Origin: Actinomycetes bacterium
Lineage (GTDB): Bacteria; Actinomycetota; Acidimicrobiia; Acidimicrobiales; Bog-793
Direction of reading: 5' to 3'
DNA: 49,378 nt
Assembly: GCA_021809425.1 (NCBI GenBank)
Contig: JAKBAA010000014.1
Location: forward strand, 1-49,378
Made by a program: the position numbers and the translations under genes. Below the pieces are notes generated by a model that saw only the letters and a list, made by a program, of their open reading frames with translations, was not told the DNA's origin and did not search any database. Shown here piece by piece: positions 1 to 49,378 of the stretch. Position 1 is the first letter of the stretch. Every line of letters starts with the position of its first letter.

Positions 1-905
1 GGGATCAACCCGGGCAGCAGCCGCCCGCACCCGTCGGTGCGGGCGATCACGTCGTCGAGCGACAGGGACGGGTCGAGGCACCACCAACGACCGCCGTCGA
101 GCGCCTGGAACCCCTCGAGCGGGTCGGGAGCGGCCAGGGCGAGGCGGAGCTCGATCCCGTCCGGCCCGGCACGCACGAGGTCGACCTGGGGGAACGGGGT
201 CCCGGCGGGCGCCGCCCGCAACGAGCGCCACAGCAGGCGGCTCGCTGCGTCGACCCAGGCGACGAGCCCGTCCCCGCCGAGCGACCCCAGGAAGAGCTCG
301 AGCTGCGCGCTCCGCGGCGACGGGCGCGCCTGTCGCTCGCCGGGCCGTCGCAGCGCCGCCGACGCCCGCCGCAGCAGGCGGGCCCGCCCGGCGATCGCCG
401 CTCCGACGAGCGCCCCGACGCCGGCCGCGGCGACCACGCTCGCAAGGGCGGTCGCCGCCGGCCCCGACGGGGAGGGTGCGGTGGCGGCCGGCGACGTCGC
501 GCCCGGCACCGGTCGGGCGCGCCCGGTCGCCGAGGAGGCGGCTCCGGCGCCGAGCATGAGCAGGAGCGCGACGAGCCGCAGCGCCCAACGGCGCGACCAC
601 GACGACGGGTCGAGCGGTCGCCGGGCGAGCGCACCCACCACGTCGCGCACGAGGGCAACCCCGGCGAACACCCAGCCCCCGGCGACGGCGGCGAGCACGG
701 CGTGGGTGGCGAGCGCCCCGGGGCTCGTCCAGGGTCGACCGGGGGGCGAGGCCAGCAGCCAGAGGCGGACGAGCGTCGCCGGCACGCCACCGAGCAGGAG
801 CACCGACTTTGCGAGCGCGGCGAGCCCGGCCCGCACCGTCGCCGCGCGCGGGGCGCCGTTGCCCGGCGTGCCGGTCACCGCGGTCGCCGCCGCCTCGGAG
901 GTCAT
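1..905 (-). CDS. N-terminal part of a multi-spanning membrane protein (LysM/BTAD-like regulator family?), cut by window edge
   Basis: An open frame of about 301 codons begins at ATG 905 and runs without a stop to the left edge, so only the N-terminal part is seen. Four hydrophobic segments are visible at about residues 25-50, 66-90, 105-122 and 147-170, with a proline/alanine-rich stretch before the last. After it comes a soluble region (from about residue 195) with LELFLG, a WVDAASRLLW helix and a beta-rich PFPQVDLVRAGPDGIELRLA block. From memory of the family, this order resembles the middle of large actinobacterial membrane proteins that carry LysM and bacterial transcriptional activator domains; that is inference, because the diagnostic C-terminus is outside the window. 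The start lies 3 bases after the stop of the 909-1937 gene, so the two are probably translated together. Confidence 0.6.
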   Translation of the reverse strand, partial: MTSEAAATAVTGTPGNGAPRAATVRAGLAALAKSVLLLGGVPATLVRLWLLASPPGRPWTSPGALATHAVLAAVAGGWVFAGVALVRDVVGALARRPLDPSSWSRRWALRLVALLLMLGAGAASSATGRARPVPGATSPAATAPSPSGPAATALASVVAAAGVGALVGAAIAGRARLLRRASAALRRPGERQARPSPRSAQLELFLGSLGGDGLVAWVDAASRLLWRSLRAAPAGTPFPQVDLVRAGPDGIELRLALAAPDPLEGFQALDGGRWWCLDPSLSLDDVIARTDGCGRLLPGLI

Positions 906-908
906 CGC

Positions 909-1937
909 TCAGCCACCCTGCACCGACACGTTCGCCACGCCCGACGGGCCGGCGGCGCCGGGAGCGGCCGACACGCTCGCCACCCCGCTCGGTTGGGTCC
1001 CGGCCGGCTCCCCGGATCCGGAAGCGGTCGACCCGCCGGTCGCCGTGGTGGCGGTCCCGCCGCTCCGGCCGCTCACCGCCGCCGTGCTGGTCGTGCTGGT
1101 CGTGGTGGTCGTGGTGGTGGTGGTGGTGGTCGTGGTGGTCGTGGTGGGGGCGCCCGTCGACCGTGTCGGGTCGGTGGCGCGCGTGGTCGTGGTGGTGGGC
1201 GTCGCGGTCGCCCTGGTCGTCGCCGTGGCGGTCGTGGTCGCAGGGGTGGACCCAGTGCTCGGCGAGGTGGGCGACCGCCGTGCCGAGGCGGCAGGGCGCT
1301 TCGAGGTGACCGGGGAGACCTTCGGGGTGCCTGCCGCGTTGTCGCCGGGACGGCCAGCCGGTGCCGTGGTCGATGCGGTGCTGCCCGCACGCCGGGAGGT
1401 GTCGGCGGCGGTCGGTCCGCCCGGTGAGGCGCTGGCAGCGGCGGTCCCCTGCCGGTCGGCGGCGAGCGCCCGGGCGAGCGACGGCGCGTCGCTGGCGCTC
1501 GCCCGTGGCGGTGCTGCCGAGGTGGTGCTCGCGGCGGCGCGCCGGCGACCGGTGGCTGGCGACCCCGCCGCCGGTGCACCTCGTCCGGACGCCCGGCGCC
1601 CCGGCCCACTGCGTACCGGACCGCTGCCCCCCGGCCCACTGCGTACCGGCCCACTGCGTACCGGGCCGCTGCGCCCCGGCTGACGGCGTACCCGATGACG
1701 GCGCACGGGCGTGTGGGCAGCGAGGTGGGCGGCACCCTGAACCGGGCGGCGGGCCGGGTGGCCCCTCCGCCCGGCCTGGCCGGGGCGATCGGCGGTCGCC
1801 CCGCGGGCGCTCGGCGCCGGTCGGGCCGTCGTCACGGCGAGGGCCACGGCCACGACGAGGCCGAGCGCCAGCCAGCCGACCTGGCCGGCCCGCCGCCGGG
1901 ACGGTCGGTCCGGGTCGACCCGGCGGTGGGCTGGCAT
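909..1937 (-). CDS. single-pass secreted/anchored low-complexity Thr-rich protein
   Basis: This gene of about 342 codons starts at ATG 1937. That start puts a short basic N-terminus directly before a hydrophobic segment (GWLALGLVVAVALAVTTA, about residues 27-45), which looks like a signal anchor. The rest is low-complexity: a pentapeptide repeat around GPVRS, a long Ala/Ser/Pro/Thr region, and a run of about 17 Thr residues followed by a Ser/Gly/Ala tail ending NVSVQGG. No catalytic domain is visible. Such Thr/Pro tracts are typical of extracytoplasmic, possibly glycosylated, wall-spanning linkers. The stop lies 3 bases before the next membrane-protein gene on the same strand, which suggests one transcript. 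A longer in-frame start at 2147 exists but would overlap pncB and hide the signal. Low complexity makes this call less certain than its neighbours. Confidence 0.5.
   Translation of the reverse strand: MPAHRRVDPDRPSRRRAGQVGWLALGLVVAVALAVTTARPAPSARGATADRPGQAGRRGHPARRPVQGAAHLAAHTPVRRHRVRRQPGRSGPVRSGPVRSGPGGSGPVRSGPGRRASGRGAPAAGSPATGRRRAAASTTSAAPPRASASDAPSLARALAADRQGTAAASASPGGPTAADTSRRAGSTASTTAPAGRPGDNAAGTPKVSPVTSKRPAASARRSPTSPSTGSTPATTTATATTRATATPTTTTTRATDPTRSTGAPTTTTTTTTTTTTTTTTSTTSTAAVSGRSGGTATTATGGSTASGSGEPAGTQPSGVASVSAAPGAAGPSGVANVSVQGG
1603..1677. repeat. 15-bp tandem repeat (five units)
   Basis: There are five consecutive 15-base units. Units 1, 3 and 4 are identical (GGCCCACTGCGTACC); units 2 and 5 are diverged copies. 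The period is a multiple of three, and on the minus strand the units encode a GPVRS-type pentapeptide repeat inside the low-complexity protein, so the array can change length without shifting the frame. Confidence 0.85.
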
Positions 1938-2070
1938 CGGCCCGAGCCTTGCGGGGGGACCTCCCGCTGGACCTACCGCCGACCGGCGCGGGCCGAGGGA
2001 GCGTGCCAGCCGTGCCGGGACCCCTCCCGGGTCCCCTCGGTCGCGCCGGGCCGCCGGATAGGCTGCAGCG

Positions 2071-3435
2071 GTGCCGGCGCAGGTCCCCTCGGCGGCGGGC
2101 GACGGGGCGTCGACGGCGCTCCGAACGGACCGGTACGAGCTGACCATGCTCGACGCGGCCCTGCGATCAGGGGTGGCCGGCCGGCGCGCCGTGTTCGAGG
2201 TCTTCGCCCGGGGGCTGCCGCACGGGCGGCGCTACGGGGTGCTCGCCGGCACCGGTCGGCTGGCCGGGCTGATCGAGGCGTTCCGCTTCGGGCCGGGCGA
2301 GCTCGCCTACCTGGAGGCGGCCGGCGGCCTGTCCGACGCCGCCCTCGAGGTGCTCGCCGGGTACCGATTCACCGGCGAGGTGCTGGCCTACGGGGAGGGG
2401 GAGGTGTACTTCCCGGACAGCCCGGTGCTCACCGTCGAGGCACCGTTCGGCGAGGCCGTCCTGCTGGAGACGCTCGTGCTGTCGGCGCTCAACTTCGACT
2501 CGGCGGTTGCGGCGGCGGCGTCGCGGATGGTGACGGCGGCGGGCTCCCGGCCGATCATCGAGATGGGCAGCCGGCGCATCCACGAGGAGGCCGCCGTCGC
2601 CGCCGCCCGGGCGGCCTACATCGGAGGGTTCCAGGCCTCCTCGAACCTCGAGGCGGGACGGCGCTACGGGGTCCCGACGGCCGGCACGGTTGCCCATGCC
2701 TTCGTGCTGGCCCACGGATGCGAGCGGGATGCGTTCGTGGCCCAGCTCGAGACGCTCGGGCTGGGCACGACGGTGCTCGTCGACACCTACGACGTGGCGG
2801 CCGGCATCGAGGCGGCGGTCGGCGCCGCCCGTTCCCTCGGAGCGCGCGGGCCGGGGGCGATCCGGCTCGACTCCGGGGACCTCGCCCGCACGGCCTGCCA
2901 GGCTCGCGCCCAGCTCGACCGCCTCGGGGCGCGGGCGACGCGCATCGTGGCGAGCTCCGACCTCGACGAGCTCCGCCTGGCGGCGCTCGCCAGCGCGCCC
3001 GTGGACGTGTACGGGGTCGGCACCCGCCTGGTGACCGGATCGGGGGCACCGACGGCCGGGTTCGTCTACAAGCTGGTCGCCATCGCCGACGAGCCGGGCG
3101 CCGACGCCCCGCTGCGGCCCGTGGCGAAGCAGTCGGTCGACAAGGGGTCGGTCGGCGGCAAGAAGGGCGCCTTCCGGCTGGAGGACGCCGCGGGGGCGGC
3201 GCTCGGGGAGGTCGTCGTCCCCTTCGGCGACCCGCCCGCCGCACCGCCACCGGGAGGGACGGCCCGGGCGCTGCAGGTGCCGCTGCCGACGGGCGGGGGC
3301 AGCGGTGGCGAGCTCGAGGCGGCGCGCGCCCGTCACGCGCGGGTCCGGGCGAGCCTCGGGGAGCGCGGCCTCGATCTCGAGCCGGGTCGGCCGCTGCTGC
3401 AGGTCGACCGCTCGGCGCTCGCCGGGCGCCGCTAG
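2071..3435 (+). CDS. pncB: nicotinate phosphoribosyltransferase
   Basis: This 454-residue cytosolic enzyme joins nicotinate to PRPP, with ATP hydrolysis, to give nicotinate mononucleotide in the NAD salvage (Preiss-Handler) pathway. Family motifs are present in order: TDRYELTML near residue 20, GSRRIHEEAA followed by the substrate-binding region ending NLEAGRRYGVPTAGTVAHAF, LDSGDL, ASSDLDE, YGVGTRLVTG, and a C-terminal PVAKQS with a Lys/Gly-rich stretch. Length and motif order fit the actinobacterial PncB family. The GTG at 2071 is taken as start because it gives the short N-terminus before TDRYELTM usual for the family. It is transcribed divergently from the Thr-rich gene and converges on the phosphofructokinase gene. 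Confidence 0.93.
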   Translation: MPAQVPSAAGDGASTALRTDRYELTMLDAALRSGVAGRRAVFEVFARGLPHGRRYGVLAGTGRLAGLIEAFRFGPGELAYLEAAGGLSDAALEVLAGYRFTGEVLAYGEGEVYFPDSPVLTVEAPFGEAVLLETLVLSALNFDSAVAAAASRMVTAAGSRPIIEMGSRRIHEEAAVAAARAAYIGGFQASSNLEAGRRYGVPTAGTVAHAFVLAHGCERDAFVAQLETLGLGTTVLVDTYDVAAGIEAAVGAARSLGARGPGAIRLDSGDLARTACQARAQLDRLGARATRIVASSDLDELRLAALASAPVDVYGVGTRLVTGSGAPTAGFVYKLVAIADEPGADAPLRPVAKQSVDKGSVGGKKGAFRLEDAAGAALGEVVVPFGDPPAAPPPGGTARALQVPLPTGGGSGGELEAARARHARVRASLGERGLDLEPGRPLLQVDRSALAGRR

Positions 3436-3469
3436 CCCGCCCCGGCAGCGAGCCGGGCACGCCGGCGGT

Positions 3470-3487
3470 GGCGGCCGGGCGGCCGCC
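3470..3487. terminator. GC hairpin between convergent pncB and pfk genes
   Basis: A perfect 7-bp inverted repeat (GGCGGCC / GGCCGCC) with a 4-base loop sits in the 78-base gap between two convergent genes. There is no T-run on either side, so it would be a hairpin-only terminator at best. The call rests on position and symmetry only. Confidence 0.35.
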
Positions 3488-3513
3488 GAGCCGACCGGCC
3501 CGGGCGGCCGAGC

Positions 3514-4545
3514 TCAGTCGAGGAAGATGCGCGAGACGCGGTCGAGCAGGTCGCGCGGCACGCACTTCAGCTCGCCGACGGCAGAGGCGAGCGGGACGCG
3601 CACGATGTCGCTGGCGTGCAGCGCCACCATGGCCCCGAAGTCGCCGTCGTGGGCTGCCTCGACGGCCTCGATCCCGAAGCGGGTCGCGAGGTAGCGGTCG
3701 AACGCCGACGGGCTGCCGCCGCGGAGGACGTGGCCGAGGATGGTGACGCGCGCCTCGAGCCCCGTCCGCCGCTCGATCTCTCCGGCCACGACCGAGCCGA
3801 TGCCGCCGAGCCGCTCGTGGTCGTACTCGTCGATCTCGGGCGGGGGCAGGGCGAGGGTGCCCTCCTTCGGCTTGGCCCCCTCGGCGACGACGACGATGGA
3901 GGCGTACCGCCCCTTGGCATGGCGCCGCTGCAGGTGGGCGCTCACCGCCTCCATGTCGAAGGGCTCCTCGGGCAGCAGGAGGACGGCGGCACCGGCGGCG
4001 AGCCCCGCCTGGAAGGCGATCCAGCCGACGTGGCGGCCCATCACCTCGCACACGATCACCCGGTCGTGCGACTCGGCGGTCGTGTGCAGGCGGTCGATGG
4101 CCTCGCTCGCCACCTGCACGGCCGTGTTGAACCCGATGGTCACGTCGGTGCCGTTGACGTCGTTGTCGATCGTCTTCGGGATGCCGACCACGGGGATGCC
4201 GAGGTCGGAGAGCCGCCGTGAGGCCGAAAGGGTGCCCTCGCCGCCGATGGCGACGACGGCGTCGAGGTGGTGGCGGGCGACCGTCGCCCGCACCCGGTCG
4301 ACGCCGTCGTCCCGCTTGAACGGGTTGGTGCGCGAGGTTCCGAGGATGGTGCCGCCACGCGGCAGGATGCCGCGGCAGCGCTCCACGTCGAGGGGGAGGG
4401 TGTCGTCCTCGATCACCCCCCGCCAGCCGTCGCGGAAGCCGACCACCTCGTCACCGTGGCTGACGTTGGCCTTGCGGACGACGGCGCGCAGGGCGGCGTT
4501 CAGCCCCGGGCAGTCGCCGCCCCCGGTGAGCACCCCGAGTCGCAT
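3514..4545 (-). CDS. pfkA: 6-phosphofructokinase (group III, mixed-donor family)
   Basis: This 343-residue glycolytic enzyme phosphorylates fructose 6-phosphate to fructose 1,6-bisphosphate. The N-terminal TGGGDCPGLNA loop (residues 7-17), GGEGT (101-105), PKTIDND with the catalytic aspartates (123-129), and MGRHVGW (169-175) are all present. Within the family, a glycine in GGEGT is typical of ATP users, whereas the lysine of PKTIDND is shared with the pyrophosphate-using branch. ATP is therefore the more likely donor but this is inference. The ATG at 4545 starts directly at the first beta strand (MRLGVLTGGG). The gene is convergent with pncB and lies 46 bases downstream of the prenyltransferase gene on the same strand. 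Confidence 0.92.
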   Translation of the reverse strand: MRLGVLTGGGDCPGLNAALRAVVRKANVSHGDEVVGFRDGWRGVIEDDTLPLDVERCRGILPRGGTILGTSRTNPFKRDDGVDRVRATVARHHLDAVVAIGGEGTLSASRRLSDLGIPVVGIPKTIDNDVNGTDVTIGFNTAVQVASEAIDRLHTTAESHDRVIVCEVMGRHVGWIAFQAGLAAGAAVLLLPEEPFDMEAVSAHLQRRHAKGRYASIVVVAEGAKPKEGTLALPPPEIDEYDHERLGGIGSVVAGEIERRTGLEARVTILGHVLRGGSPSAFDRYLATRFGIEAVEAAHDGDFGAMVALHASDIVRVPLASAVGELKCVPRDLLDRVSRIFLD

Positions 4546-4591
4546 GGAACGGCTCCTCCTCCGGTCGTCGACGGCACGCGAGAACGTGACG

Positions 4592-5485
4592 CTAGTGGCC
4601 GGCGCCCCGGGTCGCGGGAACCGGCGGGCGTCCCGAAGGCGCTGGGGCGGCCCGGGTGGCGGCGAGCAGCAGCCCGGCGTCGACGACGGCTCCGAGGGTC
4701 ACGAGGTGGAAGGCCGCCCTCGAGGGGCGCCGGGGCCCGGGACCGGTCGGGGCCTCGAGCGCCAGGGTCCCGGCGGCCACGGCGAGCGACCAGCCGGCGG
4801 CGCAGTGGCGCCACCGGGCCGGGGCGCCGGGCACCTGCTCGAGGAGGGCGCCGACCGCCAGGAGGAGGCCGGCGAGGAGCACGATCGCGCCGCGCCGGCC
4901 GAGCCGGTGGGGCAGGCCGACGATGCCGTGCGCCACGTCGTCGTCGAGGTCGGGCAGCACGTTCGCCACGTGGGCGGCGCCGCCGAGCAGGGAGGCGGTC
5001 GCGAGGACGGCGGCCGGCGGCCGGCGGCCGTCCGGGCTGGCCAGGTCGACGACGGCGGGCAGCAGGCCGAATGCCACGAGGTAGGGCATCGGCGAGAGGG
5101 CCGTGGCGCGAAGGCCGAGGTTGTAGGCGGTGCCGGCGGTGACCGCGGCGAGGTGCGCCCAACCGGCGGGGCGGCCGAGGCGGAGCGAGAGCGGCACGCT
5201 CGCCGCCCCGGCGACGACGGCGGCGGCGGCGAGCGACGCCGGGGTCACCTCGCCCCGGGCCGCCGGCTTGTCGCGGCGCCCGGCCGCCCGGTCCCGGGCG
5301 GCGTCGAGCGCGTCGTTCTGCCACCCGATGGACAGCTGGCCGGCCAGGACGGCGGCGGCGATGCCAGCGGTCTCGGGGAGCCGGCGCCGCCGGCTGCGTG
5401 CGTACAGGACGGTCGCCGCCGTCACGGCAGCGACCGGTCGAGGGTGGCAGCCGGCGACCAGCCGGACGACGGGCGCGCTCGCCAC
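4592..5485 (-). CDS. UbiA-family prenyltransferase (integral membrane)
   Basis: This membrane protein of about 297 residues belongs to the UbiA superfamily, which transfers isoprenoid chains onto aromatic or other acceptors. Both Asp-rich motifs that bind Mg-prenyl diphosphate are visible: the first as NDALDAARDRAAGRRDKP and the second as DLDDDVAHGIVGLPHRLG. About seven to eight hydrophobic segments surround them. The start is uncertain; GTG 5485 is preferred because it overlaps the end of zwf only slightly and yields an N-terminus (VRLVAGCHPRP) like that of actinobacterial relatives, whereas the ATG at 5620 would run 133 bases into zwf and add a basic, non-conserved extension. The acceptor substrate cannot be read from sequence. 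Confidence 0.82.
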   Translation of the reverse strand: MASAPVVRLVAGCHPRPVAAVTAATVLYARSRRRRLPETAGIAAAVLAGQLSIGWQNDALDAARDRAAGRRDKPAARGEVTPASLAAAAVVAGAASVPLSLRLGRPAGWAHLAAVTAGTAYNLGLRATALSPMPYLVAFGLLPAVVDLASPDGRRPPAAVLATASLLGGAAHVANVLPDLDDDVAHGIVGLPHRLGRRGAIVLLAGLLLAVGALLEQVPGAPARWRHCAAGWSLAVAAGTLALEAPTGPGPRRPSRAAFHLVTLGAVVDAGLLLAATRAAPAPSGRPPVPATRGAGH

Positions 5486-5487
5486 CT

Positions 5488-6870
5488 TCAGGGTCGGGTC
5501 GACAGCGGGTGCCAGCCGGCCGGCCCCGGGAGGGTGTCTGCCGGTGCGGGTCCCCAGCTCCCGGGCTCGTAGGGGAGCGGGGCATCGTCGAGGTCGAGGA
5601 TGGGGTCGACGATCCGCCACGACTGCTCGACGGCGTCCATCGAGAGGAAGTGCGACCGGTCACCGGCGAGGGCGTTGGCGAGCACGCGCTCGTACGCCGT
5701 CTGCGTCGGTCCGAGCGCGCTCGACAGGTCCACCTGGAGGGGCACCGTGCGCGTGGCGTAGCGCGGCCCGGGCTCCTTCGCCAGGATCTCCACGGTGATC
5801 CCGGCGTCGGGCTGGAGGCGGAGCCGCACGAGGTTGCCGGCGGCGCGGGACCGCTCGATCAGGTGGAGCGGCGGCGCGTCGCGAAGCTCGACGACCGCCT
5901 CGAGCGCCCCGACCGGGAGGCACTTGCCGGCTCGCACCAGGAACGGCACGTCGTGCCAGCGCCAGTTGTCGATCCGGAGGTGCAGGGCGGCAAAGGTCTC
6001 GGTGGTCGAGCCTTGGCGGACGCCGTCGACGTCGCCGTAGCCGGCGTACTGGCCGCGCACCACGTCCTGGCGCCGGAGCGTGCGGACCGAGCGGAGGAGG
6101 CGGGTGCGCTCGCGCTGCTCGGCGTCGCGGTCGGCGCCTGCCGGCGGGTCCATCGTGAGGTAGGCGAGCACCTGGAACAGGTGGTTCTCGACGACGTCCC
6201 GGATGGCGCCCACGGCGTCGTAGAAGCCGCCACGGTCGGCGACGTCGAGGGTCTCGGCGAAGGTGAGCTGCACGCTGCGCACGTGGTCGCGGTTCCAGAC
6301 CGGCTCGAACAGCCGGTTGGCGAAGCGGAACACCAGCAGGTCCTCGACGGCCTCCTTGCCGAGGAAGTGGTCCACGCGCAGCAGCCGCTCCTCGGGGAAG
6401 TACCGGCGCAGCTCGGCGTCGAGGGCGCGCGCCGAGGCGAGGTCGGTCCCGAACGGCTTCTCGACGACGAGGGTGGACGCCGTGTTGAGCCCTTCCCGGG
6501 CGAGCGCCCCGGCGACGGTGGCGAACAGCGGGGGCGGCACGGCGAGGTAGTGCACGGCGTGGCCGGCCCGCTCCCCGAGGACCGCCTTCAGCTGGTCGAA
6601 GGTTGCCGGGTCGTCGTAGTCGCCCGCCACGTACCGGAGCCGGTCGAGGAACCGGCCGAGGGCGCCCTCGTCCACCTCGGCGAAGGCGGCGCGCACCGCC
6701 TCGCCGGTCTGGCGGCGCAGCTCGTCGGTGTCCCAGTCGCTGCGCGCCACGCCCACGACCGGGCAGTCGAGGTCCCGGTGGGTCTCCAGGCGGTAGAGGG
6801 CCGGGAGGACGAGCTTGTGGGCGAGGTCCCCGCTGCTGCCGAACAGGACGAGGGCGCTTGCCGTGCTCAT
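5488..6870 (-). CDS. zwf: glucose-6-phosphate 1-dehydrogenase
   Basis: This 460-residue cytosolic enzyme oxidises glucose 6-phosphate to 6-phosphogluconolactone and produces NADPH, the first step of the oxidative pentose phosphate pathway. The nucleotide-binding GSSGDLAHK (residues 11-19), the EKPFG strand, the active-site RVDHFLGKE (165-173) and the later RAGKCLP are all clear. Start ATG 6870 places MSTASALVLFGSSGDL at the N-terminus; an upstream ATG at 6951 would add 27 non-conserved residues. No opcA, gnd or phosphogluconolactonase gene of this pathway adjoins it. Its stop is about 3 bases upstream of the proposed start of the prenyltransferase, so the two are probably cotranscribed. Confidence 0.94.
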   Translation of the reverse strand: MSTASALVLFGSSGDLAHKLVLPALYRLETHRDLDCPVVGVARSDWDTDELRRQTGEAVRAAFAEVDEGALGRFLDRLRYVAGDYDDPATFDQLKAVLGERAGHAVHYLAVPPPLFATVAGALAREGLNTASTLVVEKPFGTDLASARALDAELRRYFPEERLLRVDHFLGKEAVEDLLVFRFANRLFEPVWNRDHVRSVQLTFAETLDVADRGGFYDAVGAIRDVVENHLFQVLAYLTMDPPAGADRDAEQRERTRLLRSVRTLRRQDVVRGQYAGYGDVDGVRQGSTTETFAALHLRIDNWRWHDVPFLVRAGKCLPVGALEAVVELRDAPPLHLIERSRAAGNLVRLRLQPDAGITVEILAKEPGPRYATRTVPLQVDLSSALGPTQTAYERVLANALAGDRSHFLSMDAVEQSWRIVDPILDLDDAPLPYEPGSWGPAPADTLPGPAGWHPLSTRP

Positions 6871-7101
6871 CGCCGGCCCGGTGCGCTCGGCCGGCGAGCG
6901 GCCTCCGGGCGCCAGAGCGCCCCGGCAGGCGGGACGGGCGGTAGGGGACACGTGATCGCCATCGTCTCGCTCCTCGTGCTCATCGGTCTCTCGCTCGTCG
7001 CCACGGGGGTGGCCGCCTCGATTCTCGTCGCCAGCGGGAGGTCGCGCACGGTCGCCCGCCGCTCGGCGCGGTCGGCGCCGGCCGGGGCCGGCAGCCGGCC
7101 G

Positions 7102-8688
7102 TCAGGCGCTCCCGGCGAGCGCGGGCGCCACCGAGGTGAGCTGCCATTCGGGGTGCTCCCGCTCGAGTCGCTCCAGCCAGTACGGGCTCTCGAACAGCGC
7201 CACCACGGCGCCGTCTCGGCGCCGCACGACGCGGGTGCCGGTGACGGCGCGCAGCGCGGCCGCCGTCGGCGGGTCGGCGAGGCGGGCCTCGGTGTACGGG
7301 GCGGGCGACAGGTCGGCGTCGGCGCCGTACTCGTGGGCGAGCCGGTGGAGTGCCACCTCGAACTGCATCTGGCCCACCACGCCGACGAGCGGCGGGAGCA
7401 GGCCGTCGGGGTCCTCGAGGAGCTGGACGACCCCCTCCTCGTCGAGGGCGTCGAGGCCGCGCCGGAACTGCTTGTGGCGGCCGACGCTGCGGGGGCGGAG
7501 CGTGGCGAACAGCTCGGGTGCGAAGGCGGCGATCGGGGGGAAGGCCACCGGGTCGTCGGCGTAGAGGGTGTCGCCGACGCGGACGTCGCCGGCGTTGACG
7601 AGGCCGATCACGTCGCCGGGGAACGCCTCGTCGAGGGTGGAGCGCTCGTCGGCGACGACCGATGCGGCGTACTTGGTGGCGAACGGACGGCCGGTCGGCC
7701 CGTGGACGAGGGTCATGCCGCGCTCGAAGCGCCCCGAGCACACCCGCACGAAGGCCATCCGGTCGCGATGCGCCGGGTCCATGTTGGCCTGGATCTTGAA
7801 TACCTGCCCGGCGAACGGCGCCTCGAGCGGGCGGACCGCCCCGCTGGCGTCGACCCGGCCGGACGGGGCGGGGGCCAGCTCGAGGAGGGCCTCGAGCAGG
7901 TGACGCACGCCGAAGTTGGTCAGCGCCGACCCGACGAACAGCGGGCTCGTGTCGCCGGCGAGGAACCGGTCGAGGTCGTGGGTCGCCCCCACCTCGTCGA
8001 GGAGCATGCACCCCTCGACCGCCTCCTTCCAGGCGGCGCCCTCCTCGGCCTCGGCCGCCGCCGGGTCGAGCACCTGCTCGAGCGCCGCAGTGGCACCGCC
8101 GGCGGTGCGGGTGAAGCGCACGAATCGGCCGTCCCGGCGGTCGAGCACCCCCCGGAAGTCGCCCGGGATGCCGACCGGCCAGGTGACCGGCGTCGGGCGC
8201 AGGCCGATCTGCTGCTCGATCTCGTCCAGCAGCTCGAGCGGGTCCCGCCCGGGGTGGTCCAGCTTGTTGAGGAACGTCAGCACGGGCATGCGCCGGGCGC
8301 GGCACACCTCGAACAGCTTGCGGGTCTGCGACTCGACGCCCTTGGCCACGTCGAGCACCATCACGGCGGCGTCGGCAGCGGCGAGCACCCGGTAGGTGTC
8401 CTCGGAGAAGTCACGGTGCCCGGGGGTGTCGAGCAGGTTGAGCACGTGGCCGGCGTGGGGGATCTGGAGCACCGTCGAGGTGATCGAGATGCCGCGCTCC
8501 CGCTCCATCGCCATCCAGTCCGAGTGGGCCCGCCGGCGGTTGCCCCGCGCCTTCACCGCACCCGCCTCGACGACGGCACCGGCATAGAGCAGGAACTTCT
8601 CCGTCAGCGTCGTCTTGCCGGCGTCGGGGTGGCTGATGATGGCGAAGGTCCGCCGGCGGACGGCCTCCTCGCGCGGGTCGGCGCTCAA
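7102..8688 (-). CDS. prfC: peptide chain release factor 3 (RF3 GTPase)
   Basis: This translational GTPase of about 528 residues recycles class I release factors from the ribosome after termination. The N-terminal GTPase domain has G1 HPDAGKTT (residues 20-27), G3 DTPGHRDFSEDTYR, G4 NKLDHPGRDP and G5-like SALTNFGV. It is followed by the translation-factor beta barrel and a C-terminal RF3 domain containing VGVVGQMQFEV. The order and length match E. coli RF3 (529 residues). There is no in-frame ATG near the conserved start; a TTG at 8688 (L-S-A-D-P-R-E-E-A-V-R-R-R-T-F-A) gives the best fit, while the in-frame ATG at 8973 would overlap the divergent gene. Between this gene and zwf (6871-7101) I see no convincing gene. 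Confidence 0.93.
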   Translation of the reverse strand: MSADPREEAVRRRTFAIISHPDAGKTTLTEKFLLYAGAVVEAGAVKARGNRRRAHSDWMAMERERGISITSTVLQIPHAGHVLNLLDTPGHRDFSEDTYRVLAAADAAVMVLDVAKGVESQTRKLFEVCRARRMPVLTFLNKLDHPGRDPLELLDEIEQQIGLRPTPVTWPVGIPGDFRGVLDRRDGRFVRFTRTAGGATAALEQVLDPAAAEAEEGAAWKEAVEGCMLLDEVGATHDLDRFLAGDTSPLFVGSALTNFGVRHLLEALLELAPAPSGRVDASGAVRPLEAPFAGQVFKIQANMDPAHRDRMAFVRVCSGRFERGMTLVHGPTGRPFATKYAASVVADERSTLDEAFPGDVIGLVNAGDVRVGDTLYADDPVAFPPIAAFAPELFATLRPRSVGRHKQFRRGLDALDEEGVVQLLEDPDGLLPPLVGVVGQMQFEVALHRLAHEYGADADLSPAPYTEARLADPPTAAALRAVTGTRVVRRRDGAVVALFESPYWLERLEREHPEWQLTSVAPALAGSA

Positions 8689-8861
8689 CGGCGTTCGGGG
8701 CGCGCAGCGGCGCCAGGCGAGGACGGCACCCACCCAACCTACCGGCGCCGGGGCCGGCAGGCGTCGCCTTCGGCGCCGTCCTGGGCCGGACGCTACCGGA
8801 CGGTACCCGTCGGAAACTATGGACGCGACGCAACGGCGGCGACTACCGTCGCCCGGCGAAG

Positions 8862-10307
8862 ATGTGTGCGCGCGGCTCGCAACCGTGGGCTCTCGCCCGA
8901 AGGGGGCGTCGCCGAGGCCGTCTTGCCCTCGTCGCGTCACTCCTAACCCTCCCCGGTGGCATCGCCGTCGCAACGGTGGCGACGTCGACGAGCGCTGCCG
9001 CCAGCGTCGGGGGCGACCGGGGCCGGATCAGCCAGCTGGTGCAGCGCATCGCCAGCGACGGCGCGCACGTCCAGCAGCTGGTCGAGCGGTACGACCGGGC
9101 CCAGGCCACCGCGACGGTGGTCGCCGGGCGGCTGCGTGTCACGCGAGCCCAGCTCACCGCCGACCGCCACCGGGAGGCGATGGCTGCGACCCAGCTTCGT
9201 ACGGTGGCGGTCCAGGCCTACGTGACCGGCGGCGGGCTGTCGTCACCGGCGCTGCTCACCACGTCGGCTTCGACCCAGGGCATGGCGAGCGTGTACGTCG
9301 ACGCGGCGGGTGCGCGCCTGCGTGGCGCCATCTCGTCGTTCCAGTGGACCGCCCACGTCACCCGGGCGACCCGCTCGGCGCTGCTGCACGACGAGGCGAA
9401 GGCCACGGCGACGATGGCGGCGCTCCTCCCGGCGCGCCAGGCGGCCACCCGCGCCGTGCTGGCCGACGAGCGGCTCCTCTCGGGGGTTCGCGGAAACCTG
9501 CAGGCCCTGCTCGCGCAGGCGGCGGCGCGCCGTCGCGCCGCCGAGCTCGCTGCCGAGCGGCGGATGGCGGCACGTGCCGCCGCCGCCGTCGCCGCGAGCG
9601 AGCGCCCGGCTCGGGTGGCCACCGCGCGCCGGGCGGCCGCCCGGTCCGCCGCAACGCTCGCCGACCCGACCACGACGACGTCGGGGGGATCGACGTCGGG
9701 CACGCCCACGTCGACCAGCACGAGCACCACCACGACGAGCACCACCACGACCACCACGCTGCCCCCGGCCCCGCCACCCCCGGCGGCGACGGCCCCGGCG
9801 GCGACGGCCAGCCCGACCCCGGGCGGCTATGCCGACCCGCTGCGCTCCGTCGGGGGCCTCTCGCCGGAGCGCGTCGACCAGGGCGTCGACTACGGCGGCT
9901 ACGGCCCCATCTACGCCATCGGCGACGGGGTGGTGCTGAGCACGGTCAACGGGGGGTGGCCCGGTGGCACGTTCATCGCCTACCGCCTCACCGACGGCCC
10001 CGCCGCCGGCCTCGTCGTGTACGCCGCCGAGGACATCGAGCCCACCGTCCAGGTCGGCCAGGCGGTGACGGCAGGGACCCAGATCGGGGTCGTCTACGCC
10101 GGCCCCGACGGGATCGAGACCGGCTGGGCCGCCCCGGGCGGTCTCGGCAACACGATGGCGTCGGCCTCCGGACAGTTCTTCGGGGGCAACTCGACCGCCT
10201 TCGGCGCCAACTTCTCCCAGCTCCTCTCGTCGCTGGGCGCTCCCGGCGGCATCCTGCAGAACGCGCCGGCCACCGGCTCGCTGCCGGCGGGCTGGCCCGC
10301 CTTCTAG
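8862..10307 (+). CDS. secreted coiled-coil protein with degenerate M23 (LytM)-like domain
   Basis: This 481-residue secreted protein starts at ATG 8862. A basic N-terminus and hydrophobic core (about residues 18-45, ending near TSAAA) form a signal peptide. Residues about 50-260 are an Ala/Arg-rich helical, probably coiled-coil region like that in many peptidoglycan hydrolase-associated proteins. A Thr/Ser/Pro linker follows at about 265-320, then a C-terminal beta-rich domain with ERVDQGVDYGGYGPIYAIGDGVV and IETGWAA. This fold pattern resembles peptidase M23, but the zinc-binding HxxxD is replaced (DQGVD) and no HxH is seen, so it is probably non-catalytic, perhaps a wall-binding or hydrolase-activating protein. 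It is divergent from prfC (173-base gap) and convergent with ftsH. Confidence 0.8.
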   Translation: MCARGSQPWALARRGRRRGRLALVASLLTLPGGIAVATVATSTSAAASVGGDRGRISQLVQRIASDGAHVQQLVERYDRAQATATVVAGRLRVTRAQLTADRHREAMAATQLRTVAVQAYVTGGGLSSPALLTTSASTQGMASVYVDAAGARLRGAISSFQWTAHVTRATRSALLHDEAKATATMAALLPARQAATRAVLADERLLSGVRGNLQALLAQAAARRRAAELAAERRMAARAAAAVAASERPARVATARRAAARSAATLADPTTTTSGGSTSGTPTSTSTSTTTTSTTTTTTLPPAPPPPAATAPAATASPTPGGYADPLRSVGGLSPERVDQGVDYGGYGPIYAIGDGVVLSTVNGGWPGGTFIAYRLTDGPAAGLVVYAAEDIEPTVQVGQAVTAGTQIGVVYAGPDGIETGWAAPGGLGNTMASASGQFFGGNSTAFGANFSQLLSSLGAPGGILQNAPATGSLPAGWPAF

Positions 10308-10334
10308 CGCCGACCGGTCCCGCCGCCCGATGCG

Positions 10335-10353
10335 GCCGGGCCCCACGCCCGGC
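10335..10353. terminator. hairpin between convergent M23-like gene and ftsH
   Basis: A perfect 7-bp inverted repeat (GCCGGGC / GCCCGGC) with a 5-base loop lies between the two convergent stops and directly abuts the ftsH stop. There is no T-run. It is a plausible bidirectional terminator from position and symmetry only. Confidence 0.4.
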
Positions 10354-12321
10354 TCAGGGTCTCGGGGCGGGCGCCGGCATCCCCCTCGGCGCGTCGGTGT
10401 CGGCGCTCGAGGCGGGGGCCACGACGTCGCGCCGTGCCGGCTCGGCCTGGGGCTCGTCGCGGCCGGCGAGCGCATAGACCTCGCTGCCGTCGACCGTCTC
10501 GTCGGTGAGCAGCCGCCGGACCAGCGCGTCGAGGACGTCGCGGTGGCCGTCGATCACCTGCAGCGCCCGGTGCTCCGCCTCGCGCAGCAGGCGGGCCACC
10601 TCGGCATCGATGGTCGCCTGGGTCTCCTCGGCGAACGGGCGGCTCGAGAAGGGCGCCCCGGCACCGAGGTAGACGGTCCCGCCGGTCGGGTAGCTCACGG
10701 GGCCGATGGCCGGGGAGAGACCGAACTCGCGCACCATCTTCGTCGCGAGGTCGGTCGCCCGGGCCAGGTCGTTGGCTGCCCCGGTCGACCCCTGGCCGAG
10801 CACGGCCAGCTCGGCGGCGCGCCCGCCGAGGCTGACGGCGAGGCTGTCGCCCAGGTAGTCCTCCCCGAACAGGTGCCGCTCCACCAGCGGCAGCTGCTCG
10901 GTCACCCCGAGCGCCTGGCCGGCGGGGAGGATCGTCACCTTGGCAACCGGGTCGGCGTGGTCGGAGAAGGCGGCGACGACGGCATGCCCGGCCTCGTGGA
11001 TGGCCACCGCCCACTTCTCCTCGGGGAGCAGCACGTTCGACCCCTCGCGCCGGCCGAGCAGGATGCGGTCGCGGGCCGTGTCGAAGTCGTCGGGCCGCAG
11101 CACCGACCGGTCGGCCCGGGCGGCGGCGATGGCGGCCTCGTTGACGAGGTTGGCGAGGTCGGCGCCCGAGAAGCCGGGCGTGCCTCGCGCCACCACGTCC
11201 AGCTCGACCGCCGGGTCGAGCTGCTTTCCGCGACAGTGGAGCGTGAGGATGGCCCGCCGCTCGGGCAGGGTCGGGAGCGGGATCGTCACCTGCCGGTCGA
11301 AGCGCCCCGGGCGCAACAGTGCCGGGTCGAGCACCTCCGGGCGGTTGGTGGCGGCGAGCACGACGATCCCGATGGCTGGGTCGAACCCGTCCATCTCGGC
11401 GAGCAGCTGGTTGAGCGTCTGCTCCCGCTCGTCGTTCGACACGACCGCCCCCGGCCCGCCGCGCCGCTGGCCGATGGCGTCGATCTCGTCGATGAAGATG
11501 ATCGCCGGCGCCCGCTTGCGGGCCTCCTGGAACAGGTCGCGCACCCGGGCGGCCCCGACGCCCACGAACAGCTCCACGAAGCTCGAGCCGGTGACCGAGA
11601 AGAACGGGACGCGTGCCTCACCGGCGACCGCCCGGGCGAACAGCGTCTTGCCGGTCCCGGGGGGACCCACCATGAGGACCCCCCGCGGCGCGATCGCCCC
11701 GGCACGGGCGTAGCGCTCGGGGCGCTGCAGGAAGTCGACGGTCTCCTTGATCTCGAGCTTCGGCCCCTCGTAGCCGGCCACGTCGGTGAACGTGGTGCTC
11801 GGGCGCTCGGCGTCGAACACCTTGGCGCCCGAGCGCCCCACGCCGAGTGCGCCCTGGAGCCCGGAGCGGGCACCACGAGAGAGGCGCCACCAGAGGTAGC
11901 CGAGCACGACGAAGGGGAGCAGCAGGATGATCCACGACAGCACGTCGGTCCCGAAGGACGCGCTCGAGGCGCTGGCGGAGATCTCCACCTTGTGCCGTTG
12001 GAGCTCGTCGAGCAGCGCCTGGCCGGCCTCGCCGGGCACTGTGGTCGAGAAGGCCTCACCGCCCCGCAGGGTGCCGGTCGCCGTGCCGTTGGTGGCGAGG
12101 GTGACCGCATGCACCCGCCCGCGGGCGACGTCGCTCAGGAACTGCGAATAGGTGAGCGTCGTCGAGCTACGCGTCGACGGGGCGGTCGGCAGCACGAAGA
12201 ACAGGACCAGGAAGGCGACCAGGGCGAGCAGCCACAGGTAGTGCCGCCACCCCGGCGGCGGTGGCGGAGCGCTCGGGGCGCCCCGGTCCGGTGTGGGCGG
12301 TGGCTTCGCCTGCTTCGTCAT
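10354..12321 (-). CDS. ftsH: ATP-dependent zinc metalloprotease FtsH
   Basis: This 655-residue membrane-anchored AAA protease degrades misassembled membrane proteins and regulatory substrates. Two transmembrane segments (about residues 27-45 and 127-146) flank an external domain. The AAA module follows with Walker A GPPGTGKT (219-226), Walker [10 protein letters not shown] (274-282) and the second region of homology including the RPGRFDR arginines (about 337-343). The peptidase zinc site HEAGH is at 442-446. The C-terminus is a Pro/Ala-rich tail. Start ATG 12321 gives a short Pro-rich cytosolic N-terminus before the first membrane helix. Upstream lies an 11-bp tandem repeat and then whiB on the same strand. 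Confidence is high because every catalytic motif is intact. Confidence 0.97.
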
Positions 12322-12370
12322 CGACCTGCTTCCGCTAGACGCAGCTCGCTTGTCCGATCATCGTACGCCG

Positions 12371-12423
12371 CGGCGACCGGGCGGCGACCGGGCGGCGACC
12401 GGGCGGCGACCGGGCGGCGACCG
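12371..12423. repeat. 11-bp tandem repeat between whiB and ftsH
   Basis: There are four complete copies and one partial copy of the 11-base unit CGGCGACCGGG, ending exactly at the whiB stop codon and lying 50 bases upstream of the ftsH start. Because 11 is not a multiple of 3 and the array is intergenic, copy number changes would alter spacing rather than protein. Confidence 0.9.
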
Positions 12424-12762
12424 TCAGGCGGTGGCGCGGTCGGACAGGCGCGCCCGCCCCGCACCGGTACCACCGGGCGTACGACCCTCCCGTCGGATCA
12501 TCCGCCGGTCCCGTTCCGAGGTGCCACCCCAGAAGCCCTGGAGCCCCGGGTCGGCGACGGCGGTCGACAGGCACTCGGCCTGGACGGGGCAGTCGGCGCA
12601 CACGGCGCGGGCGGCAGCGAGCGAGTCGCCCGGCGACGGGAAGAACACGGCTGTGCCGCGCCCGCGGCAGGCAGCCCCGCGGTGCCAGCTCGGGCGGCGG
12701 ACGAGCTCGTCGAGGCTCAGGTCGCCGGGCACCATGAGCGCCGCAGCGGTGGCGAGGTCCAT
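12424..12762 (-). CDS. WhiB-family iron-sulfur transcriptional regulator
   Basis: This 112-residue protein has the WhiB signature: four cysteines at residues 32, 55, 58 and 64 (C-x22-C-x2-C-x5-C) to hold a [4Fe-4S] cluster, followed by the turn motif GFWGGT (76-81) and a basic helix (ERDRRMIRREGR) that contacts DNA. WhiB proteins act in Actinobacteria by binding sigma factor region 4 and responding to redox or nitric oxide. Which WhiB class this is cannot be decided from the sequence alone; the lack of a long extension is consistent with WhiB1/WhiB2-like members. It lies upstream of ftsH on the same strand, separated by the tandem repeat. Confidence 0.93.
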   Translation of the reverse strand: MDLATAAALMVPGDLSLDELVRRPSWHRGAACRGRGTAVFFPSPGDSLAAARAVCADCPVQAECLSTAVADPGLQGFWGGTSERDRRMIRREGRTPGGTGAGRARLSDRATA

Positions 12763-12812
12763 GCGATACCTACGAACGTGGCGGCCCGCGCTTGAGCGCG
12801 CCCGGCGCCGCC

Positions 12813-13298
12813 CTAGCCGAGGGGGCGCTCCATGAGGGCGCCGAAGGTGCGGTAGCCCTGGCGCTCGTAGAGGGAGACGGCGCCGACGTTGGCGGTGAGG
12901 GTGCCAAGCATGAGCGCCGTGAAGCCGGCGCGCTCGCCCCAGTCGGCGGCGGCGGCCAGCAGGGCGGTGCCCATGCCCTGGCCGCGGTGGTCGTCGAGGA
13001 CGGCGAGGTCGATCGAGGCCTTGGTGACCGGACGCACCATGCTCTGCGCCGACGGGTCGGGGATGCGCCGGATCTGGACGAACCCGACGACGGTGCCGTT
13101 GAGCTCGGCGACGAGGATCGCCCCGTCACGGGCGTCGGCGAGGGCCTGGCGGAAGTGGCCGACGACGGGCGCCGGCTCCGGCACGCGATAGCGGTCGGCA
13201 TCGAGCGACACGTGGTGTGCCGCCGACGACAGATAGACGGTGGCCAAGGCGACGAGGTCGTCGCTCTTCGCCGGCCGGAGCGAGTACGGCAGCGTCAT
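12813..13298 (-). CDS. GNAT-family N-acetyltransferase
   Basis: This 161-residue protein has the GNAT fold signature. The acetyl-CoA pyrophosphate-binding motif A appears as LDDHRGQGMGTALL (about residues 99-112), and the C-terminal motif B region as TANVGAVSLYERQGYRTFG. The N-terminus (LRPAKSDDLVALATVY) is the usual first strand and helix. Length fits single-domain GNAT enzymes acting on small molecules or protein N-termini, and the acceptor cannot be inferred. It is the gene upstream of whiB on the same strand, 50 bases away. Confidence 0.85.
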   Translation of the reverse strand: MTLPYSLRPAKSDDLVALATVYLSSAAHHVSLDADRYRVPEPAPVVGHFRQALADARDGAILVAELNGTVVGFVQIRRIPDPSAQSMVRPVTKASIDLAVLDDHRGQGMGTALLAAAADWGERAGFTALMLGTLTANVGAVSLYERQGYRTFGALMERPLG

Positions 13299-13542
13299 TG
13301 CCAGATTGTGCCCGCTCGCCGCGACGAGGTCGCGGATGGTGTGGCCGGTGCCGCCACTAGGCGGGGCGGGCGATGATTCGCACGCCGCGTGGCGCGATGC
13401 GCGCAGCGCGTGAGTGTCCGGCGGGCCGGGCGCCGGAGGCCTTGACGGCGGTCGCCGGGGGGTGTCACCGTTCGCGTACGCCGGCGTTCATGCTGGATGG
13501 CTCTGCCACCGCTGCCGCCGGCATGGTGAGAGGGGAGGGGCC

Positions 13543-14742
13543 GTGAGCGAAGGAAGATGGCAGCGCCTGGTCGGGTTCGGCGCAGTGCTCCTCGCCGCCG
13601 GCGGGCTGGCGGCGGCCGGCGGGCCGTTGGCCGGGGCGTCGGCTCCGGCCGGCACGTTGCAGGTGGGGTGCGGGAGCAGCTACACGACGATCGGCGCGGC
13701 CGTGAAGGCGGCCGCGGCCGGCGACACGGTCCAGGTGTGCAGCGGCACCTACAGCGAGGACGTGGCGGTGACGAAGCCGCTGACGATCGTCGGCAGCGGG
13801 GCGGTGGTCGACGCCGCCAACCTGGACAACGGGTTCACGGTGTCGGCGTCCGGGGTGACGATCCAGGGCTTCACGGTCGAGCACGCCGTCGGCGAGGGGA
13901 TCCTCGTCGCCCCCACCAAGGGCGGTCCGGCGGTCACCGGCGTGTCGATCCTCGACAACACCGTGACGGGCAACGACCAGGGCAACCCGACCGGGGCCCC
14001 CATCACCACCTCGTCGTACGCCGCGTGCAACGCCACCGAGAACGTGCCCGGTGACTGCGGCGAGGGCATCCACCTCGAGTCCGTCACCGGGTCGACGGTG
14101 TCGGGGAACACGGTCACGGGGAACAGCGGCGGCATCCTGCTCACCGACGAGCTCGGGCCGGTGTCGGGCAACCTCGTCCAGTCCAACACCGTCAGCGACA
14201 ACGTGCTCGACTGCGGGGTGACCCTCGCCGGGCACAGCCCGGGCGCCGTCGGGGGCGTCTTCGACAACCGGGTGGTGGGCAACCAGATCACCGGCAACGG
14301 CACGAAGGGCCAGGGCGCCGGGGTCGTCCTGGCAACCGGCGTGCCATCCGGACCGTACGGCGCGGGCGGGGCGGTCTACGACAACGTGGTCTCGGGCAAC
14401 ACGATCTCCGGGAACGGGCTGGCCGGCGTCACCATCCACGGGCACGCCACCGGCGAGAACCTCAGCGGCAACGTCGTCGAGGGCAACCAGATCGGCACCA
14501 ACAACCTCGCCGGCGACCCGGACTTCACCTCGTTCGGCGGCGACTACCTGGCCGGCTCCACGACCGGGGTGCTCGTGGCGTCGCTGTCGCCGCTGACGGT
14601 GACCATCGAGGGCAACACGATCAGCAGCGACGCGGTGGCCGTGTGGCTCGGATCGGTGAACGGTGCCGGCATCATCGTGTCCGGGCTCGCCACGAACGCG
14701 TTCCCGAACAGCGGCGTGCCCGAGATGGCCGTCACGAGCTGA
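13543..14742 (+). CDS. secreted right-handed parallel beta-helix protein
   Basis: This secreted protein of about 399 residues has a signal peptide (hydrophobic stretch ending near AGASAPA). An N-terminal CGSSYTTIGAAVKAAAAGDTVQVCSGTY block, typical of NosD/pectate-lyase-like beta-helix starts, is followed by many parallel beta-helix repeats with the pattern V-x-G-N-T-V/I-x-G-N (for example GSTVSGNTVTGNSGGILL, YDNVVSGNTISGNGLAGV). No catalytic lyase residues can be assigned, so carbohydrate binding or cleavage outside the cell is inference. GTG 13543 is chosen over the ATG-like ORF start at 13414 because it has a strong purine-rich ribosome site (AGGGGAGGGG, 13531-13540) and directly precedes the signal peptide. 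The upstream 13299-13542 stretch shows no gene. Confidence 0.85.
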   Translation: MSEGRWQRLVGFGAVLLAAGGLAAAGGPLAGASAPAGTLQVGCGSSYTTIGAAVKAAAAGDTVQVCSGTYSEDVAVTKPLTIVGSGAVVDAANLDNGFTVSASGVTIQGFTVEHAVGEGILVAPTKGGPAVTGVSILDNTVTGNDQGNPTGAPITTSSYAACNATENVPGDCGEGIHLESVTGSTVSGNTVTGNSGGILLTDELGPVSGNLVQSNTVSDNVLDCGVTLAGHSPGAVGGVFDNRVVGNQITGNGTKGQGAGVVLATGVPSGPYGAGGAVYDNVVSGNTISGNGLAGVTIHGHATGENLSGNVVEGNQIGTNNLAGDPDFTSFGGDYLAGSTTGVLVASLSPLTVTIEGNTISSDAVAVWLGSVNGAGIIVSGLATNAFPNSGVPEMAVTS

Positions 14743-14968
14743 GCACCTCGCCGCGCCCCGCGAGGCGGGCTCGGCGCTCCCGAGATCGAGCCCGCCAGGG
14801 CGCAGCACCCGACGTCGCCCGACCTGCGGGCGCGAAGGGTCGGCGGCGGCGTGCAGATCGGGCGCCCCCGCTGCAGTAGCATGGACGTGCTGTCCGGATC
14901 GATCACGCGTCCGGATTCCACTGCTGCCGGGCGCCCTGCTCGTCGTCGGGTCGAGGCGTGAAGAAGAC

Positions 14969-14972
14969 GGAG
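14969..14972 (+). promoter_or_regulatory. ribosome binding site that fixes the csp start
   Basis: GGAG at this position lies 6 bases before GTG 14979, giving a standard 67-residue cold shock protein. The alternative in-frame GTG at 14958 lacks a well-spaced ribosome site and would add seven residues. Confidence 0.7.
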
Positions 14973-14978
14973 CAGCAG

Positions 14979-15182
14979 GTGTCGACAGGTACCGTCAAGT
15001 GGTTCAGCGCCGAGAAGGGCTTCGGCTTCATCGCCCAGGATGACGGGGGTGCGGATGTGTTCGTGCACCACTCCGCCATCGAGGGGACCGGTTATCGCGA
15101 GCTGACCGAGGGTCAGCACGTGGCCTACGAGACGACGACGGGCCCCAAGGGCCTGCAGGCATCCGCGGTGCGTCCTGCCTAG
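14979..15182 (+). CDS. cold shock protein (CspA family)
   Basis: This 67-residue single-domain OB-fold protein binds single-stranded RNA/DNA and melts RNA structure. It starts [18 protein letters not shown], containing RNP1 (KGFGFI), followed by RNP2 (VFVHHS) and the closing [10 protein letters not shown] strand. Length and motif spacing match the family exactly. The 236 bases upstream (14743-14978) contain no gene and would hold the promoter and the long leader expected for csp genes. A GC hairpin follows the stop by 26 bases. Confidence 0.95.
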
Positions 15183-15208
15183 GCCCGAGGTCGGCCGCGA
15201 CGAGGGCA

Positions 15209-15232
15209 GCCGGTCGCACGGGGGCGACCGGC
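15209..15232 (+). terminator. hairpin downstream of csp
   Basis: A perfect 9-bp inverted repeat (GCCGGTCGC / GCGACCGGC) with a 6-base loop begins 26 bases after the csp stop. No T-run follows, so termination is inferred from stem strength and position. It lies upstream of the next small ORF. Confidence 0.45.
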
Positions 15233-15264
15233 CGGCGGCCGGCCGGCGCAACACCGATCAGGAC

Positions 15265-15525
15265 GTGCTCTCGCTCCGCGGTCAGGGGCTGTCGTTCGCG
15301 GCCATCGCCGGGCGGCTCGGGCTCCGGCGCTCGAAGGACGCCTACGCGAGCTTCCACCGGGCGCTGGCGTCCCGGTCGGGGGCAGAGCGGGCGCAGCTGG
15401 TCGAGCAGGAGCTGGGGCGTCTCCAACAGCTCGAGGCGCGCATCCGCGAGCGCGACGTTGCCAACCCGGACCGGATGACGCGCCGGCTGGCGGCCCTCGC
15501 GACGATGCGCTCGGCGCTCGGCTAG
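15265..15525 (+). CDS. small helical protein with HTH-like N-terminus, function unknown
   Basis: This is an ORF of about 86 residues with a GTG start at 15265; the frame is open further upstream to near the csp stop, but no better start codon is visible. Residues 1-35 (SLRGQGLSFAAIAGRLGLRRSKDAYASFHRAL) have the spacing of a helix-turn-helix in which IAGRLGL would be the turn. The remainder is charged helix (QELGRLQQLEARIRERD). I do not recognise a named family. It follows csp on the same strand and is followed after 33 bases by another small ORF, which suggests a small gene pair. Confidence 0.55.
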   Translation: MLSLRGQGLSFAAIAGRLGLRRSKDAYASFHRALASRSGAERAQLVEQELGRLQQLEARIRERDVANPDRMTRRLAALATMRSALG

Positions 15526-15558
15526 CCCGAAGCTTCTCGGCCTGGCGACGGCGTCTGC

Positions 15559-15798
15559 GTGCACTTCAACCCGCGCGACCAGATCGTGCTCCTTGCCGGC
15601 CTCGAGCCGGACTCGGCTCGTTCTCGCCAGCTGCTCTCCCGGCCGGACCTGCAGGCGAGCGTCGCCCGCCTCGGCGAGGCCGGCCTCGTGGTCGACGGGC
15701 GGCTCACCGATCCGAGCGGCGTCGCCGCCGCTCGCAGCCTTCGGCGCATCCGCCTCGACGAGCTGATCGCCGAGCACCTCGACGACGGCCACGGCTGA
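15559..15798 (+). CDS. small protein of unknown function
   Basis: This 79-residue ORF starts with GTG at 15559. It is a soluble, mostly helical protein (LASVARLGEAG-type and RSLRRIRLDELIAEHL helices) with no cysteine cluster, membrane segment or recognised motif. Codon use is G/C-ending as in neighbours, and the ORF lies 33 bases after the HTH-like ORF in the same direction. I cannot assign a function. Confidence 0.5.
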   Translation: MHFNPRDQIVLLAGLEPDSARSRQLLSRPDLQASVARLGEAGLVVDGRLTDPSGVAAARSLRRIRLDELIAEHLDDGHG

Positions 15799-15823
15799 CT
15801 CGGCGTCCGGCGTTGCGCGAGGG

Positions 15824-15991
15824 CTAGCGGTAGTGCGGGGGCGGCTCGAAGTCGCGCTCGTTCCTCGCCCGCAGCAGGTCCGCCTTCTCCGTCTCCAGCC
15901 GTGCCACCCGGGAGCGGAGCCGCTCGACCTCGGCGCGTAGCGCGGCCAGCTCGCGCGCTGCCGCCCCGTCGTCGACGGCGGACCCGGTCAT
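15824..15991 (-). CDS. 55-residue coiled-coil protein, function unknown
   Basis: A short ORF starts at ATG 15991, preceded by a purine-rich AGGGTGGGGAG. The product has an acidic N-terminus, then a continuous leucine-heptad helix (ELAALRAEVERLRSRVARLE and on to KADLLRARNERD), and a FEPPPHYR tail. It is almost certainly a small coiled coil. Its strand is opposite to the two small ORFs before it and the same as the 16124 gene after it. The strong heptad pattern and ribosome site support it as real despite its size. Confidence 0.55.
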   Translation of the reverse strand: MTGSAVDDGAAARELAALRAEVERLRSRVARLETEKADLLRARNERDFEPPPHYR

Positions 15992-16123
15992 CTCCCCACC
16001 CTAGAGGCGGGCCGCCCGCTCGGCGCTGCCGGTGGCTCGGGACGGGGCGATCCCGTCGCCGCCGGGCCGTGCCGGCCTGGGCCACCCACACGGTCCCGGC
16101 GGCGCGCGGTGTCGTGGCGAGCC

Positions 16124-16669
16124 CTACGGCTCGTTCGTCTCCTCCGCCGGGGTGTACGAGCCGACCGGCAGGTTGCTCGCCGTGGGCTCGGCCGGGCTCG
16201 AGAGGTCAGGGGATGCTGCTCCCTGCGCCGTGCCCGGCACCGCGTCGGTGACCGCCTGGGGGACACCGCCCGTGAAGGCGGGCCCGGGTGCGCCCACGGG
16301 GTCGCCGGGGACACCCGGCAGGGTGGGCGAGGGGGCGGCCGGGGCGCCTCCGCCAGCCGCCGCTCCACCCGCCGGGACGTAGCTGCCGGTCTCGCCGGGA
16401 GGCGCGACGGCCGGCGACACGCTGACCGGCCCGTGCTCGGCCTCGTGCGCCGCCAGCTGGTCCATCAGCCGGGCCACCTGCGCGTCGCCGTCCGGGGCCG
16501 CACGGCCGGCGCGGGCCAGGTAGGTGAGGCCTCCGAGCTCGAGCAGCAGGGCGTCGGCCTGGCGCTTGGCCTGCATGCCCGACAGCTTCTCCTGCCCGGC
16601 CCGCGCCCCGTCCTGCGCCTTCTCGGCCAGGGCCGTGGCCTGGGTCTTGACCTTGTCGAGGAAGCCCAT
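16124..16669 (-). CDS. small helical protein with Pro/Gly-rich tail, partner of AIM24 protein
   Basis: This 181-residue protein starts at ATG 16669. Residues 1-80 form an amphipathic helical domain (MGFLDKVKTQATALAEKAQ, then QAKRQADALLLELGGLTYLARAGR and an acidic helix). Residues about 85-181 are disordered, rich in Pro, Gly, Ala and Thr. There is no signal peptide. Actinobacteria often encode similar MGFLDKVK-type proteins, but I know no function. It lies 30 bases downstream of the AIM24-family gene on the same strand, so the two are probably cotranscribed. Confidence 0.7.
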   Translation of the reverse strand: MGFLDKVKTQATALAEKAQDGARAGQEKLSGMQAKRQADALLLELGGLTYLARAGRAAPDGDAQVARLMDQLAAHEAEHGPVSVSPAVAPPGETGSYVPAGGAAAGGGAPAAPSPTLPGVPGDPVGAPGPAFTGGVPQAVTDAVPGTAQGAASPDLSSPAEPTASNLPVGSYTPAEETNEP

Positions 16670-16699
16670 CGCTCCTCCTTCGTCCTGTCGTCGGGTTGC

Positions 16700-17446
16700 C
16701 TATCGTCCGAGCATGTTGCCCAGCACGCCGCCGATGGCGCCCCCCTCCACGGCGGCGCGCTCTTCGCCGAGGAAGGGTCGGAGCGAGGCGGCCAGGATCG
16801 GCAGGGGCATGGACTGGAGCCACACCCTGCCGGGACCGGTGAGGACCACCAGCCAGTGGCCGTCGGCGCCGAAGTAGCGGTTGGCGATCCCGGCGACCCT
16901 CGTCATCTGGAAGGCGACGCTCTCCTGGAAGGCTCCGACGTGCCCCGGGTGCACGAGCAGGGACTGGCCGGCCGCCAGGTCGTAGGTGGTCACCTCGCCC
17001 GACAGCTCGACCCAGGCGGTGCCCGCCCCGTCGAGACGCTGGAGCACGAAGCCCTCCTTGCCGAACAGCATGCCGGGAAGGCCCTGGTTGAAACCGATCG
17101 ACGGGGTGATCCCCTCCGTCCCGCACACCCATCCGTGGCGGTGCACCAGGTACCCCTGACCGGCTGCCACCTCGAGCGGGAAGATGTGGCCGGGCACCTT
17201 CGAGGCGAAGGCGACCATGCCCTGGCCCCCGCTCGCCTGGTAGCGGGTCAGGAAGACGCTGCCGCCGCCCAGCGCCCGCTTCAGGCCGCCGAGCAGGCCG
17301 GCTCCCTGGCCGCCGGTCGTGGTCTGGGTCATCTGGACGTTCGGCGTCATCCAGGACAGCTCGCCGTGGTCGGACACGATGACGTCGCCCACATCGAGGA
17401 GCATCTCGAGCACCGGCATGGTGGAACCCTTCACCTGTGCTTGCAT
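16700..17446 (-). CDS. AIM24 family protein (TIGR00266-type)
   Basis: This 248-residue soluble beta-rich protein has the AIM24/TIGR00266 pattern: LLDVGDVIVSDHGELSWM near the start, a glycine-rich FLTRYQASGGQGMVAFASKVPGHI segment, then GQGYLVHRHGWVCG, GFVLQRLDGAGTAWVELSG, VHPGHVGAFQESV and a closing RYFGADGHWLVVLTGPGRVWLQSMP. The family folds as a double-stranded beta helix. The bacterial function is unknown; the yeast namesake is mitochondrial. ATG 17446 is chosen as the first in-frame ATG; an internal ATG at residue 10 is possible. It is followed by the 181-residue helical gene and preceded, after 45 bases, by the redox fusion gene. Confidence 0.85.
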   Translation of the reverse strand: MQAQVKGSTMPVLEMLLDVGDVIVSDHGELSWMTPNVQMTQTTTGGQGAGLLGGLKRALGGGSVFLTRYQASGGQGMVAFASKVPGHIFPLEVAAGQGYLVHRHGWVCGTEGITPSIGFNQGLPGMLFGKEGFVLQRLDGAGTAWVELSGEVTTYDLAAGQSLLVHPGHVGAFQESVAFQMTRVAGIANRYFGADGHWLVVLTGPGRVWLQSMPLPILAASLRPFLGEERAAVEGGAIGGVLGNMLGR

Positions 17447-17491
17447 CGGGCGTTCTCCTTTCGCCGCGGCCCGGCCCGTCGTCGTGCCGGC

Positions 17492-19570
17492 TCAGACCTT
17501 GCACTTGCTCGGGGTGCCCGTGACCTGCACCCAGCTGGTGCCCGGTCCGAGGCGCACGTAGGTGTTGCACGCTGCCATCGGATGCTGCAGGTCGAGCGGG
17601 CAGCGGGCGAGGCAGGCGTGGTAGTCGGTGTCGCAGCCACAACCATAGTTGCAGCAGTACTTCGTCTCGAGCTTGCACAGCGCGTCACAGAAGGCGGACT
17701 GGTGCAGACCGGTGTCGAGGCTGGTGAGGCTGTCGATGACGCCGTCGACAAGGGAGCCGCCGAGCGCCAGGGGGGTGAGCACGCCGACGGCGCCGCTCGC
17801 GCCGCTCGCCCCGATCAGGCCGAGGCCGCTCGAGAACAGCGAGGCGGCGAAGCCGGCCGCCACCCACCCCGGCGCCGAGAGTGCGGCGGCGGGCAACGTG
17901 GCAAGCGCGACGGCCACCCCGAGGGCGAACCCGCACAGGTCGGCGCAGCCGTAGCCGGCCGCCACCTCGGGGCGTTGCTCGACACCGGGCGCCGCCACCG
18001 CGCGGGCGTGGCCGGCGTGCGCCGGGGAGGCGCCGGCCGCCGGTGGGTGCGTGACGGGTGCGCGCACCACCTGGCCGGCGTCGACCGCCGCGACCTCGAC
18101 GAAGCGGCCGCGCGCGTCGAGGAGGGCCGCCCAGGCACGCTCGCCCGTGCCGGTCAGGTCGTAGACGAGCAACGCCCTCGGCGTGGCGCCTCCGCCGCCC
18201 GAGAAGGGCGTCAGGCTCGACAGGATCGTCAGCTTGCCGTCCTGGCCCATGCCGAGGGTGAAGGGTTCGTGCTCCTGGTGGAACCCCAGCCCGGCGAGCC
18301 AGGTGGCAAGCGCGCGAAACGCCCCCAGCTCGTTGGCGTACGAGGCGCAGAGCTTCTTCCCCGAGCACGCCTGGTGGCACGGCCGGCACGTCAGCTTCCT
18401 CGAGGCGGCGTCGTACGAGCAGACCGAGCACGTGCCGCAGGACGGGCAGCGAACCCCGCCTGCCGTCCCGGTCCCGGCCCGTGCCGACCGGGCGAGTCGC
18501 GCCGTGCGTCCGAGCGGGACGTAGGTGGCCAGCGCCCCGACCGCCAACGTGACGACCCGCCGGCGGCTGAGGACGGGCGGGGCGGCTTCGGCGAGGTGCA
18601 CCCGGGCGTCGGCGTGCCCGTCGTTCCCAGCGGGCCCCTCGTGCCCAGCGGGCCCCTCGTGACCGGCGCGCCCGGCGAGCACAGCGGTGACCTCGGCGGC
18701 ACCGACCGACGTGCGCAGCACGCGCCCGGTGGGGTCCAGCTCGACGGCCGTCGGCGTGGCGACCAGCCCGAACCGCCGGGCCAACGCCCCGTCGTCGCCC
18801 ACGACCGCCGATGCCCCGGCCACGGCACGGCGCAGCTCGCCGTCGACCGCGGCCGGCGAGGGGGTGACGACGACAAGTGGCGGCATGGCCCGCGACGCCG
18901 CCCGGGCGCGCAGGGGAGCGAGCAGCGACCGGCAGGCGGAGCAGCCCGGGGCGACGAAGACGAGCAGCGTCGGCCCCCCCTCGTCGAGCAGCCGGGAGAG
19001 CGAGGTCGCCTCCCCGCGAAGGGTGTGCAGCGGCAGGTCGAGGGTGGCCGGGTCTCGCCGGGCGCGGAGCCGCTCGATCGGTGCGGTCGCGACGAGCACC
19101 ACCGCGAGCGCGCCGGCGACGAGCGCCGCGGAGCGCCATGCCCCGAGGCGCACCGCCTCGGACCACAGCGCGCGCTCCGGGCGAGCGAGCGCCACGACGA
19201 GGGCGGCCACGAAGAGGACGGCGTTGCGCCACAGCGGACGAGCGTCGGCGAGCGACCCGCCCCGCTCCCCGAAGCAGCCGCAGGCGACCCGGCGGCCGGC
19301 CGCCCGGTTGCGGAGGAGCAAGGCGGAGAAGACGACGAGGAGCGCCGCACACGTCCAGGCCGCGAGGCGTGCCGTCCTGCCGGCCAGGAGCGCCATGGCG
19401 GCTGTTGCCTCGACGGCGGGCACCGCCCGGACGGCCGGCCCGAGCAGCCCGGGCAGGGCGAAGCGCTCGAGCAGCGCCGTGGCGTGTCGACGGTTCGCCA
19501 CCTTCCCGGCCGCGGCGACGAAGAAGAAGGCGGCGAGCGCCAGCCGCAGTGCCGTGAGCACCACTCCCAT
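17492..19570 (-). CDS. MauE-thioredoxin-Cys-rich membrane fusion protein
   Basis: This 692-residue fusion starts at ATG 19570. Residues 1-160 are a four-helix MauE/DoxX-like membrane domain with the CGCF cysteine pair at 97-100. Residues about 175-300 are a TlpA-like thioredoxin fold with CSAC at 210-213 and the cis-proline ATPT at 271-274. A short collagen-like Gly-rich repeat (about 303-318) leads to a second membrane segment with a twin-arginine-like SRRRVVTLAVGAL (335-347). A Cys cluster at 375-408 (CPSCGTCSVC, then CRPC and C...C), a Gly/Ala-rich hydrophobic region (545-610) and a C-terminal Cys cluster (628-670, including KYCCNYGCGC) follow. MauE-type proteins help form disulfides in methylamine dehydrogenase; here the tail may be the fused client. 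That is inference. I know no described protein with this full order. Confidence 0.8.
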   Translation of the reverse strand: MGVVLTALRLALAAFFFVAAAGKVANRRHATALLERFALPGLLGPAVRAVPAVEATAAMALLAGRTARLAAWTCAALLVVFSALLLRNRAAGRRVACGCFGERGGSLADARPLWRNAVLFVAALVVALARPERALWSEAVRLGAWRSAALVAGALAVVLVATAPIERLRARRDPATLDLPLHTLRGEATSLSRLLDEGGPTLLVFVAPGCSACRSLLAPLRARAASRAMPPLVVVTPSPAAVDGELRRAVAGASAVVGDDGALARRFGLVATPTAVELDPTGRVLRTSVGAAEVTAVLAGRAGHEGPAGHEGPAGNDGHADARVHLAEAAPPVLSRRRVVTLAVGALATYVPLGRTARLARSARAGTGTAGGVRCPSCGTCSVCSYDAASRKLTCRPCHQACSGKKLCASYANELGAFRALATWLAGLGFHQEHEPFTLGMGQDGKLTILSSLTPFSGGGGATPRALLVYDLTGTGERAWAALLDARGRFVEVAAVDAGQVVRAPVTHPPAAGASPAHAGHARAVAAPGVEQRPEVAAGYGCADLCGFALGVAVALATLPAAALSAPGWVAAGFAASLFSSGLGLIGASGASGAVGVLTPLALGGSLVDGVIDSLTSLDTGLHQSAFCDALCKLETKYCCNYGCGCDTDYHACLARCPLDLQHPMAACNTYVRLGPGTSWVQVTGTPSKCKV

Positions 19571-19606
19571 CTGATCCCCCCGACTGCGGTCGTCGCCGGC
19601 CCGCCC

Positions 19607-20413
19607 CTACGGCGTGTACCGGACCAGCACTTCGGACCCGGTCGCCACGTTGGTGCTGTGGCCCATCACCGAGGTGCTGACGGTGCCGCCACCGGTCTCG
19701 ACCAGTCCGACGTTCTTGACGAGGAACACCGCAAAGCTCGCCGTGTCGGAGAAGGAGATGCCCGACTCGCTGGCGCTGACCTTGAGCACCATCTGCAGCT
19801 TCTCGGCGCTGTAGCTCCCGGCCGGCACGTGCACCGGCGTCACCCCCATGCTCGTGACGGTCTCGGTCAGGTGCTCGTGCATCGGTGTCGGAAGCCCCAT
19901 GACCGAGGTGGTGAGCTCGGCGGTGAAGTGGCAGGCGTGGCACGAGATGATCTGTGCCGCGCTCGGGATGAAGTAGCTCCCCGCTCCGCTGATCGTCGCC
20001 TTGGCCGAACCGCTCCCCGCGCTGGCCTGGACCTCGATCGAGCCGTTGGCCCCGATGACGTACTGGGCGGTGAACGCGCCGGCCGCGGTGGTGTCCTGGA
20101 TCTCCACCGCCTCTCCGGCCGCCGTCCGGTGGGCACCGGCGACGTGGACCACCATGACCGAGCCGGCGGCCGGCCCTCCCACCTCCTCGTACTTCCACGT
20201 CGACCCGGCGACCAGGGGGAAATAGGGATTGCCACTCGGGTCGGCGAGGGCCGGTCGAGTGGCGGCGCCCGCGGTCGCGCCGTCGACGAGCGCGATCGGG
20301 GCGATCAGGGTCGCAGCGGCGAGCAGGGCCTTCGCGCCCGACGACGTTGCCGGCACCGTGGCATCCTCCTTTGCGGGCGGGGCCCGCATCGCGGTCGGGG
20401 TGGGCTCGGTCAA
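19607..20413 (-). CDS. secreted beta-rich protein with one CxxCH motif
   Basis: This 268-residue protein starts at ATG 20413. The first hydrophobic stretch (about residues 28-50, ALLAAATLIAPIALVDGATAGA) looks like a signal peptide, followed by YFPLVAGSTWKYEE, a strand pattern common in secreted DUF3108-like proteins. The rest is beta-rich and Ser/Thr/Val-rich. CHACH at 158-162 matches the CxxCH signature used to attach c-type heme; these are the only two cysteines. The stop of the upstream 93-residue gene overlaps this start by 4 bases, and the MauE-thioredoxin fusion follows after 36 bases. The neighbours hint that its cysteines are handled by the fusion protein. Function is unknown. Confidence 0.75.
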   Translation of the reverse strand: MTEPTPTAMRAPPAKEDATVPATSSGAKALLAAATLIAPIALVDGATAGAATRPALADPSGNPYFPLVAGSTWKYEEVGGPAAGSVMVVHVAGAHRTAAGEAVEIQDTTAAGAFTAQYVIGANGSIEVQASAGSGSAKATISGAGSYFIPSAAQIISCHACHFTAELTTSVMGLPTPMHEHLTETVTSMGVTPVHVPAGSYSAEKLQMVLKVSASESGISFSDTASFAVFLVKNVGLVETGGGTVSTSVMGHSTNVATGSEVLVRYTP

Positions 20414-20691
20414 GCCTCCGGGGTGGACGGCCCCGGGGCCGGCGCCGCGCCCGATTGCTCGTCGAGCGACGCCGGCCCACCCACCTGGTCCGTCCGTCGC
20501 CTGAGCACCTCCAGCGTCTCCACGAGGCCGAACCAGCCGGAGAACGCCAACGCCGTCCCGTCGTCCTCGCGGGCGAGGGAGCCGGCGAGGGTGTCACCGG
20601 GTTCGATGGTCAGCTGCAGCACCAGACGCTCGGCGCTCACGCCGTGAGCTTGGCCGGGCCCGGCAGGTCGAGCATCGGGGAGGTCCCCCAT
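20410..20691 (-). CDS. small protein between LuxR regulator and CxxCH protein, function unknown
   Basis: This 93-residue soluble ORF starts at ATG 20691, with an internal GTG at 20640 as a possible alternative giving VSAERLVLQL. The central part (LVLQLTIEPGDTLAGSLAREDDGTALAFSGWFGLVETLEVLR) looks like a compact alpha/beta fold; the tail is Pro/Ala-rich. There are no cysteines and no membrane segment. Its stop overlaps the start of the CxxCH gene by 4 bases (ATGA type), and its start is 42 bases from the regulator stop, placing it between regulator and redox genes. I do not recognise the family with certainty. Confidence 0.65.
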   Translation of the reverse strand: MGDLPDARPAGPGQAHGVSAERLVLQLTIEPGDTLAGSLAREDDGTALAFSGWFGLVETLEVLRRRTDQVGGPASLDEQSGAAPAPGPSTPEA

Positions 20692-20733
20692 TGCTAACGG
20701 CGATGACCCCTCCTCGCCCGGCCCGGTGGCGGG

Positions 20734-23526
20734 CTACGCCTCGGGGTGCCGGCCCGGCAGGTCCTCGCGGGCCCGGGTGGCACGGATCAGGTCTCGCCGG
20801 GAGGCCAGCCCGAGCTTGGCATAGGCCCGGGAAAGGTGGTGCTCGACGGTCTTCACGGAGAGGAAGAGCTGCTGGGCGATCTCCGGGTTGGTGAGCCCTT
20901 GACCCGCCAGCTCGGCTGCCCGCAGCTCCATGGCGGTGAGCTCGCCGGTCGGACGCGTCCGTGCGCGCCGCCCTCCCGCCAGGGCGAGCTCGTCGTTGGC
21001 CATGGCCTGGAGCCGCCGCGCCCCGGTCCCGTCCAGCGCGGCGAGGGCCTGGTGCAGCACGTCACGCGCCCGGACCAGCGCCCCGCCGTGGCGGAGGAAG
21101 CGGCCGTACAAGACGAGGGTCTCTGCCGCTGCCAGTGGCATGGCGACCGCCCGGTTGTGCGCCAAGGCCCGCTCGAACGCCGCCTCGGCGGCGGGCCGGT
21201 CGCCGGCCCGCCAGGCCACGAGGGCGGTGCCGCTGGCAGCGACGGCGCGGGGCGCGTGGCACGGGAGGGGCTCGCACACCCGCTCGAGCGACGCCACCAG
21301 CCCCGCCGCCCGGTCGAGCCGGCCGGCCGTGACCAGGGCCTCGATGGCGGCGCCGTGCCACGGGACGACGCACGGCTCGGTGATCCCCGATGCCTCGGCC
21401 GTGCGCTCGGCGCGTTCGGCCGCCTCCACCGCCCCGCCCACGTCGCCGCGACGCAGCTTCTCCCGGCACTCGAGCAGGCAGAGCCAGAGCCGAAGGTACG
21501 GGGCGCCCCCGATCCCTTCGAGAGCCTGCTCCACCCTGCCCGCCCAGGTGGAGCTGGCGGCCCAGTCGGCCTGCTCGTAGTGGGTGTGGGCGAGCCCGAC
21601 CCAGGCGAACGGCGCAAGGCTCGGGACCAGCTCGGCGACGGCGGCGGCCTCGGCGACCAGCTCGCGCGCACGATCGAGCTGGCCACGGCGCCAGAGCACG
21701 TCGGCGTGGTTGATGGCAAGAGTCTGGTAGGTGACGGCGGCGCCCTGGTGCCGTGCCGCCTCCATCAACGAGGCGAACACGAGCTCGCAGTCCTCGAAGC
21801 GCTCGAAGACCTTGGCCAGGAGCGCGTAGGCGAACACGATGTCCCACGCCCAGGAGGCGCGCGACCGGTCCAGCACGAGGCGGGCCTTGGCGGCGGCGGC
21901 GATGTCGTCGAGCGACGCGGGGTCACCGGTGACGCAGGCGAGGTTCCCCTCCGCGATGGCTGCCGCCAACCGCAGCCCTTCGCCGGCCGACGGCGAGCCG
22001 TCGACGATGCCGACGGCGCGCCGAACCGTGCGCAGCGCATGGCGCGGTCCCTCGAAGTAGTGGGCGATGAAGGCCCCGTCCAGGAGGATCTCGGCCGCGA
22101 GGTCCGGGTTGGAGGGCTCGGCGAGGGCGCTCGCCTCGTCGAAGCGCCGCTTGGCCTCCGGGTAGCGCCCGGCCGCCAGCAGCACCCTCGCCTGGGCCCT
22201 CGCACCGGCCACCTGCTCGGACGGGTGGATGTCCTGCCGGGCGAGCAGCTCGTCGAGCGCCTGCTCGGCCAGGGGCACGTTCCCGGCAACGAGCGCCGCC
22301 TCCGCCAGCTCGAAGTACAACGAGGGGGCTGGCGACGGACCGGAAAGGGCGAGGGCCGCCTGGAGGTGGCCGGCGGCCGTCGCCGCGGCCCCCGCGGCGA
22401 GCGCCTGACGGCCCGCCTCGGCGACCACGGCGACAGCGTCGGCGTCCCCCTTGAGCTGCGCCGCCACGGCGTGGGGCGCCGCCTCGGTCACGCCTGCGCC
22501 CTCGGCCAGCAGGGCGCGGAAGGCCCGGGCGTGCAAGCCGAGGCGCAGGCCCGGGAAGAGGTCGTCGTAGAGGGCCTGGCGGAAGAGGGGATGCACGAAC
22601 TCTGCCTGGCCGTTCCCCAGCACCCGCAGGAGGCCGGCGCGATCGAGCGCCTCCATGGCGACGAGGGTGTCGTCGAGCGGTTGGTCCGAGATCCGTTGCA
22701 CGAGGGCTGGCCAGAATCTCGTCCCGAGCACGCTGGCCGTGCGCGCCCAGCGGAGCGCCGCGGCCCCGACCCCCGCAAAGCGGGGCAGGAAGACCCGCTC
22801 GCCCAGCCGGCTCGTCGGACCCCCGAGGAGGTCCTCCCCGCGCAGCCGTGCGTCGGCGACCTCTCCGAGCAGCACCGGGTTGCCGGCGCAGGCCGAGCTC
22901 GCCCGCTCGACGAACCCGGTCGGCAGGTCGCCGCCCAGTCGGTCCTCGAGCAGGGTGGCGCAGGCGCGCTCGGAGAGGGGTTGGAGGCGCTCCAGGACGG
23001 CGTAGCCGTCGGCGACGAGGGAGCGCGCATGGTCGACGGCCCCGGCGGGCCACGGCCGGGCCGCGGCGACGACGGCCACCGGGAGGCCCTCGGTCCGCCG
23101 GCACAGCAGGTCGAGGAGCTCGACCGAGTCGGCGTCGGCCCAGTGGAGGTCGTCGACGACCAGCAGCAGCGGCGCCGGGGCGCGATGGCGCAGCCAGTCC
23201 AAGATGGTGCTGTACCGGTGGAGGCGGGCCTCGGCGGAGCCCGCACCAGCGGCTCCGGGCGAGGCGCCCGTCGCCTGGACGACCGCGCCGGCGAAGCCGG
23301 CGAGGAGCCGGTCGAGCAGGCCGAACGGGACCGACTGCTCGAGCTCGGAGCAGGCCGCCTTGGCGACCGTGAAGCCGGCGGCACCCGTCGCGCACTGGGC
23401 GAGCAACGTGGTCTTTCCGAGACCCGGCTCGCCCACGAGGAACACGGTGCTGCCCCGACCCTGCCGTGCGCCGGCAAGGGCCGCCGCGACGGCGGCGCGG
23501 GGGGCCTCCCGCTCGAGAAGGTCCAC
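20734..23526 (-). CDS. large ATP-binding LuxR-family (LAL/MalT-type) transcriptional regulator
   Basis: This 930-residue protein combines an N-terminal AAA/STAND NTPase with a C-terminal LuxR DNA-binding domain. Walker A is GEPGLGKT (residues 32-39) and Walker B LLLVVDDLHW (120-129). The middle (about 380-840) is helical, Ala-rich and TPR-like, probably the inducer-sensing part. The C-terminal HTH (LTAMELRAAELAGQGLTNPEIAQQLFLSVKTVEHHLSRAYAKLG) is intact. ATG 23526 gives the usual short MDLLERE start. LAL proteins activate nearby genes after ligand and ATP binding. The genes directly downstream on the same strand are the 93-residue ORF, the CxxCH protein and the redox fusion, so these are the likely targets, by inference. 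The 238 bases upstream (23527-23764) hold no gene and presumably contain its promoter. Confidence 0.92.
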   Translation of the reverse strand: MDLLEREAPRAAVAAALAGARQGRGSTVFLVGEPGLGKTTLLAQCATGAAGFTVAKAACSELEQSVPFGLLDRLLAGFAGAVVQATGASPGAAGAGSAEARLHRYSTILDWLRHRAPAPLLLVVDDLHWADADSVELLDLLCRRTEGLPVAVVAAARPWPAGAVDHARSLVADGYAVLERLQPLSERACATLLEDRLGGDLPTGFVERASSACAGNPVLLGEVADARLRGEDLLGGPTSRLGERVFLPRFAGVGAAALRWARTASVLGTRFWPALVQRISDQPLDDTLVAMEALDRAGLLRVLGNGQAEFVHPLFRQALYDDLFPGLRLGLHARAFRALLAEGAGVTEAAPHAVAAQLKGDADAVAVVAEAGRQALAAGAAATAAGHLQAALALSGPSPAPSLYFELAEAALVAGNVPLAEQALDELLARQDIHPSEQVAGARAQARVLLAAGRYPEAKRRFDEASALAEPSNPDLAAEILLDGAFIAHYFEGPRHALRTVRRAVGIVDGSPSAGEGLRLAAAIAEGNLACVTGDPASLDDIAAAAKARLVLDRSRASWAWDIVFAYALLAKVFERFEDCELVFASLMEAARHQGAAVTYQTLAINHADVLWRRGQLDRARELVAEAAAVAELVPSLAPFAWVGLAHTHYEQADWAASSTWAGRVEQALEGIGGAPYLRLWLCLLECREKLRRGDVGGAVEAAERAERTAEASGITEPCVVPWHGAAIEALVTAGRLDRAAGLVASLERVCEPLPCHAPRAVAASGTALVAWRAGDRPAAEAAFERALAHNRAVAMPLAAAETLVLYGRFLRHGGALVRARDVLHQALAALDGTGARRLQAMANDELALAGGRRARTRPTGELTAMELRAAELAGQGLTNPEIAQQLFLSVKTVEHHLSRAYAKLGLASRRDLIRATRAREDLPGRHPEA

Positions 23527-23764
23527 GGCGGTCGGGCGTCAGCCTTCGGGAGCGCCCCGGCGTCGAGGTGGCGCGGCGCCTCCCTCGGGCATCCCAGCGC
23601 ACGTCCCGTGCATGCAGGTCATCGTTCCTCGAAGCGTGCCAGCCGGTACCGGTCGCCTGCGACGCTAGCCGTTCCGGTTCCCGGACACCTGTGTGGCCCC
23701 GGGGAGGAGGAGCCCCTGCGCGAGAGGAAGGCCACCAGGGACCGTGCCCAGCCGAGCTCGCGCC

Positions 23765-24733
23765 TCAGCAGGCGTAGTCGCCGTCGACGGGGTGACTGAA
23801 CCACTGCGTCACCGTCACCGTGCCCCCGGTGAAGGACGCCTGCGCGCAGTTCGACACGGCCCCGGAGAGGCTCCGTGCTCCGGGGAGCCAGACGGGGATC
23901 CCGTCCAGGGACCCCAGCGACGTGGCGGTGCCCCCGGTGATGGTGTCCCACTGGCTGGAGGTCGAGTACGCCCCGATCGTGGTCGCCCCGGCGGCCTGTA
24001 GCCCCGCGAGCGTGCCCTGGAGGTCGGCGGCGTTCATCGTGGTGTCCGTCTGCCACGTGTTCGCCGTCTCGACGTCGAGCCACCACGGATAGCTCGCAGC
24101 CGTCGCAGGGACGGCGACCGGGGGGGACTGGCCGTCGATGGCGCCCGCCGCGGCCGCGAGCCAGCTCGCGTCCTGCGCCGCCATGTTGTAGCCGTACTGC
24201 CAGGCGCAGGCATCGCTGTTCGCGCCGACGACGCTGGTGGTGGTCGTGAGCGCGACGGTCGTCGTGGCGCAGGACCCGTACGGTGTGCTGCCCGAGGTGG
24301 GCCAGTCCGCCACGACCGTGCCGTTGTCGACGTTCCCGGGATCGGCCGTGTTGACGTACAGCGACGCCTTCGGTTGGCTCGTGCTGCCGTCCGTCGAGGC
24401 GACCGCCCAGTACAGCTCGCTCTGGGCGTAGCTCGGGTACGACGCCGACGGCCCGAGGCACGGGTTGAGGTCGTTGGCGAGCCCGCCGTCCACGCCGACG
24501 ATGCCGAACGCGGACGCCGAAGGAAGGCTGCTCCCACACTGCGGGTAGGAGACGTCGTTGCCGGTTGGCACAGAGACGCTGCCACCGCCACCGCCGCCCC
24601 CGCCGGGGCCACCACCGGCGCCGGTCGGCTTCGCTGCGAGCGCCGGAAGGGCACCGCCGACCAGGAGCACGGTGGCGAGCACGGCAGGCACGAAGAGTCG
24701 ACCGGCCCGCACGGCAATCCTCTGCGTTCGCAT
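23765..24733 (-). CDS. secreted DUF1906/GH25-like protein
   Basis: This 322-residue secreted protein starts at ATG 24733 with a signal peptide (VRAGRLFVPAVLATVLLVGGALPALAA). A glycine-only linker (about residues 40-50) is followed by a TIM-barrel-like domain: GNDVSYPQCGSSLPSASAFGIVGVDGG, a LYVNTADPG strand, AWQYGYNMAAQDA, YPWWLDVETANTW, GAYSTSSQWDTITGG and a closing VTVTQWFSHPVDGDYAC. The YPWWLDVE strand corresponds to the acidic strand of GH25-like/DUF1906 glycoside hydrolases, which suggests binding or cleavage of wall polysaccharide, by inference. The long upstream in-frame extension to 25393 is not coding. It is flanked by the regulator and the HNH gene; 24734-25014 shows no gene. Confidence 0.82.
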   Translation of the reverse strand: MRTQRIAVRAGRLFVPAVLATVLLVGGALPALAAKPTGAGGGPGGGGGGGGSVSVPTGNDVSYPQCGSSLPSASAFGIVGVDGGLANDLNPCLGPSASYPSYAQSELYWAVASTDGSTSQPKASLYVNTADPGNVDNGTVVADWPTSGSTPYGSCATTTVALTTTTSVVGANSDACAWQYGYNMAAQDASWLAAAAGAIDGQSPPVAVPATAASYPWWLDVETANTWQTDTTMNAADLQGTLAGLQAAGATTIGAYSTSSQWDTITGGTATSLGSLDGIPVWLPGARSLSGAVSNCAQASFTGGTVTVTQWFSHPVDGDYAC

Positions 24734-25014
24734 GGCCCGTGTCTCCTTCGGTCGCCCGCTCGCCGACGCGCAGAGGCTAGCCCGCCGCGGCCAGCCTGCC
24801 AGGGCTCGCCCTTCCCGCACGCCGGCGCGAGCGGGCCGGGGCGCCCGCCGGCACGGCGCGCCGTGCAGCGTTCGTGCAGGTGCCGGTGGCGACGACACCG
24901 CCGATCTCGAGCGCGGCTGGCGCTCCGGCGGGCGCGGGACGGCCCGAGCGGTACGCCCCAAGCCCCCGGCAACCTCCGAGGCGTGTCCCTTCGCGCGCCC
25001 GCGAGGTAGCTGCG

Positions 25015-25824
25015 CTAGAGGATCGTGAACGTCCGCTGCGCACGCCCCGCGCCGCAGACGACGGTCGCCGTCGCTTCTCCGGGATCGGTGTTGCCACCGA
25101 TCCGCCACGTCCATGCGACAACACCCTGCGCATCTGCCGTCGCCGCCCCAAGGCCGGACGCGGTGCTCCCACGCCCGCTCGGCAGCACGACGGTCAGGTT
25201 GCAGGTGTCGCGCGCTCGAGCCGAACGTGCCGTGAGCGACACCGTCGAGCCAGGTGCGACGCTCGGGGGAATGGAGGTGATGGCGACACCGGTCGTGTCC
25301 CCTGTGGTCGTCGTCGGGAGCGTCGTGGTGGTTGCGGTGACGATCCTCCCGACCGGCCACGTCCCGAGGAACCGGTGGTACGCGGTGACCCAATCCCTCG
25401 AGATCATCCGCTGGGCGACGACCAGAGCGACACGCCGCGCGCAGACCTGTGCGTGAAGCCGGTTCTCGAGCCTGTCCTTGCTGTTCGCGTAGCCGGGAGG
25501 ATGATCATTCGGCTCGGGCCACAGGTTCTTGATCGAATTGCTCCCTCCGAGCTCGAGGGGGACGACGTGGTCGATCTCGTACTGGCCCGAGGCGCGGTGC
25601 ACAATGGCGTACTCGGCGTAGGTGCGCTGCTCCTGAGCTTCGGTCACATGGCGTGCCAGCGCCGCGTATCCGCTCCGACAGATTGCCGCGACCCCGACGT
25701 CGAAGACGGCGCCTGGGCTGATGCGCAGGTCGTTGAGGGCGTAGCCGTGGTCGTACCGGTAGCGTGCGCTCGCGCTTTCGGATCGCAACGACGAATCATG
25801 CGGATCGTCGCAAGCGTCTGGCAA
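25015..25824 (-). CDS. HNH endonuclease with C-terminal Ig-like domain, no visible signal peptide
   Basis: This 269-residue ORF has an HNH nuclease core: EIDHVVPLELGGSNSIKNLWPEP (about residues 83-105), then KDRLENRLHAQVC, with GAVFDVGVAAICRSGYAALARHV before it. A Thr-rich linker (TTTTLPTTTTGDTT) leads to a beta-rich Ig-like domain (about 178-269) with a cysteine pair (DTCNLTVV and VVCGAG). The Thr linker plus Ig-like tail is an extracellular style of architecture, yet the available starts (ATG 25824) give a charged N-terminus and no signal peptide. The 5' end lies 80 bases from a decayed transposase end, so loss of the original signal sequence is possible. Function as a DNase is inferred from the motif only. 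Confidence 0.75.
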   Translation of the reverse strand: MPDACDDPHDSSLRSESASARYRYDHGYALNDLRISPGAVFDVGVAAICRSGYAALARHVTEAQEQRTYAEYAIVHRASGQYEIDHVVPLELGGSNSIKNLWPEPNDHPPGYANSKDRLENRLHAQVCARRVALVVAQRMISRDWVTAYHRFLGTWPVGRIVTATTTTLPTTTTGDTTGVAITSIPPSVAPGSTVSLTARSARARDTCNLTVVLPSGRGSTASGLGAATADAQGVVAWTWRIGGNTDPGEATATVVCGAGRAQRTFTIL

Positions 25825-25906
25825 GAGTCGGATGCCTCGAAGCCCACGCCGCAGAGGTGGACGCCGCCGGGCACCGGCTCGTCGTCAGGAACGGCTATGC
25901 GTGGCC

Positions 25907-26029
25907 GTCAAGGCCTCCGGACGCATCCGCCGCTTCATGCGAAGAGGCAACGAGGCCGCCGCCTTTGAGTGGAGGGTCATCTGCGGGACCCACAACCTCT
26001 TGAAGCTCTACCGGCGCGCGATCGGTGAC
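25907..26029 (+). pseudogene. C-terminal remnant of an IS1182/DUF772-type transposase
   Basis: A stretch in the plus frame reads VKASGRIRRFMRRGNEAAAF followed by EWRVICGTHNLLKLYRRAI. The closing pattern (GR-IRRF-RRG-EA-EW-CTHNLLKL-RR) is the characteristic C-terminal end of IS1182-type transposases. No upstream catalytic DDE region is visible in any frame, and no terminal inverted repeats were found by eye, so this is a decayed fragment. The rest of the 25825-26171 gap holds only this remnant and the ssrA terminator. Confidence 0.6.
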
Positions 26030-26120
26030 GGCTCGGCAGCCCCCTACAGCCGGATGGCCTCCGGGTGCCGGCCGGCTGCGACGCCGGCATTCCGGGCGCC
26101 AAACGCGGCCCGAACGCGCC

Positions 26121-26151
26121 ACCGGTGCCCTCCCATCAGGGGGACACCGGT
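26121..26151 (-). terminator. ssrA terminator hairpin
   Basis: About 20 bases downstream of the tmRNA 3' end, ACCGGTG pairs perfectly with CACCGGT (7 bp), extended inward after a 3-base bulge by TCCC/GGGA around a 6-base loop. There is no clear T-run. Position and stem strength support termination of the ssrA transcript. Confidence 0.5.
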
Positions 26152-26171
26152 TGGCTTCTCGTTACATCAAG

Positions 26172-26521
26172 TGGAGGTGGCGGGAATCGAACCCGCGTCC
26201 TTCAGCTTCTCGATGGGACTTCTCCGAGCGCAGCCGGCGGAAGGATCTCGGGTCCCGCCTCGCCACCGGCGTCGGCGCGGGACCCCAGCCAGCTGAGATT
26301 TCCCCTGTCAGCGCGCTGGCGTCATCGACAAGGTAAGCCCCACTAGATGTCGCCCGTGATCGGCCCGTGGGGCTGGGGCCGGACGAACGTTGCTGCTAGT
26401 TAGGCAGCAAGCGCGAGCTGAGGCTCGGCGTTTGTATTGGTTTCCGGCTCTTTAACGTGGTTCCGGAGACCACGGCTCGCTTCTCCCACCTCGACGACCG
26501 AAGTCGAAGCCAATCACCCCC
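26172..26521 (-). ncRNA. ssrA: transfer-messenger RNA (tmRNA)
   Basis: This 350-base one-piece tmRNA rescues stalled ribosomes together with SmpB. The 5' end (GGGGGTGATTGGCTTCGACTTCGG) and the 3' T arm with acceptor strand (GCGGGTTCGATTCCCGC then CACCTCC) are diagnostic. The first seven bases pair with CACCTCC with one G-U. The discriminator is A and CCA is not encoded, so it must be added after processing. The tag frame on the minus strand reads N-T-N-A-E-P-Q-L-A-L-A-A followed by TAA (26438 down to 26400), ending in the canonical ALAA degradation signal. The codon just before (26441-26439) is ACC, so the resume codon is not an obvious alanine. smpB lies 82 bases upstream on the same strand. 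Confidence 0.96.
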
Positions 26522-26545
26522 GAGCGTGCTGCCGGGCGAGCCCGG

Positions 26546-26564
26546 GGACGGCGGGTTGCCGTCC
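26546..26564 (-). terminator. hairpin between smpB and ssrA
   Basis: A perfect 7-bp inverted repeat (GGACGGC / GCCGTCC) with a 5-base loop lies in the 82-base gap between the smpB stop and the tmRNA 5' end. There is no T-run. It may end the smpB transcript or mark a processing site; the sequence does not decide. Confidence 0.35.
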
Positions 26565-26603
26565 ACTGCCATGGTACCGCCGGCGGGAGGGCCCTTCGAC
26601 GGT

Positions 26604-27128
26604 TCAGCCGCGGCGGGCGGCCCGCATCTCCCGTTCGGCGTCACGGGTGGCGTCACGCTCGGCGAGGACGCGGCGCTTGTCGTAGAGGCGCCGTCCCCGG
26701 GCGAGGGCCAGCTCGAGCTTGGCTCGGCCGTCCTTGAAGTAGAGGGAGAGCGGGACAAGGGTGAGCGACTGCTGAGCGACGCGTCCGGCCAGCTCGTCGA
26801 TCTCGTGGCGGTGGAGCAGGAGCTTGCGCGGGCGGTCCGGATCGACCCATCCGAACCCGGTCGAGTACTCGTAGGGGGCCACGTGCGTCCCGAGCAGCCA
26901 GATCTGGCCACCGTCGACGCGGGCGTAGGCGTCGTGGAGCTGGACGTGGCCGGCGCGAAGCGACTTGACCTCGGAGCCGCGCAGCTCGATGCCGCACTCG
27001 AAGGTGTCCAGGATGTCGTACTCGTGGCGGGCCCGCCGGTTGCGGGCGACGGTGCGGATGCCGTCGGAGGGCTCCTGGCGGTGCTTGCCGCCACCGGGGC
27101 TGCGACGGGCGGCGGGCTTCGACGGCAC
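26604..27128 (-). CDS. smpB: SsrA-binding protein SmpB
   Basis: This protein of about 174 residues binds the tRNA-like part of tmRNA and delivers it to stalled ribosomes. After a basic N-terminal extension the family core is complete: VARNRRARHEYDILDTFECGIELRGSEVKSLR, the VQLHDAYARVDGGQIWLLG strand, the HVAPYEYSTGF loop, RKLLLHRHEID, and the tail YDKRRVLAERDATRDAEREMR. GTG 27128 is taken as start because it is the only start-like codon close to the conserved region; the longer ORF to 28280 is antisense to other genes. The extension (about 30 residues, Arg/Gly/Ser-rich) is longer than in many relatives. It is adjacent to ssrA and divergent from mec (27-base gap). Confidence 0.95.
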   Translation of the reverse strand: MPSKPAARRSPGGGKHRQEPSDGIRTVARNRRARHEYDILDTFECGIELRGSEVKSLRAGHVQLHDAYARVDGGQIWLLGTHVAPYEYSTGFGWVDPDRPRKLLLHRHEIDELAGRVAQQSLTLVPLSLYFKDGRAKLELALARGRRLYDKRRVLAERDATRDAEREMRAARRG

Positions 27129-27155
27129 GGGGGGAAACGGTAGCCTCCTGGGGCG

Positions 27156-27641
27156 ATGGATCCTTCGAGCGGGGCCGCGCCGGGCGGGTCGGCGGGCGGG
27201 TCGCCCGGGCTGCGGATCGACGGGGCGACCCTCGCGACGATGGTCGCCCACTGTCTCGGGGCATACCCGGAGGAGGGCTGCGGCCTGCTCGTCGGGCCGG
27301 AGGGGAGCGGGCGGGTCGTGCGGTGCGTGCCGACCGACAACGTGGCCCACTCGGCAGCCCTGTACACCGTGGAGCCGCGGGCCCACCTGCGGGCCGATCG
27401 GGCCGCCGAGGCCGACGGGCTGGCGGTGGTGGGCGTGTTCCACTCCCACACCCACACCGACCCGTACCCGTCGCCGACCGACGTCGCCCAAGCGCCCGAC
27501 CCGGGGTGGCACTACGTGCTGGTGTCGCTCCGCCACGAGCTGGCGTCGGTGCGGTCCTACCGGATCGTAGACGGGCGGGTCGAGGAGGAGGACGTGACGG
27601 TCCTGCCGGACGGCTCGGGCGGGTCGCCCGGTAGTATCTGA
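27156..27641 (+). CDS. mec: JAMM/MPN metalloprotease acting on the CysO sulfur carrier
   Basis: This 161-residue cytosolic zinc protease has the JAMM motif: glutamates at 39-40 (YPEEGCGLL), HSH at 96-98, and the HxHx7SxxD spacing completed by S106 and D109. In Mycobacterium the homologue (Mec+) cleaves cysteine from CysO-cysteine during CysM-dependent cysteine synthesis. The next genes here are cysO and cysM in the same order, which strongly supports this role. ATG 27156 is the start; it lies 27 bases from the divergent smpB start. The N-terminal 20 residues are Gly/Pro/Ser-rich and probably disordered. Confidence 0.92.
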   Translation: MDPSSGAAPGGSAGGSPGLRIDGATLATMVAHCLGAYPEEGCGLLVGPEGSGRVVRCVPTDNVAHSAALYTVEPRAHLRADRAAEADGLAVVGVFHSHTHTDPYPSPTDVAQAPDPGWHYVLVSLRHELASVRSYRIVDGRVEEEDVTVLPDGSGGSPGSI

Positions 27642-27698
27642 CCCCACAGGTCGACATTCGACCGCCGCCGTCAGGGCGACGACCGAGCTGGAGGAGCC

Positions 27699-27980
27699 GT
27701 GCCCGTCGAAGTCCGCCTCCCCACCCTTCTCCGACCGGCAGCCGGTGGCCAGGCCACGCTGTCGGTCGAGGGTGCCACGGTACGCGAGGTGCTCGAGTCG
27801 ATGGGCGCTGCCCACCCGGAGCTGTCCAGCCAGCTGCTCACCGACGACGGCGCCCTGCACCGGTTCGTCAACGTGTACGTGGACGACGACGACGTTCGAT
27901 ACCTGGACGGGCTCGACACGAAGCTCCCCGGCGACGCCGTCGTGTCGATCCTCCCGGCCGTCGCCGGCGGCGCCCGGTAG
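27699..27980 (+). CDS. cysO: ubiquitin-like sulfur carrier protein CysO
   Basis: This 93-residue ThiS/MoaD-family beta-grasp protein carries sulfur as a C-terminal thiocarboxylate for cysteine synthesis. It starts with VEVRLPTLLRP (GTG 27699, preceded by GGAGG). Typical elements follow: ATVREVLESM helix, VNVYVDDDDVRYLDGLDTKL, and the GDAVVSILPAVAGG terminus. The protein does not end at Gly-Gly but has two more residues (Ala-Arg), so a C-terminal trim would be needed before activation. It sits between mec and cysM (57 and 7 bases). Confidence 0.93.
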   Translation: MPVEVRLPTLLRPAAGGQATLSVEGATVREVLESMGAAHPELSSQLLTDDGALHRFVNVYVDDDDVRYLDGLDTKLPGDAVVSILPAVAGGAR

Positions 27981-27987
27981 GGGAGCG

Positions 27988-28938
27988 GTGCCGGTGCGGG
28001 CCGCGACCGCCCTTGACCTGATCGGGAACACGCCGCTCGTCGACGTCTCGGCGCTCAGCCCCAACCGGTCGGTGCGCATCCTCGTCAAGCTCGAGGGGGC
28101 CAATCCGGGGGGGTCGGTCAAGGACCGGGTGGCCCGCTCGCTCGTGGAGGACGCCGAGCGCCGAGGGGTGCTCGGTCCGGGAGCGACCCTGCTGGAGCCG
28201 TCGTCGGGCAACACCGGGATCGGCCTGGCCCTCGTGTGCCGGGTGAAGGGGTACCGGCTGAAGGTGGTGCTGCCGGCCAACGTGTCGGTCGAGCGCCGGC
28301 AGCTTCTCGGCGTGTGGGGTGCCGAGGTGATCGAGTCGCCCGGATCGGAGGGGTCGAACGGCGCCGTCCGCCTTGCCCGCCGCCTGGCCGGTGAGCACCC
28401 GGAGTGGGTGTTCCTCTACCAGTACGCCAACCCGGCCAACCCGCAGGCGCACTACGAGGGGACCGGGCCGGAGATCTACCGGGACTGCCCTGAGGTGACC
28501 CACTTCGTGGCCGGGCTCGGCACGAGCGGCACGCTGCTCGGCGTCGGCCGGTACCTGAAGGAGCAGCGTCCGGAGATCCAGGTCTGGGCGGTCGAGCCGC
28601 CGTCGGGGGAGATGGTCGACGGGCTGCGCAACCTGGACGACGGGTACATCCCGCCGATCTTCACCGACCTCGGCGGCGAGAAGCTGCTCGACCGGAAGAC
28701 CGTGGTCGGGCCGCGCGCCTCGATCGAGTGGACGCGGCGCCTCGCCGACGTCGGGGTGTTCGCCGGCATCTCGACCGGCGCCGCCCTCGCCGGGGCCGTG
28801 CGCTGCGCCGGCCTGATCGACCAGGGGACGGTCGTGGTGCTGTCGCCGGACGGGGGCTGGAAGTACCTGTCCACCGCCGCCTGGACCGACGACCTCGACG
28901 CCGTCGCCGAGCGGGCGACGCGGGAGATCTACTTCTAG
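27988..28938 (+). CDS. cysM: CysO-dependent O-phosphoserine sulfhydrylase / cysteine synthase
   Basis: This PLP enzyme of about 316 residues builds cysteine on the CysO carrier, from O-phosphoserine in the mycobacterial homologue. The PLP lysine is in GGSVKDRVA (K45), the substrate loop is SSGNTG (72-77), and GLGTSGTLLG binds the phosphate of PLP. The C-terminus (GGWKYLSTAAW) matches CysM-type enzymes. GTG 27988 with GGGAG just upstream is preferred; a GTG at 27994 is equally in frame. It lies 7 bases after cysO, as in the Mycobacterium mec-cysO-cysM operon. The CysO partnership is inferred from this order. Confidence 0.93.
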   Translation: MPVRAATALDLIGNTPLVDVSALSPNRSVRILVKLEGANPGGSVKDRVARSLVEDAERRGVLGPGATLLEPSSGNTGIGLALVCRVKGYRLKVVLPANVSVERRQLLGVWGAEVIESPGSEGSNGAVRLARRLAGEHPEWVFLYQYANPANPQAHYEGTGPEIYRDCPEVTHFVAGLGTSGTLLGVGRYLKEQRPEIQVWAVEPPSGEMVDGLRNLDDGYIPPIFTDLGGEKLLDRKTVVGPRASIEWTRRLADVGVFAGISTGAALAGAVRCAGLIDQGTVVVLSPDGGWKYLSTAAWTDDLDAVAERATREIYF

Positions 28939-28956
28939 GCATAGGCTCCACCGCCC

Positions 28957-29793
28957 GTGGACGACCGGCCGATCGGGGTGTTCGACAGCGGGTTCGGTGG
29001 CCTCACCATCGTGCGCGCCCTGATCGACCTGCTCCCGGCGGAGCGGCTCGTCTACGTCGGCGACACCGCCCGCTACCCGTACGGGCCCCGCCGCCCTGAC
29101 GAGGTGATCGGCTTCAGCCAGGAGATCGCCGCCTATCTCGTGGGCGAGGCCGACGTGAAGATGGTGGTCGTCGCCTGCAACACGGCCGCCTCGGTCTCCC
29201 TGGAGCGCCTGCGGGACCGCCTCGACGTGCCCGTCGTCGGCGTCGTCGAGCCCGGGCTGCGGGCGGCGGCCGCCGCCACCCGATCGGGGCGGGTCGGGGT
29301 GATCGGGACCGTCGGCACCATCGCCTCGGGGGCGCACCAGCGGGCCACCGCCGAGCGGCGCCTGCCGGTCACGCTGACCTGCGCCGCCTGCCCCGGCTTC
29401 GTCGAGTTCGTGGAGCGCGGCGAGACGGACTCGGACCAGGTGCACGTGCTCGCCGAGCGGCTGCTGGCGCCGGTGCGCGACGCCGACGTCGACGTGCTGC
29501 TGCTCGCCTGCACCCACTACGGGTACCTGGCCCGGACGCTCGCCGACGTGATGGGCCGGGAGGTCGTCCTCGTCTCGTCGGCCGAGGAGACGGCCTTCGA
29601 CGTGGCCGCCATCCTCGCCGCGACCGGGCTCGGCCGCGCACGGGGGGCGGCGGCCCCGGCCCACCGGTTCCTCTCCTCGGGCGACCCCGGCTGGTTCGCC
29701 GAGATGGGCGGCCGCCTGCTCGGGCCCGAGCTCGCCACCGCCGAGCAGTTCCCGATCGGCGACGGGTCGGCGGGCGCGTCCCCGGCCCGTTAG
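28957..29793 (+). CDS. murI: glutamate racemase
   Basis: This 278-residue cytosolic enzyme interconverts L- and D-glutamate, supplying D-glutamate for peptidoglycan. The start [12 protein letters not shown], the DTARYPYG loop, and the two catalytic cysteines in VACNTA (C74) and LACTHYG (C185) are present, with EPG at 98-100. The residue after CTHY is Gly where Pro is usual. GTG 28957 starts directly before the first strand, 18 bases after cysM. The gene order cysM-murI-rph-rdgB is the same as in Mycobacterium apart from intervening genes absent here. Confidence 0.94.
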
Positions 29794-29821
29794 GTTCTGG
29801 CGAGCCCACGGAAGGAGCCCG

Positions 29822-30607
29822 ATGCCCCCGACCCCCGACGCCGACGCCGCAGCAGCTGGTACGACCGGCCCCCGCCACGACGGCCGTCAGCCGGACGCGC
29901 TGCGCCCGGTGAGCTTCGTGCGCGACTTCACCGTGCTCGCGCCCGGCTCGGTGCTCGTGTCGATGGGAAGGACGCGCGTCCTGTGCACTGCCTCCATCGA
30001 GGCGGACGTGCCACGCTGGCTGCGCGGGACCGGGCGCGGGTGGGTGACCGCCGAGTACTCCCTGCTCCCCGGGGCCTCCGCCGAGCGCGTCGCCCGGGAG
30101 GCGGCACGGGGCCGCCAGTCAGGGCGGACCCAGGAGATCCAGCGCCTCATCGGCCGGTCGCTGCGGGCCGTGTGTGACCTGCCGGCGCTCGGGGAGCGCC
30201 AGGTCGTGCTCGACTGCGACGTGCTCCAGGCAGACGGCGGGACGCGCACGGCGTCGATCACGGGTGCCTACGTGGCGCTCCACGACGCCCTGGAGCGGCT
30301 GGTCCTCGCCGGCTCGCTCCCGGCCAACCCGCTGCGTGAGGCCGTCGCGGCCGTGTCGGTCGGCATCGTCGACGGGGTACCGCTGCTCGACCTCGACTAC
30401 GTGGAGGACGCAGCTGCCCAGGTGGACATGAACGTCGTCATGACCGCTGCCGGACGCTTCGTCGAGGTGCAGGGAACGGCCGAGCGCCTCGCCTTCTCGC
30501 GCGACGAGCTCGACGCCCTGCTGGTGCTCGCCGAGCGCGGCATCGCCACCCTGCTCACCGCCCAGGCCGGCGTCCTCGCCACCCCGCCCGCACCGCGGGG
30601 CAGTTGA
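29822..30607 (+). CDS. rph: ribonuclease PH
   Basis: This 261-residue phosphorolytic 3'-5' exoribonuclease trims tRNA 3' ends. The core motifs are intact: [82 protein letters not shown] and [23 protein letters not shown] 29822 follows a strong AAGGAG site. It is 28 bases downstream of murI and its stop abuts the start of rdgB. The N-terminal 24 residues are variable and probably disordered. Confidence 0.96.
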
Positions 30608-31288
30608 GTGCCCCCGTTGCGCCTCGTCGTGGCCTCCGCCAACCCGGACAAGGCGGCCGAGATCGCCGAGATCCTCGACGCCGCCCTCCCGGGGCGCATC
30701 GAGCTCGTCGCCCGCCCGGGCAGCGTCCCCGAGGTGGAGGAGACGGGGGCGACCTTCGAGATGAACGCCCGGCTGAAGGCCGAGGCGCTCTGCGCCGCCA
30801 CCGGGCTGGCGGCGGTCGCCGACGACAGCGGCCTCGAGGTCGACGCCCTCGGCGGCGCCCCCGGGATCGTCTCGGCGCGCTACGCCGGCCCGGCAGCCAC
30901 CTACGCCGACAACGTGGCCCGGGTGCTCGGCGAGCTCGCCGGCGTGACCGACCGTGGCGCCCGCTTCCGGACGGTCGCCCTCGTCACCTTCCCCGACGGC
31001 CGCGAGCTCGTCGCCGACGGCCGTTGCGAGGGCCGCATCGCCGAGGCGCCTCGCGGCGACGGCGGCTTCGGCTACGACCCGGTCTTCGTCGCCGACGACG
31101 CCGGCGGTCGCACCTTCGCCGAGCTCTCGCCCCCGGACAAGCACGCCCGCTCCGCCCGTGGTCGGGCCTTCCGTGCCCTCGCCGGGCTCCTGGACCGCCT
31201 GCTCGACGCCGACGCCGCCGACCGGGCGGCCCCGGCGGCCCCGGCTGGCCGCCCGGCGGGGGGCGGGGACCGGGACGGGGAGCAGTGA
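30608..31288 (+). CDS. rdgB: XTP/dITP diphosphatase (RdgB/HAM1 family)
   Basis: This 226-residue house-cleaning enzyme hydrolyses non-canonical purine triphosphates (dITP, XTP) to keep them out of DNA and RNA. Motifs: LRLVVASANPDKAAEI (SxNxxK substrate motif), FEMNARLKAEAL, VADDSGLEVDALGGAPGIVSARYAG, GGFGYDPVF and LSPPDKHARSARG(R)AF. The C-terminal 25 residues are an Ala/Gly/Asp-rich tail. GTG 30608 follows the rph stop directly, so the two are translationally coupled. Confidence 0.95.
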   Translation: MPPLRLVVASANPDKAAEIAEILDAALPGRIELVARPGSVPEVEETGATFEMNARLKAEALCAATGLAAVADDSGLEVDALGGAPGIVSARYAGPAATYADNVARVLGELAGVTDRGARFRTVALVTFPDGRELVADGRCEGRIAEAPRGDGGFGYDPVFVADDAGGRTFAELSPPDKHARSARGRAFRALAGLLDRLLDADAADRAAPAAPAGRPAGGGDRDGEQ

Positions 31289-31361
31289 TACACCCTTCGG
31301 GCACCATGACCGGGACGGTGATCGGCGGGATGGTCCCGCCCCGGCCAAGGAGGCTCCGGCG

Positions 31362-31565
31362 ATGGCGACAGATGCCCTCACGATCAGCTGTGGCGAGTGT
31401 GCCCTCGAGGGGACAAGCGCCTGCGGGGATTGCGTGGTCAGCTTCCTGCTCGAGCGCGACCCGGAGGAGGCGGTCGTCATCGACGCCGCCGAGGCACGCG
31501 CCGTTCGTCTGCTGCAGCGGGCCGGACTCGTGCCCGAGCTGCGCCACGCCCGCCGGGTCGGCTGA
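31362..31565 (+). CDS. 67-residue four-cysteine protein, function unknown
   Basis: This small ORF starts at ATG 31362 behind an AAGGAGG ribosome site (31347-31353). It carries CGEC near residue 10 and CGDC near residue 21, i.e. two CxxC knuckles 11 residues apart, followed by a helical region (FLLERDPEEAVVIDAAEARAVRLLQRAGLVPELRHARR). The cysteine pattern suggests a zinc or iron-sulfur site, but I know no function. It is between rdgB and the mannosyltransferase gene on the same strand. Confidence 0.75.
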   Translation: MATDALTISCGECALEGTSACGDCVVSFLLERDPEEAVVIDAAEARAVRLLQRAGLVPELRHARRVG

Positions 31566-31592
31566 GGGTCGGCCCGGCCGCGGGGTCGGCCG

Positions 31593-32720
31593 GTGAGCCA
31601 CCTGCTGGTCACGAACGACTACCCGCCCAAGCTCGGAGGGATCCAGACCTATCTGTGGGAGCTGTGGCGGCGCCTGCCCCCCGGAGCGGCGCACGTCGTG
31701 GCTCTCGACCATCCCGGGGCGGCGTCCTTCGACGCAGCGGCGCCGCACGAGATCGTGCGGGTTCCCGGGCGCATGCTGCTCCCGACGCCGTCGCTGGCGG
31801 CGCGGGTACGGGCGCTCGCGGTGGCACGCGGTGCCGGGCTCGTGGTGCTGGACCCGGCGCTTCCGCTCGGCCTGCTCGGACCGCAGCTGGGTCTGCCGTA
31901 CGCCGTGGTGCTGCACGGCGCCGAGGTGACGGTACCGGCCCGGCTACCGGGGACGGCAGCAGCGCTGCGCCGGGTGCTCGGCGGCGCGCGGCTCCTCGTG
32001 GCGGCTGGTCGGTACCCCGCGGGCGAGGCGCGCCGGCTGCTCGGCGGCTCGACGCCACCGATCGTGGAGGTGCCGCCCGGGGCCGACCTCGAGCGGTTCC
32101 GGCCACTGTCGGCCGACGAGCGGGCCGCTGCCCGGCGCCGGTTCGACCTGCCGGCGACGGCACCGCTCGTCGTGTCGGTGAGCCGGCTCGTGCCACGCAA
32201 GGGGATGGACGTCCTGCTGGAGGCCGCCGCCGCCCTCGCACCGTCGCACCCGGGGCTCGTGGTCGTGGTCGGCGGCGAGGGGCGGGACCGGGCGCGCCTC
32301 GAGCGGCTGGCCGGGCGCTGCGGGGCGCCGGTCCGCTTCCTCGGCCGCGTCGAGGAGGCGGACCTGCCGGGGCTCGTCGGGTGCGCCGACGTGGCGGCGA
32401 TGATCTGCCGGGACCGCTGGCTGGGGCTCGAGCAGGAGGGTTTCGGCATCGTCTTCCTCGAGGCGGCCGCCGCCGGGGTCGCCACGCTGGCCGGCCGGAG
32501 CGGCGGGAGCGAGGACGCCGTGGTCGACGAGGTGACGGGGCTCGTGGCCGACCGGCCGGGCGACGTCAAGGTGGTGACCGAGGCCCTCGGTCGGCTGCTC
32601 GGGGACGGCGCCCTGCGCGCCCGGCTCGCCGGCGCCGCCCGGGAGCGTGCCGCCGGCGCGCTCGCCTACGACCGGCTCGCCGGGGTGCTCGCCGGGGCGC
32701 TGGCCGAGGCGGGCGGGTGA
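31593..32720 (+). CDS. GT4 glycosyltransferase, PimB-like mannosyltransferase
   Basis: This 375-residue GT-B fold enzyme opens with LLVTNDYPPKLGGIQTYLWEL, the actinobacterial PimB signature. HGAEVTVPARLPG, VPPGADLERFRPL, VSVSRLVPRKGMDVLLEA and the donor site EQEGFGIVFLEAAAAGVATLAGRSGG follow. Mycobacterial PimB' transfers mannose from GDP-mannose to phosphatidylinositol mannoside at the cytosolic face of the membrane; that role here is inference from similarity. GTG 31593 follows the Cys4 protein by 27 bases. Confidence 0.88.
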   Translation: MSHLLVTNDYPPKLGGIQTYLWELWRRLPPGAAHVVALDHPGAASFDAAAPHEIVRVPGRMLLPTPSLAARVRALAVARGAGLVVLDPALPLGLLGPQLGLPYAVVLHGAEVTVPARLPGTAAALRRVLGGARLLVAAGRYPAGEARRLLGGSTPPIVEVPPGADLERFRPLSADERAAARRRFDLPATAPLVVSVSRLVPRKGMDVLLEAAAALAPSHPGLVVVVGGEGRDRARLERLAGRCGAPVRFLGRVEEADLPGLVGCADVAAMICRDRWLGLEQEGFGIVFLEAAAAGVATLAGRSGGSEDAVVDEVTGLVADRPGDVKVVTEALGRLLGDGALRARLAGAARERAAGALAYDRLAGVLAGALAEAGG

Positions 32721-32835
32721 CCGCGGCCGGGAGCGGCCCATGGGCCCGCATCGCGCGCGAGGCGCCGTCCGGGGTGCTACACCTCATGGCGGGTGGGCGC
32801 CAGCCGGGGCCCCCAGGCGGGAGGAGGGAGCGGTC

Positions 32836-33273
32836 GTGGAGCACACCGCCGAGGTGATGGTCGTCGCGGCCCCACCGGAGCGTTGCTTCGAGGTGGTCGC
32901 CGACGTCGCTGCCTACCCGAGCTGGGTGGCCGACGTGAAGGAGGTCCGGGTCCTCGAGCGGGACGAGCTGGGACGGGCGACGACGGTGTCGTTCCGCGCC
33001 GGGGCGTTCGGGCGGAGCACGAGCTATGTGCTCGTCTACGACTACTCGGCCGCCCCGGGCGAGCTGAGCTGGCGTCAGAAGGACGGTGACCTGACGAACC
33101 GGCTGGACGGCCGGTACCGGTTCCGCCCCGGCGCCGACGGGGCGACGGAGGTGCACTACGAGCTCGCGGTCGAGCTGCGGGTGCCCATCCCGGGCTTCGT
33201 CAAGCGGCGGGCCGAGGGGCACATCCTCCACGCGGCGGTACGTGACCTGAAGGCGCGGGTGGAGGGCAGCTGA
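32836..33273 (+). CDS. SRPBCC / polyketide cyclase-like protein
   Basis: This protein of about 145 residues has a START-like helix-grip fold typical of the COQ10/cyclase group: AEVMVVAAPPERCFEVVADVAAYPSWVADVKEVRVLE at the N-terminus, then VSFRAGAFGRSTSYVLVYDYSA, and a long closing helix (KRRAEGHILHAAVRDLKARVEG). Such proteins bind hydrophobic ligands; the ligand is not known. GTG 32836 is chosen over upstream starts because GAGGAGGGA (32821-32829) lies 6 bases ahead and the domain starts at once. Its TGA overlaps the proposed CTG start of the next gene. Confidence 0.85.
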   Translation: MEHTAEVMVVAAPPERCFEVVADVAAYPSWVADVKEVRVLERDELGRATTVSFRAGAFGRSTSYVLVYDYSAAPGELSWRQKDGDLTNRLDGRYRFRPGADGATEVHYELAVELRVPIPGFVKRRAEGHILHAAVRDLKARVEGS

Positions 33274-34010
33274 GGGTCGGCGTCGTCCTGCCGGCGTTCC
33301 AGCGGTCGGCCGAGCCCGCCCTGGCGGCGCTCGCGTCGGCCGAGGCTGCCGGGGTGCACGGGTGCTTCTGCTACGACCACCTGTGGCCGCTCGGCTCGCC
33401 CGGCCGGCCGGCCCTGGCCCCGTTCCCGCTGCTCGCCCTGCTCGCCCGCCACCGCCGCCGGGTCGTGCTCGGCACCCTCGTGGCCCGCGTCGGCCTGACG
33501 CCCGACGACGTGCTCGAGGCCGAGGTGGCCACGATGGTCGGGCTCACCGGGGGCGCCTTCGTGGCGGGCCTCGGCACGGGCGACGCCAAGAGCGCACCGG
33601 AGCACGTCGCCTACGGGATCCCGTTCCCGCCGGCCGGCGAGCGGCGCGACCGGCTGGCCCGCCTGGCGCGGCGGCTCCGGGAGGCCGGCACGACCACCTG
33701 GGTGGGGGGCGGGTCGGCCTCGACCAACGCCGTCGCCCGCGAGCTGGGGGTTGCGCTCAACCTGTGGGCCGTCCCCGCCGCCGTCGTCGCCGCGGCGGCA
33801 GGGACCGGCGAGGTGACCTGGGGCGGGACGCTTCCCGACGACCCTGGTCAGGCGGGCGCCCTCCTGGCCGACCTGGCGGCGGCCGGCGCCTCGTGGGCCG
33901 TGGTGGGCTGGCCGGGCAGCATCGACCCCGTCGTGGCCGCCGCCGAGGCAGGCGGGGTGGCCCTCCTTCGGGACCCGCTCGCTCCTCCAGGCCAAGGAGC
34001 GATTGGGTAG
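33270..34010 (+). CDS. luciferase-like (LLM) oxidoreductase, probably with a CTG start
   Basis: This protein of about 246 residues belongs to the luciferase-like monooxygenase family, many of whose actinobacterial members use F420 or FMN. The expected N-terminal strand is RVGVVLPAFQ followed by ALASAEAAGVHGCFCYDHLWPLGSP; later come GTLVARVGLTPDDVLEAEVATMVGLTGGAFVAGLGTGD. The only start-like codon ahead of the first strand is CTG at 33270, which overlaps the stop of the SRPBCC gene (CTGA) and has GGAGGG 3 bases ahead. GTG 33354 would cut off 28 conserved residues. Cofactor choice cannot be read directly. Confidence 0.75.
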   Translation: MRVGVVLPAFQRSAEPALAALASAEAAGVHGCFCYDHLWPLGSPGRPALAPFPLLALLARHRRRVVLGTLVARVGLTPDDVLEAEVATMVGLTGGAFVAGLGTGDAKSAPEHVAYGIPFPPAGERRDRLARLARRLREAGTTTWVGGGSASTNAVARELGVALNLWAVPAAVVAAAAGTGEVTWGGTLPDDPGQAGALLADLAAAGASWAVVGWPGSIDPVVAAAEAGGVALLRDPLAPPGQGAIG

Positions 34011-34019
34011 CCTTCGGCG

Positions 34020-35222
34020 ATGGAGCTTCGCCGGATCACCAACTTGCCGCCGTACGTCTTCGAGGAGATCAACACCTTGAAGGCGGCCGCACGGCGAGCC
34101 GGCGAGGACGTCATCGACCTCGGCTTCGGCAACCCGGACATCCCCTCCCCGGACGTCGCCGTCGAGAAGCTCGCCGAGGCTGCGCACAACTCGCGCAACC
34201 ACCGGTACTCGTCCTCCCGGGGCATCCCGAAGCTCCGCCAGGCCATCGTCGACCTGTACCTGCGCCGCTTCGGCGTCACCCTCGACCCCGAGCGGGAGGT
34301 GGTGACGACCATCGGCGCGAAGGAGGGGCTGTCGCACCTCATGTGGATCCTGGTCGGGCCCGGTGACACCGCCCTCGTGCCGTCGCCGTCCTACCCCATC
34401 CACATCTACGCCCCCCTGTTCGCCGGGGCGGACGTACGCATGGTCCGCCTCGAGGGGCTGGGCTCGATCGACGGCGAGGCCGGGGCGGGGGAGGCCTTCT
34501 TCGCCAACCTGGTGGAGGCGTGGGAGTCGGCCTGGCCGAAGCCGAAGGTGGTCATCTTCTCGTTCCCCCACAACCCGACCACCGCCTGCATCGACCTCGG
34601 CACGATGAGCCGGCTGGTCGACTTCGCCCGCGAGCACGAGGTCCTGCTCGTCCACGACTTCGCCTATGCCGAGACCGCCTTCGACGGCTACCGCCCGCCG
34701 TCCATCCTGGAGGTGCCCGGTGCCACCGAGGTGGCGGTGGAGCTGTACACGCTGACCAAGTCGTTCTCGATGGCCGGTTGGCGGGTGGCCTTCCTGCTCG
34801 GCAACGCCGAGGTGGTCGCCGGGCTGACCAAGCTGAAGAGCTACCTCGACTACGGGACGTTCCAGCCGATCCAGATCGCCTCGATCGTGGCGATGAACGA
34901 GGCGCCGGAGTACCCGAAGGCGGTAAACGCCATCTACGAGAGCCGCCGGGACGCCCTGTGCGACGGGCTCGACCGGATCGGCTGGCACGTGCCGCGGCCG
35001 AAGGGGACCATGTTCTGCTGGGCGCCCATCCCGGAGCCGTACGCGGACATGGGCTCGCTCGAGTTCGCCAAGCTGCTGCTCCGCGAGGCGAAGGTAGCGA
35101 CCTCGCCGGGGGTCGGCTTCGGACCGGGCGGCGACGGGTTCGTCCGGTTCGCCCTGATCGAGAACGAGCAGCGGGTCGCCCAGGGCATCCGCAGCCTGCG
35201 CCGGGCGCTGACCCGGCTGTAG
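34020..35222 (+). CDS. class I/II PLP-dependent aminotransferase (AlaC-like)
   Basis: This 400-residue fold-type I aminotransferase has ITNLPPYVFEEINTLKAAARRAGEDVIDLGFGNPD at its N-terminus, strongly like E. coli AlaC-type glutamate-pyruvate transaminases. The PLP motifs are SPSYPIH, FPHNPTTACI (N-P), DFAYAETAF and the lysine in YTLTKSFSMAGWR. RFALIENEQR near the end carries the substrate-carboxylate arginine. The most likely reaction is pyruvate to alanine; aspartate or other acceptors are possible. It is 9 bases downstream of the LLM gene. Confidence 0.9.
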   Translation: MELRRITNLPPYVFEEINTLKAAARRAGEDVIDLGFGNPDIPSPDVAVEKLAEAAHNSRNHRYSSSRGIPKLRQAIVDLYLRRFGVTLDPEREVVTTIGAKEGLSHLMWILVGPGDTALVPSPSYPIHIYAPLFAGADVRMVRLEGLGSIDGEAGAGEAFFANLVEAWESAWPKPKVVIFSFPHNPTTACIDLGTMSRLVDFAREHEVLLVHDFAYAETAFDGYRPPSILEVPGATEVAVELYTLTKSFSMAGWRVAFLLGNAEVVAGLTKLKSYLDYGTFQPIQIASIVAMNEAPEYPKAVNAIYESRRDALCDGLDRIGWHVPRPKGTMFCWAPIPEPYADMGSLEFAKLLLREAKVATSPGVGFGPGGDGFVRFALIENEQRVAQGIRSLRRALTRL

Positions 35223-35237
35223 GCGGCGGGGCCCGCT

Positions 35238-35278
35238 GCGCCGCGCCGCGGCGAGCCCGACCGGGCCGGGCGCGGCGC
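35238..35278 (+). terminator. possible long-loop terminator after the aminotransferase gene
   Basis: A 10-bp inverted repeat (GCGCCGCGCC / GGCGCGGCGC) with a 21-base loop starts 15 bases after the aminotransferase stop and ends before the nrdJ promoter. There is no T-run. In DNA this GC-rich such symmetry can arise by chance, so the call is weak. Confidence 0.3.
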
Positions 35279-35307
35279 GCGAACGCGTTCCTGCAGGTAC
35301 CTCCCCG

Positions 35308-35337
35308 TTGACAGCCGCGTAACTACGGTGTTGTAAT
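35308..35337 (+). promoter_or_regulatory. sigma-70-type promoter of nrdJ
   Basis: A perfect -35 TTGACA (35308-35313) is followed after 17 bases by TTGTAA, or after 18 by TGTAAT (35332-35337). This is the clearest AT-rich promoter-like block in the region and lies 127 bases before the nrdJ ATG. Confidence 0.65.
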
Positions 35338-35342
35338 TGCTG

Positions 35343-35384
35343 CTCATCTGGTAGTGGCCCCGTCCGACGCCACTACATCTTGTG
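35343..35384 (+). promoter_or_regulatory. pair of NrdR-like boxes upstream of nrdJ
   Basis: CACTACATCTTGTG (35371-35384) matches the NrdR box core CACTATATATAGTG at 11 of 14 positions. A second, inverted site at 35343-35357 keeps the CCACTAC half (on the minus strand) but is otherwise weak. Centre spacing is about 28 bases, slightly less than the roughly three helical turns usual for NrdR. NrdR is an ATP/dATP-sensing repressor of ribonucleotide reductase genes, so control of nrdJ is plausible. Confidence 0.5.
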
Positions 35385-35463
35385 CCCCCGCTCCAGGCGG
35401 GGCGCCGGCCAGGTCAGACGGGACGAACGGCGTCGGCGCGGCGCCGGAGGGAGGCACAGGGCG

Positions 35464-38259
35464 ATGGCGGTCACGAGCGAGCGGATCGACCTCGGGGTAC
35501 GTCGTCACTTCACGGTCGCCGGTCAGCATCCCTACGACGCCTTCTCGTGGGAGCGGCGCGACTCGCGCATCAGCGACTACCGCACCGGTGCGGTCGCCTT
35601 CGAGCAGCTCGGCGTCGAGGTGCCGGCCACCTGGAGCATGAACGCCACGAACATCCTCGCCCAGAAGTACTTCCGGGGCACCCTCGGCACCGCCGAGCGC
35701 GAGACGTCGCTGCGCCAGGTGGTCGATCGGGTCGTCGACACGATCACCGCCTGGGGGCTCCAGGACGGGTACTTCGCCGACGCCGCCGAGGCGTCGACCT
35801 TCAGCGACGAGCTGAAGTGGCTCATCGTGGCCCAGCGGGCGGCCTTCAACTCGCCGGTCTGGTTCAACATCGGCGTCCAGGGCGTCCCCCAGCAGGCCTC
35901 CGCCTGCTTCATCCTCGCCGTCGACGACTCGATGGACGCGATCCTCAACTGGTACGTCGAGGAGGGGACCATCTTCAAGGGCGGCTCGGGCTCGGGGGTG
36001 AACCTGTCCCGGATCCGCGGCTCACGTGAGCTGCTCCGCGGGGGCGGCACGGCATCGGGCCCGGTCAGCTTCATGCGCGGCGCCGACGCCTCGGCAGGCA
36101 CGATCAAGTCGGGCGGCAAGACCCGCCGGGCGGCGAAGATGGTCATCCTCGACGCCGACCACCCGGACGTGCGGGAGTTCGTCTGGTGCAAGGCGCGCGA
36201 GGAGCGCAAGGCCCGCGCCCTTGCTGCCTCCGGGTTCGACATGGACCTCGACGGCGTCGACAGCCACTCGGTGCAGTACCAGAACGCCAACAACTCGGTG
36301 CGGGTGAGCGACGAGTTCATGCGTGCCGTCCTCGAGGACCGCCCGTGGGACCTCGTGGCGCGGACGACGGGCGAGGCGATCGAGACGGTGCCTGCCCGGA
36401 CGCTGTTCCGTGAGATCGCCCAGGCGGCCTGGGAGTGCGCCGACCCGGGGCTCCAGTACGACACGACGATCAACCGGTGGCACACGGCGCCGAACACCGG
36501 TCGGATCACGGCGAGCAACCCGTGCAGCGAGTACGTCCACCTGGACAACAGCGCCTGCAACCTCGCCAGCCTGAACCTGCTGGCGTTCCTCGACGAGGCG
36601 GGCCACTTCGACGTCGAGGGGTTCAAGGCGGCCGTCCAGACCGTGCTGATCGCCCAGGAGATCCTCGTCGGCAACGCCGACTACCCGACCGACAAGATCG
36701 GCGAGACGACCCGCGCCTTCCGCCAGCTCGGCCTCGGCTACGCCAACCTCGGCGCCATGCTGATGGCGCTCGGGCTCGCCTACGACTCGGACGCCGCCCG
36801 CGCCCTCACGGCGGCGGTGACGGCGGTCATGACCGGTCACGCCTACGCCACCTCGGCACGCATGGCGGCCCGGATGGGGCCGTTCTCCGGCTTCCACGCG
36901 AATGCCGAGCCGATGACGGAGGTGCTCCGCATGCACCGACGGGCCACCTCGGAGATCGACGGGTCGCTCGTCCCGGCCGACCTCGTGACGGCCGCCCGGC
37001 GCGCCTGGGACGAGGCGGTCGAGCTCGGCGAGGTGCACGGTGTGCGCAACGCCCAGGCGACCGTGCTCGCACCGACCGGGACGATCAGCTTCCTGATGGA
37101 CTGCGACACGACCGGCATCGAGCCGGACCTCGGTCTCGTGAAGACGAAGAAGCTCGTCGGCGGCGGTACCATGTCGATCGTCAACCAGACGATCCCGCGG
37201 GCGCTTCGCCGCCTCGGCTACGGCGACGACCAGGTGGCCGAGATCGTGGCGTACATCGACGAGCACAAGTCGATCCTCGGCGCCCCGCACGTGCGGGCCG
37301 AGCACCTGCCCGTGTTCGCCTGCTCCATGGGCGACAACACGATCCACTACCTCGGCCACGTGAAGATGATGGCCGCTGCCCAGCCGTTCATCTCGGGCGC
37401 CATCTCGAAGACGGTCAACATGCCCGAGGACGTCACCGTCGAGGACGTCGAGCGCCTCCACATCGACGCCTGGCGGATGGGCCTCAAGGCCGTGGCCATC
37501 TACCGGGACAACTGCAAGGTCGCGCAGCCCCTCTCGACCACGAAGAAGGACGGCGCCGAGGCACCGTCGCCGGTCGCGACGGCAGAGGCCGACCAGCTGC
37601 GCTCCCGGGTTGCCGAGCTCGAAGCGCGTCTTGTCGACCACGTGCCGGCACCGGCGCCCACCTCCCGCACGCGCCTCCCGCGCCGCCGCCGCTCCAGCAC
37701 CTTCGCCTTCCGCGTCGCCGACTGCGAGGGCTACGTCACCGTCGGCGAGTACGAGGACGGCCGCCCGGGCGAGGTGTTCATGAAGGTGTCCAAGCAGGGC
37801 TCCACCCTTTCGGGCGTGATGGACGCCTTCTCGATCGCCGTCAGCCTCGGCCTGCAGCACGGCGTCCCGCTGTCGACGTTCGTGCGCAAGTACACCAACA
37901 TGCGCTTCGAGCCCGCCGGCATCACCGACGACGCCGACCTGCGCCTCGCCTCGAGCCTCGTCGACTACATCTTCCGCCGCCTCGCCCTCGACTACCTGAG
38001 CGAGGACGAGCGGATCGAGCTCGGCGTGCTGTCGACGGGGGAGCGGACCCAGCAGACCCTTCCCGGCCTCGAGGACATCGCCCTCGGCAGTGCCGCCCGG
38101 GAGGACGGCGAGCGCTTCGGCGAGGGTGGCGACGCCGCCGTGGCGCCCGCCGCCGAGAGCCGGGACGCCCCGTTCTGCTACGCCTGCGGCAACGTCATGC
38201 AGCGTGCCGGCTCCTGCTACGCCTGCCCGAGCTGTGGGGCGACGAGCGGCTGCTCGTAG
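35464..38259 (+). CDS. nrdJ: adenosylcobalamin-dependent (class II) ribonucleotide reductase
   Basis: This 931-residue B12-dependent enzyme reduces ribonucleotides to deoxyribonucleotides without oxygen-dependent radical generation. Domain features in order: NSPVWFNIGVQG, ACFILAVDDSMDAI, KGGSGSGVNLSRIRG, the finger-loop region with NPCSEYVHLDNSACNLASLNL (active-site Asn/Cys/Glu), APTGTISFLMDCDTTGIEP, then a TSCPD-type domain (VADCEGYVTVGEYEDGRPGEVFMKV) and a C-terminal cysteine cluster (CYACGNVMQRAGSCYACPSCG) that re-reduces the active site. ATG 35464 is chosen because MAVTSERIDLGVRRHFT is family-like; the upstream in-frame start at 35380 would begin inside the NrdR box. I saw no cobalamin riboswitch element. 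Confidence 0.96.
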   Translation: MAVTSERIDLGVRRHFTVAGQHPYDAFSWERRDSRISDYRTGAVAFEQLGVEVPATWSMNATNILAQKYFRGTLGTAERETSLRQVVDRVVDTITAWGLQDGYFADAAEASTFSDELKWLIVAQRAAFNSPVWFNIGVQGVPQQASACFILAVDDSMDAILNWYVEEGTIFKGGSGSGVNLSRIRGSRELLRGGGTASGPVSFMRGADASAGTIKSGGKTRRAAKMVILDADHPDVREFVWCKAREERKARALAASGFDMDLDGVDSHSVQYQNANNSVRVSDEFMRAVLEDRPWDLVARTTGEAIETVPARTLFREIAQAAWECADPGLQYDTTINRWHTAPNTGRITASNPCSEYVHLDNSACNLASLNLLAFLDEAGHFDVEGFKAAVQTVLIAQEILVGNADYPTDKIGETTRAFRQLGLGYANLGAMLMALGLAYDSDAARALTAAVTAVMTGHAYATSARMAARMGPFSGFHANAEPMTEVLRMHRRATSEIDGSLVPADLVTAARRAWDEAVELGEVHGVRNAQATVLAPTGTISFLMDCDTTGIEPDLGLVKTKKLVGGGTMSIVNQTIPRALRRLGYGDDQVAEIVAYIDEHKSILGAPHVRAEHLPVFACSMGDNTIHYLGHVKMMAAAQPFISGAISKTVNMPEDVTVEDVERLHIDAWRMGLKAVAIYRDNCKVAQPLSTTKKDGAEAPSPVATAEADQLRSRVAELEARLVDHVPAPAPTSRTRLPRRRRSSTFAFRVADCEGYVTVGEYEDGRPGEVFMKVSKQGSTLSGVMDAFSIAVSLGLQHGVPLSTFVRKYTNMRFEPAGITDDADLRLASSLVDYIFRRLALDYLSEDERIELGVLSTGERTQQTLPGLEDIALGSAAREDGERFGEGGDAAVAPAAESRDAPFCYACGNVMQRAGSCYACPSCGATSGCS

Positions 38260-38274
38260 CGCAAGGTCGCACCG

Positions 38275-39672
38275 CTACGCCGAGGCGTCGACCGTTGCGC
38301 CGTCCGTGTGCGTCGACACTCGGTAGGTGCTGCGCGCATAGGCGTCGTACGGCGCAGGTGCCACCGTCGCCCGCAGCGCCACCTGCACGTGGGGCTCTAT
38401 CGCCGGCTTGGAGGAGTTCGGCCGCTCGCCCCACAGAACCTGCACCTCGGCGCCGGTCGCCGCGTGCTCCGTCTCGACGGCCGCGAGCGACACGAAGGCC
38501 TTCTCGTTGTAGATGTAGCCGCAGTCGAGCGAGATGCCGATCGGCGTACCGTCCAGGTCGAGGACCTGGTCGACCTGGTACAGCGCATAACGGGACTTCG
38601 GCCACTCCATGAACTTGGCTGACAGCTCTGGCCCGAGCTGGCTGAGCATCGCGTTCGCGACGTCGTCGCGGTTCCAGACGAGCGTGACCTTCTGGCGTGA
38701 CGGTCGCTCGGCGAGCCGCTGCAGCGCTTCCCGACCCGGGAACTCGTGATCGAAGGCCACGATCGGCCCGTACCCGAGATCAAACGGGGTGACGTAGAAG
38801 TCCTCGATATTGGACGAGACGAAGCTGCCCCCGAGTGCGCCAGCATGCTCCGCCGGGCACCAGGAACGGAAGGCCTCCATCCCCTCGCCGCTGAAGATGG
38901 CCGGAAGCGGTGACGGGATCCAGCCGGACTCGAGGTTCGCCGTGGCGTACGCCCTCGAGCCGGCCGGCAGGATGCCGTGCTCGGAGCCCGCCTCGAGGAT
39001 CGCGGCGCGTACAGCCTCGCCGTTCTCGTACGGGCCGAACAGTTCGAAGCCCGGCTGCCCTGCCATGCCGTGGCGTAGGGCCCGAACCTCCAACCCGGCG
39101 ATCCGAAAGCGGGTCATGTGGAAGAACCGCACCTCAGGCACGGTGTGCCCACTGGCCGTTTCGAGGATCTTCGCGGCGGACGGCCCCTGCACCTCGAACC
39201 GAAACAGCTTGGGCGGGCCCGAGCGTGCGAACGAGTTCTCGTCCCGCTCGATGCTCACGTCGTAGCCGCCGGTCGCCGCATGGTACTGCACCCAGTCCAC
39301 GACGAGGGACGAAGGGCTCACGAAGTCGAGCTCGTCCTCGGCCAGGAAGAAGAGGATGCCGTCACCGACGAGATATCCCTCGTGATTGGTCAGCACGAGC
39401 TGCTTCGCAACGTCCGGGCGGAAGCGGGAGAAGTTGTTGGCCCCGAGCTCCGCGAAGACTCGAAGCGCATCCGAGCCCCTGATGAAGAGATCGGTCATGT
39501 GGTGCGACTGGTCGAGCAGCGATGCCGTCTCACGCCACGCGCGCTGCTCCGAGCGCCAGTTGCTGAACTCGGGCTTCACCGGGAACTGATAGGGCAGGGC
39601 GGGGTTGTTCCTCAGGTATTCGACGGCGCCACCTGCTCCTGCGACGGCGTCCTGCAGACTCTTCGTGCTCAC
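38275..39672 (-). CDS. LigM/DesA-type tetrahydrofolate-dependent aryl O-demethylase
   Basis: This 465-residue GcvT-fold protein belongs to the aromatic O-demethylase branch, which moves a methyl group from an aryl methyl ether to tetrahydrofolate. Signature blocks are KPEFSNWRSEQRAWRETASLLDQSHHMTDLFIRG (residues 33-66), YLVGDGILFFLAEDEL, VQYHAATGGYDV, RHGMAGQPGFELFGPYE (200-216), LESGWIPSPLPAIFSGE (247-263), GGSFVSSNIEDFYVTPFDLGYGP and the closing VLWGE and EPHVQVALRATVAPAPYD. These blocks line up with LigM (3-O-methylgallate/vanillate) and DesA (syringate). The exact methoxy substrate is unknown. It is the last gene of the minus-strand catabolic cluster, 159 bases after the GMC oxidase, and ends 15 bases from the nrdJ stop. 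Confidence 0.88.
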   Translation of the reverse strand: MSTKSLQDAVAGAGGAVEYLRNNPALPYQFPVKPEFSNWRSEQRAWRETASLLDQSHHMTDLFIRGSDALRVFAELGANNFSRFRPDVAKQLVLTNHEGYLVGDGILFFLAEDELDFVSPSSLVVDWVQYHAATGGYDVSIERDENSFARSGPPKLFRFEVQGPSAAKILETASGHTVPEVRFFHMTRFRIAGLEVRALRHGMAGQPGFELFGPYENGEAVRAAILEAGSEHGILPAGSRAYATANLESGWIPSPLPAIFSGEGMEAFRSWCPAEHAGALGGSFVSSNIEDFYVTPFDLGYGPIVAFDHEFPGREALQRLAERPSRQKVTLVWNRDDVANAMLSQLGPELSAKFMEWPKSRYALYQVDQVLDLDGTPIGISLDCGYIYNEKAFVSLAAVETEHAATGAEVQVLWGERPNSSKPAIEPHVQVALRATVAPAPYDAYARSTYRVSTHTDGATVDASA

Positions 39673-39831
39673 GCTTCCTCCACCTCTCGGTCATTGCCGG
39701 ATCGCGACGGCGCGCTGACGCGCAACGCCGTGACCACGGTGCTCGAATGCTTGGTGCGCGCTCCGCCGCTCACCACGGCGGCATGCCTCCACGGGGCGCT
39801 CGCCTCCGCGGATCTGCAGCGCCTCGTGCTT

Positions 39832-41499
39832 CTACGAGCCGCTTGTCCTGTGGCCACCACCGGCGACGTGCTCGCACGCCCGCGCCGTCAACGCCATGAT
39901 GGTCAGCGTCGGTCCCACGGCACCGGTCGACACGAAGGAGCTCGCGTCCGTCACGTAGAGGTTCGGGACCTCCCAGGCCTGGTTCCACGCGTTCAGAACG
40001 GACTTCATCGGATCGCTCCCCATGCGTGCACCACCGCACTCATGGATGGCGGCGCCCATCGCGAGGCTCTTCCGGAAGGCGAGCCGGAAGACGATGCGGC
40101 TCAGAGGATCGGCGTCCGGCCACACGTCCTTCGAGTCGAGCCCGAGCGCCGAGCCTACGAAGTTGACCCGATAGCCGCAGGCTTCGGACATCGCGCGAAG
40201 CCCGGCGACCTGTGCGTGCATCTGGGAGCGCTCCTCGTCAGTGATCGCCAACCGGACCCGAGGAATCGGAACGCCCCAGCGGTCCCGGCGCGACGCATGC
40301 AGCGTGATCCGGTTGTCGAAGTACGGGCGCATGGCGCCGAACCCCATGAGCCCCACAATGCCTCCGTGGCTCGACGGCACCGGAAGGCGGCCGATCGTGC
40401 CCTGGACCGCCCAGCCGTGCGGCGCGTCTCCCCCGGGGCCCCTCTGGTCTCCCTGGACCTGGGGAAGGTACACGCCGCCGATCGGCGCGTAGTACGGGTC
40501 GGGCGGGGCCGGGTCGGCACTCTCGAAGCCCGGATGCGCAGGGTCCTCGCCGAACAGAAGGCTCGGGGTCTGGTCCATGAAGTAGCGACCGAGCAGTCCT
40601 GAGCCGTTGGCGAGGCCGTTCGGGTGCCCGGAGCACTTCGAGTTGAGGAGCACACGGACCGACTCGATCGTCGAAGCGCACAGCATCACGACCCCACCGA
40701 AGGCACGATGCTCCCTTCGCGACAGGCGGTCGACGAAGACCACACCGTCGGCACGACCAACCTGCTCGTTCATCGTCACCCGCCTCACGACGGCATCGGT
40801 GCGCAACGTGAGACGGCCTGTCCGACGGGCCGCCACGATCCCGAGCGGAACTCGCTCGAGGTTGGGCGCGGCGTACCGCCACGGGATCACGCGACGGCTC
40901 GGCCAGCGCGCCTCGATGCCTGACTTGAATGCCTTCTCCGCCTCGGTCAGGAGCGACGGGCCGCGGTAGACGCCGTCCGGCAGGTTCGGCAATTGCTCCT
41001 CGGTCCCGTAGACCCCGAGGAAGCGCTCGACGCGGTCGTAGTACGGGGCGAGGTCCGCGTACGAGATGGGCCAGTCGACGCCGCCAGGCTCGTGCCCGGC
41101 ACCCTTGAAGTCGATGTCCGAGGCCCGGAGCAGCACCCTCCCGTAGGAGTGCAGCCGACCACCGAGCTGGCGACCACGGATCCAGAGGAAGTCATTGCCA
41201 TCCACGACGTAGGGATGCTCCCAGTCGTTGACGAGAAACGGGCTCGTCTGATCCTTGAACATCGCGCGGCGAGCCTGGACGTACTGGCCCCGGAGACTCG
41301 CGCGCAACCGACCCCCGAGGTTGATGCTCATTGCCGTTGGTGCCGCCGGCGTCGGCGGCACGAAATCCGCCTCCTGCAGGTCTCGGCCGGCCTCGAGCAG
41401 CAGCACGTCGAGCCCCCGTTCGGTGAGCTCCTTGACCGCGATGCTGCCGGCAGCGCCGGATCCGACGACGATGGCGTCGTATCGCTTCTCATAATTCAT
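39832..41499 (-). CDS. GMC-family FAD-dependent oxidoreductase (candidate glycoside 3-oxidase)
   Basis: This 555-residue flavoenzyme has the FAD-binding VVGSGAAGS near residue 12, LLEAG, the GRQLGGRLHSYGRVLLRASDIDF segment, the second dinucleotide strand LCASTIESVRVLLNS, and a C-terminal GMC block: IHECGGARMG (His486), VPNLYVTDASSF and GPTLTIMALTARA. The His is kept but the Asn usual before PTLT is Gly here. The family contains pyranose/glycoside oxidases and dehydrogenases, including CarA, which oxidises C-glycosides at C3. Because the C-glycoside deglycosidase-like genes follow in the cluster, 3-oxidation of a glycoside is the best guess. ATG 41499 is used; an upstream ATG at 41553 adds a non-conserved basic stretch. 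Confidence 0.85.
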   Translation of the reverse strand: MNYEKRYDAIVVGSGAAGSIAVKELTERGLDVLLLEAGRDLQEADFVPPTPAAPTAMSINLGGRLRASLRGQYVQARRAMFKDQTSPFLVNDWEHPYVVDGNDFLWIRGRQLGGRLHSYGRVLLRASDIDFKGAGHEPGGVDWPISYADLAPYYDRVERFLGVYGTEEQLPNLPDGVYRGPSLLTEAEKAFKSGIEARWPSRRVIPWRYAAPNLERVPLGIVAARRTGRLTLRTDAVVRRVTMNEQVGRADGVVFVDRLSRREHRAFGGVVMLCASTIESVRVLLNSKCSGHPNGLANGSGLLGRYFMDQTPSLLFGEDPAHPGFESADPAPPDPYYAPIGGVYLPQVQGDQRGPGGDAPHGWAVQGTIGRLPVPSSHGGIVGLMGFGAMRPYFDNRITLHASRRDRWGVPIPRVRLAITDEERSQMHAQVAGLRAMSEACGYRVNFVGSALGLDSKDVWPDADPLSRIVFRLAFRKSLAMGAAIHECGGARMGSDPMKSVLNAWNQAWEVPNLYVTDASSFVSTGAVGPTLTIMALTARACEHVAGGGHRTSGS

Positions 41500-41615
41500 C
41501 TTCTCACGACCGCCTCGCCGTCTCCCTGCGATGCGTGGTCGCCGGCAGTCCACCTGCCGACGACCACGTCATCGGATTGATCCCTTGCTCGCTGGACGCT
41601 CTGGAGCGGGTTCGC

Positions 41616-42653
41616 TCAGCAGCTGCCGGTATAGATGTAGGGACGGCTTGTAGCGGCGTTGACGTTCGCGCGCGTGAGCAGCATCTGTGGGACACCAATG
41701 AACTGCTTGAGCACGGGCACTCGCCCGCTCCGTCCCGAGCGGAGGTAGTCCACGAGGGCCTTCACCTGATTCGCGCCGATCTCGCGTGGAGACTGCGCAA
41801 CGAGCGCAGTGATGGTCCCGCTCTTCAGCGCGGCGACCTCTGCCGGCGTGGCGTCGAGCGCCACGACGGTGACCTTTCCAGCCTTGCCGGCTTGCTGTAC
41901 CGCTGCCGCCGCGGCCTGCCCGTCCGGACCGTCCGCGGCCACGACGAGCTTCAGGTCTGGATGCGAGATCAGAAGCGAGGCAACCGCCGAGGTCGCCTTG
42001 TTCACGTCGAACCCGCTGTAGATCGTAGGCAGCGAGGTCAGCTTGGGGTTCGCTGCCGCCAATGCCTTCACCACCGGGTTGAGCCGCTCGTCCACGGGGA
42101 CAAGCCCGGGAATGCCGTTCACCACGACCATCGACCCGGCCCCCTTTGGCGCAAGGGGCGTGAGCTGCTTCAGGAAGGAAAGCTGACGGAACTTGGTACC
42201 GACCACCTGGTATTGCGCTCGGGGAGCGGTCGAGTTGATCGTGACGACGGGCACGCCCTTTGCCATGAGCGAACGGTACTGAGCCAGGAACTGGTTCGGA
42301 TTCTCCGGGTCGACGAAGATGCCGCTCGGGCTCGTTAGCGTGGCCGTCGAGAAGAGCTGCGAGAATGTCGCAGCGTCGCCGGCCGTCGACGAGTATGCCT
42401 TGTACTGCACGCCGAGCCTTGCGGCCTCCTGCTTGGCGCCGCAGCCGAGCGTCTGCCAGAACGGGTCGTACGTCAGCCCGTACACGCCAGCAATGCTGAT
42501 GTTGCTGGCTCTCGCCGTCGCGCGCGCAGGCACCGCGGCAGCCGACTCGGCTCGCCGGACACTTCCCCCCGCCGCCTGCGAACCTACCGCCACGAGTGTC
42601 AGCGGCAGCGCCGTCGCGACCACACCACGTCGCAACGTTACGGACTTCTTCAT
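41616..42653 (-). CDS. sugar ABC transporter substrate-binding protein (RbsB-type)
   Basis: This 345-residue secreted protein starts with a signal sequence (KKSVTLRRGVVATALPLTLVAVGSQAAGG). The mature part is a type I periplasmic-binding fold: ISIAGVYGLTYDPFWQTLGCGAKQEAARLGVQYKAYS, GIFVDPENPNQF, GVPVVTINSTAP, VVVNGIPG, LKLVVAADGPDGQAAAAAVQQAGKAGKVTVVALDATPAEVAALKSGTITALVAQSPREIGANQ. This is the ribose-binding branch (Peripla_BP_4). No lipobox is clear. The matching permease and ATPase genes lie upstream in the same cluster. It presumably binds the imported glycoside outside the membrane. Confidence 0.92.
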   Translation of the reverse strand: MKKSVTLRRGVVATALPLTLVAVGSQAAGGSVRRAESAAAVPARATARASNISIAGVYGLTYDPFWQTLGCGAKQEAARLGVQYKAYSSTAGDAATFSQLFSTATLTSPSGIFVDPENPNQFLAQYRSLMAKGVPVVTINSTAPRAQYQVVGTKFRQLSFLKQLTPLAPKGAGSMVVVNGIPGLVPVDERLNPVVKALAAANPKLTSLPTIYSGFDVNKATSAVASLLISHPDLKLVVAADGPDGQAAAAAVQQAGKAGKVTVVALDATPAEVAALKSGTITALVAQSPREIGANQVKALVDYLRSGRSGRVPVLKQFIGVPQMLLTRANVNAATSRPYIYTGSC

Positions 42654-42731
42654 GTCATTCTCCCCTCAGTGGTTGGGCCACGCTGTTTCGTCGCGTCGCC
42701 AACAAGATGTCAACTGCATGGATGTGCATTG

Positions 42732-43745
42732 TCACGCCAACGGCGAGCTCCCCTGGGCGAACGCAGCGTCGAAGCGGGTCGAGGCCGGAGCAAGCACCTG
42801 TGCACGCACGAAGCCGAGCGCCTCGGGCGCTCCCTGCAGGCGATCCATGCCCGCGTCCTCCCATTCCACCGAGATCGGCCCGGAGTAGCCGATGGCGTTC
42901 ATGGCACGAAAGCAAGCGCCCCAGGGCACGTCGCCCCGCCCCACGGAGACGAAGTCCCAGCCACGGCGTCGATCCGCCCAGGCGAGGTGGGAGGAAAGGC
43001 GGCCGTTCCGCCCGTTGCCGAGGTTGAGCTTTGTGTCCTTGCAGTCGACGTGGTAAATGCGATCGGCGAAGTCGAACAGGAAGTCGGCGGGATCGACCTC
43101 TTGCCAGAGCATGTGGCTCGGGTCCCAGTTGAGGCCGAACGCCGCTCTCCGGTCGATTGCCTCGAGGGCGCGCACGGTCGTCCAGTAGTCGTAGGCAATC
43201 TCGCTCGGGTGCACCTCGAGGGCGAAGCGGACGCCGACCTCGTCGAAGACGTCCAAGATCGGATGCCAGCGGCGGGCGAAGTCTGCGAACCCCTCGGCAA
43301 CCATCTCCTCGGTGACGGGTGGGAACATGGCCACGAGCTTCCAGATCGAGGAGCCGGTGAAGCCCACCACGACGTCGACACCGAGGCGGGCCGCGAACCT
43401 GGCCGTTGCCTTCATCTCCTCGGCGGCGCGTTGGCGTACGCCCTCCGGCTCGCCGTCCCCCCAGATCCGTGGCGGCAGGATCGACTGGTGGCGCGCGTCG
43501 ATGGGGTCATCACAGACCGCCTGTCCGACGAGGTGGTTCGAGATGGCCCACACCCCTAGGCCGTGGCGCCCGAGGATCTCCCTCCGCCCTGCGACGTAGG
43601 CGTCGTCGTTCCAGCGCGTGACGTCGAGGTGGTCACCCCAGCATGCGAGCTCGAGCCCGTCGTAACCCCACCCAGCCGCGCGGCGGGCCACCTCCTCGAG
43701 CGGTAGGTCGGTCCATTGCCCCGTAAAGAGCGTGATCGGGCGCAT
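42732..43745 (-). CDS. sugar phosphate isomerase/epimerase-like TIM-barrel enzyme
   Basis: This 337-residue enzyme of the AP-endonuclease-2/xylose-isomerase-like superfamily has a first strand [33 protein letters not shown]. The usual divalent metal ligands are visible: Glu177 (FALEVHPSE), Asp208 and His211 (NWDPSHMLW), His232/Asp234 (HVDCKDTKL) and Glu294 (SVEWEDAG). All ligands are intact, so it should be active. The substrate is unknown; in this cluster an isomerase or hydratase step on a keto-sugar is plausible. ATG 43745 is the start; an ORF start at 43826 would overlap the upstream gene and add non-conserved residues. It is distinct from the second TIM barrel at 45016. Confidence 0.87.
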
Positions 43746-43822
43746 GCTCCACTCTCCTTGGGAGACGGTCGCTGCTGTGGCCGTCAGAGCGCTTGGCGGA
43801 GCTGGCGACGGCGGGGGCTTCG

Positions 43823-45019
43823 TCATACGCAGTCCTCGCGCGCGACGATGGTCACGAAGGCTGCACCTGGCACCTCGAGGGTCGCCAGCTGGCGCAGGGC
43901 CCCGTCGTGTGCATCGATGGCGTAGGAGCGCAGCTCGCCGGCCGGTCGGTCAGCCACGAGAAGCAACGATCCGGCGGGATCGATCGCAAAGCTCCTGGCG
44001 GCGACGCCGGGGTGTGCCGACGGCGCCAGTGCAACCGCTCCCGACCTGCACAGCCCCACACCGTCGTCGTCCCGAAACCAGATAAGCATGTCCTCGCCCC
44101 GGTTGTTGACGTAGATCGTTCGCCCGTCGGGGTGGACGCGTACCTCCGCCGGCTCGTTGACCCGGTCGACCGGCCGATCGAGCGTGGAGACCCGGTCGAG
44201 CAGGGTGAGCTGTCCGGTCGTGGCGTCGAAGGCGACCGTTGCCAGCTCCGAGGAGAGCTCGCAGGTCACATAGGCAAGCGCACCCTTCGGATCGAAGGCG
44301 AGATGGCGCGGCGCGGTCTCGGCCGGAAGGCGGAAGCTCGAGACGAGCGTTCCTGGCCGATCGAGCGCGAGCACGAGGATCTGGTCGGTTCCCTTGTCGC
44401 AGACGAGGACGTAGCGCTCGCTCGGGTCCACGACCGCGCAGTGCGCGTGCGGGCTCGCTTGGCAGTGTCCGCCGGCCTGTGGGGATCGGTTCGGATCACG
44501 CCCCGAGCCTGAGAGCACCAGGACGTCAACCACCTGGTCGAGGCTTCCGTCCCTGCCGACCCCGATGGTGGTGACCGTAGAGTCGTCATAGAGGTAATCG
44601 ACTCCCCAGGCTCCGGCGCCGTCGGTGGTAACGCGTTCGACGTGCGCGAAGCTTCCGTGGCTTGCGCAGAGCAACAGGTGGTGGCGCTCGTTGTAGGAGA
44701 GGTAGGTGGGAAAGGGACCGGGGATGGGCAAGGACCCTCGCCACTCGAGATCCCCGCTGTGCGGATCGGCCGCGAGGGCATGGATCGCCGCCCGCGGACC
44801 AACCGGACCGCGCCCGTCGGTCTTTCGCTCGTCCACGGCGTAGAGGGTGCTCGTCCGAGCCGCCCAGACGAGATAGCCCGCCTGGCCAGGACGCTCGGCG
44901 TGGCTCTGGAGCTGCAGCGCCCCATCGGGCCGGAGGGCGACGACGTCGATCCCACCGTCGGTCTCCTCGGCGTCGCTCGCGTAGCGCCCGACGTAGGCGA
45001 GCAGGGGAGCGGACGTCAA
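43823..45019 (-). CDS. lactonase-family seven-bladed beta-propeller protein
   Basis: This 398-residue protein has the repeated blade pattern of the 6-phosphogluconolactonase/YkgB beta-propeller family: [129 protein letters not shown] and [25 protein letters not shown]. There is no signal peptide, so it acts in the cytosol. The family opens sugar lactones; here a glucono-type lactone or an aromatic lactone of the substrate is possible, but neither can be chosen. Its ATG overlaps the stop of the 45016 gene by 4 bases. Confidence 0.85.
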
Positions 45020-46182
45020 CGGTCGCCCCCGGCGGCCGGGGCGACTCCGGCTTCGGTCGGGCGGTCGAGCAGGCGGCGGAGCATGGCCTGGTGGCGCCGT
45101 ACCTGCTCCACCTCGTCGGCCAGCTCCGCCCGAGTGCGGTCCTGGAAGTACCGCTGCCCCTCGTACTCGGAGTTGACATAGCCGTCGAAGCCACCCCGGA
45201 CGAGCGCTCCAATGCCTCCCTCGTAGTCGATGGAGATGTCGTCGTAGTCACCCGGAGCGCCGGGCACGGCGGTCATGTTGTAGAACTTGCCGTGCGCGTG
45301 CACGACGTACGGGGCGAGCTCCTGGAGGTGCTCCGGGCGGGTACCGGAGAGCATGAGGGCCTCGGCGACGACCGTGTGATCGAGCTCAGACGGGTCGGGG
45401 ACCTGCGCCTCGGCGAAGGCTTTGACGCTCGAGAACAGCGGTAGCAGCTCGGGCTCGCATTCGCCCGTGCGGAGCCAGCGAGTCAGGTCGCTCCGCAGGT
45501 TGCCCGCGGTTCGGTAGGCCATCTCGGGGAGCGGGAAGGGAGCCGCTCCGTTGCGGATCAGAAGCGCGAGGGCGACGGAGGCCTCACATGCCTCCGGCTT
45601 CGCCCCCCGGCGCTGGAACCAGTCGAGAAGGACCTCGGACGGGCGGAACTGCAAGATGCCGAAGTCGGGCACGATGCCAAGGTGCCGGGTCCCTGTGCGG
45701 TCGACGAAGGCCACGATCTCCTCGACCTGGCCGCCGTCGAGCGGCATCGGCTGGTGGATCTCCTTGCCGAGCCGGATGTCGAGCGACTCCGCCAGCGGAA
45801 GCGCTGCGAGCATGACCTCGAGCGGCACGACCGAGATGCAGCGAACGATCCGAAAGCCCAAGGTGTGCGCAAGCTGGAGGTCGTGTCGCAGGCGATCGGC
45901 GCACTCGTCGTAGCTCATGACGTGGTCACGGAACTGGAGCACGTCCATGCTCACGTCGAGCGCGACCGGCACCGTGGCGTAGCGTTCCATCCACTGGTGC
46001 CACTGGCGCACGAAGGCCGCATCCGGATCGGGGTAGGGAAACGAGAGCTCGTCGATCGTCTCGATGCCGTCGGCGCCCGGGAGGTTCTCCGCAACCTCTC
46101 GCAGCTGATCCTCGAGGAGGAGCTCTTTGAAGAACTGCGCCTGCTGGTAGCTGTAGAGCGAGACGCCGCGGCGGATCGTCAT
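45016..46182 (-). CDS. C-glycoside deglycosidase alpha-like TIM-barrel subunit
   Basis: This 388-residue protein starts MTIRRGVSLYSYQQAQFF, the typical start of the alpha subunit of C-glycoside deglycosidases (DgpB/CarB type). Candidate Mn ligands and catalytic residues are Glu141 and His143 (GKEIHQPMP), Asp173 (IVPDFGI), His295/His297 (VVHAHGKF) and Glu339 (NSEYEGQ). The next upstream gene encodes a DUF6379 protein, the known beta subunit, and their stop and start share one base, so translation is coupled. These enzymes break the C-C (and sometimes C-O) glycosidic bond of 3-keto-glycosides. Substrate range is not readable. ATG 46182 is the start; the long ORF beyond it is antisense noise. 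Confidence 0.85.
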   Translation of the reverse strand: MTIRRGVSLYSYQQAQFFKELLLEDQLREVAENLPGADGIETIDELSFPYPDPDAAFVRQWHQWMERYATVPVALDVSMDVLQFRDHVMSYDECADRLRHDLQLAHTLGFRIVRCISVVPLEVMLAALPLAESLDIRLGKEIHQPMPLDGGQVEEIVAFVDRTGTRHLGIVPDFGILQFRPSEVLLDWFQRRGAKPEACEASVALALLIRNGAAPFPLPEMAYRTAGNLRSDLTRWLRTGECEPELLPLFSSVKAFAEAQVPDPSELDHTVVAEALMLSGTRPEHLQELAPYVVHAHGKFYNMTAVPGAPGDYDDISIDYEGGIGALVRGGFDGYVNSEYEGQRYFQDRTRAELADEVEQVRRHQAMLRRLLDRPTEAGVAPAAGGDR

Positions 46183-46649
46183 CAGTCCGAGCCCTTCTCG
46201 GTCAGCGCCACCTCGTAGGTGACGATGTGCGGGGACTTCTCCGAGCCGGCGCCAGAGCCGGGCCTCGGTGGATTGCGGACCCACTCCTCGTCGGTCGGCT
46301 GGTAGCCGTAGGCCGCAAGGACGGACTGCTGGAAGCGGATCCGATGCCACCCCGGCGTGAGCCCGCCCGGGAGACCCACGTGCAGGATCGCCTCGTCGTC
46401 GAAGTCCCAGTGCTCCCAGACCGCGCCGCGCAGCTCCTCGAAGGTCCGCGGCCCTCGCCCGTTGATCTCGAAGGTCTGGGCCTCGACCGGGTACTCCACA
46501 TCGTCGACGGCGAGGTAGTAGCCGTTGTGGAGCGAGAGATAGACCCCGCGGTAGTTGGCGTTGCGCACCGCCAGGGTGAACCCGATGACGTGGCCGCCTC
46601 GACACTCGTTCCGCAGGCTGTCCTCGCGGATGAGGAAGTTCTCGAACAT
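46182..46649 (-). CDS. C-glycoside deglycosidase beta subunit (DUF6379)
   Basis: This 155-residue beta-sandwich protein begins MFENFLIREDSLRNECRGGHVIGFTLAVRNANYRGVYLSLHNGYYLAVD and contains VEAQTFEINGRGPRTFEEL, matching the DUF6379/C-glycoside deglycosidase beta subunit (DgpC/CarC type). In described enzymes this small subunit assembles with the TIM-barrel alpha subunit and is required for activity. Directly downstream, sharing one base, is the alpha-like gene. Upstream by 8 bases is the ABC permease gene, so transport and cleavage are encoded together. The pairing with the correct alpha partner makes this call stronger than its small size suggests. Confidence 0.88.
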   Translation of the reverse strand: MFENFLIREDSLRNECRGGHVIGFTLAVRNANYRGVYLSLHNGYYLAVDDVEYPVEAQTFEINGRGPRTFEELRGAVWEHWDFDDEAILHVGLPGGLTPGWHRIRFQQSVLAAYGYQPTDEEWVRNPPRPGSGAGSEKSPHIVTYEVALTEKGSD

Positions 46650-46657
46650 CGTCCCAC

Positions 46658-47728
46658 CTATCCCTGTTCGCGCCGCTGGACCGTGAAGCGGTCGAGGCCG
46701 ACGGCCAAGATGAGGGCCCCGCCGACCGCCATCAGCTGGTAGTAGGACGAGACGCCGATCACTACGAGACCGCCCTGAAGGATGACTGCGAGGGCCGTTC
46801 CCCAGACGGCCCCGGGGATCGAGACACGTCCACCCTCGAGGAGGGTTCCGCCGATCACGGCGGCGGTGACCGCGTTGAGCGCATCGTTGGCGTGGCCATT
46901 GACGACCGTGCTCCCGTAGTGGGAGATGTCGATGAAGCCAGCGATCCCGGCGAACGTCCCGGCAAGGGCGGCGAGCGCGACGATGTAGCGCGTCACACGG
47001 ATGCCTGCCCGGCTCGCCGCGACCCTGGAGGACCCGATCGCAAGGGTGCGCGTGCCGAAGCGCGTGAACCGGACGGAGAGCCATGCCACCGCTGCGACCG
47101 CAAGGGCGACGAGCGCGGGAAGGGGGATGGGTCCGACCGTCCGCAGGCCGAAGCTCTGCTGGAGTGGGGTCGGTAGGCCCGCCACATCGCTGCCGTTCGT
47201 GACAACATAGGCGATCCCCATCCCGATCCCGAGCGTGCCGAGCGTGGCGATGAGCGAGTTGATCCGGGCGTAGGCGATGAGCGACCCATTGACGAGCCCG
47301 AACAGCGCCCCCGTGGCGAGTGCACCGCCGACGCCTGCGAGCGCCGCGACGCCGACGTGGGTGGCGGTGCCGTTCGGCCCGGTTATGGCGAGGGCGTTGA
47401 TGATCTTTGCGCCGACCACGGAGCTCAGCACGAGGTTCGCGCCGAGCGACAGGTCGAAGATGCCGGCGCCGAGCATCAGCGAGAGGCCGACTGCGAGCAA
47501 GAGCGCCTCGGTCCCGGCGAGCAACAGGGCCTTCACGTCCGCGAGCGAGGCAAAGACGCCGTGCGACGAGAGCACCGTGAAGACGATGAACAACAACACG
47601 TCGAGCAGGAAGATGGCCGAAGCTCGCGTGGCGAGCAGCTCCCTCCAGCGGCTACGGGGAACCGCTCTTGTGTCGACCTCGTTGGAGAGGCTGTCGCGTG
47701 CCTCGGCGACGGCGGCATCGACCATCAC
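46658..47728 (-). CDS. sugar ABC transporter permease (RbsC-type)
   Basis: This 356-residue membrane protein has about nine to ten hydrophobic segments and the RbsC pattern: ALLLAVGLSLMLGAGIFDLSLGANLVLSSVVGAKI, GLVNGSLIAYARINSLIATLGTLGIGMGIAYVVTNG, RFTRFGTRTLAIGSSRVAASRAGIRV (the cytoplasmic coupling loop) and AVTAAVIGGTLLEGGRVSIPGAVWGTALAVILQGGLV. It is the only permease in the window, so it probably works as a homodimer. Its start ATG overlaps the ATPase stop by 4 bases, and DUF6379 follows after 8 bases. The first or second Met could be the start. Confidence 0.93.
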   Translation of the reverse strand: MMVDAAVAEARDSLSNEVDTRAVPRSRWRELLATRASAIFLLDVLLFIVFTVLSSHGVFASLADVKALLLAGTEALLLAVGLSLMLGAGIFDLSLGANLVLSSVVGAKIINALAITGPNGTATHVGVAALAGVGGALATGALFGLVNGSLIAYARINSLIATLGTLGIGMGIAYVVTNGSDVAGLPTPLQQSFGLRTVGPIPLPALVALAVAAVAWLSVRFTRFGTRTLAIGSSRVAASRAGIRVTRYIVALAALAGTFAGIAGFIDISHYGSTVVNGHANDALNAVTAAVIGGTLLEGGRVSIPGAVWGTALAVILQGGLVVIGVSSYYQLMAVGGALILAVGLDRFTVQRREQG

Positions 47729-48543
47729 TCGTGCGCCTCCTGCCGGTAACCGACCATGGTCGCGACGACGTCAGGGACGGTCAGCCCCTTCGACGGCACG
47801 TCGAGGACGGTCGCTCCGCGCCACAGCACCACCACCCGGTCGGCGATGGAGAGGATCCTCGGGAGGTCGTGGGAGACCACCACCACGCCGAGGCCACGGC
47901 TTGCGACCGTCCGGATGAGCTCACAGACCTTCTCGGACTGTCTCGCCCCGAGGGCAGCGGTGGGCTCGTCCATCAAGAGGGCGGCGCTCGACCACATGAC
48001 CGCTCGCGCGACCGCCACCGCCTGGCGCTGTCCGCCGGAGAGGTCCCGCACGGGCACGCGCAACGACGGCAGGGAGATCGAGAGCTCACGAAGCGCCGCC
48101 TCGGTCTGTTCGGCCATGCGGCGGCGGTCGAGCGCGCCGACGGCGCGCAGCGAGCGACGTCGAAGCACCTCGTGACCGAGGAACATGTTGTCGATGACGC
48201 TGAGGTCCGGCGCGAGCGAGAGATCCTGGTGGACGGTGTCGACGCCAAGGCGTTGCGCGTCGCGCACGGAGCTCAGCGCGACCTGCGCGTTGTTGACGAC
48301 GATGCGGCCGCTGTCGGGCCGGTAGATCCCCTGCAGGACGCGAAGGAAGGTCGACTTTCCTGCTCCGTTGTCGCCGAACAGTGCGACGACCTCTCCGAAG
48401 GACGCCTGCAGCGAAGCGTCCCGAAGCGCCTCGACGTGGCCGAAGTGCTTGCGAACGTGCTCAGCCGCGATGGCGACGCCTGCCGAGCGCTGGTCGACGT
48501 CCGCCATCGCATCGCTCGCTCGTGCGTCATTGGCTGGGGTCAT
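47725..48543 (-). CDS. sugar ABC transporter ATP-binding protein (single-domain)
   Basis: This 272-residue ATPase has Walker A GDNGAGKST (57-65), a Q-loop (VDTVHQDLSL), the signature LSGGQRQ (168-174) and Walker B ALLMDEP (188-194), followed by the switch histidine (VVVVSHDL). Many ribose/xylose-type importers use a double-length ATPase; this is a single domain like XylG/FrcA-type short members. It overlaps the dehydrogenase stop by 4 bases and the permease start by 4 bases, so translation is coupled through this set. It powers uptake of the cluster's substrate. Confidence 0.93.
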   Translation of the reverse strand: MTPANDARASDAMADVDQRSAGVAIAAEHVRKHFGHVEALRDASLQASFGEVVALFGDNGAGKSTFLRVLQGIYRPDSGRIVVNNAQVALSSVRDAQRLGVDTVHQDLSLAPDLSVIDNMFLGHEVLRRRSLRAVGALDRRRMAEQTEAALRELSISLPSLRVPVRDLSGGQRQAVAVARAVMWSSAALLMDEPTAALGARQSEKVCELIRTVASRGLGVVVVSHDLPRILSIADRVVVLWRGATVLDVPSKGLTVPDVVATMVGYRQEAHE

Positions 48544-49378
48544 CGGGTCGGCACGTCCACCCAGGCCTGCCGCGACGCGGAAGCGATCACGGCCTCGGTG
48601 AGGATGGCGGCGCGAAGGCCGTCGGCGAAGGTTGGAAGGCCCGCAGGCGTGTGCCCTCCGATCGCCCGGTAGGTATCGTCGACGAAGGCGTTGAAGCAGT
48701 CCTGGTAGCCCTGTGGATGCCCGGCGGGCACACGGTCGTAGATCGCACCCGCCGTCTCGGCGCTGGCACCGCGAGGAACGACGATGGTGTGCTCGCGCGT
48801 GCCGACGACGAGGTGTTCGGGGCGCTCCTGGTCGAAGGCGACGGACTGCTCGGTTCCATCGACCGAGAGCCAGAGGCGATTCTTGCGACCTGGCGACGCC
48901 TGGCTGACGACGACCGAGCCAATGGCGTGCTCGTCGGTCTCGAATTGGACCACGGCACGATCCTCGTTGACGGCTCCGACCCTGGACTCGCCCCGTTGGT
49001 CGTACACCCTCGACAGCTGGGCGCTGACGCGGACGATGCGCTGCCCGGTCACGAACTCCGCGAGATCACACCAGTGCACACCGATGTCGGCGAACGCCCC
49101 GGAAGGACCACCGAGCTTCGGGTCCATGCGCCAATTGTCGTCGCCCGCGCTCGAGAGCCAGTCCTGCAGGTACGAGCCGTGGACCGAGTGGATGCGTCCG
49201 GCTCGACCGTCGACCACACGCTGCCGGGCGTCGCGGACGGTGGGGTAGTAGCGGTAGACAAAGGGAACGGTGTGCACGACGCCGGCCCCGACCGCCGCCT
49301 CGATCATCGTCCGTGCTGTGGCGAGGTCCGTGGCAAGGGGCTTCTCGCAGACGACGTGCTTGCCGGCGCGGAACGCGG
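48540..49378 (-). CDS. Gfo/Idh/MocA-family NAD(P)-dependent oxidoreductase, 5' end beyond window
   Basis: About 279 codons of the C-terminal part are in the window; the Rossmann N-terminus is cut off by the right edge. The visible part begins with AGKHVVCEKPLATD, the EKP motif of the family, then VPFVYRYYPTVRDARQRV, SWLSSAGDDNWRMDPKLGGPSGAFADIGVHWCDLAEFVTGQ (with the catalytic GxxxDxGxHxxD segment) and a beta-rich C-terminal domain. Family members oxidise sugar or inositol hydroxyls; DgpA of C-glycoside pathways belongs here. A role in 3-oxidation or reduction of the keto-sugar is inference. Its stop overlaps the ATPase start by 4 bases. Confidence 0.9.
   Translation of the reverse strand, partial: AFRAGKHVVCEKPLATDLATARTMIEAAVGAGVVHTVPFVYRYYPTVRDARQRVVDGRAGRIHSVHGSYLQDWLSSAGDDNWRMDPKLGGPSGAFADIGVHWCDLAEFVTGQRIVRVSAQLSRVYDQRGESRVGAVNEDRAVVQFETDEHAIGSVVVSQASPGRKNRLWLSVDGTEQSVAFDQERPEHLVVGTREHTIVVPRGASAETAGAIYDRVPAGHPQGYQDCFNAFVDDTYRAIGGHTPAGLPTFADGLRAAILTEAVIASASRQAWVDVPTR

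Follow-up and report, generated by a model that had tools for sequence, protein, structure and literature searches.

A C-glycoside deglycosidase operon with a lactonase and an O-demethylase in an acidimicrobial bacterium, and its proposed role in the catabolism of an aryl C-glucoside, possibly bergenin

Described deglycosidation systems and the layout of the locus

C-glycosides carry their sugar on a carbon-carbon bond that is difficult to cleave, and they withstand ordinary glycosidases. The DgpABC, CarABC and AgCGD systems have in common with the operon described here the pair of subunits CGDA and CGDB, the metal site, the histidine base, the fold and a partner oxidoreductase (PMC8563793), while our operon adds a lactonase, a putative hydratase, an ABC importer and an O-demethylase. 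Such deglycosidases have been published for soil bacteria (e.g., Microbacterium), and homologues have been noted in Actinobacteria, Proteobacteria and Firmicutes (PMC8563793). Operons of Agrobacterium tumefaciens and Bacillus smithii follow the same four-step logic, with a hydratase and a Gfo reductase as here, although A. tumefaciens differs in using a sequence-unrelated O-glycoside eliminase (OGE) without a beta subunit; unlike in our operon, no lactonase or demethylase is described for them in the available part of the source (PMC10628242). The syringate-gallate catabolism of Sphingobium and Novosphingobium (DesA, LigM, gallate dioxygenase) shares with our host the demethylase family and gallate ring cleavage, whereas the demethylase is here tied to a glycoside-cleaving operon and would act on a para-methoxyl group if the substrate is bergenin. 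Oxidation, beta-elimination, hydration and reduction are known chemistry, and because operons for this sequence of steps and soil deglycosidases are already in print (PMC10628242; PMC8563793), the original prediction that the combination lacked any description goes too far where the core is concerned. The linkage with lactonase, demethylase and ring-cleavage genes is new.

The window, i.e., the whole stretch of 49,378 nucleotides that was analysed, is an entire contig (C155) of the genome. Ten minus-strand genes occupy positions 38275-49378 (Table 1), and the coordinates, Pfam and NCBIfam agree with this arrangement and with the families originally named for all ten. Overlaps join the genes for Gfo enzyme and ATPase (48540-48543), ATPase and permease (47725), CGDB and CGDA (46182), and CGDA and lactonase (45016-45019); a gap of 159 bp precedes the demethylase gene. 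Together they form one catabolic operon. All ten genes are present, but the tenth (Gfo) is cut by the contig end. Its N-terminus is encoded on contig C20 (1-381, minus strand), whose bases 1-126 match exactly a block that stops 17 bases short of the end of the window, and beyond this N-terminus on C20 lies a divergent ROK-family gene. The cluster differs from its surroundings: its GC content is 0.67-0.69, compared to 0.71-0.79 across the first 33 kb. CGDB is present in one of 59 other relatives and was found in none of the 295 other class members drawn. Homologues of the ABC ATPase (72-80% identical) and permease (53-65%) occur in the related clusters L018, L037 and L038.

Table 1. Genes of the operon and the best supporting matches.
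Feature	Coordinates	Strand	Evidence
Gfo/Idh/MocA oxidoreductase, C-terminal part	48540..49378	-	PF22725 1.9e-26, PF02894 4.2e-16
Sugar-type ABC transporter ATPase, single domain, RbsA-like	47725..48543	-	PF00005 5.4e-29
ABC permease, RbsC/AraH type	46658..47725	-	PF02653 3.9e-26
CGDB (DUF6379), deglycosidase beta subunit	46182..46649	-	PF19906 1e-31; PDB DfgB 1.8e-11, DgpB 8.4e-8
CGDA, deglycosidase alpha subunit, TIM barrel with helical insert	45016..46182	-	PDB 8qvc 6.5e-49
Seven-bladed propeller lactonase	43823..45019	-	PF10282 7.6e-62
TIM barrel, 2-hydroxy-3-keto-glucal hydratase homologue	42732..43745	-	PDB 2zds 5.2e-152, 8ro4 6.6e-37
Sugar-type substrate-binding protein, signal-like N-terminus (by eye)	41616..42653	-	PF13407 4.6e-39
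GMC oxidoreductase, Gly529 subfamily	39832..41499	-	PF05199 1.5e-22, PF00732 8.5e-6
Tetrahydrofolate-type aryl O-demethylase, DesA/LigM family	38275..39672	-	NCBIfam DesA 547 bits, LigM 514; PDB LigM 5tl4 2.7e-141

The deglycosidase pair and the sugar-side enzymes

The core of the operon is a C-glycoside deglycosidase, predicted to cleave the C-C bond of a 3-keto C-glycoside. The genes for the alpha TIM barrel and the beta subunit are adjacent, as expected of such an enzyme, and DUF6379 is the Pfam family CGDB. The families were correctly recognized at the outset, although the barrel encoded at 45016 is the alpha subunit (DgpC/CarB type) and the DUF6379 protein the beta subunit (DgpB/CarC type). 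All seven metal and catalytic residues, whose lack would have spoken against this role, were found in CGDA: E141, D173, H297, K299, E339, H143 and E341 pair with E147, D179, H269, K271, E305, H149 and E307 of AgCGD2 (7dnm), respectively. They are kept in 44 out of 44 subfamily sequences and are invariant in a 36-row alignment. CGDA is just 20-32% identical to the solved C-deglycosidases, and yet these enzymes fill Foldseek ranks 1-16 in the PDB for its predicted model (pLDDT 91.6), so that the structure comparison, too, points to the deglycosidase fold.

A deglycosidase role was considered for the second TIM barrel as well. This was rejected, its best solved relatives being 2zds and a 2-hydroxy-3-keto-glucal hydratase (8ro4), to which it is homologous over most of its length; within an eliminase operon it is a predicted hydratase. 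This hints at a role for 2zds, which the PDB lists as a putative DNA-binding protein. At the bit cut-off, hydratase homologues occur in 20 of 27 non-Firmicute loci of the subfamily described below, 3 of 7 control loci and none of 17 Firmicute-type loci. The Gfo enzyme probably converts 3-keto-glucose to glucose by reduction, oxidises the glycoside, or does both. A levoglucosan pathway was considered and discarded: levoglucosan dehydrogenase is its top NCBIfam match, but with 134 of 650 bits.

The GMC enzyme is probably the glycoside 3-oxidoreductase. Its membership of the family is secure, with both the N- and C-terminal Pfam domains above cut-off (26.2 bits against 23, and 81.1 against 24.6), but the suggested likeness to CarA is not borne out. 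The best nine Foldseek matches are FAD-dependent sugar dehydrogenases (FDH and FAD-GDH), and C-glycoside oxidoreductases, which are thus not its closest solved relatives, follow at ranks 10 (8qve) and 12 (7dve), with pyranose oxidases also among the later matches. His486 is kept, whereas the partner position of the classical His-Asn (or His) pair is Gly529 instead of the usual catalytic Asn in 21 of 21 sequences.

Recurrence of the lactonase and aglycone genes in related loci

The genome scan yielded 138 relatives, of which 80 were kept. The subfamily comprises 44 loci, i.e., L015-L055 (41) and the plasmid loci L005-L007. By judgement, 27 of the 44 were classed as non-Firmicute and 17 as Firmicute-type, the latter being from 16 Firmicutes and one Spirochaete MAG. 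Seven hand-picked deglycosidase loci served as controls: L111-L115 (five of the 19 plasmid hits H5-H23), H4 (L008) and L004. Flanks were 15 kb for L005-L007 and 10-12 kb for most others, and several contigs were short; because of these unequal lengths the absences reported here are lower bounds.

A propeller homologue immediately follows CGDA in 26 out of 44 subfamily loci. Among the non-Firmicute loci the lactonase is found in 26 out of 27, 22 of these directly after CGDA, although L034 and L037 have remote matches (43% and 33%) that lie away from CGDA, and the match of L043 is in pieces. It occurs in none of the seven control loci (the two lactonase-like genes of L008 belong to another family) and, among the matches listed, in none of the 39 next-nearest loci (L056-L094). 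Of the Firmicute-type loci five have the propeller, six an amidohydrolase, none both and six neither. The amidohydrolase of L007 belongs to PF04909, a family that, like that of the propeller, also includes sugar-lactone hydrolases, which speaks against a target on the substrate. A peptidase-S15-type hydrolase, considered as a third alternative lactonase, was dropped, since a search of 85 loci gave a single case (L041). A glucokinase is annotated beside the Gfo and hydratase genes in L006, with homologues in L028, L033 and L043. In these four loci glucose seems to be the end product of the sugar part, which would make a sugar-lactone step needless. A lactone of the substrate would be a better placed target for the propeller than a keto-sugar.

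The demethylase is homologous to LigM over its full length (residues 4-451), but its scores stay below the NCBIfam equivalog cut-offs for DesA (800 bits) and LigM (580 bits). The host genome further encodes a gallate dioxygenase (765 bits, cut-off 412), an oxalomesaconate tautomerase (534, cut-off 440) and the aldolase of the gallate route (362, cut-off 179); a candidate glyoxalase-fold gallate-type dioxygenase was dismissed (best match 26%). As these gallate genes lie on other contigs than the operon and the genome has three more DesA-like genes, the host may degrade methoxylated aromatics generally. O-demethylases occur in 12 of the 27 non-Firmicute loci, seven DesA-like, beside the cluster in Amycolatopsis, Sinomonas, Stakelama, Novosphingobium and Rubellimicrobium, and five Rieske oxygenases in other loci. 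Gallate-type ring-cleavage genes are found in 10 of the 27, e.g., in N. resinovorum pSA2, where gallate dioxygenase, oxalomesaconate tautomerase and ligK are annotated within about 15 kb; 14 loci have a demethylase or a ring-cleavage gene and 13 have no aglycone gene in the stretch examined. Fisher tests, run on loci that share descent and are non-independent, show demethylases to be weakly enriched relative to the controls (p 0.036), with no significant enrichment of ring genes (p 0.38; one of seven controls has one) or of loci with either kind of gene (p 0.10). In the 17 Firmicute-type loci no demethylase homologue was found and ring genes in one (L036); a cobalamin-type demethylase was sought in the gut loci, where the sole B12 protein among 10 scanned was of the methionine-synthase type. 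The deglycosidase subfamily thus recurs in several phyla with the propeller lactonase, and often with O-demethylases and gallate-type ring-cleavage genes, a linkage that is new and, like the gene families and active-site residues, is read from sequence.

Bergenin as the candidate substrate

The type of pathway, i.e., breakdown of a glycoside by oxidation, beta-elimination, hydration and reduction, is assigned with high confidence. Lactonase, deglycosidase, demethylase family and gallate pathway genes meet in one genome, and a lactone, a C-glucoside, an O-methyl group and gallate together describe bergenin: gallate that is 4-O-methylated, glucosylated at C-2 and closed to a lactone between the ring carboxyl and the sugar 2-OH (PMC10794647). 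We consider it slightly more probable than not that the operon takes up and completely degrades an aryl C-glucoside that has a lactone and whose gallate-like ring bears a methoxyl group. Bergenin is the most likely such compound, the enzymes mirroring its plant biosynthesis in reverse (PMC10794647). In our reading of its structure bergenin also carries the ortho-OH that the published deglycosidase mechanism uses (PMC8563793). Its para-methoxyl counts against this reading, since the characterised substrates of DesA and LigM (vanillate, syringate and 3-methylgallate) carry meta-methoxyls (PMC8091115). DgpA is on record as oxidising bergenin (PMC11239390) and a gut strain as not converting it (PMC10772555); a limited literature search retrieved no bacterial genes for its degradation. 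The likely substrate had gone unnoticed in the original prediction.

The foreseen roles in uptake, oxidation, deglycosylation and demethylation are supported, and we infer the order of steps, the demethylated (para) position and the regulation as follows. The ABC system would import the intact glycoside, the lactonase would open the ester between ring carboxyl and sugar 2-OH, and the GMC enzyme would oxidise C3 of the sugar. CGDA/CGDB would then abstract the C2 proton and split off the aryl group as 4-O-methylgallate, leaving 2-hydroxy-3-keto-glucal, which the second TIM barrel would hydrate to 3-keto-glucose and the Gfo enzyme reduce to glucose. The DesA/LigM-type enzyme would demethylate the aglycone to gallate, to be degraded by the genome's gallate dioxygenase pathway. 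The divergent ROK-family gene may control the operon.

The same four-step route could act on another aryl C-glucoside of the flavone, xanthone or anthraquinone type, with the lactonase working on a sugar lactone or a ring-fission lactone. Characterised deglycosidases accept such substrates (PMC8563793) and the propeller's solved relatives are named phosphogluconolactonases or gluconolactonase, but its absence from the control loci, the glucokinase genes pointing to glucose as the sugar product, and the gallate genes, unexpected for flavones, make this not very likely. The substrate of the eliminase might also be a methoxylated phenolic acid carrying an O-linked glucose (e.g., glucosyl-syringate or glucosyl-vanillate), with demethylase and gallate pathway acting on the acid: syringate and vanillate are demethylated by this family (PMC6888825; PMC8091115) and one C-glycoside eliminase is active on 3-keto O-glucosides too (PMC10628242). 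This reading, which we regard as unlikely, leaves the conserved lactonase unexplained. Furthermore, a beta-glucosidase alone suffices for O-glucosides of phenolic acids.

It is quite improbable that the demethylase, and perhaps the GMC enzyme, is a neighbour outside the pathway and the core a general glycoside eliminase operon. The gap before the demethylase gene, the extra DesA-like genes of the genome and the 15 of 27 non-Firmicute loci without a demethylase in view would fit such a neighbour, but the recurrence of DesA-like genes by the cluster in five genera and of Rieske oxygenases in five other loci argues for a functional tie.

Bergenin, a C-glucoside of plant origin, is in wide medical use by prescription (PMC10794647). 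Its catabolism can be addressed directly through individual genes of the cluster and through cultured environmental carriers, among them Novosphingobium resinovorum SA1, Sphingobium lactosutens DS20 and Amycolatopsis sacchari. The bergenin reading offers a reason why the lactonase travels with this CGDA subfamily. More tentatively, with confidence somewhat short of even, we propose that this is the first gene-level pathway mineralising bergenin or like galloyl C-glucosides, a horizontally spread module of several phyla in which the lactonase would free the sugar 2-OH for the eliminase and para-O-demethylation to gallate would follow, and of which gut Firmicutes may carry a short form where an amidohydrolase can replace the propeller.

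Operon layout and the deglycosidase

Gene calls together with Pfam and NCBIfam assignments bear out the original prediction of ten minus-strand genes and of the families to which they belong. The window is an entire contig (C155) of a genome of 3.55 Mb in 179 contigs, and the Gfo gene is truncated at its end. Another contig of this genome (C20) starts with a 126-bp block identical to a window block that ends 17 bases before the window end, and supplies the N-terminus of Gfo. Consequently, the operon reads Gfo, ATPase, permease, CGDB, CGDA, lactonase, hydratase, binding protein, GMC, O-demethylase, and on C20 the Gfo N-terminus is followed by a ROK-family gene (PF00480, 2.2e-51) in divergent orientation. 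A long ORF, read as a putative B12-type ribonucleotide reductase, is convergent with the 3' end of the operon, and a tmRNA gene lies farther away. The GC content of the operon is 0.67-0.69 vs. 0.71-0.79 for the first 33 kb of the window, and among 59 other relatives only G004 carries CGDB, as does none of 295 other class members drawn; the low GC and this rarity would fit a horizontal gain of the operon.

Coordinates of the operon genes, flanking features and loci in other genomes
Feature	Location	Coordinates	Strand
Ten-gene operon	window	38275-49378	minus
Gfo (truncated)	window	48540-49378	minus
ABC ATPase	window	47725-48543	minus
Permease	window	46658-47725	minus
CGDB, beta subunit	window	46182-46649	minus
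CGDA, alpha subunit	window	45016-46182	minus
Lactonase	window	43823-45019	minus
Hydratase homologue	window	42732-43745	minus
Binding protein	window	41616-42653	minus
GMC	window	39832-41499	minus
O-demethylase	window	38275-39672	minus
Long ORF, putative reductase	window	35380-38259	
tmRNA gene	window	26171-26521	
Deglycosidase pair with GMC	L004 (G004)	749-5467	
Second CGDB-CGDA pair	L037	4800-7543	
Genes matching in pieces	L043	3600-14000	

DUF6379 is now named CGDB in Pfam (C-glycoside deglycosidase beta subunit), and the window protein matches it at 1e-31; CGDA matches solved alpha subunits (8qvc, 6.5e-49). Aligned to 7dnm (AgCGD2 alpha chain), its E141, H143, D173, H297, K299, E339, and E341 pair with Glu147, His149, Asp179, His269, Lys271, Glu305, and Glu307, the residues reported for AgCGD2 (PMC8563793). 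All seven are thus found in the TIM barrel, and the predicted deglycosidase assignment survives this check on the metal and His residues. They occur in all 44 sequences compared (the window protein and 43 homologues of at least 300 bits without internal stop) and are invariant in a 36-row alignment. The best 16 PDB matches of the CGDA structure model (pLDDT 91.6) are C-deglycosidases only (identity 20-32%), generic isomerases starting at rank 17 after a drop in match. The CGDA subfamily is without a close solved relative.

Gene neighborhoods of the subfamily

A scan of named genomes yielded 138 relatives, 80 of which were kept; the subfamily comprises 41 loci (L015-L055) and three plasmid loci (identity at least 47%). 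Its carriers include Streptomyces, Nocardia, Amycolatopsis, Actinomycetospora, Sinomonas, Cellulomonas, Novosphingobium, Sphingobium, Caballeronia, Erwinia, Vibrio, Rubellimicrobium, an Anaerolineales MAG, and many gut Firmicutes. The lactonase is present in 26 of the 27 non-Firmicute loci, directly after CGDA in 22. Counts for the other genes in these 27 loci are GMC 21, Gfo 22, hydratase 20, O-demethylase 12 (DesA-like 7, Rieske 5), and ring-cleavage genes 10; 14 have at least one aglycone gene. Three loci (L018, L037, L038) share parts of the window ABC transporter, and 19 of the 27 have an MFS carrier in its place or in addition. L037, from an alphaproteobacterial MAG, has a second CGDB-CGDA pair in tandem, along with a window-like ABC transporter. 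In Enterobacter sp. EA-1 (L043) several homologous cluster genes match only as fragments, as though disrupted or poorly sequenced.

Seven control loci with other deglycosidases contain neither lactonase nor demethylase (0/7 each), GMC in 7, hydratase in 3, and a ring gene in 1; two SMP-30/gluconolactonase-type genes in control L008 belong to a family other than the propeller lactonase. With related loci treated as independent, Fisher p for the 27 non-Firmicute loci vs. controls is 1.5e-6 for the lactonase, 0.036 for the demethylase, 0.10 for any aglycone gene, and 0.38 for ring genes. Among 17 Firmicute-type loci, five have the propeller (L036, L042, L047, L048, L052), six an amidohydrolase (L007, with PF04909, L045, L046, L049, L051, L055), and six neither; the two never occur together and may possibly be non-orthologous lactonases. 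A demethylase homologue was found in 0 of these 17 loci and ring genes in one (L036). Neither lactonase type was seen in the 39 next-nearest loci (L056-L094).

Oxidation and the sugar branch

By fold (structure model pLDDT just 76), GMC is closest among solved proteins to fructose dehydrogenase and FAD glucose dehydrogenase, followed by C-glycoside and pyranose oxidases. The catalytic His is retained (H486), and Gly529 occupies the position of the catalytic partner Asn in 21/21 sequences of its subfamily; this Asn is kept in 8/8 other-kind GMC enzymes from deglycosidase loci. We infer that GMC is the 3-oxidoreductase of the pathway because of its linkage to the clusters and because G004, a genome of the same family, has a GMC of this type (66% identity) next to another kind of deglycosidase pair, with a putative P450 gene also adjacent.

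Along most of its sequence the second TIM barrel shows homology to 8ro4 (6.6e-37; PDB name 2-hydroxy-3-keto-glucal hydratase) and it is very close to 2zds, whose PDB name, putative DNA-binding protein, is on this homology probably a misnomer. PMC10628242 presents operons that are predicted to work by oxidation, elimination, hydration, and reduction, calls its own hydratase evidence preliminary, and has 3-keto-glucose reduced to glucose by a Gfo enzyme; the window operon has the same gene set. An annotated glucokinase adjoins the homologous cluster in L006, and glucokinase homologues occur in L028, L033, and L043, which would fit glucose as end product.

Bergenin as candidate substrate

The operon appears intact, of C-glycoside type, and of known chemistry. 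The core chemistry is indeed already known, and as regards this core the original claim that no description exists goes too far; a link of the core to a lactonase, a demethylase, and gallate genes was not described in the literature examined. The Agrobacterium pathway is reportedly the subject of an Angewandte paper. Two further papers deal with C-glycoside oxidation (PMC10807413, PMC12724307). No pathway for bacterial bergenin breakdown was among the literature matches listed, a coverage that leaves out most subscription journals.

We slightly favor uptake and breakdown of a bergenin-type C-glucoside. According to PMC10794647, bergenin, called the simplest structure of lactone-containing C-glycosides, is formed from gallic acid by 4-O-methylation, C-2 glucosylation, and lactone formation from the ring carboxyl to the sugar 2-OH. 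Lactonase, C-deglycosidase, O-demethylase, and gallate dioxygenase are predicted to take these steps in reverse. The lactone would be opened first, before the deglycosidase acts, which makes sense because published docking has the 3-keto group on the metal and a free 2-OH bonded to an active-site acid (PMC10628242).

The operon demethylase is of the DesA/LigM family, under both equivalog cut-offs. Other contigs of the host genome encode gallate dioxygenase (765 bits, cut-off 412), oxalomesaconate tautomerase (534, cut-off 440), and aldolase (362, cut-off 179), and the genome also has a protocatechuate-dioxygenase-type beta subunit. In Novosphingobium resinovorum the surroundings of the cluster include a VanB-type reductase, Rieske oxygenase, gallate dioxygenase, oxalomesaconate tautomerase, and ligK; the clusters of Rubellimicrobium and Actinomycetospora adjoin a glyoxalase-fold extradiol dioxygenase, tautomerase, and LigK-like aldolase.

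Weak points of the bergenin reading are the para methoxyl of bergenin and the large number of loci in which the stretch covered shows no aglycone gene. A gut strain that was the source of a cloned dgpA leaves bergenin unconverted (PMC10772555), while that DgpA oxidizes bergenin (PMC11239390), which would fit the requirement of a further step, lactone opening for example. The operon gives a specific and cheaply testable substrate prediction.
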